A DNA stretch of 64,000 nt from assembly GCA_015232315.1 (NCBI GenBank), contig JADFZZ010000002.1, positions 248,001 to 312,000 of the forward strand, given 5' to 3'. The position numbers and the translations under genes were made by a program. How positions within the stretch are numbered: position 1 is the stretch's first letter; each line of letters begins with the position of its first letter. The notes under the pieces were generated by a model. That model was not told where the DNA came from and did no database searches. It was given only the letters and a program-made list of their open reading frames with translations. Origin of the DNA: SAR324 cluster bacterium. GTDB taxonomy: Bacteria; SAR324; NAC60-12. Shown here one piece after another: positions 1 to 64,000 of this stretch.

Positions 1-175
1 AATTCAACAAGACAAAATGCATGCTATTCAGTGTGTTTTCATGAACTTTGACGTTAATATTTTCGCTCAAATCCTGTCCCAGTTCTTTCAGGATTTCTTT
101 TGGAAAGCTCATCAGCCGTTGCTTATAGGCGTCATCGTTCCATGCTTTTTGTATGATTTCTTCGTACTTTTGCAT
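1..175 (-). CDS. NHLP-type RiPP precursor / leader peptide (partial, runs off left edge)
   Basis: The 58 visible codons start at ATG 175-173 and remain open to the edge, so this is the N-terminal part only. The motifs AWNDDAYKQRLMSFPKE, LKELGQDLSENINVKV and ENTLNSMHFVLLN, in that order, follow the pattern of the NHLP leader family (nitrile hydratase alpha-subunit-like leaders of ribosomal natural products: A-x-D-x-x-F/Y-K-x-x-L, then PKxxLxELG, then V-x-ENT-x-x-x-H-x-VLP). A good ribosome site (GAGGGG, 180-185) lies just upstream of the ATG. If the family call holds, the leader is recognised by modification enzymes and an NHLM-type exporter removes it; the core peptide and partner genes would lie beyond the edge. 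The alternative is a true nitrile hydratase alpha subunit or other NHase-fold protein, which shares this N-terminus and would be about 200 residues. The match is from memory of the family, not a search. Confidence 0.75.
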   Translation of the reverse strand, partial: MQKYEEIIQKAWNDDAYKQRLMSFPKEILKELGQDLSENINVKVHENTLNSMHFVLLN

Positions 176-528
176 ATTTCCCCTCTTAAAAAGGTTGGTG
201 AGGAATCTTCTTCCCAAAAATCTGTTCAGTCAATTAATCAGCTCAACAGACAAAGCTCCTTAATAAACTTTCTCCTAACAAATACTATTTTTATTAAATC
301 GCCAACCCAGTTGTCAATGATAAATCATCCACAAGTTGCCAGAGGTCACGTTTTGTTTTAAATGCACAATTAATTTATATAGTTAAATATTTATTAATTA
401 AAAATAAAAGTGCTAACGGGAATATGTAATATTTTGAATGGTACAAAATGACTCGTCAACGTAATTTCTCTGGAGCGAGTTCTGAGAAATCCTTGATCTT
501 TTTATCGCCCCCCACCAATGATGCGCTA
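176..528. other. Intergenic region, AT-rich, no gene seen
   Basis: This 353-base gap separates the NHLP-type gene from the end of the unknown gene at 529. Positions 360-420 are strongly AT-rich (TTAATTTATATAG, TTTATTAATTAAAAAT). Apart from the candidate promoter at 288-317 and the ribosome site at 180-185, no RNA gene, convincing terminator or coding frame was found. A plus-strand frame across 17-361 was rejected because the minus-strand leader explains that sequence better. Confidence 0.6.
288..317 (-). promoter_or_regulatory. Candidate sigma-70 promoter for the NHLP-type gene
   Basis: On the minus strand a perfect TTGACA (-35) occupies 317-312. It is followed about 17 bases later by an AT-only stretch (AATAAAAATAG region, 296-288) that can act as -10. 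It would give a leader of roughly 100 nt before the ATG at 175. The -10 is weak, so this is a candidate only. Confidence 0.35.
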
Positions 529-1758
529 TCAATTCCATTCCCTTAATTTCGCATTAGAACTGATAGTTTTTTGCAGAATGTCCATTTTTTGACGGATCAT
601 GCTAAGTTCCTGATTCAGAAAAACCTCCAGACGCTGAATATGTGACTGAATATCCTGAATCATCTCGGATGAAGGGGATGAGGATGGCTGAGAAATCATT
701 GTTTCATTAAACAATTCACCACAATTCGCTGGCATTTCAGAAAGGCGGACGCTCAGTCCAAAAGGCTTGGGGCGATTTTCGTCATAAATCTCACCCGTAA
801 ATTTTGCTTGAGGAAATTTTTCACCATGAAACATAAATGGTGTATCCCTGCCAGTATAAACAAACGGCTGTGGCACAACAGGAGAAGCTTGTGTGAGCTG
901 AACTTGTTGGGAAACAAAAAGTTCTCCTCGCCCAGTTAAATCAATCTGTTCGTTCACGGCCCGTTGAAAAACAGCGGGCATATTTTCAGAAAAAATCTCA
1001 CTTTGGTTCATGACAGAACGACTCACTCCTGAGCGGGCAGAAAAAGGACTATCTGTAGGCGTTTCCACAGGGGCATTCAGTAGCGTTGCGGGCGTTTCAA
1101 AAATCTGCCAGTGCCCAGAATTCTTCTGCTCCGTATAGGAAGCGCGTTGAAAGGCCCCTGGCATTTCAGTGTTTCCAAAAATTTCCCACTGGCTACTTTG
1201 AGGAATCAATAAATAATCACGCCGTTCAAAAGCACGATCCTCTGGTATTTCAGTTGATTGTGGTTGAACCTGAGCTTCAGCTTGCGCGAAGGTCTCTGAA
1301 ATCAAATCACCGGAAACAACCGGGAATAGCGATAGTTGATTGGTTGGCTCATTCTGTAGATCAGAAGCAATGGAGAAAGATCTGGTGGTTTGAGCAAAGG
1401 CAACCGAAGCTTCTATGGAGGGAGTGATCAACGCCTGCTCTTCCTGCTTTTTCAACTCTGCGGAATATTGTTGGAAATGGTCGGGTTCATGAAAATACGC
1501 TAAGTCCAGAGAAGAATTCCAATTTTCAGAACCGGACAATGTTTCTGATTCCTTGAGTTGAACATCGGCCACGGAATAGTTGTTTTCCTCGTCAGTCTCC
1601 TCTGTCAGGGGTACACGTCCGTAGAACTCCTGATTGAAAAGCATGGAGGGATCCAACGTTCCCAAGGGTGCGGGCAAAGGGGTTTCTATCGTGTCTGATG
1701 ACTGGTCAAACAGTCCCCATGAATCAATTTTTATGTTTTTTTCAGCAGTCATAATCAT
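529..1758 (-). CDS. Unknown protein with degenerate EIF/MPxxFQRA repeats and C-terminal coiled coil
   Basis: Unrecognised soluble protein of about 409 residues, with no signal peptide or membrane segment. It is rich in Ser, Gln, Glu and Pro and probably extended or disordered over much of its length. A degenerate repeat is visible: WEIF...MPGAFQRA, WQIF, SEIF...MPAVFQRA, GELF and again EMPANCGELF, spaced about 40-60 residues. The last 45 residues form an amphipathic helix (IQSHIQRLEVFLNQEL) that looks like a coiled coil. An in-frame TTG lies at 1770; ATGs at 1758 and 1752 are alternative starts and none has a good ribosome site. It is divergent from prmA with only about 26 bases between start codons, so the two genes must share or overlap promoter sequence. 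Its function is unknown; the repeated short linear motifs suggest a scaffold or binding protein, which is inference. Confidence 0.7.
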   Translation of the reverse strand: MIMTAEKNIKIDSWGLFDQSSDTIETPLPAPLGTLDPSMLFNQEFYGRVPLTEETDEENNYSVADVQLKESETLSGSENWNSSLDLAYFHEPDHFQQYSAELKKQEEQALITPSIEASVAFAQTTRSFSIASDLQNEPTNQLSLFPVVSGDLISETFAQAEAQVQPQSTEIPEDRAFERRDYLLIPQSSQWEIFGNTEMPGAFQRASYTEQKNSGHWQIFETPATLLNAPVETPTDSPFSARSGVSRSVMNQSEIFSENMPAVFQRAVNEQIDLTGRGELFVSQQVQLTQASPVVPQPFVYTGRDTPFMFHGEKFPQAKFTGEIYDENRPKPFGLSVRLSEMPANCGELFNETMISQPSSSPSSEMIQDIQSHIQRLEVFLNQELSMIRQKMDILQKTISSNAKLREWN

Positions 1759-1784
1759 AAATTTTATCAATTATCAGGAATACT

Positions 1785-2663
1785 ATGATGACCTCCGACA
1801 CATATATTGAACTTTGGGTGAGCGTTCCCTGTTCTCTTGAAGATCTTTGGAGCAGTTTCTGTTTTGAGCATGGCGCGTCAGGCATTGAAACGCTCGAAGA
1901 AACACAGGATGCCATCCGTATGAAAGTTTTTTTTGAAAATATGGATTCTTCCCGAATTGAGCCATTGACTCAGATTTTTCATAAGCAATATCCTCACCTT
2001 TCTTTAGTAACACAAATAAAACTGGAAAAGAAAGAGTATGAAAACTGGAAAGATTCATGGCATGAGCATTTTAAACCGATTGAAATTGGCAAAACCCTGC
2101 TGGTATGCCCTCCGTGGGATATTCCGGTTAAGACTTCCCGACATCTTGTGGTGATTGATCCCGGGCAGGGCTTTGGCACAGGCTATCATCCCTCTACCAT
2201 GCTGGCCCTCATGGTTCTGGAATATTTGCTGGAACACGAACCGGGACCACTGAAAACCCTGGCAGATGTTGGTGTTGGCTCAGGAATTTTGTCCATTGCG
2301 GCCTGCCGTTTGGGAATATTACAGGCGGATGGGGTCGATATTGATCCGGTAGCCATTCCTGATGTCTACAAAAATGCGGAACTCAATGGGCTTACGTCAC
2401 GCATACAGGCTTTTGCCGGGTCCTGTGAAAAACTTCAAAAGTCCTATGATGTTGTGATCAGCAACATGCTGATGCATGAGTTGGTCTCTGTCAAAGCGGA
2501 AATGGCACGGCTCACTGATCGACAAGGATATCTGATTTGTAGCGGACTTTTGACCTCACAGGCTGAAACATTTTGCCAGTTGATGACAACGTATGGGATG
2601 AAATTGCATTATTCTCAGATTCAGGGTGAATGGACGGCTCAGGTGTTTGTCAAAACAGCATGA
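1785..2663 (+). CDS. prmA: Ribosomal protein L11 methyltransferase
   Basis: Class I SAM-dependent methyltransferase that trimethylates ribosomal protein L11 in the cytoplasm. The N-terminal third is the L11-recognition domain. The linker leads into the family signature DPGQGFGTGYHPST (around residue 126), followed by SAM motif I DVGVGSGILSIAA and the acidic motif II VDIDPVA. The active-site region reads VVISNMLMHEL where most PrmA have a VVANIL-type segment, a mild divergence. Its 292 residues are normal for the family. A ribosome site AGGAA (1776-1780) serves ATG 1785 or the next codon, ATG 1788. It is convergent with the TonB-like gene, whose end is five bases away. Confidence 0.9.
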   Translation: MMTSDTYIELWVSVPCSLEDLWSSFCFEHGASGIETLEETQDAIRMKVFFENMDSSRIEPLTQIFHKQYPHLSLVTQIKLEKKEYENWKDSWHEHFKPIEIGKTLLVCPPWDIPVKTSRHLVVIDPGQGFGTGYHPSTMLALMVLEYLLEHEPGPLKTLADVGVGSGILSIAACRLGILQADGVDIDPVAIPDVYKNAELNGLTSRIQAFAGSCEKLQKSYDVVISNMLMHELVSVKAEMARLTDRQGYLICSGLLTSQAETFCQLMTTYGMKLHYSQIQGEWTAQVFVKTA

Positions 2664-2668
2664 AGTGC

Positions 2669-3577
2669 TTATTTCTGAAGCATGAAATGCACAGGAAGCC
2701 TGATCTGAAATGACGAGCGATAGACACTCAGTTCCCCGCCAAAATTCCGGATGATTTGAGCCATTGCGTCAGCATGATCATGAAGCAATTCGAGGGCGGC
2801 CTCATTCAATGAGCCATGAGCTTCATGGGCAATCTGGACATCATTCACCCGTCCTGTCACATCAAAAACAATAGCCAGTTCAACATGACCTTCTATGCCT
2901 CGTCGAAGTGCTGTTCGAGGATAATAGCGATTGATGTCTATGTTCCTCAGATACGCATTCAATGAACGGGAAATTTTCTGAATTCCTGACTCAACATGTT
3001 TTTCATCCATTTTATTCGGACTCTGTTGAATTCCCATTGATGCCGTGAGTGGTGATGGCGAAGTTTCCATGGCAGTTTCAAAAGTTGCTGGAATAGTGTC
3101 GGGGATTTCTGAAGCCAACAGTTCCCGTGATTTATCTGAATCGGGTGTCTGTATTTCCGCTGTTGAAATTTCCTTTTCACGGGGGTTTGATATATGGTCT
3201 GAGCTTGTGAGAGGAACCTCCGGTAAGGTTGATATGGCTTCATGCCTGGCAGGTGCCATTGCTACTGACGTTAGAGTCTCTTTCTTTTTATGGTTTTTAT
3301 TTTTTTTCAGTACACGTTTTACCTGATTATTTTTTTCAGGCACGGCTGTTTTTTCAGCAATCTGCTGGTTGGTCTGTTCAGACACTACCGGAGATTGTGC
3401 CTTGATTGCTGTTTTTGAAACCATATTGGCTGGTGATGAAAGAAACCTGATGGCGATGGATGCTGAAGTCGGAGTCGGTAACGAAATTGTTGGAAGCCAT
3501 GGCATGTTCCATAGAATGCCATGAATCACCGACGATGCCATCAATAACGACCAGAAACGTCTTTGACTGGATAACAT
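2669..3577 (-). CDS. TonB family protein (C-terminal domain)
   Basis: Inner-membrane-anchored, periplasm-spanning protein of the TonB type, which transmits proton-motive energy to outer-membrane receptors. There is a short basic N-terminus and a hydrophobic anchor (residues about 9-28). Then comes a long Ser/Thr/Pro/Lys-rich linker with a very basic patch (VKRVLKKNKNHKKKE) and a C-terminal TonB fold: YYPRTALRRGIEGHVEL and FDVTGRVNDVQI, then a predicted helix and strand. The linker lacks the classical Glu-Pro/Lys-Pro repeats. GGAAGA upstream supports the start. No ExbB/ExbD or TonB-dependent receptor is nearby, so its partner is unknown. The neighbouring outer-membrane protein at 3816 is divergent and is not a plug-type receptor. 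Confidence 0.8.
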   Translation of the reverse strand: MLSSQRRFWSLLMASSVIHGILWNMPWLPTISLPTPTSASIAIRFLSSPANMVSKTAIKAQSPVVSEQTNQQIAEKTAVPEKNNQVKRVLKKNKNHKKKETLTSVAMAPARHEAISTLPEVPLTSSDHISNPREKEISTAEIQTPDSDKSRELLASEIPDTIPATFETAMETSPSPLTASMGIQQSPNKMDEKHVESGIQKISRSLNAYLRNIDINRYYPRTALRRGIEGHVELAIVFDVTGRVNDVQIAHEAHGSLNEAALELLHDHADAMAQIIRNFGGELSVYRSSFQIRLPVHFMLQK

Positions 3578-3815
3578 TTGATTCTTCCGTCAGTGTTTTG
3601 TTACAAAGGATTTTTTAGCAACGCATGATCGTGCACTTCTTCCGGGTGACCATCATTAAAATTGACCCACGAGTATCTTATTGAACCATTCTCATGCCTG
3701 AGTGGTTCCATCCTGACATGAGATGATGAACAATAAAAGACAGATGATGCATCTTGTTTGCACAAACAGTGCATTTCTTTTAGTCTCGATTCAACTGGAT
3801 AACAAGGACTAAACA

Positions 3816-4991
3816 ATGAAAACCTGCGTTGTTTTTATAATTATCGCGTTAAACCTGAGCCAACTGGCTTCTGTGCAAGCCGGTGAATTCCGCCGACCTG
3901 GTCAGGGAATCCGCAACCTGGGTATGGGAAATACCGGCGTTGCTCTGAGTTCTGATGAAAATGCTCTGCAATATAATCCCGCAGGACTTGCCGGGATTGA
4001 TGAGATGTGGATCACGACGCCTGTGACTCTTGAAATTTCACAGGACAGTGTCGATCTGGTGACTGACGCTCAGAATATCGGCGATGCCCAAGTGAGTGAC
4101 CTGATTGGCATTGGTCTCAACAAGCAACTCCATTTACGGTTTTACCCTGGAATCGCTTTGGTGGTCCCCTTTGACGGCATCGCTTTTGGAGCTAGCACAG
4201 GAATGGAACTTCAGTTTGATTTTATTGCTAAAAATCCGGTTTTGATAGAAATCGAACTTGGTTTGAGAATTGATATGCTCCAAAGCTACGGACTTGGTTT
4301 TGAGCTGGATGATGGCCATTGGCTGGTTGGAGTCGCAGCACATACCATTGAACGTTGCGATCTGCAATTATCACTCAGTCTGGGAAGTGTGGTAACTACC
4401 GGCACGGATGTCAATGCTTACGATTCACTGGGATGTAGCGACCTTGGATTCAATGCCGACACAGGTTCCATTCAAGGGCTGGCAAAAGCTCAAACCTACG
4501 ATATCGGTTTTCAGAGAAGGATGGAATCCGCCAGTTCATTGCGAATGATATTTGGTATGGTGGCCAAACAGGTCACCGGAATGAATTTTTCCCGAAAATC
4601 CGATCAAACCACACCTCTCGATGAACCCATGGAAATTGATGCGGGATTGTCATTCCAACCCCAAACAGATTGGATAAGGATGCTTGCCGCAATTGATCTC
4701 AAAGATCTGACCATGAGCCGTATTGAGGACGATCCGGTTTGTCAATGCCTGGAAAAACGTCTGCATCTTGGCATGGAAATCGGCTTCAATCCTCTGGATA
4801 CCGGTAGCAGTTCACTGGCATTGCGAGCTGGATTTAATCAGGGATATTTTACTTATGGCATTGAATTCAACCCGTTTATTTTTTTCCGGTTCATTACCAT
4901 TCAGGCGGCCTCCTATACAGTTGAACGCGGTACATCGCCGGGAGACAATCCGGAAAACCGGAAAGTGGTTCAAATTTCTTTCAACCTGTAA
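3816..4991 (+). CDS. Outer-membrane beta-barrel protein, FadL/PorV (UPF0164)-like
   Basis: The product starts with a signal peptide (MKTCVVFIIIALNLSQLASVQAG). Just after cleavage it has the signature GMGNTGVALSSDENALQYNP, typical of FadL-, TraF- and PorV-like outer-membrane barrels. The rest consists of alternating amphipathic strands ending in Phe/Leu (VVQISFNL), as expected for a barrel whose last strand is read by the BAM complex. Length 391 residues. AAGGA supports the start. The following lipoprotein begins eight bases after its stop, so they form one transcription unit and may act together at the outer membrane. The cargo (hydrophobic compound, secreted protein) cannot be read from the sequence. 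Confidence 0.75.
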   Translation: MKTCVVFIIIALNLSQLASVQAGEFRRPGQGIRNLGMGNTGVALSSDENALQYNPAGLAGIDEMWITTPVTLEISQDSVDLVTDAQNIGDAQVSDLIGIGLNKQLHLRFYPGIALVVPFDGIAFGASTGMELQFDFIAKNPVLIEIELGLRIDMLQSYGLGFELDDGHWLVGVAAHTIERCDLQLSLSLGSVVTTGTDVNAYDSLGCSDLGFNADTGSIQGLAKAQTYDIGFQRRMESASSLRMIFGMVAKQVTGMNFSRKSDQTTPLDEPMEIDAGLSFQPQTDWIRMLAAIDLKDLTMSRIEDDPVCQCLEKRLHLGMEIGFNPLDTGSSSLALRAGFNQGYFTYGIEFNPFIFFRFITIQAASYTVERGTSPGDNPENRKVVQISFNL

Positions 4992-4998
4992 AGGTACT

Positions 4999-6354
4999 AT
5001 GGCATCACTTAAACATTTCAGAATCTGTCTGACACTATTTCTATTCCTGATCATCCCGGGAGGTTGTGCGGATATCGTGCAACCCTCAAATGCGTCTGTG
5101 TGCGAAGACGCGTTCAATGCTCGCGACTATGATACCGCCATTGAAAAGTGCACAGATCGCAAATCATTGGCAGGTGCCTATCTGGGGAAAGCAGGATTTG
5201 ATATTGTCAGTTTGCTCAAATCCTCGGAAAGTCCGGTGGAAACCCTTGAAGATCCTACCTCCGGCGCACAACTGGGTTCAGATGTCAGCGCCGGCGCTTC
5301 AGTGATGAATATCCTTCAGATTGGGACATCTCAGATTTCTTCTGAGACAGATCGTCTGACAGCCATGGAAACAGCCCGAACATATTTGGCTAAAGTGAGC
5401 GAACTCCTTAAAGATGAAACTGCAAGTACCCTCTCTGGAGATGAAATTTTTCTGGAAATATTCGCCACCTTGTTTGACACCATTCTGGTTTATGTGGAAA
5501 CTCTGGATAAAGGTACAACTGACGACGACGGGGTCCCTGAGCCTATTTTGACCGACACGAATGGAAAACAATACCTGACCGACGAGAGTGGCGTTCCATC
5601 CCCCTATCTCGGTGACGCCGACGGCAAAGCCTACAAGGTGAACGATGGTAGCACCACTCCCGCTCCATACTTCAGCGATGCCACAGGCAAAGCTTACAAA
5701 ACCAACGCTGACGGAAGTGTCGCCCAAACAGTTACAGTAAACGGCGTGGTACTTACCTATACGGATAACACCACCGTCACGTTCACCAGCCAGGAATCAG
5801 TGTTAAGTGCCGTCAAGGTTTCGCTGGAATATACCGATGGCACTGCGGCTACTTTTGATAGCGCTACAGAGGCGGCGGATTCCGTGAAAGTCGCATTGGC
5901 TTACACCGATGGTTCCGCTGCGGTTTTCACTGATCTGAATCCGAATCAGGAAATTCTGCCTCAATTGATGGAAGAGGTGGAACTGGATGTTCAATGCGTG
6001 ACGATCTCTGATGCGGATTCTGCTCTGATCAAAGCCGACGGACACATTTGGGACGCTGAACAATATGGCGCATTTTGCTCTATTTTTAGAGAAAAAATCA
6101 TAGAGACTGGAACACTGGATCAGATCAAGGAGGACATGAAAGCGGGAAATGGAATCATATTTGATATCACGGAAGTCCAAGCCGAGGTTTGTGCGGAGTT
6201 GGTTCCCATGATTGAAAGTTTTTCACAGTTTTCCACGGCGCTGAACAAATTGATCGAAAAAGCGGGATCCAACACAGCCTCAGACAATGACACTATTTCC
6301 GGATCATCCGCCGCCATTGACGAACTACTGGCTGAACTGGGATGTTCTCGATGA
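4999..6354 (+). CDS. Repeat-containing lipoprotein, unknown function
   Basis: ATG 4999 is chosen because AAAGGT precedes it and a hydrophobic export signal follows (LTLFLFLIIPGGC). An in-frame extension back to 4723 would overlap the upstream gene and was dropped. The lipobox PGGC is atypical, so lipidation is probable rather than certain. Residues about 60-180 are helical. The middle has two sets of short repeats: three units of the type Y(L/F)-x-DA-x-GKAY (QYLTDESG, PYLGDADGKAY, PYFSDATGKAY), then three units of the type VK-V-x-L-x-YTDG-x-AA-x-F. Cysteines near the C-terminus (CVTISDAD, FCSIF, VCAEL, GCSR) may pair. It belongs to the same unit as the outer-membrane protein upstream. Not recognised as a named family. 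Confidence 0.65.
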   Translation: MASLKHFRICLTLFLFLIIPGGCADIVQPSNASVCEDAFNARDYDTAIEKCTDRKSLAGAYLGKAGFDIVSLLKSSESPVETLEDPTSGAQLGSDVSAGASVMNILQIGTSQISSETDRLTAMETARTYLAKVSELLKDETASTLSGDEIFLEIFATLFDTILVYVETLDKGTTDDDGVPEPILTDTNGKQYLTDESGVPSPYLGDADGKAYKVNDGSTTPAPYFSDATGKAYKTNADGSVAQTVTVNGVVLTYTDNTTVTFTSQESVLSAVKVSLEYTDGTAATFDSATEAADSVKVALAYTDGSAAVFTDLNPNQEILPQLMEEVELDVQCVTISDADSALIKADGHIWDAEQYGAFCSIFREKIIETGTLDQIKEDMKAGNGIIFDITEVQAEVCAELVPMIESFSQFSTALNKLIEKAGSNTASDNDTISGSSAAIDELLAELGCSR

Positions 6355-6377
6355 TGTCGTCTATTGACTCATCATCG
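6349..6377. terminator. Inverted repeat at the convergent ends of the lipoprotein gene and carA
   Basis: CGATGATG (6349-6356) and CATCATCG (6370-6377) form an 8-bp stem with a 13-base loop that overlaps both stop codons. No T tract follows, so it may be a weak bidirectional terminator or chance. Confidence 0.25.
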
Positions 6378-7446
6378 TCAGAAACCGGTCAAATAAATAG
6401 CTTGCGTCTCTGGGGCCTGGAGCCGCTTCAGGGTGGTATTGCACCGAATACGCGGGATATTCCGTCGACTCAATTCCTTCCACAGTGTGATCATTCAAAT
6501 TCCGGTGCGTTACCCGCACTTTTTCAGGTAGGCTGTTTTCTTCGACCGCAAAACCATGGTTGTGGCTGGTGATCTCAATTTTATTGGTCGCATAGTCCAT
6601 CACCGGATGATTCCCGCCATGATGTCCGCATTTCAATTTGTAGGTTTTACATCCCAGGGCCAGTGAAAGCAGTTGATGCCCAAGGCAGATTCCAAATACA
6701 GGAACTTTGCCCAGTAGATTCTGAATGTTATCAATGGCAGAGTCTACCGCGGCCGGATCACCCGGGCCATTGGAGAGAAAGATGCCATCGGGTTTTGACG
6801 CAACCAGGGTTTGCCATGGGGTGTTATAGGGATAGATCGTTGTTTCGATGCCAAGTGTTGCCATGATTTTCAGAATATTGTGTTTAATCCCATAGTCATA
6901 GGCCGCAACCTTGTAGCGCACTGGAACCGCGGCTTTCCAGACATAAGGTTTTCCTGTAGAAACACGAGGAGCCAAGTTTTGTCCATCCATGGATGGAATA
7001 GCCAACGCTTTGTTGCGGACAGTTTCAAGATCGAAGCCCTCGGTAATCGGCATCAACAAACCGCCACAGGCACCATCATCCCGAATACTTTTAACGAGTG
7101 AGCGGGTATCAATGCCTTCCAGGATAGGCACATTGTTTTCAGTCAACCATTGATCCAGACCATTTTTTGCCCGCCAGTTGCTTGTAATCCAGCTCAATTC
7201 CTTGACAATCAAAGCCGATGCGTGAATTTTGACAGATTCCATGTCTTCAGGATTGATCCCATAGTTTCCAATCTGTGGGTAGGTCATGGTTACAATCTGA
7301 CCTGTATAGGATGGATCCGTAAGAATTTCCTGATATCCTGTCATGGCTGTATTAAAAATGACTTCACCTTCCACGGAAACAGGTGCTCCTCTTAAAATTC
7401 CGCGAAAACATTTTCCATTGCTTAAAATCAATATTCCTTCTTTCAT
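6361..7446 (-). CDS. carA: Carbamoyl-phosphate synthase small subunit (glutamine amidotransferase)
   Basis: Releases ammonia from glutamine and channels it to CarB for carbamoyl phosphate, feeding arginine and pyrimidine synthesis. The N-terminal CPSase small-chain domain (GEVIFNTAMTGYQEILTDPS) is followed by the class I amidotransferase domain. Its nucleophile is Cys254 in GICLGHQ and the His338/Glu340 pair is in YSVQYHPE. The start is ATG 7446, with AGAAGGAAAGG upstream; a longer frame reaches 7506 but would overlap the preceding lipoprotein gene. It has 361 residues, normal length. It is the last gene of a minus-strand unit headed by hisA. No carB is in this window. Confidence 0.95.
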   Translation of the reverse strand: MKEGILILSNGKCFRGILRGAPVSVEGEVIFNTAMTGYQEILTDPSYTGQIVTMTYPQIGNYGINPEDMESVKIHASALIVKELSWITSNWRAKNGLDQWLTENNVPILEGIDTRSLVKSIRDDGACGGLLMPITEGFDLETVRNKALAIPSMDGQNLAPRVSTGKPYVWKAAVPVRYKVAAYDYGIKHNILKIMATLGIETTIYPYNTPWQTLVASKPDGIFLSNGPGDPAAVDSAIDNIQNLLGKVPVFGICLGHQLLSLALGCKTYKLKCGHHGGNHPVMDYATNKIEITSHNHGFAVEENSLPEKVRVTHRNLNDHTVEGIESTEYPAYSVQYHPEAAPGPRDASYLFDRFLTMMSQ

Positions 7447-7478
7447 GAAGCCTTTCCTTCTGAATCCAAGCTGATTGT

Positions 7479-7865
7479 TTATTGGGTTGGGGTCTGAATC
7501 ATCCATGATTCACGACTGATGGATGAATCATCGCTGGAACTCTTTTCCAGACTTTGACAATGATAGATCATGGCATGTATGGTGGTGGTTTGTTCATCCG
7601 CCACAGAGCGGAGGAGTTTGACATGGGTCGCCTCCATTGAAGCGGCTTTGTTTCGGAGTTTGTTGAGTGCCTGTTGATAACTGTTGGGCGCACTCAAAAG
7701 CACCATGGTTTGAATGGATTCCTGAAATTTGCATTGGGGCAACTCTTCCGGATTCTCCAGAAAGCCTACTTTCTGGCCTGATTCAGTCAGAGTGATTTCA
7801 CCGGTGGAACATGCCAACAGCAGAAATATTATACTTATTCCAAGAAATCGGATCATCCCAATCAT
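7479..7865 (-). CDS. Small lipoprotein, DUF4156-like
   Basis: A 128-residue lipoprotein with a clear signal and lipobox (GISIIFLLLACS). The body has the pattern seen in DUF4156/RcsF-like envelope proteins: a strand with Val-Gly, a conserved Cys (LPQCKFQ), then the helix ALNKLRNKAASMEATHVKLL, where the family usually has LRNKAAxxGANxV, and a second Cys (IYHCQSL) that could pair with the first. It starts three bases after the stop of the vWA protein and ends 32 bases before carA, so it belongs to the same unit. Its role is unknown; envelope sensing would be the analogy with RcsF. Confidence 0.7.
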   Translation of the reverse strand: MIGMIRFLGISIIFLLLACSTGEITLTESGQKVGFLENPEELPQCKFQESIQTMVLLSAPNSYQQALNKLRNKAASMEATHVKLLRSVADEQTTTIHAMIYHCQSLEKSSSDDSSISRESWMIQTPTQ

Positions 7866-7868
7866 CGT

Positions 7869-9770
7869 CTATAATTCAATTGTCACCTGCTCACCGTCTG
7901 TGACAGAAGCCAGTTCTTTCAACCAATTCCGGTTGATGCCAATATAATGTTGCTCAAGCCATTCATCAACCACTACAAACGGCTCTGAATAATCCCGCAT
8001 TGTACTGCAATGGCAAGATATTTTCACTTCATAAACTCCTTCAGAAAGATGGGGCAACAGGACATTCAAGGGCGAATTCCAGTCCTGCGATTTTTCCCAT
8101 AAAATATGGTTCAACCCCTGGTCATAAAGACTTACAGCCAGGGTTGAAATAGTCCTTGATGGTTTGGAAAATTGGATCTGGATCGGTTCCTGATGGAAAA
8201 ACGGTCCGGGTTCAAAGAGTGGCACCACAGGATTGCCAACCTGATTGAGCAATGAACCCCAAAAAGAGGGAAACATTCCATTCTGCCCTGTGGAAGCAGA
8301 CAGATCGTGAAGTAACCATTTCCATGAAGCCGTCTCCCAAATCCAGGTTACTTTTCCCAGATCATAGGACGAGCGCGCGGTAAGAGCTGTGTCAGCATTT
8401 TGAGCCGTCCATTGAAAAAATGGTTGTTTTTCCGGATTCCACTCAGGGGGAATATGAGCAGTCACCCCCTTTGCCTGATGTTGCCATCCATCAAAAACAA
8501 CGGCATCTTCATTGGCCGTGAACAGAGCCTGATAGGCGGTAATATCTGGTAGCAGATCGCCGCCGATCACGATGATCTGTTTACCATTTTTTAAATAATT
8601 CTGAAAACTTTGCTGGTACGCCTGATTGTTCAAATATTTCTGAATCGGAAAATTATGAAAGATCACTGCGTCAAACTTGGGCAACTCTGTCTGAAACAGC
8701 ACACTCACAGGAAATTGAATCAGGGAAAGTTCTGATTCCGGAACACCCTGAAAGTCTTCATAGGGATCACGTAAAATATAAAATGAGACCAGATCCACAC
8801 CAGGGATATGCGTGAGCAAGGTTCGCATTCTGCTGACATCCCATCCGGGACGTCCGGCAATATGCAGAATTTTTTGTTTCAGTGGTCTGATGCTCACGGG
8901 TAAATACGCCGTGTTGTTGTATAGATTGGGGTCCTTGGACAAGGGCAGTAACCTGAGTTGCAATACGACATTTCCAGTTCGTGGAGGAATCCACGAAATT
9001 GACGCATCCATCTGATTTTTCCCGGGTTCCAGAATGATTCTCTGCCGGGAGAGAACCGCGTTGCCATCTGTCAGTACAAGGAAGGTTTCCTGATCCTGAA
9101 GCGCATGATAGGAGATCTGAAGCTGAATAGAGACCTGTGTTTTTTCAAACGCGACCTGAGGAGCCACCACTGAATGAATTCCAGAGTCACCCGGTTTCAT
9201 GGCAAATGACTGGAAATCGGGAACATCCACAGTAATTCCGGATTGCCGCAATTGCGTCAGCACGTCAGGCATGATTTGTTCCCGACCGGTATCATAACCG
9301 TCCGAAATCAACAACATTCTGCTTCCTGAAGGCAGGGACGTTTCCTGAATCCATTCCATCAATCTCGATGACAATGGTGATGTTTTGACCACAGGAGTCT
9401 GCGATGAATTGGCTGGAGGAAACAACGGAATGAGTTTCAGAGCATAGCCATCGTAATGCTGTGTCAGTTCATCCATGATTGACGGGGGCAGCAACGATTC
9501 CGGGTTTTGCAATGTAGTCGTTGACAGATTTTGTCGCAACACTCCCTGTAGCAGACTGACGCTATTGTCAATCACCACTGGCAGAACAGGTTTGAAAGGC
9601 GCATTGCGGGAATTCAGGAAGGGAAGCAACGACAGCAGTATCAGAATTCCTGCCATCCGGATCAGGAGGGACCACTTCCGGAATGGAATATGATATCTGA
9701 ACAAACTGAATTCATAAAGGAGTGTCCCCAGAAGGATCAATCCGCACAGACCATAAAACAAAAGCATCAT
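7869..9770 (-). CDS. Membrane protein with vWA-like and amidotransferase-like domains
   Basis: A 633-residue protein. Two N-terminal membrane segments (residues about 2-22 and 37-53) are followed by a von Willebrand A-like domain with the metal-site motif DxSxS (VVIDNSVSLL) and LLISDGYDTG. A beta-sandwich region (about 200-290) comes next, and then a Rossmann-like class I amidotransferase-type domain (ILHIAGRPGWDVSRMRTLL, FDAVIFHNFP, IVIGGDLL) that seems to lack a catalytic Cys. This layout matches large membrane proteins found next to BatA/BatB or MoxR loci in many Gram-negative bacteria. No such loci are nearby; here it sits 21 bases downstream of hisF in a biosynthetic unit, which is odd. 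Function unknown; probably envelope-related. Confidence 0.75.
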   Translation of the reverse strand: MMLLFYGLCGLILLGTLLYEFSLFRYHIPFRKWSLLIRMAGILILLSLLPFLNSRNAPFKPVLPVVIDNSVSLLQGVLRQNLSTTTLQNPESLLPPSIMDELTQHYDGYALKLIPLFPPANSSQTPVVKTSPLSSRLMEWIQETSLPSGSRMLLISDGYDTGREQIMPDVLTQLRQSGITVDVPDFQSFAMKPGDSGIHSVVAPQVAFEKTQVSIQLQISYHALQDQETFLVLTDGNAVLSRQRIILEPGKNQMDASISWIPPRTGNVVLQLRLLPLSKDPNLYNNTAYLPVSIRPLKQKILHIAGRPGWDVSRMRTLLTHIPGVDLVSFYILRDPYEDFQGVPESELSLIQFPVSVLFQTELPKFDAVIFHNFPIQKYLNNQAYQQSFQNYLKNGKQIIVIGGDLLPDITAYQALFTANEDAVVFDGWQHQAKGVTAHIPPEWNPEKQPFFQWTAQNADTALTARSSYDLGKVTWIWETASWKWLLHDLSASTGQNGMFPSFWGSLLNQVGNPVVPLFEPGPFFHQEPIQIQFSKPSRTISTLAVSLYDQGLNHILWEKSQDWNSPLNVLLPHLSEGVYEVKISCHCSTMRDYSEPFVVVDEWLEQHYIGINRNWLKELASVTDGEQVTIEL

Positions 9771-9791
9771 GGATGATTTCCTGGAAAATTT

Positions 9792-10562
9792 TTATGCTGC
9801 GGAGTCTTTCAACCGCACCGGAATATGATGCTCTTTCAAATAAGTTTTGACCTGGGATACCGTGTATTTCCCATAATGAAATACCGAGGCTGCCAGAACA
9901 GCATCAGCCTTGCCTGTGGTCAGTGCCTCCGCAAAATGTTCCAGCGTGCCTCCACCTCCGGAAGCAATGACGGGGATGCTGAGGGATTCACTGATTTTAG
10001 CGGTGATTTCGAGATCAAATCCGGCTTGATGCCCGTCTGCATCCATACTGGTCAACAGGATTTCTCCCGCTCCCCGCTCCTGGACTTCGTGTGCCCATTG
10101 AAACGCGTCCAGTCCGGTGGGACGGCTTCCGCCATGACTGAAAACTTCCCAGTGGTCTCCTGAACGTTTGACATCCATGGCAACCACAATGCACTGCGAA
10201 CCGAATTGTCGCGCTCCGCTTGTGATCAATCCGGGATTTTTGATAGCGGAAGAATTGATGGATATTTTGTCGGCACCGGCTGTGACCAGCTCATGAATGT
10301 CCTGCAACGTCGAAATACCGCCTCCAATCGTAAAAGGAATAAATAATTTCCGGGCCAACCGGGATGCGAGATCAATGGTCGTCTTCCGATTTTCTTTGGA
10401 GGCGGTGATATCCAGAAAGACCAGTTCGTCCGCGGATTGTTCATTGTATCGTTGTGCCAGTTCCAGAGGATCCCCGGCATCTCGTAAGCCTACAAAACTG
10501 GTCCCTTTGACAACACGTCCTTCTTTAATATCGAGACACGGAATAATACGTTTGGCTAACAT
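9792..10562 (-). CDS. hisF: Imidazole glycerol phosphate synthase, cyclase subunit
   Basis: Uses ammonia delivered by HisH to convert PRFAR into imidazole glycerol phosphate and AICAR, in histidine synthesis. The TIM barrel is complete (256 residues). Catalytic Asp11 (IIPCLDIKEGRVVKG) and Asp130 (VVAMDVKRSGDHWEV) are present, as are both phosphate-binding glycine turns (FTIGGGIS, IASGGGGTLE). The start ATG 10562 overlaps the end of hisA by seven bases, implying translational coupling. HisH is not in this window. Confidence 0.97.
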   Translation of the reverse strand: MLAKRIIPCLDIKEGRVVKGTSFVGLRDAGDPLELAQRYNEQSADELVFLDITASKENRKTTIDLASRLARKLFIPFTIGGGISTLQDIHELVTAGADKISINSSAIKNPGLITSGARQFGSQCIVVAMDVKRSGDHWEVFSHGGSRPTGLDAFQWAHEVQERGAGEILLTSMDADGHQAGFDLEITAKISESLSIPVIASGGGGTLEHFAEALTTGKADAVLAASVFHYGKYTVSQVKTYLKEHHIPVRLKDSAA

Positions 10563-11275
10563 GTGGCAATCTCAGTCAACTGGATTTTTCCTTCATAAAT
10601 GGCTTTTCCGACAATCACATGATCCACCCCGCTGGCTTCCAGTGTTTTCAGTTGGCTAATGTCCGCCATCGAAGACACGCCGCCTGACGCTGTCACACGC
10701 AATCCTGTCTGAGACGCAAAATGCTGAAGTGCTGAAAGATTCGGTCCGGTCATCATCCCATCTCTGGCAATATCCGTATAAACCACACGCTGAATTCCCC
10801 GTTGTTTCCAGTGCAAGCCGAAGTCAACATCGTCCAGTTCTGTTTTTTCGACCCAGCCTTCAATCGCGACTTTTCTGTTACTGGCATCAATTCCGAGAAT
10901 GATTCGTTCTCCCGGAAATTTTTGCAACAGCGATTCCAGAACCTGCGGTTTTTTTACAGCCATTGTTCCAACAATCACAGAGGTGATTCCAGAGCCAAGG
11001 ACCCGGTCTACGTCTTCAAAATCTCGCAATCCGCCACCAAACTCCACCGGGATGTTTATTTTCCCAAGAATTTTTGTGATCACTTCCCAATTGCGTGTCT
11101 GTCCTTTGAAGGCCCCATCCAGATCTACAATATGAATTCGTTTTGCGCCTGCGTCTTCAAACGATTTTGCCATGACAACCGGATCCTTGGAATAAACGGT
11201 TTCGTGTTCAGCACGGCCCTGAAGCAACCGGACACAGCGGCCATTTATCAGATCAATTGCTGGAATAATGATCAT
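10556..11275 (-). CDS. hisA: Phosphoribosyl-formimino-AICAR-phosphate isomerase
   Basis: Catalyses the Amadori-type isomerisation of ProFAR to PRFAR, the step before HisF. It is a TIM barrel of 239 residues with the catalytic Asp8 (IIPAIDLINGRCVRL) and Asp130 (ILGIDASNRKVA), the phosphate loops VEFGGGLRD and TASGGVSS, and Thr in YTDIARDGM. ATG 11275 is preceded by an excellent AAGGAG. A 38-residue upstream extension without family similarity was rejected. It is the first gene of the hisA-hisF-carA unit; the promoter must lie in the 150 bases before 11428, where the sensor gene diverges. Confidence 0.96.
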   Translation of the reverse strand: MIIIPAIDLINGRCVRLLQGRAEHETVYSKDPVVMAKSFEDAGAKRIHIVDLDGAFKGQTRNWEVITKILGKINIPVEFGGGLRDFEDVDRVLGSGITSVIVGTMAVKKPQVLESLLQKFPGERIILGIDASNRKVAIEGWVEKTELDDVDFGLHWKQRGIQRVVYTDIARDGMMTGPNLSALQHFASQTGLRVTASGGVSSMADISQLKTLEASGVDHVIVGKAIYEGKIQLTEIATC

Positions 11276-11427
11276 GAATCTTCTCCTTGAGATGAAAATA
11301 AACATTACACCCCGTGTCAATTTCAAAAAAACTGATATTGACTCTTCTTTCTTTCGGGACAATTTGCTACACAGAACTTTGTTGATCATTTTAATGAGCT
11401 ATCCATATCAACATAACACAAATTTTC

Positions 11428-13986
11428 ATGGACTATATGGCCCAGGCAAATCAATCTCAATACAATCCTGAGCAAATGCCTCAACGAAAAAGCGCGCTCA
11501 ATAATCTGAAAAGCCGGCTAATCCTGATTATCGTGATGCTACTCTTAATCATGGGTGTGACACTATACACCCTGGCTCAGGATTCACTCAGAACACTCAG
11601 ATTGGAACACATCAAGGAAAGTTTTAAACTAATTTCTTCCACCATCCATAGTTTCAGTGATCAATATCTGGATGCCATTCAGACCCCGGATGGTTTTTTT
11701 GAACAGAAAAAACAGCAGGCCAAAGCTCTGGACGTCATTAAAAACTTTGTTGAAGCCAATCAATCCAGCATTGTGATTTATGAGGGCGATTCCGGAGTGG
11801 TTCTGATGGATAACTTTGGCATTGGCGTCTCCTATGTCATGACGCAGGATCAGGAAACTTCCTCACTTCAGATGCTGACCCAAAACGGCATACAGTATTA
11901 TTTTTATCATTTTTTTCTGCCATCCTCCAACTGGCATGTGATTCTTCTGAAAACCAGTCCGATCAAAACCGGTTTTCAGGAGCGATTCCGGCAAGCCAGC
12001 ATGCAAACCATTGGATTTCTGATCCTGGCGACGTTCCTGTTGCTATATTATTTGAGGCAACTGGTCAATAATCCCGTGGACAAATTGATCCATGCCGTCA
12101 AAACAAACCAGATTCCAAGGTATCAGGGAATTTACGAATTTGAATTTCTGAGCCAGAAGATCGCAGAGTTTATGAACACCCTGCAAACCATGAAGAATCA
12201 ACTCTCAGAAAATACGGAAGCACATGAAATAACCCGCAGAGAGTTATTCAACAACAATCAGACACTCGAGTTTTTTTTCAAGAACTTCCCCTTCTCGATT
12301 GTATTTTTTACGCCTGAAATGAAAATTCTGCGCTGTAACAAGGCCTCCATCAATATGTTTGGTTACAAAATGGATGACTTGCTGGGGACTAGTCCAAGCA
12401 GACTCTATGAATCGGAAACAGACCTCCAGAAACATCTGGAACTGTGGCAGGTCGCACAAACCATTGGCCCCATGGAAACTGTTTATACCCGAAATGATAA
12501 AACGACTTTTATTGGAGAAACAACGGGTATCACCATTCTTGATAGAAACCAGCACCAACAAGGTTTCCTGCTGGTGATACGGGATGTGACACTGGCCAAA
12601 AAGCAGGAGGAAGAACGACTTTTGTATGAAGAAAAACTGGAAAAACAGGTTTCTGAACGCACTCACGAACTGGAAAAGGTCAATGCGCAATTGAAACATC
12701 AGCAAAAAAGTCTGGAAGAGCATCTTTATACCCAGCAGGAAATTTCAGACAACCTTCTGCACACCGCTTCTCAACTTAAAACAGCACAGGAACAGCAGGA
12801 ACAGCAAAATGCCATGCTGATTGCCAACAACCGGAAACTGGAAGAATTGAATGAGAACAAGGAACATCTGCTCTCAAAATTAAGTTACATTTACGCCTCT
12901 CATCTGACACCCCTGCTGAATCAACTGGATACCATCCGCGAAGAAAAATCTTTTCAGCAAAATGAGTCCTTGCGTCAGGCAATGAGGGAAGTTTCAGCCA
13001 TTGAAGAATTGCTCAGACCGATTCATCAGCTCTATTCCTCAGAAAAAGCCATTAAAAGCAAACAGGTGCTGGTTGCCGAAACCAACAAAAAGCAACAGTT
13101 GATCACAAAACAGGCACTCGGAGGAACAGGTGTCGAGTTGACACTGGTCAGCAACATGGACGAAGGGATTGAGCTATTGCGGCAACGTGGTTTTGACATC
13201 ATCTGTACCAATACTGAACTGATCGAACTGGCATCCATCGCACAGGATAGATACCCTCATATCAAAACGGTATTCATGACCTCAGACGATGTGCCCACTT
13301 ATTTGCCGATTCTGAATAAATACCCGTTTATATCCAATATTGTTTCCCGCAATGACGAGGACCGCACTTTCACCATCAAAAATATTCTTACCACGGTCAG
13401 CAAACTGATCGGGAATGACTTGTTTGGTCTGGAAAAATATATGAATTGGGGCGTTGAAGTGCATCAGCAACCCATCATTCGCAGTGATCAACGTACTGAA
13501 CTTCTGGATAAAATGGAGCAGACGCTGGTGGCGCTTGGTATTCGTAAAACTACGTTGAACCGATGTATCATGGTGGCTGAAGAACTGCTGATGAACGCCA
13601 TTTATGACGCTCCGGTGGATAGCTCAGGAAAATTTTTGTACAATCACCTGTCCCGCACGGATGCGGTCGAGTTAAAACATGGAGAACAGGGTATCTTCCG
13701 ATTCGCCTTTGATGGCATCCTGCTGGCTGTTTCCGCTCAGGATCCGTTTGGTTCCTTTGACAGGCAAACCATCCTGGACTACCTGGCGCGATGCTATGCG
13801 GGTGTCAAGGACACCAGTCGTAAAGGCAAGGGAGGGGCTGGCAAAGGCTTGTTCCAGATCCTCGAATCATCCGATTTGCTGGTGATCAATGTGAAACCTG
13901 GAATTAAAACAGAAGTGATCGCGTTGTTTAATGTAAACAGCGATCTTACCCACAAAATTCCCTCCTTTCATTATTTCTATAGTTAA
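11428..13986 (+). CDS. Membrane sensor: extracytoplasmic domain, PAS, coiled coil, pseudo-receiver, RsbW/HATPase-like domain
   Basis: An 852-residue signalling protein. Two membrane segments (about 30-50 and 195-212) flank a periplasmic sensor domain of about 140 residues. There follows a juxtamembrane linker, a PAS domain (about 281-388, ILRCNKASINMFGYKMDDLL), a long coiled coil (390-500), a receiver-like domain (about 544-660) and an ATPase-type domain (688-845). The receiver looks inactive: the phospho-acceptor position reads DIICTN (Asn instead of Asp) and the acidic pair is missing (VLVAETN). The ATPase domain keeps an N-box (EELLMNA) and a G2-type loop (GGAGKGL). No HisKA/H-box was found, so it may act as a Ser/Thr anti-sigma-type kinase or a non-kinase sensor. 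It has no clear ribosome site. Divergent from hisA. Confidence 0.75.
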   Translation: MDYMAQANQSQYNPEQMPQRKSALNNLKSRLILIIVMLLLIMGVTLYTLAQDSLRTLRLEHIKESFKLISSTIHSFSDQYLDAIQTPDGFFEQKKQQAKALDVIKNFVEANQSSIVIYEGDSGVVLMDNFGIGVSYVMTQDQETSSLQMLTQNGIQYYFYHFFLPSSNWHVILLKTSPIKTGFQERFRQASMQTIGFLILATFLLLYYLRQLVNNPVDKLIHAVKTNQIPRYQGIYEFEFLSQKIAEFMNTLQTMKNQLSENTEAHEITRRELFNNNQTLEFFFKNFPFSIVFFTPEMKILRCNKASINMFGYKMDDLLGTSPSRLYESETDLQKHLELWQVAQTIGPMETVYTRNDKTTFIGETTGITILDRNQHQQGFLLVIRDVTLAKKQEEERLLYEEKLEKQVSERTHELEKVNAQLKHQQKSLEEHLYTQQEISDNLLHTASQLKTAQEQQEQQNAMLIANNRKLEELNENKEHLLSKLSYIYASHLTPLLNQLDTIREEKSFQQNESLRQAMREVSAIEELLRPIHQLYSSEKAIKSKQVLVAETNKKQQLITKQALGGTGVELTLVSNMDEGIELLRQRGFDIICTNTELIELASIAQDRYPHIKTVFMTSDDVPTYLPILNKYPFISNIVSRNDEDRTFTIKNILTTVSKLIGNDLFGLEKYMNWGVEVHQQPIIRSDQRTELLDKMEQTLVALGIRKTTLNRCIMVAEELLMNAIYDAPVDSSGKFLYNHLSRTDAVELKHGEQGIFRFAFDGILLAVSAQDPFGSFDRQTILDYLARCYAGVKDTSRKGKGGAGKGLFQILESSDLLVINVKPGIKTEVIALFNVNSDLTHKIPSFHYFYS

Positions 13987-14018
13987 TTCCGTAATCCATG
14001 AATCGAGTTATTTCGAGC

Positions 14019-14187
14019 TGTGCAGGTACTTTTTTAGCCACGAAGTACACGAAGAACCCAAAGTAAAAAAGGAATATGCACCAGAAAACTTGAAAATCAG
14101 GGTTTCACGGAGGACTTCATTTATATAAAAAACCTTTTTTTCGTGTTCTTGGCGTTCTTGGTAGCTCATTTTCAAATCACCTGCACA
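14019..14187. repeat. MITE-like imperfect inverted repeat
   Basis: The left arm starts TGTGCAGGT (14019) and runs through AGCCACGAAGTACACGAAGA. The right arm (about 14133-14187) is its imperfect reverse complement, running through TTCGTGTTCTTGG to ACCTGCACA. The arms are about 55 bases with a loop of roughly 60 bases. It fills most of the 323-base gap (13987-14309) between the sensor gene and the TerB-like gene. Part of the same end sequence recurs at 34691-34713. No open frame lies inside. Confidence 0.6.
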
Positions 14188-14309
14188 AGTGGAGTTATTT
14201 CATGCTTGCTTGATTGGTATTACAGGATATTGTTTCCCGAACACGAGCCAACGATCCCTACGTTTCCGGTAATTCAGGCTAACACATTCCCAAACCTGTT
14301 TGAGGCAAT

Positions 14310-14807
14310 ATGATTCGAGACATTTTAAAGCAAGAACTGAAACCCAATGAAAAAAAATGGCTGGCGCTGTCGATTGCCAGAGTGATTGTGGCCGATAAAA
14401 AGGTGCTGAAAGACGAAATCAAATATCTGAAGGACGCGGTCACGTTTCTGGAAACCAAGGAAGAACTGGAACAGGTGCTGGACTTTGTAAAAAAACTGAC
14501 GGTACCGGAACTCAAACCGCTCAGCATCAATCTGAAACTTGGAACGATGATGTTGATTTATGTGATCCGGGCCATGGTGCGTAACACCAAAATACTGGAA
14601 GTTGAATTCAGAGAACTCATTTCGATGGGAAAAAAATTGAGTATTCCGGACCCCATGATCAAGGCCATCCTCAAATGGGCTCTGGAATTATCCGAACTGA
14701 ACCAGCAGGAATACGCATTTTACGAATGGGCGGAACATCCTGATAAAAAACCCCTAACGGAGGAACGACCAGGCGTATTTAACGATCTGCTCGCGTTCAA
14801 CGAGTAA
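14310..14807 (+). CDS. TerB-like helical protein
   Basis: An all-helical, cytoplasmic protein of 165 residues with no signal. The core (LALSIARVIVADKKVLKDEI, then a long hydrophobic helix TMMLIYVIRAMVRNTKILEVE and FRELISMGKKLSI) resembles the tandem TerB/tellurite-resistance-like fold, in which an Asp near the start of each half (VADKKV here) is typical. GAGG precedes the ATG. No other ter genes are nearby, so a role in tellurite or stress response is not implied. Monocistronic by position. The family assignment is tentative. Confidence 0.6.
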   Translation: MIRDILKQELKPNEKKWLALSIARVIVADKKVLKDEIKYLKDAVTFLETKEELEQVLDFVKKLTVPELKPLSINLKLGTMMLIYVIRAMVRNTKILEVEFRELISMGKKLSIPDPMIKAILKWALELSELNQQEYAFYEWAEHPDKKPLTEERPGVFNDLLAFNE

Positions 14808-14869
14808 GCTTGTTAACTGAAGGTCGAATTGGTTTCGAGGATGCTGTATATCCACAAGGAGCATGAGCG

Positions 14870-15988
14870 CTACACCGTTAAAAATTGGACGTATCGGCGC
14901 TGGGATTGTTCCGCGTTTGAAATGGTTTCTATGAGTTTTTCGTAATTCTCTCCTTCTGCCTGCAAATTATTCGCTACCGTATTAATTTTTTGTGAAAGAT
15001 CACTGATTATCTGAAATTTACTCACATTATCCGTTTCAATCTGACGGACTTGTCCTTCGACAGAAGTTAAAAAATGGATGGAGTCCATCATGTTGTCCAA
15101 CAGTGATTTCATTTCACGGGCAATGACCAGAAATCGTTTTTCAGCAATTCCGGAATGGGAGGCCTGCAAATTGGCGTTGAAAGCCAGAAACCGGAGTTCT
15201 TCAATCAGATCCAACAGTGAATTTTCCAGAGTTTTTACACCGCCAATCAAGGTTCCAACCTGATTTTTAACCAACCCCGCATCTGCCGTGAATTTTTGAA
15301 TCTCCTGTGCAATGTCCTGCATTTGATGGGTGTGTGTGAAAATTTTTTCCGCGGCGTTCCTGGTTTGTGCCACACTGTCAGAAATCATATTCTGCTGTTC
15401 AATATAAGGTGTGATGTCATGCGTGAAGGATACAATTCCAATCAATTCACGGTTCTGTCCTGATATTGGAAAAGCTTTGACAATTAAATCCAGACCATAA
15501 TTTTTTCGCTCAAGAAATGTAATGTAGGGGACTTTGTCTTTGAATATTTTATCAAAAATAGGACTGCCCGGATCTCGAAGGATTCCGGTCAAAGTAGGGC
15601 GGTCCGGTTCTGCTAACGGGATCCCCTGGGCATCTTTTTTCCGTTTGTACACATCCAACAGATGCGAATCGAGCGAACAATAATAGGCGATAAAACGCCC
15701 AAACCAGTTTTCGCCCTGTTTCAGACTGAGTTTTTGTTTTTCAGGAGCGGTAAGATTTTCATTCTTGGTATTGATGGCGTAATCAAAAGGATTGAAAGGA
15801 AGGTCTTTCAGGCAACAGAACACCGCAATAGCCAGTTTACCCGGATGTTCAGAGGCAATATAACGTATATTGGCCACATAGTATGCCAGTTTTGAGATGG
15901 GACCACGGCGCCATAGCAGTTCTGATTCAAGTGTTTGAAGTTGCTGACGCAGTGCATCTTCCTGCGAGATCACCCGGGGTGTTTCCAT
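14870..15988 (-). CDS. Cytoplasmic PAS / chemoreceptor-like signalling protein
   Basis: A soluble protein of 372 residues. The N-terminal part has a short coiled coil and a PAS-like fold (GLDLIVKAFPISGQNRELIG, IVSFTHDITPYIEQQ). The C-terminal half is a long helical hairpin resembling a methyl-accepting signalling domain: the tip reads LRFLAFNANLQASHSG-x8-VIAREMKSL, where classical receptors have LLALNAAIEAARAGE-x8-VVADEVRKL. The tip is diverged and the helices are shorter than a full MCP, so binding to CheA/CheW is doubtful. It lies 13 bases after greA on the same strand and may be cotranscribed. No che genes are in the window. Confidence 0.7.
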   Translation of the reverse strand: METPRVISQEDALRQQLQTLESELLWRRGPISKLAYYVANIRYIASEHPGKLAIAVFCCLKDLPFNPFDYAINTKNENLTAPEKQKLSLKQGENWFGRFIAYYCSLDSHLLDVYKRKKDAQGIPLAEPDRPTLTGILRDPGSPIFDKIFKDKVPYITFLERKNYGLDLIVKAFPISGQNRELIGIVSFTHDITPYIEQQNMISDSVAQTRNAAEKIFTHTHQMQDIAQEIQKFTADAGLVKNQVGTLIGGVKTLENSLLDLIEELRFLAFNANLQASHSGIAEKRFLVIAREMKSLLDNMMDSIHFLTSVEGQVRQIETDNVSKFQIISDLSQKINTVANNLQAEGENYEKLIETISNAEQSQRRYVQFLTV

Positions 15989-16001
15989 ACATCTTTCAAT
16001 T

Positions 16002-16478
16002 TCAGATAAATTCCACGCTCAGGATTTCGACTTCAATTTTGCCTTTGGGGATAGGAATCACCACCGTGTCACCTGCGTGTTTTCCAATCAGAGCTCGAGC
16101 CACAGGAGAAATGATAGAAATTTTGCCTTCTTTTAAATCAGCTTCATCTTCACCAACGATCTGGTAGCGTGTTTCCTCATCCGTTTCTGTATTAACAAAT
16201 GTAACTGTCGCTCCAAACACAATTTTGTTTCCGGAAAGCTTTTGTGTGTCAATGACGGTGCAACTCGCCAGTTTACCATTCAGTTCCTGGATTCGTCCTT
16301 CTATGAACGATTGTTGTTCTTTGGCCGCATGGTATTCCGCGTTTTCTTTTAAATCGCCATGAGCTCTGGCTTCTGAAATCGCGTTGATTACCTGAGGCCG
16401 ATCCACGGTCATCAGTTTTTTCAATTCTTCTTTGAGGCGTCGATGTCCTTCAACAGTCATTGGAAATGATTCACTCAT
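16002..16478 (-). CDS. greA: Transcription elongation factor GreA
   Basis: Rescues backtracked RNA polymerase by stimulating transcript cleavage through the secondary channel. The N-terminal coiled coil with the acidic tip is visible ([20 protein letters not shown], with the D-x-x-E-N-x-E signature), as is the C-terminal FKBP-like domain ([20 protein letters not shown]). Its 158 residues are normal length. It starts at ATG 16478. The 238 bases before it are shared with divergent leuB and contain two small inverted repeats (GAGGTCAAGCCTC and TTCTGAATTTTTCAGAA). Confidence 0.96.
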
Positions 16479-16716
16479 ATCACCTGTTTGTGATGGAATG
16501 GGTTAACAAAATTCAAACATAAAAATCTGGCGGATTGTTACCTATCAGACGCAAGAGGTCAAGCCTCTGATCAAACTCTTTATGTCTTGAAATACAAAAG
16601 ACTTTCCAGCTAGGATGCCTTCCGGTAAAAATTCAGAAATTTCACATACTTTCTTCTGAATTTTTCAGAAGTAACAGACGTTTCAGACGCAACCCCTCAT
16701 CTTCAAAAAGGATTCA

Positions 16717-17814
16717 ATGAACCACAAACGTATAACCATCACACCCGGTGATGGAATTGGCCCGGAAGTCACTAAACAGGCAGTTCTTGTGCTTAAAGAA
16801 GTCGCCGCTCATTTTGACATGACACTTGATCTACAGGAAGTTCCCGTTGGAGGAACCGCTTATGATCTGACAGGGACTCCGCTTCCGGATGAAACCCTGA
16901 AGGCCTGTAAAACAGCGGATGCTGTGCTACTTGGAGCTGTGGGCGGCCCCAAATGGGAACCGCTGGATTATTCAGTCCGTCCTGAGAGAGCCTTGTTGGG
17001 GTTGCGCGCTGAACTTGGACTGTATGCAAATTTGCGGCCCGCACGAATTCTGAAAGATCTGGTGAGTGCCTCAACCCTGAAGCCCGAAGTTGTTGAAGGG
17101 GCTGATATCATGGTGATACGTGAATTGACTGGAGGCATTTATTTTGGCAAACCCCGTGGTGTTGAAGTCCGCAATGGACAGCGGGTAGGCATCAATACCC
17201 TGGTTTATTCAGAATCTGAAATCACACGCATTCTCAAAGTTGGTTTTGAGACAGCCAGAAAACGAAATAAAAAATTGACTTCGGTGGATAAGGCCAATGT
17301 GCTGGAAGCCACTGAACTTTGGCGGAATATCGCGATTGAGATGTCTAAAGATTATCCCGATGTGAAACTGAGTCATATGTATGTTGACAATGCCGCCATG
17401 CAACTGGTTCGTGCGCCAAAACAATTTGACACTATCGTTACGACCAATCTGTTTGGAGACATTCTGAGCGATGAAGCCGCCATGGTTACAGGCTCTATCG
17501 GCATGTTACCCTCTGCCAGCCTGGGAGGCGCCAATGGCATGTATGAACCAATTCATGGATCCGCGCCGGATATTGCCGGACGTGATCTTGCCAATCCATT
17601 GGCAACAATTTTATCTGTAGGAATGATGTTCCGCTATTCCTTCAACATGCCTGACGCGGATGATCTGATTCAGAATGCGGTGGAACAGACAATCCAGACT
17701 TGGCGTACCGGGGATATCATGGCTGAAGGTAAACAGAAGGTGGGATGCCAGGAAATGGGACAACATGTGCTGGAAAACATCCGGAAATTGTCTTCACAGT
17801 TGCGGACGGCCTAA
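16717..17814 (+). CDS. leuB: 3-isopropylmalate dehydrogenase
   Basis: NAD-dependent oxidative decarboxylation of 3-isopropylmalate to 2-oxoisocaproate in leucine synthesis. Features: [16 protein letters not shown] at the N-terminus, substrate-loop [31 protein letters not shown], catalytic Lys in [10 protein letters not shown], metal Asp residues in [10 protein letters not shown], and nucleotide-binding [11 protein letters not shown]. 365 residues, normal. AAAAGG is 5-6 bases before ATG 16717. The next gene begins at the base after its stop. leuA/C/D are not nearby. Confidence 0.96.
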
Positions 17815-18483
17815 GTGGAAATCAATATCATCACAGGTGAAGAACTGGCTACAGTTTATCTGGATGGTGATTTTGTTCAGACCACAATTGCCAACTTTGA
17901 AAATACTGTGCGAACATTATTCAGTAAGCTGGTGATTGAGACTGACGACACCCCTTTGCCTGTGTTGTTTGAATTGTCCAATGTCCATTTTATCAGTTCC
18001 GCGGGGATTGCCGCACTGGTGGGAATTCACATGGACAGCCGACATCGGTTGATTGAAATTGGCTTTTGTGCCTTACGCCGACGTGTCCTGGAAGCCATTC
18101 AACGAACCAAAATTGATCAGATGCTGACAATTTTTAAAGATGAAGAAACGGGGCGGGAATACTTGATTGAGCGTCGGCGAATGACTCAGCGTTACAGCTA
18201 TGAGAGTTCCGCCATCCTGAAAACGGAAAACCATCAGCATCTGGTTCGATGTATGAACATCTCTTCAGGGGGATGCAGTCTGTATTCGGAAACCCCGTTC
18301 ACTGTCACGTCCCGCTTGTCCCATCTTCAACTCACAGAACTCAAAATTGAAGCCATGATCATCATTCGCCGGTGCACACCACTTCCAGAGGGGGGCTATG
18401 AAATTGCCACAGCCTTTTGTGAATATGATGTGGACAGGGATAACATCATATCTGACCTGATCCGGAATCTTAACGAGCTATAA
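17815..18483 (+). CDS. STAS-PilZ fusion protein
   Basis: A 222-residue protein with a STAS (anti-sigma-antagonist-like) domain at residues about 1-115. It holds the loop NVHFISSAGIAALVG, where family members have DxSxIDSSG with a phosphorylatable Ser. A PilZ-like domain follows (about 120-222): the arginine-rich start RRRMTQRYSYESSAIL and CMNISSGGCSL match the c-di-GMP-binding RxxxR ... (D/N)xSxxG pattern. The start is GTG immediately after the leuB stop and no strong ribosome site is visible, so translation is probably coupled to leuB. Linking a phospho-switch domain to a c-di-GMP sensor in one chain is unusual; the partner kinase or sigma system is unknown. Confidence 0.75.
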   Translation: MEINIITGEELATVYLDGDFVQTTIANFENTVRTLFSKLVIETDDTPLPVLFELSNVHFISSAGIAALVGIHMDSRHRLIEIGFCALRRRVLEAIQRTKIDQMLTIFKDEETGREYLIERRRMTQRYSYESSAILKTENHQHLVRCMNISSGGCSLYSETPFTVTSRLSHLQLTELKIEAMIIIRRCTPLPEGGYEIATAFCEYDVDRDNIISDLIRNLNEL

Positions 18484-18503
18484 TCAACTGGTGACTGATT
18501 TCA

Positions 18504-18719
18504 TTAAAGCGCTTTCCGAGGCAGAACGTTCAGAATCTCTTTGAAATACGCCATTCCGGCAGATAGATTTTCGAGGATTTCAGTGGTCAGCACCTCGGGA
18601 TCAGGCAGATTATCGAGATCCATCAGGGGATTGATCCATGCTCGAAGGGCATTCAAGATCTTCGTATTCATTCGGGAAAACGAATAATATGACAGCAACT
18701 GCTTACAGGGGGAAAACAT
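18504..18719 (-). CDS. Small hypothetical protein
   Basis: A 71-residue frame beginning ten bases after the gene at 18730, on the same strand. It could be the distal member of the gltB unit. The second half is plausible helical coding sequence (MDLDNLPDPEVLTTEILENL). The first 15 residues look less protein-like, and an internal ATG at 18671 could be the real start. There is no ribosome site at either start and no recognised family. The alternative is non-coding sequence. Confidence 0.35.
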   Translation of the reverse strand: MFSPCKQLLSYYSFSRMNTKILNALRAWINPLMDLDNLPDPEVLTTEILENLSAGMAYFKEILNVLPRKAL

Positions 18720-18729
18720 TAAACATATT

Positions 18730-19203
18730 TTAATGCTTCAGAGGCCATGCTGAATATACATGATCAAGAAGGTAGGCGTAGCGTTCAGTGCCTAATGGCA
18801 GTGGCGCGGTGATGGGACCAGCCACTTCACCATGGGACGGGATCTCTACCTGTCCATCTTTGTCGACGATGACCAGCAATTGATAGTTTTTTTCAGGGAT
18901 TAATGGCTGGAAGGCATTCTGTTCTCCAATGTAAAAAGTCGTTGGAGGAACAAAGGTATCAACCACAGTGGATGCGACAATGTCACGTGTTTCCGGATCA
19001 ATCAGAAAAATATGGGCATTGTCTGTTTTTACGAGTTCCGAGGCGATAAAGGGATCAACGGAGATCACTCCGCTGATTCCTGATTGCAGATCATTTTCAT
19101 TGCGATCTACTTCTTTCATTAAGGCGAAGATCGTTAATGTGGTCATGCCTACCAAAAAAAATATCAGCAATAATTTGTTCATGATTTTTCCGGGAACTCG
19201 CAT
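18730..19203 (-). CDS. Membrane-anchored protein with a CcmI/CycH C-terminal-like beta domain
   Basis: A 157-residue protein with one N-terminal membrane anchor (MNKLLLIFFLVGMTTLTIF, residues 8-26) and a periplasmic beta-rich domain: ISGVISVDPFIASEL, AHIFLIDPETRDIVAST, TTFYIGEQNAFQPL and GPITAPLPLGTE. This strand pattern (SG-x-I-x-VDP, then FI/VAST/PP-x-x-F-x-IG) resembles the C-terminal domain of cytochrome c biogenesis proteins of the CcmI/NrfG type and small periplasmic relatives. That is inference from pattern only. A strong GAGGAG supports ATG 19203. It lies nine bases after gltB; its link to glutamate synthase is not obvious. Confidence 0.65.
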   Translation of the reverse strand: MRVPGKIMNKLLLIFFLVGMTTLTIFALMKEVDRNENDLQSGISGVISVDPFIASELVKTDNAHIFLIDPETRDIVASTVVDTFVPPTTFYIGEQNAFQPLIPEKNYQLLVIVDKDGQVEIPSHGEVAGPITAPLPLGTERYAYLLDHVYSAWPLKH

Positions 19204-19212
19204 ATTGTCTCC

Positions 19213-22200
19213 TCAAGCCGTTTTTCGAAGTTTTTCCGCGGCTTCTTTTTCAAGAACCAGTCGGTATTCTGTTGGCATGATTCTAACAAAATGTGACAGG
19301 GTCTGTTCCCATTCATCAAGCAATGTTTTGGCCTTAACGCTTCGGGTGTATTGGTAATGCCGTTCCAGCATGGAATGTACCCATTGTTGTTCTTCCGGAT
19401 TGGCAATCGGGCCGAGTTCAACCATTTGGGTATTGCATTTTGCTTGAAATGTCCCTTTTCGATCAAGCACGTAAGCGATACCACCACTCATTCCGGCTGC
19501 AAAGTTTCGACCTGTCTCACCGAGAACAAGCACTCGTCCACCTGTCATGTATTCACAGCCATGATCCCCCACGCCTTCAACAACAGCAGTGGCACCACTG
19601 TTCCGGACAGCAAAGCGTTCACCGGCAACACCGGCAAAAAACGCCTCACCAGCGATTGCGCCATACAGGACGGTATTTCCAATGATGATATTTTCATCAG
19701 CCTTGAAGGTCGAAATTTTTTGGGGGGAGACAATAATTCTTCCGCCACTCAATCCTTTGCCCACATAGTCATTGGCGTCACCTTCCAGGGTGAGGGTCAC
19801 TCCGTGTGCCAGAAACGCCCCAAAACTTTGACCTGCTGAGCCGGTAAAGTGGCATTGTAACGTATTGTCAGGCAATCCTTCCATGCCATGTTTTCTGGCA
19901 ATTTTGCTACTGAGCATGGTGCCAACCGTTCTGTTGGTATTCCTGATCGGCATTGCTATGGCAACGGGTTTTTTCTGCTCAATAGCGTCTGTGGACATCT
20001 CAATCAGACGATTATCCAGTTGATCCTGCAAACCGTGATTCTGTTTGGTGGTGCAATAACGAGCCTTGTCCACAGTCAAGGGCGGTTGATAAAGAATAGC
20101 TGACAGATCCAGATATTTGGCTTTCCAGTGGTTCATTTCTGGTACTTGCTGGAGCATATCGGTGCGGCCAATCATATCATCAAATTTGCGGAATCCGAGT
20201 GAGGCCATGATTTTCCGGACTTCTTCAGCGACAAAAAAGAAGAAATTGATCACATTTTCCGGTTGCCCGGTAAATTTTTTCCGCAATACAGGATCCTGTG
20301 TGGCTACACCCACGGGGCAGGTATTCAAGTGGCATTTTCGCATCATGATACAGCCAATGGTGATCAAGGGGGTCGTTGCGAAGCCAAATTCTTCCGCACC
20401 CAATAAGGCCGCGATGGCGACATCCCGACCAGATTTCAACTGACCATCGGTTTGTATCCTGACACGACTCCGAAGTCCATTGAGTACCAGGGTTTGGTGG
20501 GTCTCAGACAAGCCTAGTTCCCATGGAGCACCGGCATGTTTAATGGAGGTCAGTGGAGATGCGCCTGTGCCACCATCATGTCCGGCAATCACAATCATGT
20601 CCGCATGGGCTTTGGCAACACCGGCCGCAATGGTTCCGACACCTGCTTCAGAAACAAGTTTGACGGTAATCCGTGCTTCAGGATTGGCATTTTTCAAATC
20701 GAAAATAAGTTGCGCCAGATCCTCAATCGAATAAATGTCATGATGCGGAGGCGGTGAAATCAGGGTGACTCCAGGTGTCGAATAACGAACCTTGGCAATA
20801 TCCTGACTGACTTTGTTACCGGGAAGCTGACCACCTTCACCGGGTTTTGCGCCTTGGGCGATCTTGATCTGAATTTCATTGCAGTTGACCAGATAATGAA
20901 TGGTCACACCGAAACGACCGGACGCGACCTGCTTGATCGCGCTCACAGCCAGACCACCATCAGGACGTGTAATAAACCGGTCAGGGTTTTCACCGCCTTC
21001 ACCACTGTTGCTTTTTCCGCCAATCTTGTTCATGGCCAGGGCCAGGGTTTCGTGGGCCTCAATGCTGATTGAACCAAAAGACATCGCGCCTGTCGCAAAT
21101 CGTTTTACAATTTCTTTTGCAGGCTCAACTTCATCAAGCGGCACAGGTGTGCCTGTCTTGAATTTGAGAAGGCTCCTGATGGTTGCCATGTTATGTTCTT
21201 GTTCATTCACCAGGCGGGTGTATTTCTGATAATCTTCAAACGTATTCTGCCTGACCGCCTTTTGCAGAGTCTGTATTGTTTCAGGGTTGATCTGATGATA
21301 TTCTCCACGTCGTCTCCAGGCATAAGCACCCCCCGGATCTACAACAGCTTCACCTTCCAAAACAGATTCCTCGAAACTCATTTGATGTCTGGCCAGTGAT
21401 TCCTGCGCGATCACATCAATCGGAATTCCCTGTATCCGTGAGGCAGTGCCCCTGAAATATTTTTTAATCACATCTTCTGCCAGTCCGATGGCTTCAAAAA
21501 TCTGAGCGCCCCGATAGCTTTGAATGGTTGAGATTCCCATTTTAGAGAAGATTTTAAACAAGCCTTTCTGAATGGCTTTTTTATAGTTGGCGATGGCTTT
21601 TTCCAGATAAATACTTTCTGGAAGCAGTTTGTCCTGAATCATTTGATCCAGCGTTTCCCATGCAAGATAGGGATTGATCGCTCCGGCGCCATAGCCGATA
21701 AGCAGTGCGAAATGTGCCACTTCACGAGGTTCACCGGACTCAAGAATTATACTCGCGCTGGTTCGAAGTCCTTTCTGGATCAGATAATGATGAACAGCGG
21801 CGACAGCCAGAAGCGCCGGAATCGGGACCATGTCCTCATTGGCAGTTCTATCACTGAGTATCAGAAACGTATTTCCTTCGTTGATGGACGCTAGTGCTTT
21901 CTCACACAAGGCATCCAATGTTTTTTCCAATCCTGACGGCCCCTCGTTTTTGTTAAAGACCATAGGCAATGTGCAACTGCGGAAATCCTGTTGGTCCAGG
22001 TCCCGAATCTTTTCAAGTTCCTGGTTGGTCAGGACAGGATGCTCCAGTTGCAGTAACCGCGCATGTGCGGCTGTCTGCTCCAGAATGTTTCTCTCTTTGC
22101 CAAGGTGACTGATCAATGACATAACCAATCCTTCACGGATAGAATCAATTGGTGGATTGGTAACCTGCGCGAAGAGTTGCTTGAAATAGTTATACAACGG

Positions 22201-23718
22201 TTGTGGACGTTTGGAGAGCACAGCCAGCGGAACATCATTTCCCATGGAACCGATGGCTTCTTCACCTTTTTCTGCCATCGGCTTCATCAATAGCTGAATG
22301 TCTTCCTGGGTATAGCCAAACATCTGCTGACGTTGAATCAGCGTTTTCGTGTTTGTTTTTTGATAATTTTCAGGTTCTGGCAACCCGGAGAGATGGAGCA
22401 TGTTTTGATCCAGCCATTCCTGATAAGGATTCAGGTGGCACATTTGCGCTTTCAATTCGGAATCATCAATGATTCTGCCTTGGCTGGTATCAACCAGAAA
22501 CATTTTTCCCGGTTGCAAACGGCCCTTGCGTTCAATGCGTTGCGGTTCAATCTGGATGGCGCCAACTTCCGAGGCCATCACCACAAAATGATCTTTGGTG
22601 ACAACATATCGTGCGGGTCGCAGACCATTGCGGTCCAGGGTTGCTCCAATCTGGATCCCATTGGAAAATGTCAGTGACGCGGGTCCATCCCAGGGTTCCA
22701 TGAATTGTTCATGGTATTCATAAAAGGCTCGTTTTTCAGCAGAAACATTGGGATCACTCTGCCATGCTTCCGGCACTAGCATCATCACCGCATGGGGCAA
22801 TGAATATCCCGAAAGCACCAGAAATTCCAGGGCGTTGTCCACAGCGGCGGAATCACTTCCATGAGGCATGATCAATGGAAACAATTTTGAAATATCATCA
22901 TACAAGGGGGATTTGAGCGCTTCCTTGCGGGCATTCATCCAGTTGATGTTGCCTCTCAGCGTGTTGATCTCGCCGTTATGTGCCAGATAGCGGAAGGGGT
23001 GCGCCAACGGCCATGTAGGAAATGTATTCGTGCTGAACCGTGAATGCACAATGGCAAGCGCACTGGCAAATTTGGGATCTGACAGGTCCGGATAAAAAGG
23101 TTTGAGCTGGGTTGCGTGCAGCATTCCCTTATAAATCATGGTTCTGGATGACAGGGATGGGATATACAGGTCATTGCCCTGTGTCGTATTCTGAATCAGT
23201 TTTCTGACGACATACAGTTTTCGTTCGAAGATTTCAGGTTCCAATCCGGGAGTGTTTTCTACAAAAATCTGTCTGATCACAGGCTGTACTTTTGCGGCGT
23301 TCTTGCCAACATAATGCGGGTCTGTCGGCACATCTCTCCAGCCCAGAATAGCCAGGCCTTCTTCTGCCAGAACATTTTCAATGATCAAACCACACCGTTG
23401 ACGTTTTTTTTCATCCTGTGGCATAAATACCATGCCCGCACCGTATTTTCCCGGGTCTGGCAACGTTATTTCCAGTGCTTGCGCCTGTTCCACCAGAAAA
23501 TCATGAGGAATCTGTATCATGATTCCGGCACCATCTCCTGTTTCCGGGTCTGCGCCAAGGGCTCCTCGATGTTTCAGGTTGGTCAGCAGTTCTAATGCCT
23601 GCGTGATGATTCCGTGTGATTTTTCACCCTTCATGTGAACAATAAATCCAACTCCGCAACTGTCGTGTTCGAACTGAGGATCATACAGACCTTGTTTTTC
23701 AGGATAATAGGTGTTCAT
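19213..23718 (-). CDS. gltB: Glutamate synthase (NADPH) large subunit
   Basis: Transfers glutamine amide nitrogen to 2-oxoglutarate. The precursor starts [20 protein letters not shown] before Cys21, the amidotransferase nucleophile exposed by cleavage (SCGVGF). Domain order: class II amidotransferase (to about 430), central domain, FMN/synthase TIM barrel ([24 protein letters not shown]), 3Fe-4S cysteines in [19 protein letters not shown], and the C-terminal GxGxG beta-helix ([14 protein letters not shown]). 1501 residues. ATG 23718 has AGGGGT upstream; a six-residue extension lacks support. It heads a unit with the two small genes below 19203 and is divergent from gltD, which is usually its downstream neighbour. 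Confidence 0.97.
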
Positions 23719-24296
23719 CGTTGTACCCCTATGCAAAACAGACGGCTCTTGAGGTTGTCGTCTGAGTGTTTACAATTGCGGTTTTTATGCACTCTAAAAA
23801 CCTTTATATTTAATGGAAGAAACAGGACGAAGTGAGCAGCTCAGACAGTCTTGTCTGAGTGTAGGATAACAGAAACAGTTTCAGGCGGAAGGCAGAACTG
23901 GCAAGTTCCAGAGTGGCTTTGTGAGATTCATTCAAGCAACGCCTTCCCACGAAAACAATTAACAGGTACACATTGATAAAGAGTTATTCCATTCCCTTTG
24001 AACCAGTCACCGTTTGATTCAGGATGATGGTCCCTGTATCTTTCCTGACACTTCAATATGCAAAAATCAGATTCCCTTGGATTGAGGGCAGGTCAAGGTA
24101 AGAAAAAACCAATAAAAACACAACAAGAAAAATTTTTGTCCCTCAAGATTTTTGTATTGAATATGATTGTTATATTGCAGTTGTCTTTCTGTTATGGCTA
24201 TATTGCCCCCCAAAATTGGCTGTTCCTGCCCAGTATATTGTGCATCGCTTGCCTCTCAACGTCCTGATTTCCCTTATTCTGTTACAAGGAGCCAAA
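23719..24296. promoter_or_regulatory. Divergent gltB/gltD control region with two hairpins
   Basis: A 578-base non-coding spacer drives gltB to the left and gltD to the right. Two inverted repeats share the core CAGAC/GTCTG. CAGACG...CGTCTG (23739-23764, 14-base loop) lies inside the presumed gltB leader. CTCAGACA-GTCT-TGTCTGAG (23840-23859) has an 8-bp stem. Either could be an operator for a dimeric regulator or a leader RNA structure. The gltD side is A/T-rich (24100-24190) with no clear -35/-10 pair. No credible gene was found inside. Confidence 0.5.
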
Positions 24297-25811
24297 GTGA
24301 ATAAAGATCGCGGTTTTTTAGAGATTGAAAAAGAAGATGTTCCCAAAAGACCTATTGAAGAACGTCTAAAAGATTACAAAGATTACAACAGGCACTATTC
24401 AGAACCGGCTATCCGGAGCCAGGCTAACCGCTGTATGGACTGTGGGATTCCTTTTTGTCATACGGGATGTCCTCTGGGAAATCTGATTCCTGACTGGAAT
24501 AATCTGGCTGCGCGGGGCCAATGGCATCAGGCATTGGATTCTTTGCACAGCACCAATAATTTCCCGGAATTCACAGGAAATGTCTGCCCTGCTCCTTGCG
24601 AAGATTCCTGTGTACTGAATGAATACTACACCCTTGATCCCGAAGAAAAAAAGGATCATAAATATGCGGTCACTATTGAGCAGATTGAACGACATACCGC
24701 AGAATTCGGCTGGAAAGAGGGGTGGATCAAACCTCAACCCGCAACAGAAAAAACTGGTAAAAAAGTCGCTATTATTGGCTCTGGTCCTGCGGGATTGGCA
24801 GCGGCTCAGCAATTAGCCCGTGTCGGACATACTGTTACCGTGTTCGAGAAAGAAGATCGTCCCGGCGGGTTGCTGCGCTATGGAATTCCTGATTTCAAGC
24901 TTGAAAAAATCAATGTGGATCGCCGTATTGAGCAAATGAAAGCTGAAGGGGTTGAATTCCGAACCGGAGTTCATGTTGGTGTTGATTTCCCCGTCAGGGA
25001 ATTGAAAGAATCTTTTGACGCCATCCTGATTTCCACTGGAGCCGGGCAGGCGCGAAAACTGCGCATTCCCGGAAATGAACTCCAGGGTATTCATTATGCC
25101 CTGGATTTTCTGCCTCAGCAGAATCGTGTGAATGCCGGTGATCAGATCGCTCCTGAAAATCGAATTTCCGCTGAAGGAAAACAGGTGGTGGTGATCGGTG
25201 GCGGCTTCACAGGTGCTGACTGCGTTGGAACTTCGAACCGTCAAGGGGCGACAGGTAAAAAATATCAGTTTGAACTGGTAGACATGACACCTCGTCCAAC
25301 ACCCGTTCATAAAGAAGCCGAATGGGATTGCCGTGGAAGCATCATGACTGAGGAAATTGTGGGAGAAAACGGCAAAGTCAAGGCACTCAAGGCTGTGAAG
25401 CTCCAATGGAAAAAAGAAAATGGCCGAATGACCATGGAAAAAATTCCAGGGTCCGAGTTTACCGTCCCTGTCGATATGGTTTTTCTGGCAATGGGATTTC
25501 TCGGTCCCAAAGTGGAAGGTCTGGTGGAAGGCTTAGGCGTGGAACTGAGTGTTCGTGGACGTCAGGGAAATGTCAAACCAGCGGAATTGATTCCACAGCT
25601 TGTTTCTCAGGATCCGATGTACAATATTCATGCGGACCAGAATTTCATGACCAGTGAGCCCGGTGTGTTTGCTGCGGGTGATGCCAGACGTGGTGCGTCT
25701 CTGGTGGTCTGGGCCATTTGGGAAGGCCGTGAAGCCGCACGCTGCATTGACAAGTATCTCATGGGTAAAACCACATTGCCCACCTCTCCTCAAACCGACA
25801 AGGTGGTCTGA
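24297..25811 (+). CDS. gltD: Glutamate synthase (NADPH) small subunit
   Basis: Takes electrons from NADPH through FAD and iron-sulfur clusters and passes them to GltB. The N-terminal Cys clusters are complete (CMDCGIPFCHTGCPLGN and CPAPCEDSC). The FAD site is AIIGSGPAGLAAAQQLA and the NADPH site VVIGGGFTGADC. The C-terminal FAD motif is GVFAAGDARRGASLVVWAI. The start is GTG 24297, because AAGGAG precedes it and the protein then begins VNKDRGFLEIEK as in other GltD; an upstream ATG frame from 24216 is an unlikely extension. 504 residues. Divergent from gltB. The Uma2 gene follows after 30 bases. Confidence 0.96.
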   Translation: MNKDRGFLEIEKEDVPKRPIEERLKDYKDYNRHYSEPAIRSQANRCMDCGIPFCHTGCPLGNLIPDWNNLAARGQWHQALDSLHSTNNFPEFTGNVCPAPCEDSCVLNEYYTLDPEEKKDHKYAVTIEQIERHTAEFGWKEGWIKPQPATEKTGKKVAIIGSGPAGLAAAQQLARVGHTVTVFEKEDRPGGLLRYGIPDFKLEKINVDRRIEQMKAEGVEFRTGVHVGVDFPVRELKESFDAILISTGAGQARKLRIPGNELQGIHYALDFLPQQNRVNAGDQIAPENRISAEGKQVVVIGGGFTGADCVGTSNRQGATGKKYQFELVDMTPRPTPVHKEAEWDCRGSIMTEEIVGENGKVKALKAVKLQWKKENGRMTMEKIPGSEFTVPVDMVFLAMGFLGPKVEGLVEGLGVELSVRGRQGNVKPAELIPQLVSQDPMYNIHADQNFMTSEPGVFAAGDARRGASLVVWAIWEGREAARCIDKYLMGKTTLPTSPQTDKVV

Positions 25812-25841
25812 TTGATTGAAGCTTAAAAATGGAGTGGATAT

Positions 25842-26477
25842 ATGCTGGCTCGTCAAGCAAACCCGTTATTAACGGAAGCTGAGTATCTGGAACAGGAAGA
25901 ACACTCGGAGATCCGTCATGAATACCATCAGGGGGAACTCTATATGATGGCAGGCGGTAGTGCCAATCATGCACGGATTGCGGCTAATTTTTTGATGGAA
26001 TTCCTGATTTTTTTAAAAGATCGTCCTTGTGGCGCACTTGGCTCAGACATGCGGGTCAAGATTGAAATTCCTCCCAAACGCCCCTTGAAATCAGCATCCG
26101 CACATTATGTGTATCCTGATTTTTCAGTCACCTGTGATCCCGCGGATTTGGGAAATGCCAATGCTTTGACCGGGCCAAAAGTGATTGGCGAGGTGCTGTC
26201 CCCTTCCACTGCGGCTTATGACCAGACTCATAAATTTGAATTGTACAAACAGTTGCCTTCCCTGGAGGACTATCTGCTGGTCAGCCAAACTCAAAAACTG
26301 GTGCAGGTGTTCCACCGTCTTCCTTCAAAAATCAACACATGGGAAGTCACGTACTTTTATGAACAGGATGTCCTGCGGATTCCTTCGCTTGATTTCACCT
26401 GTCCTGTAGAGCGGATTTATCATAAAGTCGTTTTTGAGCAGGGCATTGAAATGGTTGGATTTCCATCTGAATCATAA
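25842..26477 (+). CDS. Uma2 family (DUF820) restriction-endonuclease-like protein
   Basis: A 211-residue protein of the Uma2 group, a PD-(D/E)XK-like fold common as multiple paralogues in cyanobacteria and some environmental bacteria. Features: the N-terminal LTEAEYLEQEEHSEIRHEYHQ with GELYMMAGG, catalytic Asp in VYPDFSVTCD, Glu in IGEVLSPST, and the downstream TKFE-like helix (DQTHKFELYKQ). The real function of the family is unclear. The start is ATG 25842. The last 40 bases of the gene and just after it recur at 27231-27270. It begins the accessory patch that runs to about 27270. Confidence 0.9.
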   Translation: MLARQANPLLTEAEYLEQEEHSEIRHEYHQGELYMMAGGSANHARIAANFLMEFLIFLKDRPCGALGSDMRVKIEIPPKRPLKSASAHYVYPDFSVTCDPADLGNANALTGPKVIGEVLSPSTAAYDQTHKFELYKQLPSLEDYLLVSQTQKLVQVFHRLPSKINTWEVTYFYEQDVLRIPSLDFTCPVERIYHKVVFEQGIEMVGFPSES

Positions 26478-26515
26478 AAAATTAGGGATCTTTGGTGTAT
26501 TCCGTTTTCGATGCT

Positions 26516-26998
26516 TCAAAACGGAAAAAAGGTTTTGATTATCAGGGCTGTGACACCACCGAGCATGATACCGGTCATCCATTTGAGGAGATGGATTTCA
26601 GCAGAGAGCCTCAGTTCCAGTTCCTTGAGGTCATGTTGGAGTTCGATCTTGGTGGTTTCGATCTTGGCGTCGAGTTCCTTTTTGGTGGTTTCGATCTTGG
26701 CGTCGAGTTCCTTTTTGGTGGTTTCGATCTTGGCATCAAGTTCCTTGATGTCCCGTTGGAGTTCTATTTTGGTGGTTTCAATCTTGGCATCAAGTTCCTT
26801 TTTGGTGGTTTCGATCTTGGCGTCGAGTTCCCTGATGTCACGTTGGAGTTCTGTTTTGGCAAGATCCAGATCCGGTTTGGTGACCGCGTCATGCATCAGG
26901 ATTGTTTTGAGGGTATCAGCCTGGACTTCGGCCTGTTCTTGGGAAACGCCGACTGCCATGAGGCTCTTGATATAATGGTGAGTGTCGAATGCCAGCAT
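26516..26998 (-). CDS. DUF1640-like coiled-coil membrane protein with tandem repeats
   Basis: The product from ATG 26998 has 160 residues. The N-terminal part (MLAFDTHHYIKSLMAVGVS, QEQAEVQADTL) matches the DUF1640/CCDC90-type helical domain. The middle is a coiled coil of near-identical 11-residue units (ELDAKIETTKK) broken by 7-residue units (ELQRDIK). One C-terminal membrane helix follows (MTGIMLGGVTALIIKTFF). An in-frame start at 27073 would add 25 residues without family similarity. No ribosome site is clear. The 11/7 alternation keeps coiled-coil phase (hendecads and heptads). Such proteins often vary in repeat number between relatives. It runs opposite to the Uma2 gene. Function unknown. 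Confidence 0.75.
   Translation of the reverse strand: MLAFDTHHYIKSLMAVGVSQEQAEVQADTLKTILMHDAVTKPDLDLAKTELQRDIRELDAKIETTKKELDAKIETTKIELQRDIKELDAKIETTKKELDAKIETTKKELDAKIETTKIELQHDLKELELRLSAEIHLLKWMTGIMLGGVTALIIKTFFPF
26638..26850. repeat. 33-bp coding tandem repeats
   Basis: Five copies of a 33-base unit containing CTTGGCGTCGAGTTCC or CTTGGCATCAAGTTCC, separated in two places by a 21-base unit, encode the ELDAKIETTKK and ELQRDIK repeats of the coiled-coil gene on the minus strand. Copies differ at only a few bases, which points to recent slippage or unequal exchange. Confidence 0.8.
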
Positions 26999-27082
26999 AT
27001 TGTGATTTGAAGTTGGAGTTGTGAATTCATGGACGATATGCGTATCTGTAACGGTTTTACCGCGAAACGACAAGGCTTTGTT

Positions 27083-27213
27083 TCATTCTCCGGGAGTTAA
27101 AAATGAATTGAAAGGTGCCTTATTTTGCCGGATTTCATTTAACCATTTCTGAAAGCTATTTTGAAAAACAGGGTCATTGGTATAGTCTCCCATTAATTCG
27201 GGTAGTGTCCCAA
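27083..27213 (-). pseudogene. Remnant of a PlsC/YihG-like acyltransferase gene (3' end only)
   Basis: The minus-strand frame ending at 27083 encodes LPELMGDYTNDPVFQN and FQKWLNEIRQNK. This resembles the C-terminal tail of inner-membrane 1-acylglycerol-3-phosphate acyltransferases, where GDYxxDPxFxxxFxxWxxxLWxxKD is conserved. About 40 residues remain. No acyltransferase HxxxxD block exists upstream, because the duplicated Uma2 end and the yeeE gene occupy that space. It is best read as a truncated gene left by recombination. A short functional peptide is the alternative. The family match is from memory of the motif. Confidence 0.45.
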
Positions 27214-27230
27214 TTTGACTTACTCCGCTT

Positions 27231-27270
27231 ATTGAAATGGTTGGATTTTCATCCGAATCATGAAAAGTTA
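27231..27270 (+). repeat. 40-bp duplicate of the Uma2 gene 3' end
   Basis: Matches 26445-26484 at 36 of 40 positions by direct comparison. Both copies start ATTGAAATGGTTGGATTT. The second copy ends at the last base of the yeeE/yedE gene (stop at 27268-27270), so it lies exactly at a gene boundary. It suggests a second Uma2 paralogue once stood here and was deleted. Confidence 0.75.
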
Positions 27271-27666
27271 TTGACGCAAACCATAGAGGAAAGTTCCAAG
27301 AAACATTCCAATGACAGTAAACAGGCCCGCAAGTGTCCCGAAACCGATCTGAGCGATAGCCGGACCGGGGCATGCACCAGTCAACGCCCAACCCAACCCC
27401 GCGATTAAGCCACCAATCAAATGATTTTTATTATAGGAGGGAACGGAATAATCAATGGGTTGTTGTTCAATGATTGATTTTGTGCCCAGACGCTTCAACG
27501 TCTGAGTCAAAAAGAAAGATGTTCCCACCGCAACCATCAGCAAACCATACATATGGAAACTTCGGAAAAGAAACATTTCCCGAACGACATTGTAGTTCGC
27601 AACCCCGGCATTCACCAAAACAAAACCAAATAATATACCAAATCCCAAAAAAAGATAACGGATCAT
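27268..27666 (-). CDS. YeeE/YedE-type (DUF6691) sulfur-compound transporter, second half
   Basis: A 132-residue membrane protein with about four helices. It carries the signature of the second half of YeeE/YedE transporters, LIAGLGWALTGACPGPAIAQ, in which the Cys is thought to relay thiosulfate or related sulfur groups. ATG 27666 has GCAGGAG upstream; a 42-residue extension overlapping the partner gene was rejected. The ATGA overlap with the gene at 27663 implies coupled translation. The two half-proteins together make one transporter (PmpA/PmpB-like arrangement). The exact substrate cannot be read from the sequence. Confidence 0.88.
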   Translation of the reverse strand: MIRYLFLGFGILFGFVLVNAGVANYNVVREMFLFRSFHMYGLLMVAVGTSFFLTQTLKRLGTKSIIEQQPIDYSVPSYNKNHLIGGLIAGLGWALTGACPGPAIAQIGFGTLAGLFTVIGMFLGTFLYGLRQ

Positions 27667-28157
27667 AAGGCTCCTGCGAGATAATTGATAAGGAACGTGG
27701 CGGGTATGCCTGATGCCATAAACGCAATCGAGACGATCACACTGGCAAACGCGCCTTTTGAGATTCCGGCAATTGAATTTCCGGAAGTGCATCCATCGGC
27801 CAGTCTTGCTCCATAACCCCAGAAGGCACCGCCAATAATGAGTACCACAGCTTTAATCAATAGACTGTTTCCATAAATCTGGTCAAACATTCCATAGTCA
27901 AATGAAGGATTCCATCCATCACTTGTGATCGCGGCCAAAAAACCACCAATCACAATCCCGAATATAAAAAAGGTTCTGAAGCCGAAAACACCATCGAGAT
28001 CTTTCTGATGAAACACCGGTTTTTTACTGATAAGCCCGCACAGGCTCACAAAGCCCTTGGTGATCGCTAAAAATTTACCAGTAAGGATGGTTATCAGGAA
28101 CGCAACTGACGCAATTCCCAGACCTCCAACCCAAAATTCCCAATGTTGTTCAATCAT
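27663..28157 (-). CDS. YeeE/YedE-type sulfur-compound transporter, first half
   Basis: A 164-residue membrane protein with about five helices and the signature YGARLADGCTSGNSIAG, in which the Cys is the conserved transport residue. It lies upstream of, and overlaps by four bases, the second-half gene. The promoter should be in the 142-base gap 28158-28299, which separates it from the end of tgt. No sulfur-oxidation or rhodanese gene is adjacent, although such partners are common for this pair. Confidence 0.9.
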   Translation of the reverse strand: MIEQHWEFWVGGLGIASVAFLITILTGKFLAITKGFVSLCGLISKKPVFHQKDLDGVFGFRTFFIFGIVIGGFLAAITSDGWNPSFDYGMFDQIYGNSLLIKAVVLIIGGAFWGYGARLADGCTSGNSIAGISKGAFASVIVSIAFMASGIPATFLINYLAGAL

Positions 28158-28299
28158 ACGCCCTCCAAGAGTTAAAGATGATTTACAGGTTTATTGAAGT
28201 GATGTTTATGGTCTGTACCAAATAAACTTTTTGAAAACAAGGGAACCCTCCAAAATTCCTGAAAAATTCCACAATGATTAATTTCTGAAAAACAAGGTT

Positions 28300-29533
<1,234 letters not shown>

Positions 29534-29592
29534 AGACCAGAACAGGAGAGACTGGATTGGAAAATGTTTACAACTTATTTTTTTGCCGTTCC

Positions 29593-31662
29593 TTAGCGAG
29601 TGTGTTGGGTTCTGAATGATTTTTTGGAAGAATGGCGTTTGCCTTCGCTTTTGTGTCCGGTGCCTTTGGGTTGATACAGCGGGACCAGATGCTTTTTGCT
29701 GTTGCCGATCAAATCTTCACGGTCCATTTCCTTCAACGCTTCACGCAGAAGGGGCCAGTTGTTGGCATCATGATAACGCAGAAAGGCCTTGTGCAGACGG
29801 CGCTGGCGCAAACCTTGGGGAATGTAAACATCTTCGCTGTCACGTTTGACTCCCTTGAGTGGATTTTTGCCGCTGTGATACATGGCGGTGGCCAGTGACA
29901 TGGGCGAAGGCAGGAACGCCTGAACCTGATCTGCCCGAAAGCCATGTTCCTTCAGCCAAAGGGACAGACGCAGCATGTCTTCATCGGTGGTGCCGGGATG
30001 CGCTGCGATGAAATACGGAATCAAATATTGTTCTTTGCCCGCCAGTTGTGAATATTTATCAAACAGTTCCTTAAACCGGTCAAACGTCCCAATGCCGGGT
30101 TTCATCATTTTGCTCAACGGTCCTGATTCGGTGTGTTCCGGCGCGATCTTGAGATAGCCGCCTACATGATGCGTGACCAGTTCCTTGATATATTCAGGCG
30201 ATTCCACCGCCAGATCATAGCGCACCCCTGACCCGATGGTGATTTTTTTAATGCCTTCCACCTGTCGTGCCTTGCGGTACAGATCAATCAGCGGAGCATG
30301 GTTCGTGTTGAGGTTGGAACAAATTTGGGGATACACACAGGAAAGCCGGCGGCAGGAGGCTTCGATTTCCTTACTTTTGCAATGGAGACGATACATGTTG
30401 GCTGTCGGACCGCCCAGATCAGAAATCATTCCGGTAAATCCCGGCACATTGTCCCGGATGTTTTCCAGTTCTCTCAACACCGATTCCTGGGAACGATTTT
30501 GAATAACCCGGCCTTCATGCTCGGTGATGGAACAGAAAGAACATCCGCCAAAACACCCACGGGTGATGATCACGGAAAACCGGATCATTTCATAGGCTGG
30601 AATTTTTTGATCCAGATACACGGGATGGGGTTGACGGGTGTAGGGCAGTTCAAATACCCGGTCCATCTCTGGTGTGGTCAATGGAATTGGCGGAGGATTG
30701 ATCCAGATTTCCCTGTTTCCATGTTGTTGCACCAGGACTCTGGCATTTCCCGGATTTGATTCCAGATGCAACTGACGGGAAGTGTGGGCATAAAGCACCT
30801 TGTCCTGCACCACCTGTTCATATGACGGCAACCGTACAAAAGTTTTTTCACGTGCAATCCCTCTCACAATCTGCCTGGCCGACCATGTCGGATCAATCGG
30901 TAAGGACCTTCCTGATGAATTATTTACGGTTTTTGGTTCAGCGGGTTCTATCCGGCTCACGTCCACTTCGGCCCAGTCTTCTGGAATTTCAGCCAGATTC
31001 AGTGCTGTTCCCCGGATATCCCTGATGTTTTGTAAGGGTTCGCCCGCCGCCAGTCGGTGTGCAATTGCGGTGATGGCACGTTCGGCGTTGCCAAAAAGCA
31101 AAATATCGGCTTTGGAATCCATCAGAATGGAACGGCGGATTTTTTGTGACCAGTAATCAAAATGGGCAATCCGGCGCAAGCTGGCTTCGATCCCGCCAAT
31201 CACAATGGGTACTTCCGGGTAGGCCTCCCGGCATCGCTGGGAATAAACAATCACGGCACGGTCCGGACGTTTTCCACCAAGACCTCCCGGCGTGTAAGCG
31301 TCATCGGAACGGATTTTCCTGTCTGAGGTGTAGCGATTCACCATGGAATCCATGTTACCGGCTGTTACACCAAAAAACAGATTGGGTGGTCCCAGTTTCA
31401 AAAAATCATCGGTATTCTGCCAATCCGGTTGAGAAATAATACCGACACGAAAGCCCTGCGCTTCCAGCAGTCTGCCGATGATCGCCATGCCGAAACTAGG
31501 ATGGTCCACATAGGCATCTCCTGTGACCAGAATGATGTCGCAACAATCCCAGCCCAGAACGTCCATTTCATCACGGGACATGGGAAGCACAGGTGCAATG
31601 CCAAAACGGGAGGCCCAGAAAGGCCGGTAAGAAAAAATTGAAGGGGTTTCCATAAAATCCAT
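29593..31662 (-). CDS. YgiQ family radical SAM protein (UPF0313)
   Basis: A 689-residue cytoplasmic iron-sulfur protein. It has the UPF0313 N-terminal domain ([20 protein letters not shown], a B12-binding-like fold) and the radical SAM cluster motif [20 protein letters not shown]. The TIM-barrel half ends near [20 protein letters not shown], and a basic Ser/Lys-rich tail follows. The reaction catalysed by this widespread family is not established. Starts are possible at ATG 31662 or 31653. The gene stands alone between tgt and the aminotransferase gene. Confidence 0.93.
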
Positions 31663-31695
31663 AGACAGGTTTATCGGCTTTCCGACCAGGAAAGG

Positions 31696-31722
31696 GAGGC
31701 CATATTATTTTAATAAGGCCTC
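31696..31722. promoter_or_regulatory. Hairpin upstream of ygiQ
   Basis: GAGGCC ... GGCCTC encloses TATTA-TTT-TAATA with one A-A mismatch, giving an 11-bp stem with a three-base loop. It lies in the 220-base gap between divergent ygiQ and the aminotransferase gene, 34 bases before ygiQ. It could be a leader hairpin or operator; no gene ends here, so a terminator is unlikely. Confidence 0.4.
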
Positions 31723-31882
31723 AAAGATTCCCTAATTTCCCCCAATCCACAAGATTGAATCATGAGGTCAGAGGCGATAATTCCATAAACTGTTTCACTG
31801 GGATTTTATCTTTCAAAAATTTGTGACATGAATCATCTTGAGGGGCGTTGAAACCGATAACCTTTGAATAATCCAACAAGTG

Positions 31883-33004
31883 ATGCGTGCTATGAATGAA
31901 TTGAATCCTTCTGCCAGAATATTGCTCGGGCCTGGTCCCAGCAATATTCATCCTCGTGTGTATCGTGCGTTATCCACCCCGGTTGTGGGCCATCTGGACC
32001 CTGATTTTCTGAAAATAATGGATGAAATTCAGGAAATGCTCAGGATGGTTTTTCAGACAAAAAACCGATTCACCATTGCGGTTTCAGGTACCGGCAGTGC
32101 GGGGATGGAAGCCTCCATTGTCAATGTGGTCGAACCGGGAGATCAGGTGATTGTCGGTTTGAACGGTGTGTTTGGCAATCGTCTGGCTGATGTGGTTTCA
32201 CGTTGCGGCGGCGAAGTGATTCCGTTGACAGCCGATTGGGGACAGCCGATTGAACCTCATCGGGTCGAGGACGCGTTGAAAAAACATAACGGGGTTAAGG
32301 CTGTGGTACTGGTTCATGCAGAAACTTCCACAGGAATTCTTCAGCCACTGGAAGAGATTGGCGTCATGTGCCGCAACCATTCCGCACTGTTCATTGTGGA
32401 TACAGTCACTTCTCTGGGCGGTGTTCCGGTAAAGGTGGATGAATGGGGAATTGATGTGTGTTACAGCGGAACCCAGAAATGTTTGAGCTGTCCTCCGGGA
32501 TTGTCCCCGATGACCTTCAGTGACAAGGCGATGCATGTGATCAAATCCAGAAAAAATAAGGTTCAAAGCTGGTATCTGGACATGAACCTCATTGAAAGTT
32601 ACTGGTCAGAAAGCAACCGGGTTTATCATCACACGGCTCCGGTGAGCATGAACTACGCCTTGAGAGAAGCACTGCGAATTATTCTGGAAGAAGGTCTGGA
32701 TCAACGATTTCAACGCCACCTGGAAAACAGCCATTACCTGATTGATCATTTGAGAGAATCAGGATTGATGCCAGCCGTCGATGCGGCTTATCGACTGCCG
32801 CCTTTGAATGCCATCCGTGTTCCTGAAAATGTGGATGAAATGGCCATCCGAAAAAAACTCCTGCTACAATATGGCATCGAAATTGGAGCGGGGTTGGGGG
32901 AGTTGAAAGGAAAAATCTGGAGAATCGGTTTGATGGGAGAATCCTCCAATAAAGCCAATATTGTTTATCTGCTCCATGCTTTGCGGGAAATCCTTAAACA
33001 TTGA
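31883..33004 (+). CDS. Class V aminotransferase, alanine-glyoxylate / serine-pyruvate type
   Basis: PLP enzyme of the AGXT group (alanine/serine donor, glyoxylate or pyruvate acceptor). Features: [40 protein letters not shown] (cofactor phosphate loop), DTVTSLGG with the cofactor Asp, and the Schiff-base Lys in [14 protein letters not shown], followed by the usual Pro-Gly-Leu. 374 residues, normal length. Start ambiguous: GTG 31880, ATG 31883 or ATG 31892, and none has a strong ribosome site. A small membrane-protein gene follows nine bases later. Whether it serves photorespiration-like glycine metabolism or serine breakdown is not shown by neighbours. Confidence 0.92.
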
Positions 33005-33013
33005 CAGGCAATA

Positions 33014-33331
33014 TTGCGATATATCATCCTTTTTTTAAGCTTATTCATGGCACAGGGTTCTACCAGCGAGGCTTTTGAGTCTCATCGTCTGCTCCTGTTC
33101 GAGAGCCAGGTTTTTTCAGAACAGAGCGGGTGGCCTGTCGCTCGAATGCGGGGTGCTCCGGAAGACGATTTTTCCGCATCCGGAACAGATTCCCGGATTG
33201 CGGAAAACTCATCTGAAGAACTTTCAGGACCACTTTTGTGGTTTGTGGTTTGCGCGTTAGTGACTCCGTGGATTGTGGCGGTGTACTCATTGCGAAAGTT
33301 CTGGAAACTTTGGAAGTCCCATAAAAAATAG
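33014..33331 (+). CDS. Small secreted/membrane protein, unknown
   Basis: A 105-residue frame starting with TTG ten bases after the aminotransferase stop, with AGG upstream. It has a signal-like N-terminus (MRYIILFLSLFMAQGSTSEA), a polar acidic segment, one membrane helix (LLWFVVCALVTPWIVAVY) and a basic tail (KFWKLWKSHKK). This topology (out, then anchored with an inside basic tail) is coherent, which favours a real gene despite the TTG start. No family recognised. Confidence 0.55.
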   Translation: MRYIILFLSLFMAQGSTSEAFESHRLLLFESQVFSEQSGWPVARMRGAPEDDFSASGTDSRIAENSSEELSGPLLWFVVCALVTPWIVAVYSLRKFWKLWKSHKK

Positions 33332-33351
33332 AAAAAAGTTGAGTGTGAATT

Positions 33352-34683
33352 ATGGAAGAACAATATCCCTGGATGACAGCACAACCCAGAAGTTTCTGGA
33401 GAAACAAGGAACATTGTCGCCAGTACCTTTCATGGTTGGGGGAACAGCTTGGATTTGTCAGTAGCGAGGAATTTTATCATTTGAGCCGCGACGTGGTGAA
33501 CAGCAATTTTGGCGAAGAATTGTTGCCTCAATTTCAGGATTCTGTAGCAAAGCTGGTCATGGATATTTTTAATGATCAACCATGGATGCCCTGGAAATTT
33601 GATGAGCAACCTGTTCATTTGTGGCACCAATCCCGTTATTGCAGAGACTATCTGGAATGGCTGGGAAAAGAATTGGGATATACCGACTATGAAGACTGGT
33701 ACAACATTCAGCCTGAAGATTTTTTGGACAATCATGGGCAAGAATTATGGGCTCAAAACAAGGAAAATCCTTATAAAATTTTGAAGGAGGCTTTTCCGCA
33801 CTTTGACTGGAATCCCTGGCTGTTTGAGCATTTGCCGTTGGCTTTTCTGGATTCGGAACAACAACTGAGATCATGGCTGAAATGGATGATCGATGGCCTG
33901 TGTCCTGAGGGCTCCGATGATTTATATGCGGTGACTCCAGACGATTTAGCCAAAGCTGACACAAGACACTGGCTGATTTCAAAACCAGAAATCACGCTGG
34001 AAGCCATTGCCAAATTGCTTTTCCCGGAACATAACTGGCTTTCCTGGAAGTTTCAGGATTGCCCTGAGGCGTTCTGGGCTGATCATGAAAATTGTCAGCG
34101 ATATCTGGAATGGCTGGCTTCCGTTTATCAGATCCATGCTGCGGAGGAATGGTATCAAATCGGAAGGGTTGAGATCACTGAGCATGACGGCACAGGATTG
34201 CTACGGCGTTATCACAATTCTGCACCCTTGGCGATCATGAGTGTGCTGGCTTCATTCCCCTGGGAACCCTCTCGATTCAAGGATCATTGCCACCGTCACC
34301 AGCGATTACGTGAAACACTGACAGAATTATTTGGCAATGAACATTGTCAGGAACACTATCAGCCTGAAAAGGGAATTTCAGCTATACAATATTTTTTACC
34401 CAGCCTTGGAATTGCCCTTGAGTTGTTGACGGAAGACTACGTTTATCCTGTTTTAGCCTTAGGCGGAAAACCAACATTAGCCGCCAGAAAACAGGAGCAA
34501 AAGCAGAAAAAATCATTTTTGAAACAAACTGGAAAAATCTTTGTTGAGATTCCACCAGATGTGATTCCTGATGCGGTCACACTCAAACAACGGCTGTCAT
34601 CTTTTCACAAACAGATTGTTTTTCGTGAGCATCAATCCATTGCGCAATATCAGCTTCCATTTAATATCTCAGAACCTTCCTGA
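33352..34683 (+). CDS. Four-repeat protein with degenerate nuclease-like C-terminal domain
   Basis: 443 residues, no signal. Four repeats of 75-76 residues: 9-83, 84-158, 159-234 and 235-309. Each has the frame (F/L)W-x7-C-x-x-YL-x-WLG-x-x-LG-x6-(D/E)WY-x-(I/V)...G-x-(E/G)LL..., ending FP-x-x-x-W-x-PWKF. The tail (310-443) contains FLPSLGIALELLTEDY and, after a basic stretch RKQEQKQKKSFL, KIFVEIP. That order recalls PD-(D/E)XK nucleases that end D-x-YLPSLxLAIEYQGxxHY...RDxEK...LxEI, but the usual Asp is Gln here (AIQYFLP) and the second acidic residue sits in ALELL. Similar WY/PWKF repeat proteins with a nuclease-like tail occur, to my recollection, in algae and fungi. Monocistronic; mazEF follows. 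Function unknown. Confidence 0.75.
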   Translation: MEEQYPWMTAQPRSFWRNKEHCRQYLSWLGEQLGFVSSEEFYHLSRDVVNSNFGEELLPQFQDSVAKLVMDIFNDQPWMPWKFDEQPVHLWHQSRYCRDYLEWLGKELGYTDYEDWYNIQPEDFLDNHGQELWAQNKENPYKILKEAFPHFDWNPWLFEHLPLAFLDSEQQLRSWLKWMIDGLCPEGSDDLYAVTPDDLAKADTRHWLISKPEITLEAIAKLLFPEHNWLSWKFQDCPEAFWADHENCQRYLEWLASVYQIHAAEEWYQIGRVEITEHDGTGLLRRYHNSAPLAIMSVLASFPWEPSRFKDHCHRHQRLRETLTELFGNEHCQEHYQPEKGISAIQYFLPSLGIALELLTEDYVYPVLALGGKPTLAARKQEQKQKKSFLKQTGKIFVEIPPDVIPDAVTLKQRLSSFHKQIVFREHQSIAQYQLPFNISEPS

Positions 34684-34690
34684 TTTTTCG

Positions 34691-34713
34691 ACCTGCACAG
34701 GTGGAAAAATGAG
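34691..34713. repeat. Partial copy of the 14019-14187 repeat end
   Basis: ACCTGCACAGGTGGAAAAAT then GAG resembles the right end of the element at 14019-14187 (TGTGCAGGTG, then a few bases and GAAAATGAGC on the opposite strand). ACCTG-CA-CAGGT is itself a small inverted repeat. It sits between the four-repeat gene and mazE. Confidence 0.4.
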
Positions 34714-34804
34714 TGCTTGTCATTCCGGTTTATATGACGTAGTTAGTGTTCAAACATCTGTTATTGAAACAAAAAATATAATTGATTCTTGATTGGTAAT
34801 CATT

Positions 34805-35062
34805 ATGACTGCTATTAAAACACAAATCGTTCGTATTGGTAATTCACAGGGAATCCGACTTTCAAAAGCAATTATGAAACAATGTCACTTATCCAGAGAA
34901 GTTCTACTGGAACCACACGATGACGCCTTAGTGATCAAACCTGTAAAAACGACAAGAAAAGACTGGAATAAACAATTTCAGGAAATGGCATTAAATCATG
35001 AAGATACCATGCTTGAACCATCAGTCTCCACCCAATGGGATCAGGAGGAGTGGGTATGGTAA
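34805..35062 (+). CDS. mazE: MazE-type antitoxin (AbrB/SpoVT fold)
   Basis: An 85-residue antitoxin. The N-terminal swapped-hairpin DNA-binding domain is clear (IVRIGNSQGIRLSKAIM, then REVLLEPHDDALVIKPV). The acidic C-terminal tail (EDTMLEPSVSTQWDQEEW) would wrap around the toxin. ATG 34805 fits the family; an upstream in-frame ATG at 34793 is less likely. It overlaps the toxin gene by seven bases. Expected to repress its own promoter in the 120-base gap upstream. Confidence 0.92.
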   Translation: MTAIKTQIVRIGNSQGIRLSKAIMKQCHLSREVLLEPHDDALVIKPVKTTRKDWNKQFQEMALNHEDTMLEPSVSTQWDQEEWVW

Positions 35063-35379
35063 TTAAACGTTTTGATGTGTTTCTGGTTCAGCTTGATCCC
35101 ACTCAAGGTACAGAAATTCAAAAAACTCGTCCATGTCTGGTTATCTCTCCTGACGAAATGAATCCGCATATCGCGACTGTTATCATTGCCCCCATGACAA
35201 CCAAAGGTCGTCCATATCCATCGCGGGTTCCAGTTTCTTTTCAGGATAAGCAAGGGCAAATTGTACTTGATCAAATACGAACTGTAGATAAGACACGTCT
35301 TCTTAAAAAACTGGGGCACATTGATAAAATCTCAGCTCAACAGGTTTTGAGCATATTACACGAGATGTTTGCCCCCTGA
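35056..35379 (+). CDS. mazF: MazF-type endoribonuclease toxin
   Basis: A 107-residue PemK/MazF-fold toxin that cleaves RNA at short specific sequences. Motifs: DVFLVQLDPTQGTEIQKTRP (with the conserved Gly and Arg-Pro), CLVISPDEMN, VIIAPMTTK (catalytic Thr), RVPVSFQDKQGQIVLDQIRT and VDKTRLLKKLG. It starts at ATG 35056, inside the end of mazE, and looks intact. Stabilises the locus or acts in stress or phage response; which one cannot be told from sequence. Confidence 0.94.
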   Translation: MVIKRFDVFLVQLDPTQGTEIQKTRPCLVISPDEMNPHIATVIIAPMTTKGRPYPSRVPVSFQDKQGQIVLDQIRTVDKTRLLKKLGHIDKISAQQVLSILHEMFAP

Positions 35380-35455
35380 TTCTTATTGAAGTTCCAGTTA
35401 CTGCCCAGGATATTGAAATTTGATTCCACTCAAGCATTTTATGAAGGAGCAATAC

Positions 35456-37303
35456 ATGCGTTTTATAAGGAATATCAGAAATCTGTGTTTTTGGTTGATG
35501 GTGTCTGTCCTCAGCCTGATGTCCTGTTCAACAACCATACGTCCCAAAGGACCAGAAGAAATCGCTCTGAAAGTTTATACGCGGATTCCTGATACACCAG
35601 TTTATGCCTCCTTGAAAAATCCCAGGATCAAGATGGGACTTCCTGCCAGAAAAGAACTGTTAATCTGTGCGACTTGTCTTGGGGATAATCCTGCGGGTAA
35701 TCGGGTGAAAGCTTTCTGGTTTGATGAAAAAGAACAGAATCCCGCCGATAAACATAAGTTTCTGGGATGGGTTGAACAGGAAAATTTAACAACAACACCG
35801 GAAAAAAACTATACGCACAATGCGTTTGCCTTGCGTGGAAATATGCCGGTTTATGCCAACTTTGAAGGTCCGGCGATCAAACAGAGTCTTCCCTTCATGT
35901 ATCCGTTGTGGACCTGTCAGGCCTGTGCCAGTGCTCAATATGACAAACCGAGAGTGGTGGTTTTCCGTTATGATGGCAATGAAACAGAGCCTGTCAAACA
36001 GTTTATTCCGGTGGGGTGGGCAGAACGTAAGGATTTGCTGTTGCGCCGTTCGGTTATCAAAAATGAAGCACATAAGGATTTGACGGTCGTTCTGAGTAAT
36101 AATCCTGTGCATTACGATCCCAATGAAAAACTGGACAGGGTTCCGGTGCGATTTTCGCCGGAAGTAGACGCCCGTGTGGAAGATGAATTGAAAATATTTG
36201 ATTTCTACATGGTATTTGCTCAAACAAAGGATTTTTATCTGATTGGACGACACCGGGGCATCGCCCAGCCTTTGTTTGCCCGGGATAACATCATCGGCTG
36301 GATTCCCAAACGACGGGCCATTGTCTGGGAAACCCGGGAGGCGGTGCAGTTCATTGAGGACAATAGGAAGGAACGTGAACCTGCCAAAATCTACATGACC
36401 AGTCAGGGCCTGCTGGAGCAAAACCCGTGGGATGTGGTGGCCTATGAAGACGTGACGGTGCCTGTGGAGCATGACAGTCTGCGCTGGTTGGTGATTGATA
36501 AGAACGAAGTGGATGGCTATTATGAAATCTATTACCTGTCAGGCGGACAAATCAAGGATACCTACTTGTTTGAAGATTGGCTACGTCTGCTGATTCGTGA
36601 CAATCTGGAAGCACAGGGACTTAATGATCCGATTGAGTTGGCGCAAATGGTCAGTGATCGCCTGTTGCCCATGCTGGATCATCGCTTTGAACTTTTCCGG
36701 CGAGGATTTGTTGCGGCAAAACAGAACAATATTCCACAAGTCGAAGAAGTCGTTCTGGTCGAACGGGAGCAGATTGTGAACATGATTTCCAACTACGAAA
36801 AAATCATGAATGTTTTCAGCAAAGCATCCAAAAACCGGGTTACAGAGTGTGAGGATACGTTGAAGAGCATTTTGAGAGAAACGTTGCCGGATGCAGATGA
36901 TGAAGCGGTTGAGGCTCTTATGGCAGAGGGTCTGGATGTGGAATCCATCAATCGTGAAATGACAGGGATCAATTTCAGAGGTGCCAATGGCTTGCTGGTG
37001 TTATCATGCGACCAATGGCCCTTGATGGATCCGGTTGATCTTGAATCGGACAACAACCGGATTCGGTTGAGCCAGGATAAGCTGGTGAAAATATTGACCA
37101 ATCAGGAAAGTCTTCGCTCAGGCGAAATGCGACCGCATCCGCAATATCCCCAACGGGAGTTGTTTCAAATCGTGGAAAATACAATGGAACTCGAAGATCC
37201 CATCACTGGTGATTACGTAGAAGTCGATTATCACCCCAGACAATTCTGGTGGAAACGGGACAATGTCTCCTATGGCTGGATCCCGTTTCATGTGTTTCCC
37301 TGA
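35456..37303 (+). CDS. Large lipoprotein with SH3-like repeats, TssR-like
   Basis: A 615-residue lipoprotein. ATG 35456 has AAGGAG 6-7 bases upstream, and the signal ends in a lipobox (LSLMSCSTT). The first half holds at least three related SH3-like units: DTPVYASLKNP...FLGWVEQENL, NMPVYANFEGP...VGWAERKDLL, and a third with NIIGWIPKRRAIVWETR. The second half is helical and acidic (DADDEAVEALMAEGLDVE) and ends in a beta-rich tail (ISYGWIPFHVF-type). The GW(I/V/A)...R repeat resembles TssR-like and related envelope proteins that bind peptidoglycan or partner proteins. No type VI secretion genes are nearby. It is convergent with uvrB. Function unknown. Confidence 0.7.
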   Translation: MRFIRNIRNLCFWLMVSVLSLMSCSTTIRPKGPEEIALKVYTRIPDTPVYASLKNPRIKMGLPARKELLICATCLGDNPAGNRVKAFWFDEKEQNPADKHKFLGWVEQENLTTTPEKNYTHNAFALRGNMPVYANFEGPAIKQSLPFMYPLWTCQACASAQYDKPRVVVFRYDGNETEPVKQFIPVGWAERKDLLLRRSVIKNEAHKDLTVVLSNNPVHYDPNEKLDRVPVRFSPEVDARVEDELKIFDFYMVFAQTKDFYLIGRHRGIAQPLFARDNIIGWIPKRRAIVWETREAVQFIEDNRKEREPAKIYMTSQGLLEQNPWDVVAYEDVTVPVEHDSLRWLVIDKNEVDGYYEIYYLSGGQIKDTYLFEDWLRLLIRDNLEAQGLNDPIELAQMVSDRLLPMLDHRFELFRRGFVAAKQNNIPQVEEVVLVEREQIVNMISNYEKIMNVFSKASKNRVTECEDTLKSILRETLPDADDEAVEALMAEGLDVESINREMTGINFRGANGLLVLSCDQWPLMDPVDLESDNNRIRLSQDKLVKILTNQESLRSGEMRPHPQYPQRELFQIVENTMELEDPITGDYVEVDYHPRQFWWKRDNVSYGWIPFHVFP

Positions 37304-37306
37304 AAA

Positions 37307-39283
37307 TCAGGTTCGCATCAACCAGTCTTTTTTCAATGCGGCAATCCGGTCACGCAATTGGGCGGCAAACTCAAATTCGAGAGCCGCCGCGGCTTTCTGC
37401 ATTTCCTGCTCCATGTTTTTGATGTCTTTTTCTATCTCTTTCCGGTTCCGGTAACCGCCTTCAGATTCCGCCACCATTTCTTCAGGTTCCACAGGTGCCA
37501 GCGAAGGCCCGATCTGTTTGTAAATGGTTTTGGGGGTGATCTGGTGCTGGAGATTGAACGCCATTTGCCTTTCCCGTCGTTTCTGGGTGACTTCGATGGC
37601 GATTTTCATGGAATCCGTCATTTTGTCCGCATACATGAGTACCATGCCATTCACATTTCTTGAGGCACGTCCGCAGGTCTGAATCAAGGATCGGGATGAT
37701 CGCAAAAATCCTTCCTTGTCCGCGTCAAAAATTCCCACCAGAGAAACTTCCGGTAAATCAAGCCCTTCACGCAAGAGATTGATGCCAATCAGCACATCAA
37801 AATCACCTTTACGCAAGTCATGCAGGATTTGTGATCGTTCCACCACGTCAATGTCTGAGTGCATGTAGCGAACCCGCACACCAAGTTCTTCATAATATTC
37901 GGTCAGGTCTTCCGCCATTTTTTTGGTCAGTGTAGTGATCAGCACCCGCTCCTTGCGTTCTACCCGCAGTCGAATTTCATGCAGCATGTCATCCACCTGT
38001 CCCATGACAGGGCGTACCTCAATCACAGGGTCCAGCAGACCTGTGGGGCGAATAACCTGTTCCACTACATAGCCTTTGGATTTGCGGACTTCATCATCGC
38101 CGGGCGTCGCTGAAACATAAATCATCCGGTGTTTGATTTTTTCAAATTCCTCAAATTTGAGAGGCCGGTTATCCAGGGCGGAAGGCAGGCGAAAACCATA
38201 ATCCACCAAGGCGGATTTTCTGGAGTAATCTCCTGCGGCCATCCCTCGAACCTGAGGGAGCGTGACATGACTTTCATCAACAAATATGAGGGAGTCTTCA
38301 GGCAAATAATCAATCAGGGTGATGGGGCAACTTCCGGGTGCTCTGCGTTGCATGATGCGGCTGTAGTTTTCAATGCCATTGCAAAATCCTGTTTCTTCAA
38401 TCATCTCAAGATCATATTCGGTCCGTTGTTTGAGCCGATGGTATTCAATCAGTTTGCCCTGCTGTTGGAATAGCGCCAGTTGTTCTGCCAGTTCCTGCCG
38501 GATCATTTCCATGGTTTGCGGCAGATAATCGGCAGGCATCACATAATGCGAGGACGGAAAAATCGAAACTTTCGCCAGGTTTTCAAGTTTTTTTCCTGTC
38601 AACGGTTCGACTTTGCTGAGTGCTTCAATTTCATCACCAAACAATTCAATACGAATCGCGAATTCCGCTTCGGCCAGAAACACTTCAACCACATCGCCCC
38701 GAACCCTGACGGTGCCCCGGTGGAAATCAAAATCATTGCGCTCATACTGCATGGCGATCAACTGTTCGAGGATGCGTGTCCGACTGAGAGATTTTCCAGC
38801 TTCCAGCGTCAGGCTCATACTGCTGTAATCTTCAGGCGATCCAAGGCCATAGATGCAGGACACACTGCTGACAATGACCACATCCTGCCGTTCAAACAGG
38901 GATCTGGTGGCAGACAGGCGCAAACGGTCCAGTTCATCGTTTACGGCAGTGTCTTTTTCGATGTAAAGATCTCTTGCCGCGACATAGGCTTCAGGCTGGT
39001 AGTAATCGTAGTAACTCACAAAATATTCCACAGCGTTTTCCGGAAAAAACGCCTTGAACTCATTGTAGAGCTGGGCGGCCAGGGTTTTGTTGTGTGCCAT
39101 GACCAGTGCCGGACGATTCCATTTCTGAATCAGATTGGCCATGGTGAAGGTTTTCCCTGACCCGGTGATCCCCAGCAAAACCTGATGTTTCTTATTATCC
39201 CGAATGCCTTGATACAGTTTCTCAATGGCTTCCGGCTGATCTCCCTGTGGAGTAAATTCAGCCTGAATTTTGAAGTTTCCCAT
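37307..39283 (-). CDS. uvrB: Excinuclease ABC subunit B
   Basis: Damage-verification helicase of nucleotide excision repair. Features in order: Walker A LLGITGSGKT (about 37-46), the beta-hairpin EYFVSYYDYYQPEAYV, Walker B region VDESHVTLPQ, helicase motif V/VI LREGLDLPEV and QTCGRASRN, and the C-terminal UVR motif that binds UvrC. 658 residues, normal length. It ends three bases before the lipoprotein gene stop (convergent). The 348-base upstream gap (39284-39631) holds the element at 39363-39520. uvrA and uvrC are not in this window. Confidence 0.98.
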   Translation of the reverse strand: MGNFKIQAEFTPQGDQPEAIEKLYQGIRDNKKHQVLLGITGSGKTFTMANLIQKWNRPALVMAHNKTLAAQLYNEFKAFFPENAVEYFVSYYDYYQPEAYVAARDLYIEKDTAVNDELDRLRLSATRSLFERQDVVIVSSVSCIYGLGSPEDYSSMSLTLEAGKSLSRTRILEQLIAMQYERNDFDFHRGTVRVRGDVVEVFLAEAEFAIRIELFGDEIEALSKVEPLTGKKLENLAKVSIFPSSHYVMPADYLPQTMEMIRQELAEQLALFQQQGKLIEYHRLKQRTEYDLEMIEETGFCNGIENYSRIMQRRAPGSCPITLIDYLPEDSLIFVDESHVTLPQVRGMAAGDYSRKSALVDYGFRLPSALDNRPLKFEEFEKIKHRMIYVSATPGDDEVRKSKGYVVEQVIRPTGLLDPVIEVRPVMGQVDDMLHEIRLRVERKERVLITTLTKKMAEDLTEYYEELGVRVRYMHSDIDVVERSQILHDLRKGDFDVLIGINLLREGLDLPEVSLVGIFDADKEGFLRSSRSLIQTCGRASRNVNGMVLMYADKMTDSMKIAIEVTQKRRERQMAFNLQHQITPKTIYKQIGPSLAPVEPEEMVAESEGGYRNRKEIEKDIKNMEQEMQKAAAALEFEFAAQLRDRIAALKKDWLMRT

Positions 39284-39362
39284 GGTGTTACCTGATATTG
39301 TGTGATGTTTGTCATATTTTCGGCCACAAATTGTCGGGGCGAACCTGTGTGTTCGCTCTGAT

Positions 39363-39520
39363 CCAATGTCATCAACTTAAGCATTATGAATGGTGCTGAG
39401 TATTAATTCCCCCTTGGTTCAAGGGGGTTAGGGGGATGTAATTCTGAGCGTTAAATCCCCCATGCCCCCTTTGAAAAGGGGGATTTCCCGGCGAAGAACG
39501 CCTTAAGTTGATGACATTGG
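39363..39520. repeat. 158-bp MITE-like element with 20-bp terminal inverted repeats
   Basis: The left end CCAATGTCATCAACTTAAGC (39363-39382) is matched in reverse complement at 39500-39520 with a single extra base. Inside is a second inverted pair of C/G-rich tracts (CCCCCTTGGTTCAAGGGGG and CCCCCTTTGAAAAGGGGG). Outside, imperfect GGGGCGAACCTGTGTG and its partner near CAGACACACTGCCCCTAC extend the symmetry further. No open frame. It lies in the uvrB upstream gap. The nested inverted repeats suggest a non-autonomous mobile or cruciform-forming element. Confidence 0.65.
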
Positions 39521-39631
39521 CCCTGATGCCGGGCAGACACACTGCCCCTACGGGATAAAACACAAATCAGGTGAAACATCAAAGATCAATTTTTGACACA
39601 TAGCCGAAAATGTGACCAACCCCTTCATTGC

Positions 39632-40702
39632 TCAAGCTGTGGCTGGTTGTTCCTGCTGACGGACATAAAGTTTCAGTTTAGGCAGAATCTTGAACAGAAA
39701 CTTTTGCAGGGCAGGTTCTCTATAGGAATACTGGAGAAACGTCATGCCTTTGGCCTGACGATTGCCACTGGTAGGACCATATAACTGGCAAGGTTCATAA
39801 ATTGCGATGGAAAAATAGCATTCCAGTTCATATTCATCAAGTGCCTGTGACGCTGAATATGACAGGGATTTGGCTTTTTTATGCGCATAGCCGCCAAGGG
39901 TGAGTAGCAGATGTCTCATTTTGGGCGAAGTCCCTTGTGTTACCAGAAACGAACGGGCCCATTCCCGGACGGGATAGGCGTGTTTGGCGATAAATTCACT
40001 TTCAACGCCGAGAACCATTCTGCCGGTTTCCTGGAGTTGTCCGTAACTATCCTTCATTTTAAAAGTCAGATGCTTGAGTACGCCTTTGAGCGCGTCTTCA
40101 GAGTTTTCAGCGGAATCCAGCATATAAGGATTTGAGAGTTCCTCCGGTTTGAGGTCCTGAAATTGAAATTCAAAGGGTAATTCCTCATCGGGTTTGGCTG
40201 AAGATGGCGGCATTTTATTGCCAGCGGAGACTTCCGCGCCCGGTTGAACAAACGTTGGTTCAGCGGACTTGGCGGCTTGCCCGAGTCCTGCCAGTTTGAA
40301 TTCGGTGGACGCGGTTTTATACATTTGAGGGGGATTGAGCAAGTCACCCTCAATAAAAAGGGCCTGCTTCATATCTTCAATGGCTTGCTGGGCATTCTGA
40401 AAGGGTTGAATGTAAGGACTCATTCCTGAGATTTCAAATTGAAGGAGCACTTTCGGATTGTCACAGACGAAGCGCAAAATATCATTGCCCATGATGGCTT
40501 CAGCGCCCAATGTAGCAAGAAACGCAATGGCATTTTCGCTGATGAAAGGGGTGGCTGAAAAATCAAAAATGAAGCCCATTGCTCCTTTTTCCTTCAGAAT
40601 GAAGATATCTTTTGCCAGTTCATCCACACTTGATCCGTTCATGACCGATTTCTGGGTAATCAGTACCATGAGCGATTCCTTGTCCAAAACCGCAATGTCC
40701 AT
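39632..40702 (-). CDS. STAS-domain protein with a unique C-terminal domain
   Basis: A 356-residue cytoplasmic protein. Residues 1-115 look like a STAS/anti-sigma-antagonist fold (GFIFDFSATPFISENAIAFL, where the family has DLSxxxFIDSSGL). A variable Pro/Glu-rich linker follows (about 140-195), then a globular C-terminal domain of about 150 residues with no recognised family (VREWARSFLVTQGTSPKMRH, CYFSIAIYEPCQLYG). ATG 40702 has GGGAG upstream; an extended frame to 40747 would overlap the preceding gene. It ends the trxA-truA-unknown-STAS unit. It probably partners the large protein just upstream. Confidence 0.7.
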   Translation of the reverse strand: MDIAVLDKESLMVLITQKSVMNGSSVDELAKDIFILKEKGAMGFIFDFSATPFISENAIAFLATLGAEAIMGNDILRFVCDNPKVLLQFEISGMSPYIQPFQNAQQAIEDMKQALFIEGDLLNPPQMYKTASTEFKLAGLGQAAKSAEPTFVQPGAEVSAGNKMPPSSAKPDEELPFEFQFQDLKPEELSNPYMLDSAENSEDALKGVLKHLTFKMKDSYGQLQETGRMVLGVESEFIAKHAYPVREWARSFLVTQGTSPKMRHLLLTLGGYAHKKAKSLSYSASQALDEYELECYFSIAIYEPCQLYGPTSGNRQAKGMTFLQYSYREPALQKFLFKILPKLKLYVRQQEQPATA

Positions 40703-40716
40703 TTGATGTCTCCCGG

Positions 40717-42864
40717 TTAATACAGTTTGACAGCCTTGACCTGACACAAACGCATCAGGTCGGGTGTGATTTTATATTCCAGCAGTTGTCCGAGTTTCGG
40801 CATGAGATATTCAAACAGAAAGGTTGAATGGAATTGGGTTTTCAGCATTTTTTCCATGCGTTTGAACAAATCCACCTGATTGGTTTCCAGGTATGTGGCC
40901 AACTTGTCAGGGCGAAGCCTGTCATAGCCGGAATGACAGTTGTCCCTGTCAATTTTTCTGGCAGTTTCCAGCAAGGCCGCATCCAGAAAATTCCAATACA
41001 CCACTGGTTGTTGAAAATAGGGAAATTCCAGAATCATATTTTCTGACACCAGATTGTAGGTTTCAAAAAAGACACGATGATTGATCTGGGTGCCTGAGAC
41101 AAATTTCTGCCGGTTCATGGTCAGTTTTCCGAGATCACCCAACGCCTCTTTGCTCAGTAGGACAGGAAGCAATTGCATGAGAAGATCAACTTCTTCAGTG
41201 GTCAACTGTCCGGAGGATTCCAGCATCGGAAACAGAATTTTTGCGTCATCAGGGCTCATTTGCATGCTGATCAGATGTGCCAGATGCACAAATTTAAGGT
41301 GCCGTTCTTTATTCTGGGTGAAAAACTCAAAGTAGAAAGGCACTCTGGCCAAGGCCAGCATCTCCGCAAATTTGAGTGTGCCGAGAACCTTGAAGTTTGA
41401 GAGAAGATAAAACAGCGTGTCTTCCGGTTGAACGATTGAAATGGACGTAAAATTCCAGCCTTTGAGTGTGTTGATCTGTTCAGGCACCAGCGGGAAGGCT
41501 GTGACTTGCGACTGGCTGTAATTTCTTTGTCTGGGGCTGTCCTGAAAAACCTGAATAGCAACCGCTGGCGGTGCCACAGCAACAACGACAGGCGCAGGAG
41601 TTGAAACAAGACTTAGCGGTTTGGTATCAGGTTCGGATTGCTGTTTTTTGGGCGCTTCTTTGAGCACCTGCTGTTTCAATTGTGTCAGTTTTTCCTGAGC
41701 TGACAAACGTTTGGTTTGCGCGACTGCCGATGGTGAAACTGGCGGCACATCCTGTTTGGTCAGGATCTGACGGCTGATTTCACGCCGTAACATCATTTTT
41801 AGAGTTTCCGGGATGGAGGGATCTGTCAGCAAATGGGATTTTTTGATGATCCGGTTCATGGTTTCAGTATTTTCCATGAATTTTTGTTTCATGCCCTGGG
41901 ACTGGGGGGATTCCAGCAAAATCAGCAATTGCTGGTATAATTCAACAAAACGCTCAATGTTGGCCCGTTTCAGGTTGGCCATGAAATGAAAACGTTCCGG
42001 TTCATAATAAAAGCCCAACGCCACAATCATCAGCGTGTCTTTGGGAACATTGATTTCTTCTGCCAGAATGGCATGAGTGAACTCTGAAAGAATGGCCCTG
42101 AATGTTTCCGGAACATTCTGGGCCTTGATGTGCAAATAAAGCACTTTTTTAAAGATCAGAAACAACCGGACCATGTTGTAGCGCTGTATCTGTGCGGAAG
42201 GACCATCCCAGTTCTCTTTTTGATGAAGAAACCGGATGACCTGTAAAATGACCGGATACTGTTCATGTTTCCCCAGAAAACAAAGATTCAGCATGCTGTC
42301 CTGTCCTTTCTCCGACAGGGAGTGCAGAAAATCTGTGAATTTATAGAGCCAGCGTTCGATATAATTCAGCAGGTACATGCGTCGTTCATCATCATCAATC
42401 AGAAGAATCATTTCCCTGATAGAATTCAAAAACGGAAAAATCTCATACGGGGCATATAAAAAAATAACCGCATCCACAACACGGGGAATCCAGCGGATTT
42501 CCTCCTCATTGGATAGCGGTCTCAAGGCTTCTGAACGGGGGTGCGTCGGTTCAATAAACAGGTCGTAAATCTGAGTGGAGCCATTTTCCGCGATGCGCAG
42601 TAATTCCGAATTGAGCAGATTGATATCAGGGGCGTAAGGTTTGATGAGGGAAAACGCAGCTTTTTCCTGTTGCGAATCAGCCAGTAGTTTCTGCTGGATC
42701 GCAAACAGTTTTCTTTCACTGGTCCGAATGATTTTCAAACACTGATTGATCGTCTGTGCCTTTTTTTTATTTGCCTCTGAAAGTCTGGTGGTATCAATCT
42801 GATCTTTCTGGATATCCACGATCATTTCAGCAGCTTCCACGATCAATCTGCCAGCGTCCATCAT
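40717..42864 (-). CDS. Large unknown helical protein
   Basis: A 715-residue cytoplasmic protein with no signal or membrane helix. The N-terminal region (1-390) is mostly helical. A Pro/Ala/Val-rich linker follows (about 400-460, with APVVVAVAPPAVAIQ), and then a second mostly helical domain (470-715). ATG 42864 has AAAGG upstream; the next codon is also ATG. It starts 47 bases after truA and ends 14 bases before the STAS gene, so a complex with the STAS protein is plausible by context. No family recognised. Confidence 0.65.
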   Translation of the reverse strand: MMDAGRLIVEAAEMIVDIQKDQIDTTRLSEANKKKAQTINQCLKIIRTSERKLFAIQQKLLADSQQEKAAFSLIKPYAPDINLLNSELLRIAENGSTQIYDLFIEPTHPRSEALRPLSNEEEIRWIPRVVDAVIFLYAPYEIFPFLNSIREMILLIDDDERRMYLLNYIERWLYKFTDFLHSLSEKGQDSMLNLCFLGKHEQYPVILQVIRFLHQKENWDGPSAQIQRYNMVRLFLIFKKVLYLHIKAQNVPETFRAILSEFTHAILAEEINVPKDTLMIVALGFYYEPERFHFMANLKRANIERFVELYQQLLILLESPQSQGMKQKFMENTETMNRIIKKSHLLTDPSIPETLKMMLRREISRQILTKQDVPPVSPSAVAQTKRLSAQEKLTQLKQQVLKEAPKKQQSEPDTKPLSLVSTPAPVVVAVAPPAVAIQVFQDSPRQRNYSQSQVTAFPLVPEQINTLKGWNFTSISIVQPEDTLFYLLSNFKVLGTLKFAEMLALARVPFYFEFFTQNKERHLKFVHLAHLISMQMSPDDAKILFPMLESSGQLTTEEVDLLMQLLPVLLSKEALGDLGKLTMNRQKFVSGTQINHRVFFETYNLVSENMILEFPYFQQPVVYWNFLDAALLETARKIDRDNCHSGYDRLRPDKLATYLETNQVDLFKRMEKMLKTQFHSTFLFEYLMPKLGQLLEYKITPDLMRLCQVKAVKLY

Positions 42865-42911
42865 AAAACCTTTAAGGATAAGCAAAAGTGTTGACCAGTG
42901 AGTTCTGAGGC

Positions 42912-43703
42912 TTATGGATCCAGAACACCTGGCGGCCAGAGAACTTCTTCGGGATCATAGTGAACCTTTAACACATACAGCCCGTGAGCAGGTGCGGTTT
43001 TACCACTTTTTGTACGGTCTTTTGCCTCTAAAAGTAAAGGAATCTCTTCAGGATCCCGTTTTTCCATGCCAACGTCCACCAGGGTTCCTGTGAGGATTCG
43101 TACCATGTGCTGTAAAAATGAACTGGCCTCAATCTCCAGACACAGGTTTCCCAAGGGACTGGTCACAGGATGAATGAGAATTTCTCTCATGTCTTTGATG
43201 GGGGAAGGCGAGGAACATCCTGAAGCCCGGAAGGACGAAAAGTCATGTGTCCCCAGCAGAAAAGACGCCGCTGTCCTCATTTTTTCAAGATTCAGTGGAT
43301 TGCGAATCCACCAGCTATGTGACCGGGCAAACGGACTTTGCCATGAACCATTCGTGAGCAGATAACGGTAGCGTTTGCCACGGGCGTTGTAGCGGGCATG
43401 GAAGGCTGGATCGACAGGAAGAACATGCTTTACCACAATGTCTTTGGGCAGAACGCTGTTCAGCGCTTTGAACCATTTTTCAGCAGTGAAGGAACTATTC
43501 GATTGAAAACTGGCTGTCTGGTTGAGCGCATGAACTCCCGCATCGGTGCGACCTGCACCCAGAACTTTTACGTGTTCTCTGGTGATCTCAAAAATTGCTG
43601 ATTCCAGCTCTCCTTCGATGGTGCGCTGGGTGGGTTGGACCTGCCATCCATGATAGGCAGTTCCCTCATAGGAAAGTAGCAGAAGCCAGTTTTGATGGGA
43701 CAC
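42912..43703 (-). CDS. truA: tRNA pseudouridine(38-40) synthase
   Basis: Converts uridines 38-40 in tRNA anticodon arms to pseudouridine. Catalytic Asp54 is in GAGRTDAGVHALNQ. Other motifs: YEGTAYHGWQVQP, FHARYNARGKRYRYLL, and the C-terminal FLQHMVRILTGTLVDVG. 263 residues, normal. The gene is 27 bases downstream of trxA, same strand, likely one transcript. Confidence 0.97.
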   Translation of the reverse strand: MSHQNWLLLLSYEGTAYHGWQVQPTQRTIEGELESAIFEITREHVKVLGAGRTDAGVHALNQTASFQSNSSFTAEKWFKALNSVLPKDIVVKHVLPVDPAFHARYNARGKRYRYLLTNGSWQSPFARSHSWWIRNPLNLEKMRTAASFLLGTHDFSSFRASGCSSPSPIKDMREILIHPVTSPLGNLCLEIEASSFLQHMVRILTGTLVDVGMEKRDPEEIPLLLEAKDRTKSGKTAPAHGLYVLKVHYDPEEVLWPPGVLDP

Positions 43704-43730
43704 AATGACGGCTCCTGCTAAAAAGGAAGG

Positions 43731-44057
43731 TTAGTTGCTGACAGCTTGCGCTACCATGGATTTGATCCGTTGAGGATCATTTCCGGTAAAGATGTTGACC
43801 TGCTTGCCATCCTTGTAAAGAATGATCGTAGGAATTCCACGAATTCCGTATCTGGACGCGACTTCCTGGTTATTGTCCACATCGACTTTGCAGATTTTAA
43901 CTTTTCCATCATAGGTTTCCGCCAGTTCATCAATGGTGGGGGCCAGTGCCCGGCAGGGACCACACCATTCCGCCCAGAAATCCACCAGTGAATAGCCTGA
44001 ACTGATTTCTCCGTCAAACGATGCATCGGTTAAATGCACTACTTTCTGACTTGCCAT
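43731..44057 (-). CDS. trxA: Thioredoxin
   Basis: Cytoplasmic disulfide reductant of 108 residues. Active-site Cys32 and Cys35 are in FWAEWCGPCRALAP. The conserved cis-Pro lies in GIRGIPTIILYKDGK, and the end is GNDPQRIKSMV. Length and motifs are standard. First gene of the trxA-truA unit. The 224-base upstream gap (44058-44281) includes a 28-bp perfect palindrome. Confidence 0.97.
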   Translation of the reverse strand: MASQKVVHLTDASFDGEISSGYSLVDFWAEWCGPCRALAPTIDELAETYDGKVKICKVDVDNNQEVASRYGIRGIPTIILYKDGKQVNIFTGNDPQRIKSMVAQAVSN

Positions 44058-44213
44058 AAGAAGACTCCAACAAAGTTAACTTCAAAACCCTGCTACCCTT
44101 ATGGCAACAGGCTCCGTTTGAATTGAACGCTATACATAACTTGAGGTAATCCAAAAATCAAGGCCCTGCTCCAAGTTCTCAAATACCCCTGACTTCTCAA
44201 AGAAATCCAACCG

Positions 44214-44241
44214 TAGGGGCGGTTCGCGAACCGCCCCTACA
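44214..44241. repeat. 28-bp perfect palindrome (REP-like)
   Basis: The half-site GTAGGGGCGGTTCG is followed directly by its exact reverse complement. It can form a hairpin or cruciform, but no T tract follows on either strand. It has the same ends and length as the palindrome at 29506-29533, and similar GGGGC ends occur beside the 39363-39520 element. Confidence 0.75.
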
Positions 44242-44281
44242 ATGCGTAAAAATGAATAACCCCAATCAATGTGGTTTGGTG

Positions 44282-45124
44282 TCATGTTTCGGATGGATGG
44301 GTGAACAGATGAACATCTCTCTGGGGAAACGGAATCGAGATGCCTTCTTCATCAAAGCGGTTTTTTACTTTTTCCATGATGTCAAAATAGACTTCCCAGT
44401 AATCGGGCGTTTTGATCCAGGGGCGGACTGCTATGTTCAGGCTGCTGTCGGCCATTTCCAGCAAGCCGATGACAGGGATGGGATCTTTAAGAACTTTATC
44501 ATGCTGTTCAAGAATATCTTTTAAAATGTTTTTGACTTTTTTCAGATCAGAATTGTAGGCGACGCCAAACACGAAATCAATTCTTCTCGTGGGCTTGCTC
44601 ACATAATTGATGATTTTATCAGCCATCATGGTGGAATTGGGAACTACCACCACCTTGTTGTCCGGAGTACGCATTTGTGTTGTCAGGATATGGATTTCTT
44701 CAGCGGTTCCCAAAATTCCAGCGCCTTCGATCAGGTCGCCCACACGGAATGGTCTGAAAATAATGATCAACACCCCGGCCGCGAAATTGGAGAGAGAGCC
44801 CTGAAGTGCCAGGCCGATGGCAAGTCCAGCCGCACCAATCACCGCAATCAATGACGCCGTCTGGATTCCAATCTGGTTCAAGGCCGCCAGAATCACAAAC
44901 AGCATGCTTCCAAAATAAACAATATGTGACGTGAACAGGGTCAGTGTTTCATCCACTTTGGCCCGGTGCAAGGCTTTGACCGTCACATCTCTCAGAATAC
45001 GGGATGCCAGTCGCCCCAAAAACAGGATCAGTAACGCGCCCAGAAGATGGAGTCCGTATTCTGTAAAAAGAGTCTGAAGGTAGGGAATCATGTTTTTTAT
45101 ATCAATGGGAATATCAGCACTCAT
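44282..45124 (-). CDS. Small-conductance mechanosensitive channel (MscS family)
   Basis: Inner-membrane osmotic safety valve of 280 residues, close to classical MscS. There are three N-terminal membrane helices. The pore helix carries the Gly/Ala-rich signature (GAAGLAIGLALQGSLSNFAA) followed by GVLIIIFRPFRVGDLIE. The cytoplasmic beta and alpha-beta domains end in FDEEGISIPFPQRDVHL. It starts 14 bases after the TPR lipoprotein gene and is probably the last gene of that three-gene unit. Confidence 0.93.
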   Translation of the reverse strand: MSADIPIDIKNMIPYLQTLFTEYGLHLLGALLILFLGRLASRILRDVTVKALHRAKVDETLTLFTSHIVYFGSMLFVILAALNQIGIQTASLIAVIGAAGLAIGLALQGSLSNFAAGVLIIIFRPFRVGDLIEGAGILGTAEEIHILTTQMRTPDNKVVVVPNSTMMADKIINYVSKPTRRIDFVFGVAYNSDLKKVKNILKDILEQHDKVLKDPIPVIGLLEMADSSLNIAVRPWIKTPDYWEVYFDIMEKVKNRFDEEGISIPFPQRDVHLFTHPSET

Positions 45125-45138
45125 GGTATCTCAATAAC

Positions 45139-47040
45139 TTAGTTGGATTCAGGCAAATAGGTATGGGACAGCGATTCATACTGGAGAATCGGGGAAGAGA
45201 CAGAAAACAGCAGTCTGCTTTCCATATTGGGGCCTTGTGCCCGCAAAACCGGATCGTTTTTTTCATTGAAACGCCGGCGATAGAGCAGGGCGTTGGCATT
45301 GTCGCCCAGTTGTTGAAAAGTCAGCACAAGCCGGTCAAGGAACAGGGAGGTCAGGTAGGTATCACGATCGGTCTGATTCAGCAGCAATTCCTTGACCTGT
45401 GGCCATTTCTGCAAGCTCATGTAAACATTGCTGAGCGCATCCACCAGCTCCAGATTGCCCGGGAAATATTCCATGCCGGTTTTATAGATTTTCAGCGCTT
45501 CAGTTTCATTTTCCTGACTGCGGAAGAGATCGCCGGCAAGTCGGTGAATGAAGCCATCTCCCTGATTATTTTTAAGAAAAGGCAGACACACTTTCAAGGA
45601 TTCATCAAACTGGCCCAGGCGGTTGAGTGTCGCGGCATACAGATAGGCGGTTTCCCAGTCTTGCGGGTGTTTTTCCACCAAGGGTTGAAGCACCGGAATC
45701 ACCTGTCGGAAGAGTCCCCGCAAATAGAGCACCCTTGCCAGTGAGAACTGAATGAGATCGCTATTGTCGATGACTACAATTTTGTGGAGCAACGCTTCAG
45801 CTTCAAGATAGTCACCGCGGATGATGTACATATCAGCCTGAAGCCTCAGCACTTCGCTCTCCAGGGGATACTTCTGGATAATGCCGCTCAGTTGACGTTC
45901 CACATTTTTCAGTTCGCCTTTCAATAGTTTTCTTCTGAGAGACAGTAACTGCGCATGAAGGCTTTCCGGATCAATATCCAGGGCACGGGTGAGAGCCAGG
46001 TCGCCTTCGAGGCTTCGTCCCCGGGCAAAATACAGGGATGCCTGAAAAAAATAGGCTTTTGCCAGTCGTTTATTGATTTCCAGTGCTCGAGCCAGCCAGA
46101 TCCCTGCTTTATCAAGTTCACCGGTTCTGATATACAGCATGGCAAGTTCCATCATCGCATCCAGATTTCCGGGAGATTCACTGAGAATATTTTCAAGAAT
46201 ACGTTTGGCTTGTTCAATCTGTTCCTGACTGATGAGAATATGCGCATGGATCAAGCGGTCTTCCAGTTGAAGCTGACCATTTTGTTGCAGTTGTTTTATG
46301 ATCTCCAGCGCAGGCGCATATTGCTGACGGGCAAAATAAATGCGCATCAGTTCATAATTGGCTCTTGTGGCTTCAGGATGTGCCTTGAGCAGATCGTCTG
46401 CCAGGGTTTGCGCATAGTAATACCGGGCTTGTGACGCATAAATCCTGATTTGCAGCAACCGGGCTTCCACATTGGAGGGTTCCAGCGTCAAAACGGTTTT
46501 GATAGACTGTTGGGCATTGTCATATTCACGACGTTGCAGGCTGATTCTGGCCAGATGATACAGCGCTTCAACATAGCGCCGGTCTTTTTGGATGGCTTCT
46601 TCCAGTGTTGCCACGGCTCGTTCGGGGTCGTCCACTTTTTCATAGGTCAATGCCAGTTTCAGGAGTCCTGAGAGGAGTTCCGGGTTAAGGCGTACCGCGG
46701 TCGTGTAAGCATTGATGGCATCAGAATAACGTTCCTTGCGAAAGGCAATATCGCCAATCAATTCAAAATATTGATATTTGAGAGGATCCAACTGGCTGGC
46801 TTTTCGAACGAATTGTTCGGCTTCTTCATACCATTGTTTGAAAAAATAGGCCTGAGCCAATTTGTAATACAGGATGGGGTCATTCTCAGCCTGTTTCAGT
46901 TTGGCGTTCTGTTCCTCAATCACCCGGTCCACATTATTACTGTTTAGAATAACAGCGGGTTCATAAGGCATAGATCGGGAACAGGCCTGTGACAGAAACA
47001 TCATCAAACCAATTAAAATGAAATAAAATCCATGTTTCAT
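45139..47040 (-). CDS. TPR-repeat lipoprotein
   Basis: A 633-residue lipoprotein. The signal and lipobox (IGLMMFLSQACSRS) give Cys20. The rest is a superhelix of about 14-16 tetratricopeptide repeats (units such as PILYYKLAQAYFFKQWYEEA, YFELIGDIAFRKERYSDAIN, AELAMLYIRTGELDKAGIWL). Such proteins scaffold envelope or exopolysaccharide/secretion assemblies. The nearest known layout is that of PEP-CTERM/exosortase TPR lipoproteins, but no other gene of such a system is seen, so the link is weak. The start is ATG 47040. It sits between another lipoprotein (33 bases upstream) and MscS. Confidence 0.82.
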   Translation of the reverse strand: MKHGFYFILIGLMMFLSQACSRSMPYEPAVILNSNNVDRVIEEQNAKLKQAENDPILYYKLAQAYFFKQWYEEAEQFVRKASQLDPLKYQYFELIGDIAFRKERYSDAINAYTTAVRLNPELLSGLLKLALTYEKVDDPERAVATLEEAIQKDRRYVEALYHLARISLQRREYDNAQQSIKTVLTLEPSNVEARLLQIRIYASQARYYYAQTLADDLLKAHPEATRANYELMRIYFARQQYAPALEIIKQLQQNGQLQLEDRLIHAHILISQEQIEQAKRILENILSESPGNLDAMMELAMLYIRTGELDKAGIWLARALEINKRLAKAYFFQASLYFARGRSLEGDLALTRALDIDPESLHAQLLSLRRKLLKGELKNVERQLSGIIQKYPLESEVLRLQADMYIIRGDYLEAEALLHKIVVIDNSDLIQFSLARVLYLRGLFRQVIPVLQPLVEKHPQDWETAYLYAATLNRLGQFDESLKVCLPFLKNNQGDGFIHRLAGDLFRSQENETEALKIYKTGMEYFPGNLELVDALSNVYMSLQKWPQVKELLLNQTDRDTYLTSLFLDRLVLTFQQLGDNANALLYRRRFNEKNDPVLRAQGPNMESRLLFSVSSPILQYESLSHTYLPESN

Positions 47041-47073
47041 AGCATTCAGTGGAAAAAAGTTGGGAAAAAACTG

Positions 47074-48147
47074 TTATTCTGCGGCTTGGTTTCTGGTTTC
47101 AAAAAAACGTTCCTGCATGAATTTCAATTCTTCTGTTTCCGGCAACGCAGGTTCCTGATGTCTGTATAGGTAAACCGGCGGGGAAGGCAAGCTTTCGTTG
47201 CCGTGTGAATCGACCAGTCGGATCTGGAACAGATATTTATCAAAACGCCGACTGAAATAGTCCAGAAAGGCTTCCCGTTGAGGAAGTTCCGGTTTGCTGA
47301 TGGAGGTGGAAGAACCGGGTTGAGGCTGATACATGAGCAAAAAACTGTTGCTGATGGTCGCAATCGGTGTTTCCGGCCAGTTGTAGCCCTCAATCGCACG
47401 ATAAATGTTGGCACGAAAATACACGGGTTTAGTCAGAATTTCTCCGGTATTGTCAAACAACACTTCCATTTGTTCCAACAAGGGTTCCCATGAAATCTGA
47501 AACACATGGGGGGTCATGTCGGACACTGGAATCGCAACCAGTTGTCGTAAGCCTTCTGCCTGTTCAAACGACATCAATTTCAGCTTGGGCACGGTCAATT
47601 CCGGAAATTCTGTAAATCCATTCAGTTTGGTTTGCCGGGGTGTTGCCAGATCCCGACCATTCCTGGTCTTAAAAAAAAGTTTGAAGGAATGCACATAAGG
47701 ATCTTTGGGGGCCTCTGGAAGATAGAACATGAGGTGACCATTTTCTGCTTTCAGGTGTCTGGAGGGATACGGGATCAGATAGTTTCTGGATAAAAGAGGA
47801 AGGCATTCCAGACACTGGGGGTTCAAGACAGTTTCTTCGATCATGAATTGTTGGGAAACGCCCACTGTTGTGCGGATGTGAAACACTTCATTGCGAAAAT
47901 CCTGTTCCAGAAAGACAAGCACCAGATCATCTCTGAGATAAAAAGTGCGAATCGGTGTTTGTGATTCAAAGTCAATGGTTTCTGGCAATTTCCATGACAA
48001 GCGAATCTGATTACCACGTTGGATAGCCGTAAATTCAGTGATATCAGGTAGTTTTTCCTTGTAGGGTTTAGGGACTGTCCGCATGCCACAGCCTGTTAGA
48101 CTCCCTGTGAGGATAATAAAAATGAACAGCACTTTAATAATTTTCAT
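47074..48147 (-). CDS. Lipoprotein with fibronectin-like segments
   Basis: A 357-residue lipoprotein (signal ILTGSLTGCGM, lipid Cys20). The mature start RTVPKPYKEKLPDITEFTAI is followed by IRLSWKLPETI. That resembles deltaproteobacterial lipoproteins with a Pro-rich N-terminus and two FN3-like domains (a second sandwich around FQISWEPLLEQ and KYLFQIRLVDSHGNESLPSP). In many genomes such a lipoprotein lies near lysA, but here it heads the TPR-MscS unit. Its role is unknown. Confidence 0.72.
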   Translation of the reverse strand: MKIIKVLFIFIILTGSLTGCGMRTVPKPYKEKLPDITEFTAIQRGNQIRLSWKLPETIDFESQTPIRTFYLRDDLVLVFLEQDFRNEVFHIRTTVGVSQQFMIEETVLNPQCLECLPLLSRNYLIPYPSRHLKAENGHLMFYLPEAPKDPYVHSFKLFFKTRNGRDLATPRQTKLNGFTEFPELTVPKLKLMSFEQAEGLRQLVAIPVSDMTPHVFQISWEPLLEQMEVLFDNTGEILTKPVYFRANIYRAIEGYNWPETPIATISNSFLLMYQPQPGSSTSISKPELPQREAFLDYFSRRFDKYLFQIRLVDSHGNESLPSPPVYLYRHQEPALPETEELKFMQERFFETRNQAAE

Positions 48148-48423
48148 AAGCCTCTGATGGGGGGTGATGCAACGTCTTTGTTTTGTAACAGGTTACTCCG
48201 GAAGTTCAATTCGTTTTTCCTGACAGGAACAAGCTTTTTGCTGTGTTTTTTATCGTCATGACTGTTGAAAATTCGGCAATGAAGGTTTCAGATGCTTGAC
48301 AATCTGTGCGCGAACCTTTTATGGTAGTTGCTAAGAACTCGTGTGTTTCCATTTCAGAATTATCTGTTTGATTCATGTTTCAACGGAAGATGATTTCTGG
48401 AAAGCCCTGTCCACTTTCCCCGA

Positions 48424-51400
48424 ATGCAGGCCACTATGTCCAATCAACAACGCAACTCTGATCTGTCCTCGCTCGTAGACACTATTCTCGAAAATCTTAC
48501 CAGTGAGTCGCTAAAGCAATATGGAAAATTATTTCTCGCGAATATGTCCAGAAAATCCATTGACGGAACCGTGTTTTCAGAAATGCTCAGGTTTCTTGAA
48601 AATCGGTTCGAGTTTTTTGAACAGGCTGTGAATGAACCCTTCCAGATCAGAATCACCCCCCAGGTTGTTTCCGCGCATCAAGAAAAAATGATTGTGATGG
48701 ATGTGGTGTATCCGGATGTCCCTTACGCGCTTATGACGATTGATAGCCTGCTGAGGGACATGGAATTAAGGATTATCAGAAAAATCCATATGATTGCGGC
48801 TATTGAAGCGGGTCCTGACAAGCATATCCTTCATTCACCTCATGACGCACGCTATCCCCAATTTTGTCATGTGTATATCGAACTTGAATACTTTGAAAAC
48901 GCGGAACTTCTGGACCGCTTGCGCTTGCGTATTGAAGCTCATTTACAAGCGGCTCAGCAGATCAATCGGGACAAAAACGCCATGTTGAAGTTGCAGGATG
49001 AGATTCGTCGTAAAGTGGATCACTATGAGGAAGATCTTCCAGAACCCCAGGAAGAATGGTTGAACCTGCTGGAATGGATGGGGAACCAGAATTTCACGCT
49101 TATGGGCTATATCTGCTATAACCAGACTGGAAAAACCGGGAAACTGTCGGCAGAGCCTGAGCGCTGTCTGGGGATTCTGTCACAGGAATACCAGCGGAAA
49201 TATCCTTCCAGGCTCCAGGATATTCTCACCGCGCATATCTGGAAAAACCAGCAGATGCCTTCACCATTTCATATTGATACACTCAAAGCGGCGAGTCCTG
49301 TGCTGTCTTTAATTCCACTGATGTGTATGGGGTTCCGCTTCAAGGAACCGGATGGTTCCGTCTCGACGCATGTGTTGGTGGGGTTGATCCGTCGAAGTTC
49401 GTTGCATGTCAAGAATATTGAAATGCCGCTGATTCACCTCAAAATGAAATATATTTTTGAACAGAAACACCTGGTGCCAGACAGCTATGAGTATAATGCA
49501 GTGATACGGGCTTTCAGCGCGATTCCCAAACATGAGCTGTTTCGTTCATCGGCCGCAAATCTGCTACAACGTTTTGATGATCTTCAATCCATCAACGCGC
49601 CTGACCGGATTCATTGTTTTCAATACCGCCATCCCTCGAAGAATCAGGTGCATTTCATGGTTGTAATTCCCTCGCAGATTTTCACAGAAAACAATCTGGA
49701 AAAAATTATCGAATGCCTGGAACAACAGGTGCCGCATGAGGATATGGAAGTGATTCAGGTTCAGGGGGAGGAAAAAAACTGGATTGATATGTATTTTGAT
49801 CTGCATGGAGACGCTTCGTGGACATTGGATATCACTCAGCTTGAAGAAACGCTTTCCGCTCTGGTTCAACCCTGGAACGAACGCCTTCGTCATGTGCTTC
49901 GCGAAGACTATGCTGACAATATCGCTCAGGAACTGTTTGACCGTTATGTGGCATTGATGCCTGAACATTACAGGGTCCGAACTTCTCCACAGGACGCGGT
50001 CAGGGATATCCGCTATTTTGAAAAAGCAATTCACGAGCGGGAACTGCAATATAATCTGGTGCCCTTCACCATCCCCACCGATCTGGCGTATAAGGTTTCA
50101 CTATTTTATGTTTACAGTCTGGAAAAAATTGATCTCAATCACATCATGCCGGTTTTACAAAACATGGGGTTGTACGTGATTGATCAACTGACAGTGCGTA
50201 TTGGCGATTATCAGCACACCCTGGGTTTTTTGCAGACTTTCAGGGTGCAGTCTCTTGACGAAAAACGGATTGATGAAGAGAAATTTCATCATTTGCTGGG
50301 AACCCTGCTGGTGAAGGTGTTGAACCAGGCCACCGAAAATGATCCGTTGAATGCCCTGGCATTGAATGTCGGACTCAATTGGCGTTCCATCAACGTTCTC
50401 ATGGCATATCGGAATTTATATCTTCAACTTGGTGCTTCGGTAAGTCGGCAGAAAATTCATAATGCGCTGTTGTCACATCCCCGGAGTACAAGAATGTTGT
50501 TTGAATTGTTTGAAACACGGTTTTCACCAGACGATGGCTATGGTTCCAGGGAGTACCGGCAGGAAATTCTGGTTCCCGAATTAAAACAACATTTTCTGGA
50601 TAGTCTGGCGGATGTGGAGGATGTTGAAGAAGATCTGGTTTTCAGAAGATTGTTCAATCTCATCGAATATACCTTGCGCACCAGTTTTTATACCGGGCGA
50701 GTGAGTGATTCCAGTCTGGTCGCGTTCAAACTCGATTCAGCCAAAGTGGACCACATGCCTGTTCCCGCGCCGTTTCGTGAAATCTATGTTCATGATGTCG
50801 GTTTCGAAGGCACACATTTAAGGTTTGGCCGTGTGGCGCGTGGAGGAATTCGCTGGTCAGACCGTCCTGATGATTTCAGAAAGGAAATATTGGGGCTGGT
50901 CAAAACCCAACAGAAAAAAAATGTGGTCATTGTGCCGGTAGGATCCAAAGGCGGGTTTGTGATCAAAAAACAGCCGGCCTCCAGAGATCTATGGCTTCAG
51001 GAAGGGCAACACCAGTATGAAAAATTCATCAGTGCCCTGTTGGATCTGACAGATAATGTGGATGCTCGCGGGCATGTCACCCATCCTGCCCAGGTGATGG
51101 TGTATGATGAACAGGATGCTTATCTGGTTGTGGCGGCAGATAAGGGAACGGCCAGTTTTTCAGATTTTGCCAATGCCATATCCGGGCGCTATCAATTCTG
51201 GTTGGGTGATGCGTTCGCTTCTGGCGGAAGCGTTGGTTATGACCACAAAAAAGAAGGCATCACCGCACGAGGCGCATGGGAATGTGTCAAACTGCATTTT
51301 CACGAAATGGGACATGATATTCAAACACAAATCACCTCTGTCACCGGGGTGGGGGATATGTCGGGTGATGTGTTTGGAAACGGAATGCTACTGAGTCGTG

Positions 51401-53232
51401 TTCTGAAATTGCGGGCCGCGTTCAATCATGCGCATATTTTTCTGGATCCTGATCCTGATCCTGAAACAAGTTGGACGGAACGTAAAAGAATGTTTGAGCT
51501 CCCACGTTCTACCTGGAAAGATTATAATCCCCAACTGATCAGCGCCGGGGGCGGGGTCTATGACCGAAAGGCCAAAAGCATTAAATTGTCCAATGAAGTG
51601 CGGCAGATGCTTGGAATTTCTTCGGAATATCTCACTGGCGACGAAATGGTCAGGGCCCTTCTGAAAATGGAAACGGACCTTCTCTGGCTTGGCGGCATTG
51701 GCACCTATATCAAGGCGAGCCAGGAGTCCCATGCTCAGGTTGGCGATCAGGCCAATGACGCGGTGCGGATTGATGCTACTGAATGTCGGGCAAAGGTGAT
51801 CGGTGAGGGAGCCAACCTTGGCTTGACCCAACTGGGGAGAATTGAATTCAATCGTGCCGGCGGCAAACTGAATACGGATGCCATTGATAATTCCGCCGGG
51901 GTCAATATGTCTGACTATGAGGTGAATCTGAAGATTTTGCTACAGCAAATGCTGAGATCCGGAGAGTTTAAAAATATAGAGGAACGAAACCAGACGTTAA
52001 GGGTGGCGACGGATCAGGTTTCCAGACTGGTTCTGGAAAATAATATTGGCCAACATCAGTCCATCTCGATGGATTCGCTACGTTCCAACAGACAGTTGAG
52101 AATATTTTCCCGACTGATCGCGTCCCTTGAAACGCAAGGTATGAGCCGTCGTAGCGAATTCATCCCGATTCCCAGCGAACTGGCTAAACTGGAACATGAA
52201 AAAGCCCCACTGCCCCGTCCTGTTCTGGCTGTCGTTCTGGCTTATGCCAAAATGGGGATCTATGAGGCGTTGTTGAAGTCAACCCTGTGTGAGGATCCAT
52301 TTCTTCGAGAACTTTATGAAGGCTATTTTCCGGAAACAATTTTAGCTCGATGCCGGGCGTTCATTGATCAACATCAATTGAAGCGACAAATTATCGCGAC
52401 CGTTTTGACCAATTCTATCTTGAATGAAGCAGGTTCCGCCTTCTTCTTTCAGGTTGGACAATCCTGTCAACAGACGGTCGAAGTCATTGCCCGGGCATAT
52501 CTGCTGGTCTATCACGGCATGAACGGGGTCTCGCTGATGAATGCTGTCCGGCAAAGTCAGGGGGTGAGTCAGCAACAAAAATATGACGCGGTATTATTGT
52601 TTCAGGAGCGGATAAAATCTTTAACGGAATATTTATTGAGCGTTTCCCGCGAGGGCATTGATCTGGCGGATCTTGCCGGGTTCAAAAACACACTGGATCA
52701 ATTGTTTCAGTTGTATCGTGAGGTCAATAAAGAAAAACTGAGCAGAGACTCCTCTGTATGGGAACAATCCGGATTTTCAAAGGAAATTTCTCAAACTCTT
52801 GGTCTGCTTCAATTACTGGGCAACATTCCGGAGGTTCTCTATCTCCATCGTCAGGAAAAACAGGAATTGAACACAGCTCTGCGTGTGACCCTGTTGCTGG
52901 ATGACTTGCTCGGCTTTGGCTGGATCAGGGAACGCCTGAACACGCTGACTTTGCAAAATGAATGGGAACAGACACATCAGGAGATGTTGATCCAATCTCT
53001 GGAAACCAGTAAACGGAAGATATTCCATGGTGTGATCCAGTCGCATGCGGAGGGAACGTTGCAGGCGTTGACCAGCGAACGTTTATTGGGAACGTTCAAA
53101 CATCACCAGCCTCAGGCTGTGGATGGTTATTTTCAAACTCTGGAGCAGTTGAGATATGGTGCGCCGGTTAATCTTTCGACATTGGCGGTTTGTCTTCATC
53201 GTCTCGGTTTTCTGGCTCCGGTAAATTTATAA
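48424..53232 (+). CDS. NAD-specific glutamate dehydrogenase, large (about 180 kDa) type
   Basis: Catabolic NAD-GDH (GdhB/Gdh180 class) that deaminates glutamate to 2-oxoglutarate; about 1600 residues against about 450 for ordinary GDH. A long N-terminal regulatory half (ACT-like segments) is followed by the catalytic core with GRVARGGIRWSDRPDDFRKE, the catalytic-Lys loop VPVGSKGGFVIKK, and SVTGVGDMSGDVFGNGML plus KVIGEGANLG for nucleotide binding. The C-terminal tail is helical. Alternative ATG at 48436 has AGG upstream. manC begins ten bases after the stop. Its degradative role opposes GltBD, so the two should be inversely regulated. Confidence 0.95.
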   Translation: MQATMSNQQRNSDLSSLVDTILENLTSESLKQYGKLFLANMSRKSIDGTVFSEMLRFLENRFEFFEQAVNEPFQIRITPQVVSAHQEKMIVMDVVYPDVPYALMTIDSLLRDMELRIIRKIHMIAAIEAGPDKHILHSPHDARYPQFCHVYIELEYFENAELLDRLRLRIEAHLQAAQQINRDKNAMLKLQDEIRRKVDHYEEDLPEPQEEWLNLLEWMGNQNFTLMGYICYNQTGKTGKLSAEPERCLGILSQEYQRKYPSRLQDILTAHIWKNQQMPSPFHIDTLKAASPVLSLIPLMCMGFRFKEPDGSVSTHVLVGLIRRSSLHVKNIEMPLIHLKMKYIFEQKHLVPDSYEYNAVIRAFSAIPKHELFRSSAANLLQRFDDLQSINAPDRIHCFQYRHPSKNQVHFMVVIPSQIFTENNLEKIIECLEQQVPHEDMEVIQVQGEEKNWIDMYFDLHGDASWTLDITQLEETLSALVQPWNERLRHVLREDYADNIAQELFDRYVALMPEHYRVRTSPQDAVRDIRYFEKAIHERELQYNLVPFTIPTDLAYKVSLFYVYSLEKIDLNHIMPVLQNMGLYVIDQLTVRIGDYQHTLGFLQTFRVQSLDEKRIDEEKFHHLLGTLLVKVLNQATENDPLNALALNVGLNWRSINVLMAYRNLYLQLGASVSRQKIHNALLSHPRSTRMLFELFETRFSPDDGYGSREYRQEILVPELKQHFLDSLADVEDVEEDLVFRRLFNLIEYTLRTSFYTGRVSDSSLVAFKLDSAKVDHMPVPAPFREIYVHDVGFEGTHLRFGRVARGGIRWSDRPDDFRKEILGLVKTQQKKNVVIVPVGSKGGFVIKKQPASRDLWLQEGQHQYEKFISALLDLTDNVDARGHVTHPAQVMVYDEQDAYLVVAADKGTASFSDFANAISGRYQFWLGDAFASGGSVGYDHKKEGITARGAWECVKLHFHEMGHDIQTQITSVTGVGDMSGDVFGNGMLLSRVLKLRAAFNHAHIFLDPDPDPETSWTERKRMFELPRSTWKDYNPQLISAGGGVYDRKAKSIKLSNEVRQMLGISSEYLTGDEMVRALLKMETDLLWLGGIGTYIKASQESHAQVGDQANDAVRIDATECRAKVIGEGANLGLTQLGRIEFNRAGGKLNTDAIDNSAGVNMSDYEVNLKILLQQMLRSGEFKNIEERNQTLRVATDQVSRLVLENNIGQHQSISMDSLRSNRQLRIFSRLIASLETQGMSRRSEFIPIPSELAKLEHEKAPLPRPVLAVVLAYAKMGIYEALLKSTLCEDPFLRELYEGYFPETILARCRAFIDQHQLKRQIIATVLTNSILNEAGSAFFFQVGQSCQQTVEVIARAYLLVYHGMNGVSLMNAVRQSQGVSQQQKYDAVLLFQERIKSLTEYLLSVSREGIDLADLAGFKNTLDQLFQLYREVNKEKLSRDSSVWEQSGFSKEISQTLGLLQLLGNIPEVLYLHRQEKQELNTALRVTLLLDDLLGFGWIRERLNTLTLQNEWEQTHQEMLIQSLETSKRKIFHGVIQSHAEGTLQALTSERLLGTFKHHQPQAVDGYFQTLEQLRYGAPVNLSTLAVCLHRLGFLAPVNL

Positions 53233-53242
53233 GGATTTCATC

Positions 53243-54652
53243 ATGATTGGATTTATTTTATCAGGTGGCAGTGGAACTCGTCTTTGGCCCTATAGCCGGT
53301 CCATGAGTCCCAAACAGTTTTTGAATATGGGGGCAACCCATGAATCGTTGCTTCAGGATACCTATCGGCGGTTATTTCAGGTCACAGGCAAGGAACATAT
53401 TTATGTGATTGGTTCCAAAGCCCATGAATTTGAACTGATGTACCAGTTGCAGGAAGTGGATGAAGCTTTCACTTCGAACCAGTTGTTGCTGGAGCCTTTC
53501 GGACGCAACACGGCTCCCGCGATTTTATGGGGGATTCTATGCATTCCGGAAAATTTGAGAGATGTTCCACTGGCGATTCTGCCTGCCGACCATCTGATCA
53601 AGGCTGAAGCGGAATTTGTCAAGGCGTTGAGAACAGCGGAAACCCTGGCGTCTAAGGGAATGATTGTGACTTTCGGTATTCGGCCGGACCGTCCTGAAAC
53701 AGGATATGGCTATATCAAAGCGGGAAAACCCATGGGCGAGGGGTTCATTGTCGAACAGTTTGTGGAAAAACCTGATCTGGCGACCGCAAAAACATATCTG
53801 GAATCACAGCAATTTACCTGGAATTCCGGGATTTTCATGGCGACACCCAACACATTGCTGCGTGAATTCAAACAACACGCACCGAAAATGTTCCAGATTT
53901 TTTCAGAATACATCAATGTGGAAAACGCGTTCCGTAATCCTGCTGTGGTTGAAAAAATTTATTCCAGGGTAGAGTCCAAATCGGTGGATTATGCCATTCT
54001 GGAAAAATCCGGATCTGTCGCGGTGTTGCCGGTTGACATGCAGTGGAGCGATCTGGGAAGTTGGGACAGTATCCATCAGGAATCTGAAAAGGACAGCAAC
54101 GGGAATGTGACTCGGGGCAATGTGATTTCGCAGGATACCCGGAATTGTCTGATCTTCAGTTCCAAAAAACTCGTCACCAGTATTGGCGTGGAAAACCTCG
54201 TGATTGTGGAAACCGATGACGCCTTGCTGGTTTGTGATTTGACTCGTACTCAGGATGTCAAACAACTGGTCGAGACACTCAAAAAAGAAGATCGGTATGA
54301 ATATAAATTTCATACGACCGTTTTACGTCCGTGGGGGAGTTTTACCGTGCTTCATGATTCTGAAAACTATAAGATCAAAATACTGGAAATCCTGCCGGGA
54401 AAACGGATGTCTCTGCAACGGCATCGTCACCGTAGTGAACACTGGGTGGTGGTTCATGGAACCGCGGATATTGTTCGTGGGCAGGAAAATCTTCTGTTGA
54501 CAGAAAGTCAGTCCGTTCATATTCCACAGACAGTCAAGCATCGGATTGGTAATTCCGGGAAAATCCCCCTGCAGATCATTGAAGTTCAGCAGGGAGTGTA
54601 TTTAGGCGAGGATGATATTGAACGGTTTGATGATGATTATGGCCGGGTCTGA
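53243..54652 (+). CDS. manC: Mannose-1-phosphate guanylyltransferase / mannose-6-phosphate isomerase
   Basis: Bifunctional enzyme for GDP-mannose, a precursor of surface polysaccharides and glycoconjugates. The N-terminal nucleotidyltransferase has ILSGGSGTRLWPYSRS and PKQFL, then EPFGRNTAPAI, and FVEKPD. The C-terminal cupin isomerase has RPWGSFTVLHDSENYKIKI, PGKRMSLQRHRHRSEHW and VHIPQTVKHRIGN. 469 residues, normal. AAGGA supports ATG 53243. The close spacing to NAD-GDH suggests cotranscription, though the pathways are unrelated. It is convergent with the solute-binding gene. Confidence 0.95.
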   Translation: MIGFILSGGSGTRLWPYSRSMSPKQFLNMGATHESLLQDTYRRLFQVTGKEHIYVIGSKAHEFELMYQLQEVDEAFTSNQLLLEPFGRNTAPAILWGILCIPENLRDVPLAILPADHLIKAEAEFVKALRTAETLASKGMIVTFGIRPDRPETGYGYIKAGKPMGEGFIVEQFVEKPDLATAKTYLESQQFTWNSGIFMATPNTLLREFKQHAPKMFQIFSEYINVENAFRNPAVVEKIYSRVESKSVDYAILEKSGSVAVLPVDMQWSDLGSWDSIHQESEKDSNGNVTRGNVISQDTRNCLIFSSKKLVTSIGVENLVIVETDDALLVCDLTRTQDVKQLVETLKKEDRYEYKFHTTVLRPWGSFTVLHDSENYKIKILEILPGKRMSLQRHRHRSEHWVVVHGTADIVRGQENLLLTESQSVHIPQTVKHRIGNSGKIPLQIIEVQQGVYLGEDDIERFDDDYGRV

Positions 54653-54654
54653 GC

Positions 54655-55410
54655 TCAATATTTGTTCAGGAACTGTTCCATGACCTCATCGTTATCCCGG
54701 ATTTTGGCGATCTGCTCCCAGATTCGGGACTTGTCAGCATCGGACAAGGCTGATTTTTTGGAAATAGTGAAATAATAGGATTTACTCTGGATCGGTTGTT
54801 CATGTGTTTTAAACTGATCCTTGTATTTCTTATTAAATATTTTTGCGACTTCAGGAATGGTCACGACCACTCCTTTTTTGTCACGTAGCATCTTTTTAAA
54901 ATTATTTTCGTCCCCTTGCGCGGCATCCACTTCCACACCTTCTTTTTTCAGGTCATCAATGACTGAATAGCCATTGGGCGCCCTGACCGGTTGTGGCAAG
55001 GTTTTAACATCTCCCGCAAATATGTAGGGGTCATTGTTCATGGTGACAACCACATATTCCACTACAGAAATACTCCACCTGGATTTTTTCACGGTTTTGG
55101 CGTCTTCAGGATACGTCATGAATTCTGCCCGCTCATCTTTGTAGGACGCTGAAACCACGCCATCCACTTTCCCCAGTTCAACCTGCTTGAGGCATTGTTT
55201 CCATGGCATGGGTTCAAATTTGACTTCATAACCCAGATCCTGCAAGGCTCGGGTCACGATATCCACATGCAAGCCGGAGGACTGTCCATCCTTTACAAAA
55301 GTGAAAGGATACCAGATGTTGGTATCCGTACAGATACTCACAGTGGCGGCAAATATCAAACTGGTGCTTGCCATAAAAATGATAGCGGCACTGGCAATTT
55401 TTTTTATCAT
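54655..55410 (-). CDS. Family 3 extracellular solute-binding protein
   Basis: Periplasmic amino-acid/small-solute binding protein with a signal peptide (ASAAIIFMASTSLIFAATVS). The mature start WYPFTFVKDGQSSGLHVDIV and the later VDGVVSASYKDERAEFMTYP match the SBP_bac_3 fold. 251 residues. No permease or ATPase gene is adjacent, so it may serve an ABC system elsewhere or act as a sensor. ATG 55410 is preceded by GGGGAG. Its 3' end is two bases from the manC stop. Confidence 0.88.
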   Translation of the reverse strand: MIKKIASAAIIFMASTSLIFAATVSICTDTNIWYPFTFVKDGQSSGLHVDIVTRALQDLGYEVKFEPMPWKQCLKQVELGKVDGVVSASYKDERAEFMTYPEDAKTVKKSRWSISVVEYVVVTMNNDPYIFAGDVKTLPQPVRAPNGYSVIDDLKKEGVEVDAAQGDENNFKKMLRDKKGVVVTIPEVAKIFNKKYKDQFKTHEQPIQSKSYYFTISKKSALSDADKSRIWEQIAKIRDNDEVMEQFLNKY

Positions 55411-55546
55411 AACTCCCCTTGATTCAATGGTTTATTCATCAGTTATTGCATGATTCTACTTTTCTTCTATGTAAGAAAAATTTGGGAAATGCAAGAGCGT
55501 GTTTTATGAATTTTTTAAATAATAACCAACATGATCTGGCAATCGA

Positions 55547-56950
55547 TCAACCATTGCTGTGGATGGTTTTTTCCAGTTCTTCCAGGGCTTCACCGGTATA
55601 AACGGCCAACCGTTGCAAGTGCGGTAACGTGTCTCGACACCCGATAAAACCAAAATTGAGAGTTCCATTGTAACTCTGGCAGGTAATATTCAGTGCCATG
55701 CCATGTACAGGAATGGAAACCGGATAGGTGGCATCCAGATGTGCTCCTCTAAAAAAAAGTGAGGAATCAGGGCCGGGAACGTTGGAAATACAGACGTTGA
55801 AGGTCAGCGGAATTTTTCCGCTGATACCGGCAATGGCCTTGATGGATTGGAATCCGAAGGGCGCCATCAGCAGAGCACTGTAGGCCAAAATGGCGTTTTG
55901 AGACATGCCATGCATCTGTTCCTTGGCTTTTCGGGTTGAATCAATAATAGCTTCTATCCGTTTTGCGGGATCTTTAATGTCGGTAGCCATGGAGGCCAGC
56001 ATGACCCCCACAGCATTGCCACCTCCCGGGTCATCCTTGGGTCTCACATTCACAGGCATGAATGCGATCAGTGGTTTTTCAGGCAGTTCCCCAAGTTCCA
56101 GCAAAAATTTTCTCAAGCCTCCCGCACAGATCGCAATCACCACATCATTCAGGGTTCCACCCACAGACCGGCCCAAGGCTTTGAGACGTTCAATGGTGTA
56201 TTGCTGAGTGGCGAAGCGACGGTTTCTGCCGATTTTTCCATTGAGAATACAATTGGGAGCCTGAATGGACGATACGAGATTTTTGAATTCATTTTTCCCT
56301 GCGTTCCGCAGATCAATCAAGGCGCGTCCGACATGCTGGACAGACCCCATATATTCCCAGAAATGTTCCAGCATACTGGTGAATGTCGGTGGTTCTTCAT
56401 CCGACGGTTGTTTGTTCCGTTTGATGGGTGGAATAGAAAAAAACATGGGTTGTTCATGATCGTGGCGATCGCTGGACAGACTTCGTGAAAGGATTCTCAT
56501 GCTGGTGTAACCGTCGATGAGTGCATGATGCACTTTGACATACAGGGCAAATTTCCCGTTTTCCATGCCTTCGATGAGGTGCAGTTCCCAGGGCGGACGA
56601 GTGAAATCAAGCTGATTGCTGTGCAGATAGGAAACCAGAATTCCCAATTCACGCTCATCACCAGGCGATGGCAAGGCGGATCGTCGGATGTGATAATCCA
56701 GGTCAAAGGCTTCATCTTCGATCCATTTATTGACGGGATTGTATAAAAATTGAGGCGTTTTTAATTTCATATTCCATGGAGGATGAATCTCCGCCGAGTC
56801 CTTGAGTTCTTTGACCAGATCCCTGAGAAAATTGGAGGATGCGTTTTCAGGAAAGCTAAAATGCAACAAACCTGCGACATGCATCATGGTCTCACGGGTT
56901 TCTCCATAGAGAAACATGGCATCCAGTTGGCTCATTTTTTTTGATTTCAT
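55547..56950 (-). CDS. WS/DGAT-type acyltransferase (wax ester synthase / diacylglycerol acyltransferase)
   Basis: 467 residues, membrane-associated enzyme of the WS/DGAT family that uses acyl-CoA to make wax esters or triacylglycerol for storage. The catalytic motif HHALIDG is at 141-147. Other blocks: PLSQLDAMFL-like start (KKMSQLDAMFLYGE), RPPWELHLIEG, LNDVVIAICAGGLR, and NVCISNVPGP. The start ATG 56950 is within a plausible context; MSQLDAM at 56935 is the next option. It stands alone. Substrate preference cannot be read. Confidence 0.9.
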   Translation of the reverse strand: MKSKKMSQLDAMFLYGETRETMMHVAGLLHFSFPENASSNFLRDLVKELKDSAEIHPPWNMKLKTPQFLYNPVNKWIEDEAFDLDYHIRRSALPSPGDERELGILVSYLHSNQLDFTRPPWELHLIEGMENGKFALYVKVHHALIDGYTSMRILSRSLSSDRHDHEQPMFFSIPPIKRNKQPSDEEPPTFTSMLEHFWEYMGSVQHVGRALIDLRNAGKNEFKNLVSSIQAPNCILNGKIGRNRRFATQQYTIERLKALGRSVGGTLNDVVIAICAGGLRKFLLELGELPEKPLIAFMPVNVRPKDDPGGGNAVGVMLASMATDIKDPAKRIEAIIDSTRKAKEQMHGMSQNAILAYSALLMAPFGFQSIKAIAGISGKIPLTFNVCISNVPGPDSSLFFRGAHLDATYPVSIPVHGMALNITCQSYNGTLNFGFIGCRDTLPHLQRLAVYTGEALEELEKTIHSNG

Positions 56951-57460
56951 GGGAATCCTTCAGAAAAAGGGAAATGACAGGCCTACATTCCAGAACAGTT
57001 GGTTCTTTTGGGAAAGCTCCGGAATTTTGAAATAGGCTCTTTGATGGCTCATAACGTTCAGGCAATAGAATGACAAGAGTCAAAATGCGTGAAAATCTGA
57101 GAATCTGTTGAGTGATTGTCGGCATCACTGTTTGGAACAGTGAGATTCCTGTTTTGATCTACAGGTGAAACTACGGGGTTTTTTAAGATTTATGGGTTAA
57201 AAAGTTCTTTGAGGGACAATAAAACAGGTAGTTTTACGAGCTGTTTTTGAAGACTGATTTATGTATTATTTATATCGTCGTGACTGAATTAATAACTGAT
57301 GTGTGTCAGCATAACAGATGGAGAAGTTTTTGCAGTGATTTTTTATTAGATTTTTTAATTTAAATTGGTTAAGGTTGGCACAGATTTGAAAGTTACTCAG
57401 ATACAAGGGGAAAAATATCTGAAATGATCCGAATCAGGGATGAATGACACATAGGGGGAT
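56951..57460. other. 510-base intergenic region with one hairpin
   Basis: It separates the WS/DGAT gene (left, minus) from the short helical gene (right, plus). TCACTGTT-TGG-AACAGTGA (57125-57143) is an 8-bp stem with a three-base loop and no T tract; it could be an operator or leader hairpin. An A/T-rich stretch (57240-57370) would suit promoters. TTGGCACAGATTTGAA (57375) resembles a sigma-54 -24 box, but the -12 part is wrong. No coding frame was accepted. Confidence 0.5.
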
Positions 57461-57718
57461 ATGTTAAGAAAAGCTGAACGTGAAAAGCGTGATATTCAAG
57501 AATCATTGACCAATACGGTTTATATTCTGGAGTTTGCGAGCGAATCTCTTGCAGAGGGGCAATTGAGTGCTGACGCGACTCAGGGATTATATTTTGTGCT
57601 GGCTGGCGTCAAAGACAGCATCAGAAAAATTATTGAGGATATTGACGGTTTGAATGTTATTGAAGAAAAAGCTTCTGCTCCTCAAATTTCCACAGCCATC
57701 CCCATTAAAAAAAGATAA
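57461..57718 (+). CDS. Short helical protein, unknown
   Basis: An 85-residue protein with a strong AGGGGGAT before ATG 57461. All helical except the tail (IQESLTNTVYILEFASESL, YFVLAGVKDSIRKIIEDI), and the C-terminus is basic (IPIKKR). The pattern recalls small regulators that form helical hairpins or dimers, but no family is recognised. It precedes the Ppx/GppA gene by 83 bases on the same strand, possibly one transcript. Confidence 0.65.
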   Translation: MLRKAEREKRDIQESLTNTVYILEFASESLAEGQLSADATQGLYFVLAGVKDSIRKIIEDIDGLNVIEEKASAPQISTAIPIKKR

Positions 57719-57801
57719 TCCTCCGTTGATCAGGAAAAATCACTTTCTGGTTGAACTGACTTTCTGCTGTAGCTTATGAACTCAAGCTTTTTGAGTCCCC
57801 A

Positions 57802-58785
57802 ATGACGGGCCATATTGCCGCAATCGACCTGGGAAGCAACGCCATTCGCATGGTCGTTGCCAAGCCAGACAAGAACGGTTTGTTGAAGGCTCTCTGCCGT
57901 TATCGGATTTTTTTGAATCTTGGGCAGGATGTGTTTGTCAGACAATCTATTTCACCCGATACGGAAAAATCTCTTGTGCGGATTTTTTTGTATTTCCTCA
58001 GCAAACTCTCCGAATTTTCAGATATTCAAATAAAAGCTGTTGCGACCAGTGCGTTCAGGGATGCTTCTAATCATGAGGATGTTCTGAATAAAATCAGGGT
58101 GCAGACGGGAATTCCCCTTGAAATCATATCAGGCCAGATGGAAGCTCACTTTTTATATTCGGCCATCCATGCGTTAACCCCTGATTTGTCCAACCGGGTC
58201 TGTATGGCCGATTTGGGCGGCGGCAGTCTGGAAATTTCACTGATTCAACAGTCCAGCCTGATTCATCAGCAAAGCCTGAATTACGGAACTGTCAGAGAAA
58301 TTTCCCGGGAAAGGATTGAAGCAGACCTGCACTTCGAGCTGCAAAAGTTATGTTCCTGTCATGCGTGGAATGATTCAACCCTGCTGTGGACAGGCGGCGC
58401 TTCCAAAACATTGCTCAAGATTCTGGGCCTGTCACCCACCAGTTTTTGTCGTACCTCTTCCTCGGGAATTCTGATTCCTGTTTTTCAACTTGAAGAAAAA
58501 AGTGCTGAAATTTCTCAATTATCCATTCCGGAACGGGTTTCCCTCTGGCAACTCAGAGAACACCAGGCCATTCATTTGAATCAGGCTCTTGCGATTATTC
58601 ATGTCCTGATACGACACTATGGACCTCGTGATGTTCTGTTGACATCACTTGGGCTTAAAGAATCCTTATTGTTGTGGATGGCTCATGAAAAAATGCCGGA
58701 GGTATCATGGACACTGGACATGAGCCTGATTAAGACAATGAATATGGAACACCCCTCAGACTGGCTTACCCCCCAAACATCTTGA
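57802..58785 (+). CDS. Ppx/GppA family phosphatase
   Basis: Exopolyphosphatase/guanosine pentaphosphatase family, ASKHA fold. Features: phosphate-1 motif AAIDLGSNAIRMVVA, AVATSAFRDASNHEDV, IISGQMEAHFLYSAI, phosphate-2 motif ADLGGGSLEIS. At 327 residues it matches the catalytic pair of domains without the C-terminal HD-like domain of E. coli Ppx/GppA. Which substrate (polyphosphate or pppGpp) cannot be told. It is followed 69 bases later by alanine dehydrogenase. Confidence 0.92.
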   Translation: MTGHIAAIDLGSNAIRMVVAKPDKNGLLKALCRYRIFLNLGQDVFVRQSISPDTEKSLVRIFLYFLSKLSEFSDIQIKAVATSAFRDASNHEDVLNKIRVQTGIPLEIISGQMEAHFLYSAIHALTPDLSNRVCMADLGGGSLEISLIQQSSLIHQQSLNYGTVREISRERIEADLHFELQKLCSCHAWNDSTLLWTGGASKTLLKILGLSPTSFCRTSSSGILIPVFQLEEKSAEISQLSIPERVSLWQLREHQAIHLNQALAIIHVLIRHYGPRDVLLTSLGLKESLLLWMAHEKMPEVSWTLDMSLIKTMNMEHPSDWLTPQTS

Positions 58786-58854
58786 CATCAGGGGAATCAA
58801 CTTATAGGTCAATACCAGACACAACATCCTCCAACACTCTTTTTTTGTGTGCGT

Positions 58855-59973
58855 ATGATTATTGGAATTCCCAAAGAATTGAAGAAATTTGAATACCGTG
58901 TTGCCATGACTCCTGAGGGTGCCAGGCAAATGAAACAGAATGGGCACCAGGTATTGATTCAAGCGGATGCCGGAAGTGGCAGTGATTATTCCAATGCGGC
59001 CTATCAGGAAGCCGATTGCGAGATTGTTGAAACGGCCCGTGAAATTTTTTTACGGGCGGACATGATCATCAAGGTGACGGAGCCTATCGGGCGTGAATAT
59101 CCGATGATCAGGGAAAATCAGATCATCATGGCTTTTTTTCATTTTGTGGCCAATCAACAACTCACTCGCACCCTGTTGCGTTCAAAAAGTATCGCGATAG
59201 CGTTTGATACGATTGAAGTCTCACCGGGAAATTTTCCGGTTTATATGCCAATGTGTGCGATTTCCGGGAAGATGGCCATTCATACAGGCGGCAAATATCT
59301 GGAAAAACAAAATGGTGGAAATGGTGCGTTTTTGGGCAATATTCCGGGCGGTGTTGCTGGAACTGTGGGAATTCTCGGGGGAAGTATCGCGGCGATTTAT
59401 GCGGCCAGAGAAGTCGCGGCAATGGGGGGAAATGTGTTCATTTTGGAAAATCAGACGTCCAATCTATTTCAACTGAGTCAGCAGGTGCCGGCAAGTGTGA
59501 ATATTTTGCTATATAATGACTTCAATCTTTTGAAAGTTCTGAAACAGATAGACCTGTTGATTGGGGCTATTCAGGTTCCCGGTCAGAAGACACCTCATTG
59601 GATCAATCATGAGATGCTTCAGGTTATGAAACCACGGTCAGTGGTGGTTGATCTTGCGATTGATCATGGTGGCAGTCTGGCCAGTTCCAGACCGACCTCA
59701 CATGAAGAACCTACCTATGTTGTGGAAAATATTTTACATTATTGTGTTCCCAATATGCCCGCCATTGTTCCAAAAATTGCGACTCCGGTGTTTGCTGATG
59801 CGGTGTTGCCGTATGCTCTGCAAGTTGCGAATGAGGGAATTCCGACAGCGTTACGCAATAATCCCGCATTGGCCAGGGGCGTCAATATGTTCCGCGGTTA
59901 TGTGACGCATCAAGGCATCGCCGAAACCTTCGGTTTGGATTATACTCCGCTGGAACAACGTTTGGGTCGATAA
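58855..59973 (+). CDS. ald: Alanine dehydrogenase
   Basis: NAD-dependent, interconverts alanine and pyruvate plus ammonia. N-terminal MIIGIPKELKKFEYRVAMTP, substrate-binding AMTPEGARQ, VTEPIGREYPMI, NAD fold in NIPGGVAGTVGILGG, and the C-terminal VFADAVLPYALQVANEG. 372 residues, normal. ATG 58855 is favoured by family alignment; GTG 58849 is two codons upstream. No clear ribosome site. It is a second entry/exit point for ammonia alongside GltBD and NAD-GDH in this window. Confidence 0.93.
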   Translation: MIIGIPKELKKFEYRVAMTPEGARQMKQNGHQVLIQADAGSGSDYSNAAYQEADCEIVETAREIFLRADMIIKVTEPIGREYPMIRENQIIMAFFHFVANQQLTRTLLRSKSIAIAFDTIEVSPGNFPVYMPMCAISGKMAIHTGGKYLEKQNGGNGAFLGNIPGGVAGTVGILGGSIAAIYAAREVAAMGGNVFILENQTSNLFQLSQQVPASVNILLYNDFNLLKVLKQIDLLIGAIQVPGQKTPHWINHEMLQVMKPRSVVVDLAIDHGGSLASSRPTSHEEPTYVVENILHYCVPNMPAIVPKIATPVFADAVLPYALQVANEGIPTALRNNPALARGVNMFRGYVTHQGIAETFGLDYTPLEQRLGR

Positions 59974-59976
59974 CAG

Positions 59977-61212
59977 CTATTGCATGATTGGCGCACGCTT
60001 GAGGACAGCCTGCTGGTCGCTGGTCAGTGTTTTCTGTTCAATATTAACATCGGCGGTCCAAAACATCAGGTTGGTTCCATCTTTATCCTGGCATGTACTG
60101 GCTGTTGGACTGCTCAGTGGACACTCGGGAGTATCCGCAAGGGGGTCAAAATCGCTCCCGGTGCTTTCTGTGGTGTGATAAAGTCCCAGCCAATGCCCCA
60201 TTTCATGGGCCATCGTTTCTCCCAGAATTCTGGCATGTAAATCGGGCGCTTGTCCGGATGATGCCTGATCATGGGCCGCCAAACCGATAAGAACACCATT
60301 GTGTCTGTCTTCAATTCCATGGGGACCTGGAATGCCGCTGGAAATTCCCAGCAGAGTCCCACCCAGAGTCCCTGGAATTGTCAAATCTTCCGCCAATATA
60401 AGGTTTACCTGCGTTGTGCCGCCTGAACAAACAACTTTGGCGGTGTTCGTTGCTGTAAAATCACCTGATATGGTCGCATATTCATCGCCTGTAACGGTAG
60501 TGATATCTTTCAATTCCAGAGTGATACCTGCCAGTTTATAAATTTCGACCATATGTTCCAGCGATGCTGTCAAATTGCTACTGGTGTAACGCGTTCCTGT
60601 CAGATAAGGTTTGACAACCAGTATCGGCGATTCAGTGTAGGTTCCGCTTCGAATAGCGACATACGCACTGGCCGATTGAACTGAACTCAACACGACAGCG
60701 GTCCATGTTCCCGGAATGAGGGTGGTTGTTGGCAGAGAAGGTTCCCATGTTATGCCAAAATCTCCCAGCACACATTCGGATACATAATCTTTGCTGTTCG
60801 GATCAAACAGGTAACATATTCCCAAAGAAGGCGGTGATGTTGTGGGGGAACTTTCAAATGCGGAAACATGAAAAGAAATGGCATCATTCGGGACTGCGAA
60901 CGATTGTTGGCTGTAATACAAACCGTTACCACCCTGAAATTCCTTGAAGGCCGGAAGGCTGAGTTTGCTTACGGAAAGTTTGGAGTTGGCACGCGCCGCA
61001 ACGACGTGATCCACCGAGTCTTTATAGAATGTTCGTGCCGACCCTGCACAGTCAGAGGAGGTTGTGGGCGTGATTACTACCGGATCTTCAGTGGTGTCTT
61101 CGGTGCTTTTTGAACTGCTGGAGCTATCTTTGGTACGGTCTGCGCAGCCTGTAATAATGATCAGGAAGCTGGTGAAGAACAGGATTGTTTTCATGAAAAA
61201 TGAAGCATGCAT
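59977..61212 (-). CDS. Secreted lipoprotein zinc metalloprotease
   Basis: A 411-residue lipoprotein. Lipobox IITGC gives Cys23, and a Ser/Thr-rich linker follows (SSSSSKSTEDTTED). A non-catalytic beta region occupies about 100-270. The metzincin site HEMGHWLGLYH (336-346: HExxHxxGxxH) is followed by a Met-turn at NLMFW (Met383). Spacing and Cys pairs (PECPLSSP, TCQDKD) suit an M43/pappalysin-like protease. ATG 61212 has AAGGG upstream; ATG 61194 is internal. Probably a surface protease on an outside-facing lipoprotein. Substrate unknown. It lies just downstream of, and on the same strand as, the WYL regulator. Confidence 0.85.
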   Translation of the reverse strand: MHASFFMKTILFFTSFLIIITGCADRTKDSSSSSKSTEDTTEDPVVITPTTSSDCAGSARTFYKDSVDHVVAARANSKLSVSKLSLPAFKEFQGGNGLYYSQQSFAVPNDAISFHVSAFESSPTTSPPSLGICYLFDPNSKDYVSECVLGDFGITWEPSLPTTTLIPGTWTAVVLSSVQSASAYVAIRSGTYTESPILVVKPYLTGTRYTSSNLTASLEHMVEIYKLAGITLELKDITTVTGDEYATISGDFTATNTAKVVCSGGTTQVNLILAEDLTIPGTLGGTLLGISSGIPGPHGIEDRHNGVLIGLAAHDQASSGQAPDLHARILGETMAHEMGHWLGLYHTTESTGSDFDPLADTPECPLSSPTASTCQDKDGTNLMFWTADVNIEQKTLTSDQQAVLKRAPIMQ

Positions 61213-61364
61213 AGCGCCCTTAATTATTAATTGTCCGATAAAGTCGTTTAGGAGGTTAAACCTGTTTGCTCACATTTTTTGCCAAATCACAAGATTGAGC
61301 TACGATTTAAGTGTTTTCTTCCAGTAATATTCATGAAAAAACCAAACGACGGGTTCTCAAAAAC

Positions 61365-62240
61365 TCAGGCAGGCATCATTTCCGCTAATTCTTCCCGGTT
61401 TAAAAGAATGATTTGTTGTTCTTCAGGATTTCTCCATTTTTCAATTTGTTCATCATCCACACGAAGCAATACCAGCAGGTAGAGTAACATGGAACGCCTG
61501 ACAGGAATCACAAGCTTTCCCTGGTCCATGCCATAATCTCTGGAAATGATAGTCTGTTGATCGGCAGTCAGTCCCGGGTGTGGTCCAATCATAACATTGA
61601 CCCAGGTATGCCACCATTCATCCTCAGAAAAATTGACTTCTTCAGGTTGAGGCAGGCGTACATCCAGGATTCGCCCGAGCACAAAATCCCTGAAACTGTT
61701 GGTACGAAAACAGTAGGCACGGATATGCCAACGAAAGCCGTCTGTGCCAAACGCATGAGGGGCAATGCGTCTCCATTTGGGAGTGATACGGGTTAAGGAT
61801 TGATACTGGATTTCCACAGATTGATGATTCTGGATGCAATTGAGTAAAACGCGCAGATATTCCACACTGATTTGTCGTCGGGGAAATGTCAGGGTTGCCA
61901 CTTCAGGAGTGCTACCTAAAAAATGAAAATCAGAGGTTTCCTGGTTGAGATAGCGCAATTCATTGAGTAGATTTTCCGCACTTGGCTCATAGATGATGGT
62001 CTGAAAGGTGTCAGTCGCATAAAATATTTTGGCGCTACTGTCGTATACCATGTTTTTAGGCGCCAGGGTTTGATATTGTTTAAGATCGGCAGTCGCTTGA
62101 GGCAATGAAATCCTGAACCTTGCCGACAAGTCACCACGATTCAGACTTCCCCGCCAGAATAATAAAAAATCAATAAATTCCAGTCTTTTGACAACATCCC
62201 ATTTCTTGTTGCGCATCTGCGCTTTGATATCTACGGCCAT
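61365..62240 (-). CDS. WYL-domain transcriptional regulator, BrxR/CapW-like
   Basis: 291 residues. The N-terminal winged helix (VVKRLEFIDFLLFWRGSLNR, ISLPQATADLKQYQTLAPKN, YDSSAKIFYAT) follows the BrxR/CapW pattern (FIEFRLxWxGxxNRxDL, ISxPQASxDLxxYxxLAPxN). A WYL core follows (IQYQSLTRITPKWRRIAPHA, GFRWHIRAYC, FVLGRI), then a WCX-like end. AGGAG precedes ATG 62240. BrxR-family regulators usually repress phage-defence loci, but no defence gene is nearby here. A perfect 9-bp palindrome 42 bases upstream is a likely self-operator. The match is by pattern, not by search. Confidence 0.88.
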   Translation of the reverse strand: MAVDIKAQMRNKKWDVVKRLEFIDFLLFWRGSLNRGDLSARFRISLPQATADLKQYQTLAPKNMVYDSSAKIFYATDTFQTIIYEPSAENLLNELRYLNQETSDFHFLGSTPEVATLTFPRRQISVEYLRVLLNCIQNHQSVEIQYQSLTRITPKWRRIAPHAFGTDGFRWHIRAYCFRTNSFRDFVLGRILDVRLPQPEEVNFSEDEWWHTWVNVMIGPHPGLTADQQTIISRDYGMDQGKLVIPVRRSMLLYLLVLLRVDDEQIEKWRNPEEQQIILLNREELAEMMPA

Positions 62241-62281
62241 CGGTCTCCTGCATCAAATCAACGGTTGTGATGATTTCACCA

Positions 62282-62315
62282 TGATTAGTTGAACTAATCA
62301 GTCAGTTATTTAACT
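62282..62315. promoter_or_regulatory. Palindromic operator candidate for the WYL regulator
   Basis: TGATTAGTT-G-AACTAATCA (62282-62300) has exact 9-bp arms around one base, followed at once by AGTTA-TT-TAACT (62304-62315). The two share AGTT/AACT half-sites. The site is 42 bases before the regulator's ATG and 132 before the divergent epimerase gene, so one dimer site could control both. It is AT-rich, typical of wHTH operators. Confidence 0.65.
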
Positions 62316-62431
62316 AAATAAATAGTCTGATAGGTATCTTTGATCGGTTTTGCAAGTTGTTTCTTGATTATCCTCAACGACTCAGGCTACACCTGTAACC
62401 AGGAAATATAACCGCAAAATGGGGAGGATTC

Positions 62432-63409
62432 ATGAAATTAAAAGGAAAAAGAATTTTTATCACCGGGATTGGTGGATTTATTGGAAAACGGTTTGCGGAA
62501 ATCGCCCTTGAACAGGGTATGACCGTGACGGGTATTGATATCTCGGATTCAGCGCTAGTTGATATTCGGCGGATGGGGATTGACGCGACCCTGGGAGATA
62601 TCACGGATTATCAGCAAATGAGACAACTCATCACGGATGTTGATATTGTCTTCCACACAGCGGCCATTGTGAAAGAAGGTGGAACAATGCAAAGCTTCCG
62701 GAAAATCAATGTTGAAGGCAGTTATAATGTGGCAAAAGCCGCAAAAATGAATGGTTGTCCCACATTTGTTCACTTGTCCAGTGTGATGGTCTATGGGTTC
62801 AATTTTCCTGCGCAAATTACAGAAGAGGGCCCTTTTCGGGGAGAAAACAATCCTTACTGTCAAACAAAAATTGAAAGTGAACGTGTTGTCATGGCGCTCA
62901 ATGAACCGGGGTTCGGTGTTATTGTGATACGTCCCGGAGATGTTTATGGTCCGGGTTCAATACCGTGGGTGGTTCGCCCTATTGAGTTGATGAGGAAAAG
63001 ATTGTTGCCACTGGTGAAAGGTGGGAACGGGATTATCAATCATGTGTTTGTTGACAATCTGATTGATGGAATTTTATTGGCGATCAAACAGCAGCGTTAT
63101 GGCGAAGCCTTCAATATTTCAGATGGCGGTGAAACAACCTGGAGAGATTATTTTACCCAACTGGCAAAAGTCGCAAAGGTTCCAATCCCGGTTTCATTGC
63201 CGATGATGGTGCTTATTCCTGTCACGGAATTGATGGGGAAACTCTATGATTTGGGAATTATTGAAACAGAAATCAGGAGAGATGGCTTGAATTATGTCGC
63301 GCGTCCAAGCAGTTATTCGATTGATAAAGCACGGAAAGTCCTGGGCTATGAACCCAGGATTTCATTAGAAGACGGGATGGCCAGAATTGGTCAATGGCTG
63401 AAGCGATAA
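62432..63409 (+). CDS. NAD(P)-dependent epimerase/dehydratase (extended SDR)
   Basis: A 325-residue extended short-chain dehydrogenase of the 3-beta-HSD/sugar-epimerase type. Cofactor motif TGIGGFIG (11-18), HTAAIV, and catalytic Tyr142/Lys146 in YCQTK. The C-terminal substrate half has RPGDVYGPGS, NHVFVDNLIDGI and FNISDGGETTWRDY. GGGGAGG supports ATG 62432. Substrate (sugar nucleotide, steroid-like or other) cannot be inferred. Divergent from the WYL regulator and perhaps under its control. Convergent with the MBL-fold gene. Confidence 0.88.
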   Translation: MKLKGKRIFITGIGGFIGKRFAEIALEQGMTVTGIDISDSALVDIRRMGIDATLGDITDYQQMRQLITDVDIVFHTAAIVKEGGTMQSFRKINVEGSYNVAKAAKMNGCPTFVHLSSVMVYGFNFPAQITEEGPFRGENNPYCQTKIESERVVMALNEPGFGVIVIRPGDVYGPGSIPWVVRPIELMRKRLLPLVKGGNGIINHVFVDNLIDGILLAIKQQRYGEAFNISDGGETTWRDYFTQLAKVAKVPIPVSLPMMVLIPVTELMGKLYDLGIIETEIRRDGLNYVARPSSYSIDKARKVLGYEPRISLEDGMARIGQWLKR

Positions 63410-63410
63410 C

Positions 63411-64000
63411 TTAAAAGTGCTCGGTTTTCCAACGCATCCAGATACAATTGTTGAGATCAGATTGAGCATCATCGTGTTTCCATTGGGCAACTGTGAGTGA
63501 GTCCAGCCAATCCAGCAATTTGCCCACATTCTCACCTTCAAAAATAGCTCCATGCTGAGGACAAATCATCTGCGGATTGATATGCCTGACGCGCCGGGTC
63601 CATGCTTTCAGGGCGGGAATGGAAGGCATCCAGCGTAAATGAAATCCTTCCATGTATTGAATGTGTTTATTGAAATCTTTGACATACAGATCTGATTCCG
63701 CGCTTGGAAGAAGAGCGCCACCGATATCTCCCGAAAAGAGAATATTGGCAATCGGATCATAGAAGGAAAAATTACCTGATGAATGGCAGTAGTGAGCGGG
63801 AACGGCATACACATTGGCTTTGGATGAGCCTATGGGAATCTCCATTCCGTGATCTGGAATCGGTGTCAGGTTGATGCGTGTGCCCATGCCGAAATGCGAT
63901 ATAAAATCCGTCCAGATTGCGGAACAATAGATTTTGATGTCACTGCACAAATCTAACCACATGGCTAATGACGAGGCAATGTCTGGATCCTGATGAGAAG
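63411..64000 (-). CDS. MBL-fold metallo-hydrolase, ODP/FprA-like (partial, runs off right edge)
   Basis: 196 codons are visible and open to the edge, so the N-terminus is missing. The frame has SHQDPDIASSLAMWLDLC at the start, then VPAHYCHSSGNFSFYDP and FSGDIGGALLP, and ICPQHGAIF near the end. These are the later metal ligands and conserved loops of di-iron oxygen-binding/flavo-diiron-like MBL proteins, so the product may reduce or sense O2 or NO. An internal ATG at 63962 is not the start because homology continues upstream to the edge. It ends two bases from the epimerase gene (convergent). Confidence 0.85.
   Translation of the reverse strand, partial: SHQDPDIASSLAMWLDLCSDIKIYCSAIWTDFISHFGMGTRINLTPIPDHGMEIPIGSSKANVYAVPAHYCHSSGNFSFYDPIANILFSGDIGGALLPSAESDLYVKDFNKHIQYMEGFHLRWMPSIPALKAWTRRVRHINPQMICPQHGAIFEGENVGKLLDWLDSLTVAQWKHDDAQSDLNNCIWMRWKTEHF

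Follow-up and report, generated by a model that had tools for sequence, protein, structure and literature searches.

Tandem NHLP-type leaders on dispersed peptide precursors in a bacterial genome

A precursor gene at the edge of the window

At the left edge of the window, the 64,000-nucleotide stretch analysed here (G000:C2:248001-312000, from a 5.25 Mb assembly of 88 contigs representing a genome that is 95% complete), a minus-strand reading frame of 58 codons is cut off within the gene. An earlier note had taken this frame for an NHLP-type precursor linked to NHLM-type export, belonging to a natural-product cluster that extends to the left. What does the complete gene encode, and where are the proteins that would modify and export its product? 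The frame itself, which we call own1, is real: its ATG occupies window positions 175-173, and the following codons, down to base 2, encode MQKYEEIIQKAWNDDAYKQRLMSFPKEILKELGQDLSENINVKVHENTLNSMHFVLLN. The features in and next to it are:

window 2..175, minus strand: start of own1, the first 58 codons, leader domain 1 (translation, TIGR03793 profile search)
window 180..187, minus strand: Shine-Dalgarno-like AAGAGGGG, 4 bases 5' of the own1 ATG (read directly)
window 312..317, minus strand: TTGACA, a possible -35 element lacking a convincing -10 partner, at chance level (promoter-site count and reading)

The ribosome site described before was thus found again at 187-180. The upstream TTGACA is also present (317-312) but carries little weight as a promoter, because promoter-like sites in the own1 region were no commoner than in shuffled sequence (2 found, 4.3 expected).

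In the source genome, own1 reads leftward as a coding sequence of 199 residues (C2:247576-248175, minus strand), in which two leader domains (residues 1-145) end in VAGG and are followed by a 54-residue core (residues 146-199), KNMNELFCNGASKLFQAGQKFFTGKTGGYLGSLGALANPLMTGGVVFAREASST. Searching the full protein with the NHLP leader model TIGR03793, as had been proposed, gave 103 bits (E 5.5e-30) in two matching stretches, far above chance and above the curated cut-off of 50.9 bits; the stretch C2:247972-248163 by itself scored 59.9 bits in the genome search. The reading as an NHLP-type precursor is therefore borne out. Only the first half of the leader had been visible in the window, so that neither the doubling nor the core, with the frame ending at C2:247576, could be seen there. 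Continuation as a nitrile hydratase α subunit, named beforehand as an outcome that would overturn the reading, can be ruled out: own1 has no CxxCSC metal-binding claw, carries the VAGG leader end and a core instead, and reaches 47.6 bits against an enzyme cut-off of 249.85. A search for tandem DNA repeats at the own1 locus found none.

Seven dispersed precursors and their unlinked machinery

Seven double-leader NHLP precursors, at six places in the source genome, emerged from searches that used the 58 residues and the TIGR03793 model as queries:

C2:247576-248175, minus strand: own1
C2:246918-247550, minus strand: own2
C2:323666-324286, minus strand: own3
C4:50020-50583, minus strand: own4
C2:159098-159718, plus strand: own5
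C35:2466-3080, plus strand: own6
C48:8812-9435, minus strand: own7

Each matches TIGR03793 in two stretches, with scores of 88-106 bits that all exceed 50.9. All seven consist of two leader domains joined by a linker, the motif [ED]LSD.DL..V[AS]GG and a core, with leaders of 142-145 residues and cores of 43-65. The leader-core junction is V[AS]GGK throughout, which places a Lys at core position 1 in every precursor. In addition, every core has a single Cys, which lies at position 7-11 and has Ser or Thr 2-4 residues downstream of it, contains 8-13 Ser/Thr residues in total and is rich in Gly (fraction 0.14-0.26). A search of the genome_contigs collection with the precursor alignment yielded no confirmed relative.

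The expected cluster was not found. To the left of the window lies only the sister precursor own2, which forms with own1 the sole adjacent pair among the seven, followed by genes that read as ordinary among the open reading frames listed; the neighbours of the other precursors were likewise read by eye as ordinary cellular genes among the frames listed. The stretches examined around the seven precursors showed no recognised modification gene, and the exporter, a GNAT, a LanM and a second ABC transporter all lie on other contigs than own1:

C16:20479-21390, same direction as the next three genes: GNAT of 303 aa with two Acetyltransf_1 stretches
C16:21387-23135, same direction as the GNAT: TolC-like protein, neighbour in the apparent operon
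C16:23150-24406, same direction as the GNAT: NHLM_HlyD (392 bits, cut-off 156)
C16:24434-26692, same direction as the GNAT: NHLM_ABC1 (1094 bits, cut-off 853)
C46:3694-6585, standing alone: NHLM_ABC2 (938 bits, cut-off 709)
C29:53195-56434: LanM, the only one in the source genome (TIGR03897 746 bits, cut-off 304; PF13575 328 bits)

The predicted link to NHLM-type export thus has a counterpart in the genome, as do the peptidase-ABC transporter and the LanM that the earlier note had suggested looking for, on these other contigs. The four genes on C16 apparently form an operon, in which the GNAT stop and the TolC start overlap by 4 bases and the next gaps measure 14 and 27 bases; the tandem GNAT, assigned by family and context, would thereby stand in a selidamide-type setting. 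The LanM carries the motif LCCG, a ProcM-like CCG, which has been described as typical of ProcM and other LanMs of high promiscuity (PMC10027976).

Of the other enzyme types that had been suggested, a cyclodehydratase is missing: a PF02624 search of the source genome at E 0.01 gave no YcaO match, and TOMM/LAP chemistry was rejected on this ground, given 95% completeness. A radical SAM/SPASM protein (C16:26764-27870), convergent with NHLM_ABC1, was not assigned to the pathway; it matched only general SPASM models far below their cut-offs (best 121 bits, cut-off 380) and abuts genes read as polysaccharide genes. Separately, two pentapeptide-like-repeat proteins, one near own5 (C2:159952-161805) and one downstream of the LanM gene (C29:58932-59921), share a similar start, ..C.KCDL..A, possibly by coincidence.

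Across 52 genomes of the phylum, including the source genome, NHLPs and LanMs above cut-off occurred in the same two, the source genome and G021, and NHLM_HlyD in three. Among these three is G027 (C367:2443-3510), in which no NHLP or LanM above cut-off was found. In G021, a single cluster on contig C100 comprises LanM, GNAT, NHLM_HlyD, NHLM_ABC1 and a double-leader NHLP. As the source genome had been chosen by its NHLP, G021 provides the sole independent evidence of co-occurrence. Because LanM and precursors cluster in G021 but are unlinked in the source genome, the substrate assignment rests on this cluster and on the absence of any other recognised LanM substrate: neither Nif11 precursors in the source genome nor other GG-type small open reading frames beside the LanM or NHLM genes were found. 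We put at roughly 0.6 the probability that own1 is one of seven dispersed substrates of a single, unlinked RiPP pathway.

Origin of the doubled leader

The NHLP leader has been described as nitrile hydratase α from which a deletion took 63 residues and with them the metal site (Haft 2010; PMC2887384). Nitrile hydratase α is built of two repeats that resemble each other weakly (hhalign probability 91%, E 1e-6), so that this deletion would be a recombination between internal repeats. The enzyme halves flank the CTLCSC claw, as seen in nitrile hydratase α of L038-L047, L062-L074 and L084. Since the enzyme holds two similar units, a double leader could also be an undeleted enzyme, that is, a whole α subunit that kept both repeats, lost the claw and gained a core, and would then be the missing link between enzyme and NHLP. 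Besides the repeats themselves, this origin is favoured by a colinear match of Pfam NHase_alpha to own1 (residues 6-143 vs 43-175) and by the Burkholderiales double-leader model, which by fold matches nitrile hydratase α best (E 6e-7, 143-152 columns). The predicted structure of that double leader (L124) comprises two three-helix, two-strand domains, for the most part at pLDDT 71-90, followed by a core that is disordered. However, its best matches, to nitrile hydratase α chains, are mostly at rmsd 6-8 Å with a TM of about 0.43, an agreement in domain order only.

Profiles of half domains point in the other direction. Single-NHLP profiles scored best for 25 of 26 leader halves (the exception being the Burk2 N-half), and the C-half of the double leader preferred repeat 1 to repeat 2 in 12 of 13 cases. 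Moreover, when each domain was split, its first half was nearer to repeat 1 in 12/13 and 13/13 double-leader domains and in 46/46 single NHLPs, and its second half was nearer to repeat 2 in 9/13 and 11/13 double-leader domains and in 45/46 single NHLPs. Each leader domain is thus chimeric in the manner of single NHLPs, which indicates that each is an NHLP leader in which the deletion had taken place before, with a tandem duplication giving rise to the pair. A half-domain tree, with 60 columns and many unresolved forks, was not relied on. Judged by these sequence signatures, the doubled leader is best explained by an NHLP leader that was first shortened and later duplicated in tandem; origin from an undeleted nitrile hydratase is strongly disfavoured by the split test and appears very improbable. 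The same test, applied to other sequences, also supports the deletion model of Haft.

Double leaders of this kind are also present in Nostoc sp. C057 and in Selenomonadales and Burkholderiales (5 of 51 NHLPs across the 80 NHLM loci and five plasmid loci examined). Among open-access papers we found no description of tandem NHLP leaders, although one may exist. Tandem copies of the folded NHLP leader are thus found in several bacterial phyla and amount to a natural experiment on the sharing of one substrate by RiPP enzymes. In one of the loci, on a Paenibacillus cellulosilyticus plasmid (L081:2436-3915), five successive NHLP-like open reading frames of 76-86 aa lack a Gly-Gly end or evident core, and four of the five share a similar ENVRK ending.

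Core conservation, the predicted product and known systems

Scattered precursors served by a single CCG-type LanM, with three divergent cores among seven (own1, own2 and own4), could suggest a prochlorosin-like combinatorial library, in which hypervariable cores give many products. Yet the cores of own3, own5, own6 and own7 are near-identical, varying less than the leaders that precede them, the opposite of a diversity-generating set: core identity is 0.76-0.90 against 0.44-0.80 for the leader halves, and core dN is 0.10-0.19 against 0.14-0.45 for the leader. The prochlorosin-type pattern of conserved leader and hypervariable core was thus not found in these four, while the three other cores diverge. 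With dS above 1 in core and leader alike (such high values being rough), synonymous change is near saturation, which makes it unlikely that gene conversion has recently acted on the core. The pattern fits purifying selection on the core of these four paralogues, and we regard a library as improbable.

What, then, is the product? Of the features of class II lanthipeptides, a LanM in the genome and Cys with Ser/Thr in the core are both present. The Lys1 start and the single Cys with a nearby Ser/Thr in all seven precursors suggest a single-ring lanthipeptide; with one Cys per core, there can be one ring at most, and the remaining core looks like a Gly-rich bacteriocin without modifications. In the proposed pathway, LanM would dehydrate core Ser/Thr residues, and the invariant Cys would be joined to the Ser/Thr 2-4 residues downstream in one (methyl)lanthionine ring. 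More tentatively, the GNAT might acylate the side chain of the invariant Lys1, as NpuN does in nostolysamide, so that by analogy the lanthipeptide is perhaps Lys1-acylated. The C39 domain of NHLM_ABC1 would cut after Gly-Gly, and the peptide would leave through HlyD and TolC, two well-supported steps. One plausible use of the doubled leader would be a larger surface on which LanM, GNAT and transporter can dock.

A selidamide-type acceptor Lys near the core start is found in all seven source precursors, but not in G021, whose core starts with Ser, a point against the proposed pathway. GNAT relatives occur in 17 of the 80 NHLM loci, in addition to the G021 cluster. Also against the pathway, GNAT-associated cores in Paenibacillaceae have Lys at position 2: six loci (L094, L095, L103, L113, L115, L129) combine NHLPs with an AGGSK core, a nearby tandem GNAT and an NHLM exporter, with no LanM match in the stretch examined, and are candidates for acyl-only RiPPs.

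Maturation might alternatively consist of leader cleavage only, yielding unmodified, bacteriocin-like peptides for NHLM export while LanM and GNAT serve something else. The cores are indeed long, Gly-rich and endowed with a single Cys, and the double-leader precursors of Selenomonadales (L106) and Burkholderiales (L124) have similarly long, Gly/Ala-rich cores with no LanM or GNAT match in the stretch examined, although such core comparisons between loci depend on an automatic leader-end rule and related sequences are not independent. This reading leaves the invariant Cys and Lys1 unexplained, however, and in the phylum LanM occurs only together with NHLPs, clustered with one in G021, with no Nif11 or other GG precursor found that could occupy it. 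We consider cleavage alone possible but unlikely, and own1 probably gives rise to an exported, chemically modified peptide. A further, rather improbable idea is that each of the two leader domains docks a partner of its own (e.g. one binding LanM and the other GNAT or the exporter) in the making of an ancient exported lipo-lanthipeptide under purifying selection; if so, the product would be a conserved product of the cell and not a variable antibiotic.

The system is dispersed and served by a single CCG-type LanM outside cyanobacteria, with a main core that is conserved, not variable. Genome mining that relies on clusters would miss it, because the precursor surroundings examined contained no recognised modification gene.

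Among known systems, NHLP precursors (TIGR03793; PMC2887384) and proteusin-type leaders share the leader fold, AW.D..FK, the ELSD.DL..VAGG end and the NHLM exporter. In contrast to a typical NHLP, the tandem leader here has 142-145 residues instead of about 87 and the core 43-65 instead of about 27, and the precursors are unlinked to the machinery. WP_179076313.1 of Nostoc sp. C057, annotated as an NHLP RiPP precursor, likewise has two leader domains and AGG, but a core of 14-15 residues and an adjoining TOMM/NHLM cluster. Nitrile hydratase α (TIGR01323/PF02979) shares the two repeats and the colinear match, whereas own1 lacks its CxxCSC site. Prochlorosins and synechococsins (PMC10783134) also combine scattered precursor genes with a single CCG-motif LanM, but have a Nif11 leader and hypervariable cores, where the present system has an NHLP double leader and a core conserved in four of seven precursors. 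Closest in its parts, by analogy, is the nostolysamide/selidamide system (NpuA, NpuM, NpuN; PMC13060382), with a ProcM-clade LanM, a tandem GNAT (NpuN) that acylates Lys1 of NpuA, and a peptidase-ABC exporter; in that study, a search linked GNATs resembling NpuN with clusters of the NHLP and Nif11 kinds. NpuA, however, comes from a compact cluster and combines one Nif11 leader with a core of 25 aa that contains four Cys, as opposed to an NHLP double leader, one Cys, dispersed genes and an acylation that is only putative here. As every protein part belongs to a described family, the system is not a new class but a variant of a known natural-product family, unusual in a leader doubled by NHLP duplication and in a core that is more conserved than the leader in four paralogues.

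Follow-up and report, generated by a model that had tools for sequence, protein, structure and literature searches.

A WYL-domain repressor gene and its neighbours

The window, i.e. the whole 64-kb stretch of DNA that was analysed, contains on its minus strand (61365..62240) a gene coding for a 291-aa wHTH-WYL-WCX repressor of the CapW/BrxR family, the ATG of which (62240) is preceded by an AGGAG-type ribosome-binding site as read by eye. A 191-bp intergenic region separates it from a divergent gene on the plus strand (62432..63409) that codes for an SDR/epimerase of 325 aa and is a candidate target of the regulator. Downstream of the WYL gene and on the same strand, 152 bp after its stop codon, follows a metalloprotease-like lipoprotein gene (59977..61212, minus strand) as a weaker candidate. 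The first-pass annotation had described the two neighbours in these terms, and Pfam agrees, with an Epimerase/SDR match for the former and Reprolysin_5 and Reprolysin_3 matches narrowly above the cut-offs for the latter. With respect to composition, GC3 is 0.449 for the WYL gene and 0.429 for the SDR gene, and the codon usage of the WYL gene is near that of its neighbours; these values are not outlying enough to indicate a recent transfer.

Gene switches of the CapW/BrxR type normally guard anti-phage defence genes. In the protein encoded here Pfam recognises a WYL domain only (E 6.1e-11), and a search against solved structures returns CapW of P. aeruginosa as the top match (7tb5, E 1.6e-57), together with two further CapW structures (7tb6, 1.5e-53; 9c5g, 1.2e-50) and the BrxR structures 7t8k (1.2e-40) and 7qfz (8.2e-32), the homology extending at E 1.6e-57 to 8.2e-32 over the full length (residues 9-289). 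In a fold search with a structure model of the protein (pLDDT 87.3, alignment of 25 sequences), the first 15 matches are CapW/BrxR chains aligned over the whole length, with CapW of S. maltophilia as the strongest, followed by PafBC and DriD. The TM-scores against CapW/BrxR are modest (0.48-0.57), which is attributed to the uncertain domain arrangement in a single chain, so that the fold match is judged by E-value and coverage. The CapW/BrxR pattern that had been proposed from the N-terminal winged helix thus extends to the entire wHTH, WYL and WCX fold.

Identity in structure alignments is 35-38% with CapW (P. aeruginosa PA17, 7tb5; S. maltophilia, 7tb6; R. leguminosarum, 9c5g), with which the protein shares the full-length wHTH-WYL-WCX organisation as well as the conserved DNA-contact and ligand-site residues. 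It resembles BrxR (Acinetobacter, 7t8k/7t8l; E. fergusonii, 7qfz) in fold, domain order and a predicted operator upstream of its own gene, but is more distant from it in sequence (28-30%). For DNA binding by S. maltophilia CapW, the part of the published study available to us (PMC9122588) names R32, S42, Q45 and S47, and for the CapW ligand site Y145, S147, W156, R169, H171, R183, F185 and R189. By alignment count, the equivalents are R35, S45 and Q48, which are kept, and T50 as a conservative replacement of S47, while the ligand-site positions are occupied by Y146, S148, R157, R170, H172, R184, F186 and R190. The characteristic site in which histidine replaces the WYL tyrosine is therefore present, with H172 itself and all but one of the seven other named residues kept, and S47>T and W156>R are the sole changes at the named CapW residues; at the latter position (R157) each of the 17 rows of alignment A2 has arginine.

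The protein departs from the other 16 rows at seven of 63 conserved columns, which is more than most rows do and less than the row L016 (19 of 65), and it sits on a long tree branch (2.34). The gene looks intact but fast-evolving; the deviating columns and the branch length would fit a loosened constraint as well.

A predicted paired operator in the divergent region

The intergenic region contains an exact palindrome with 9-bp arms, TGATTAGTT-G-AACTAATCA (62282..62300, no strand assigned), which is the likely main operator. As noted in the first-pass annotation, it lies between the two divergent genes, upstream of the WYL gene and 42 bases from its start; 41 bases separate it from the ATG, and it ends 131 bases before the SDR start. 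A second inverted repeat (62306..62321, likewise without strand) with 7-bp arms and a 2-bp spacer has a TAGTT core too and is the likely second operator, its centre being 22.5 bp from that of the palindrome. This spacing of about two helical turns would suit two dimers bound side by side, and the two elements probably form a paired auto-operator. CapW genes, too, have a palindrome of about 19 bp a short way upstream. Published CapW/BrxR operators, as far as the available sources describe them, are imperfect palindromes; their half-sites are spaced by 5 bp (the value published for BrxR), or they measure 19-24 bp in total.

In 3000 dinucleotide shuffles of the 191-bp region, perfect repeats with arms of at least 9 and a spacer of at most 8 arose 30 times, and four times when the spacer was limited to at most 1. 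With a TAGTT/AACTA core as an additional requirement, the latter class was found in none of the 3000 shuffles, and repeats with arms of at least 7 and a spacer of at most 3 in two. Perfect arms of at least 9 with a spacer of at most 8 occur at four distinct places in the window, and the palindrome itself is found there once at up to three mismatches (0.03 expected). The proposed role of the palindrome as an operator is likely in view of these shuffles and of the core shared with the upstream regions of relatives (see below). No strong promoter overlaps the predicted operator: the best hexamer pairs of the intergenic region score 8/12, and a promoter scan lists none in it. Elsewhere in the window, a perfect palindrome with 14-bp arms, GTAGGGGCGGTTCGCGAACCGCCCCTAC, lies at 44213-44240 in the gap between the ORFs 43731-44057 and 44282-45124.

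In the 19 upstream regions of relatives that were analysed first, AACTAT/AAACTA were prominent among the 6-mers, in several loci about 35-60 bases before the start. A hold-out set was compiled from 51 relatives on viral contigs. An upstream stretch of 100 bases or more was available for 49 of them, and removal of near-duplicates reduced these to 34; start codons were picked by script, and two of the 34 (L081 and L087) reside on the same contigs as the discovery loci L043 and L044. TAGTT/AACTA was present in 16 of these 34 regions, compared to a mean of 5.3 and a maximum of 14 in 400 shuffles, and was the second most enriched 5-mer after AGAAA (20/34 vs 6.2). ATAGTT was found in ten regions, against a shuffle mean of 1.8 and a maximum of 7, and CTAGTT in five, against a mean of 1.2 and a maximum of 6. 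However, TTAGTT, the hexamer of the palindrome at 62282-62300, was not enriched (1/34 vs 1.6 expected), so that the half-site of the family supports the operator assignment via five of its six bases. Conservation of the full palindrome across the family was not found, since full palindromes vary among relatives and the core alone is common; by eye, the register of the core relative to the dyad seems to shift by one base from relative to relative. The (A/C)TAGTT core is common to the upstream regions of many elements (L049-L099), whatever system follows, and is possibly a general half-site of the CapW/BrxR family, as judged from these upstream sequences.

Genomic context of the gene and of its relatives

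In line with the first-pass annotation, which had reported no defence system at the locus, a PADLOC scan of 58 ORFs, 43 in the window and 15 in the 18 kb beyond it, yielded only generic or weak matches over 61 kb on the downstream and 18 kb on the upstream side of the WYL gene. The scan covered this range except for a 1602-aa ORF (48424-53232), two small ORFs (2-361 and 33060-33407) and an ORF cut off at the distal end of L009. At E<=1e-8 there were 13 families, mad2 among them, each matching in one ORF; they do not form a system, and the matches that were traced are generic, weak or non-specific. This applies to HEAT-ARM_XIII (L009:14208-17210), HTH_VI (L009:11578-12558), SspA/DndA (ORF 31880-33004), PbeA (ORF 37307-39283) and TIR, PycTIR and PycC, which fall on one common ORF (L009:6578-9163, residues 11-155); hidden defence genes were accordingly rejected for the scanned stretch. 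The PADLOC candidate family PDC-S03 (ORF 25842-26477, E 2.2e-27) is an isolated match 35 kb away from the WYL gene, and the ORF 19213-23736, scanned in one run, had no match. PglZ had no match in the whole genome at E<=0.001. Unlike CapW, and unlike the CBASS- or BREX-associated subset of the family in general, the gene thus has no adjacent CBASS or other defence operon among the 58 ORFs, and it further differs from BrxR in that the genome, lacking PglZ, has no BREX. Further differences from CapW are the threonine in place of Ser47 and the TTAGTT core of the predicted operator.

Within the phylum, which comprises the same 52 genomes as the class and no other member of the genus among them, the WYL gene was found in four genomes. 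Two copies head defence operons, one a type I restriction operon (G018) and the other, a distant homologue in G049, lying directly before the Zorya genes ZorA, ZorB, a weak ZorC and ZorD (L045:883-8564), and two, including the one studied here, do not. The remaining copy (G010) is split across two contig ends with eight common bases by eye (L012 and L013; contigs C84 and C454), a split that could reflect either a break in the assembly or the insertion of a repeat with target duplication. It is preceded by a glyoxalase-family gene and followed by a cadherin/FG-GAP lipoprotein gene, and the three neighbouring ORFs that were scanned had no PADLOC match. As this copy is 42% identical to the window copy and to that of G018 alike, and as the window protein falls into no well-supported group of the tree (81/83 at the nearest fork, flagged for a long branch), a special clade of orphans together with G010 was ruled out. 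No close homologue was found, the best identity being about 43%.

Among further relatives, 12 plasmid loci were chosen out of 671 records that had a match. By our reading of the annotation, nine of them have named defence or restriction-type genes within 6 kb (BREX, CBASS, type I restriction, DNA methylase, ThiF/multiubiquitin and AbiEi), and L031, L040 and L041 are ambiguous. For the copies on viral contigs, 42 scanned neighbours match 121 PADLOC families in the pooled data, with type I restriction, DrmD/DrmA and helicases at the top, and the nearest named relative, from a Nitrosomonadales MAG, adjoins ThiF/E1-E2-type genes. In the available part of the survey by Picton et al. (PMC9122601), 164 of 347 BrxR homologues have defence genes within 50 kb downstream and 212 when both sides are counted, which leaves 39-52% without a known defence system nearby; inverted repeats were found upstream of 193 of the homologues, and Deltaproteobacteria are given as having none. 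An orphan with an upstream repeat therefore falls within the known range.

Candidate targets and evolutionary interpretation

The first-pass annotation had offered two ways out of the missing defence system, namely that the neighbours form an unrecognised regulated set or that the target is elsewhere. The former is only partly tenable. The metalloprotease lipoprotein is present in 27 of the 52 genomes, and the loci of its relatives that were checked have no WYL, SDR or alanine dehydrogenase gene alongside (tandem pairs of these relatives occur at G005:C93 and G010:C7). For the SDR, no relative at E<=1e-40 was found elsewhere in the phylum (51 genomes), and tblastn of both proteins against 88 non-self loci placed neither near a WYL gene. 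The locus data do not demonstrate control over either neighbour; its position makes the SDR gene a possible target. As to the latter, the palindrome at up to three mismatches occurs in three places across the 88 contigs (5.25 Mb) of the genome, just as often as a reversed-pattern control, and the other two places lie within coding ORFs (L014 and L015). In the absence of a second site above chance, a target in trans is unlikely.

Taken together, we favour, at a probability of about 0.52, an intact CapW/BrxR-family orphan that acts as a homodimer on a paired operator, represses itself and probably also the SDR gene, and is released by ssDNA. Put more plainly, this would be a clean but ordinary case within a known family, probably autoregulated and possibly in control of the SDR gene, and most likely with no target other than itself and perhaps the one enzyme gene beside it. 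We infer that a homodimer would bind the palindrome at 62282-62300 and a second dimer probably the repeat at 62306-62321, so that the bound protein would repress its own promoter; the SDR gene at 62432 would probably be repressed too, because the predicted sites sit in the shared 191-bp divergent region. By analogy to published CapW work, ssDNA arising from DNA damage or phage replication would enter the WYL pocket and release the repressor: CapW/BrxR is described in the available part of PMC13373217 as repressing until ssDNA is bound, and the structure 9c5g is titled as CapW bound to ssDNA. The computed features in favour of this reading are the full-length sequence and fold match, the conserved residues, a non-random operator with the family core (TAGTT in 16 of 34 regions), its single genomic locus and the defence-free neighbourhood. 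Against it stand the unenriched TTAGTT, the lack of a strong promoter overlapping the operator, the purely positional case for the SDR gene and the fast evolution of the protein (branch 2.34, 7/63 columns differing).

The main rival, clearly less probable and yet to be taken seriously, is a relic of a lost island or a solitary regulator, which arrived with a defence operon or used to head one that has since disappeared, now represses only itself and is unrelated to its neighbours. This would be in line with the association of most relatives with defence operons (nine of 12 plasmid loci, type I restriction in G018, Zorya in G049), with the sparse distribution in the phylum (4/52), with flanking genes that are not linked to WYL genes elsewhere, and with the long branch. 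However, with its intact ORF, conserved ligand-site residues and perfect palindrome the gene has apparently been retained, and its GC3 (0.449) and near-native codon usage do not suggest an obviously recent arrival. Rather more doubtful is the co-option of a CapW-type ssDNA-sensing repressor from defence, in a phylum in which its relatives still head defence operons, by which DNA damage would be coupled to an ordinary host gene, the SDR or the secreted metalloprotease lipoprotein, via the paired TAGTT operator.

That the WYL gene and a neighbour, either the metalloprotease lipoprotein or the SDR, constitute an unrecognised defence or stress-response set seems improbable. The WYL homologue of G010, a genome of the same family, likewise has a same-strand lipoprotein gene directly behind it and a divergent metabolic gene in front, and there is a precedent in SiwR of M. 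smegmatis, which, according to the available part of PMC10693628, is a WYL regulator that binds ssDNA and acts on adjacent genes not known as defence genes. However, the G010 lipoprotein belongs to another family (cadherin, FG-GAP), the metalloprotease is widespread without a WYL gene, and neither neighbour accompanies one in the 88 other loci. SiwR, likened here by description, is an activator of DinB/YfiT-like genes in that source. Still less credence is given to control of a distant defence system in trans, e.g. a type I restriction locus, which was rejected on the genome-wide operator scan and the five HSDR_N matches on other contigs. One of these has a copy of the palindrome with four mismatches (L102:204-222) lying roughly 300 bp ahead of a type I HsdR ORF; this is, however, about chance level, as some 20 sites at up to four mismatches are expected in 5.25 Mb by our own arithmetic, sites at up to three mismatches do not exceed the control count, and the other four HSDR_N loci have no site better than seven mismatches. 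Least plausible of all is that the palindrome serves another regulator or arose by chance: repeats under the looser arm and spacer limits do appear in shuffles (30/3000), but the core and position fit the family and the second site has the same core.

The locus provides a clean test case with a single predicted operator locus for the targets of those 39-52% of BrxR homologues that, according to the available part of PMC9122601, have no known defence system nearby, and the TAGTT/AACTA core offers a simple handle for operator prediction across the wider family. If the SDR gene is indeed a target, an ssDNA sensor would here serve outside immunity.
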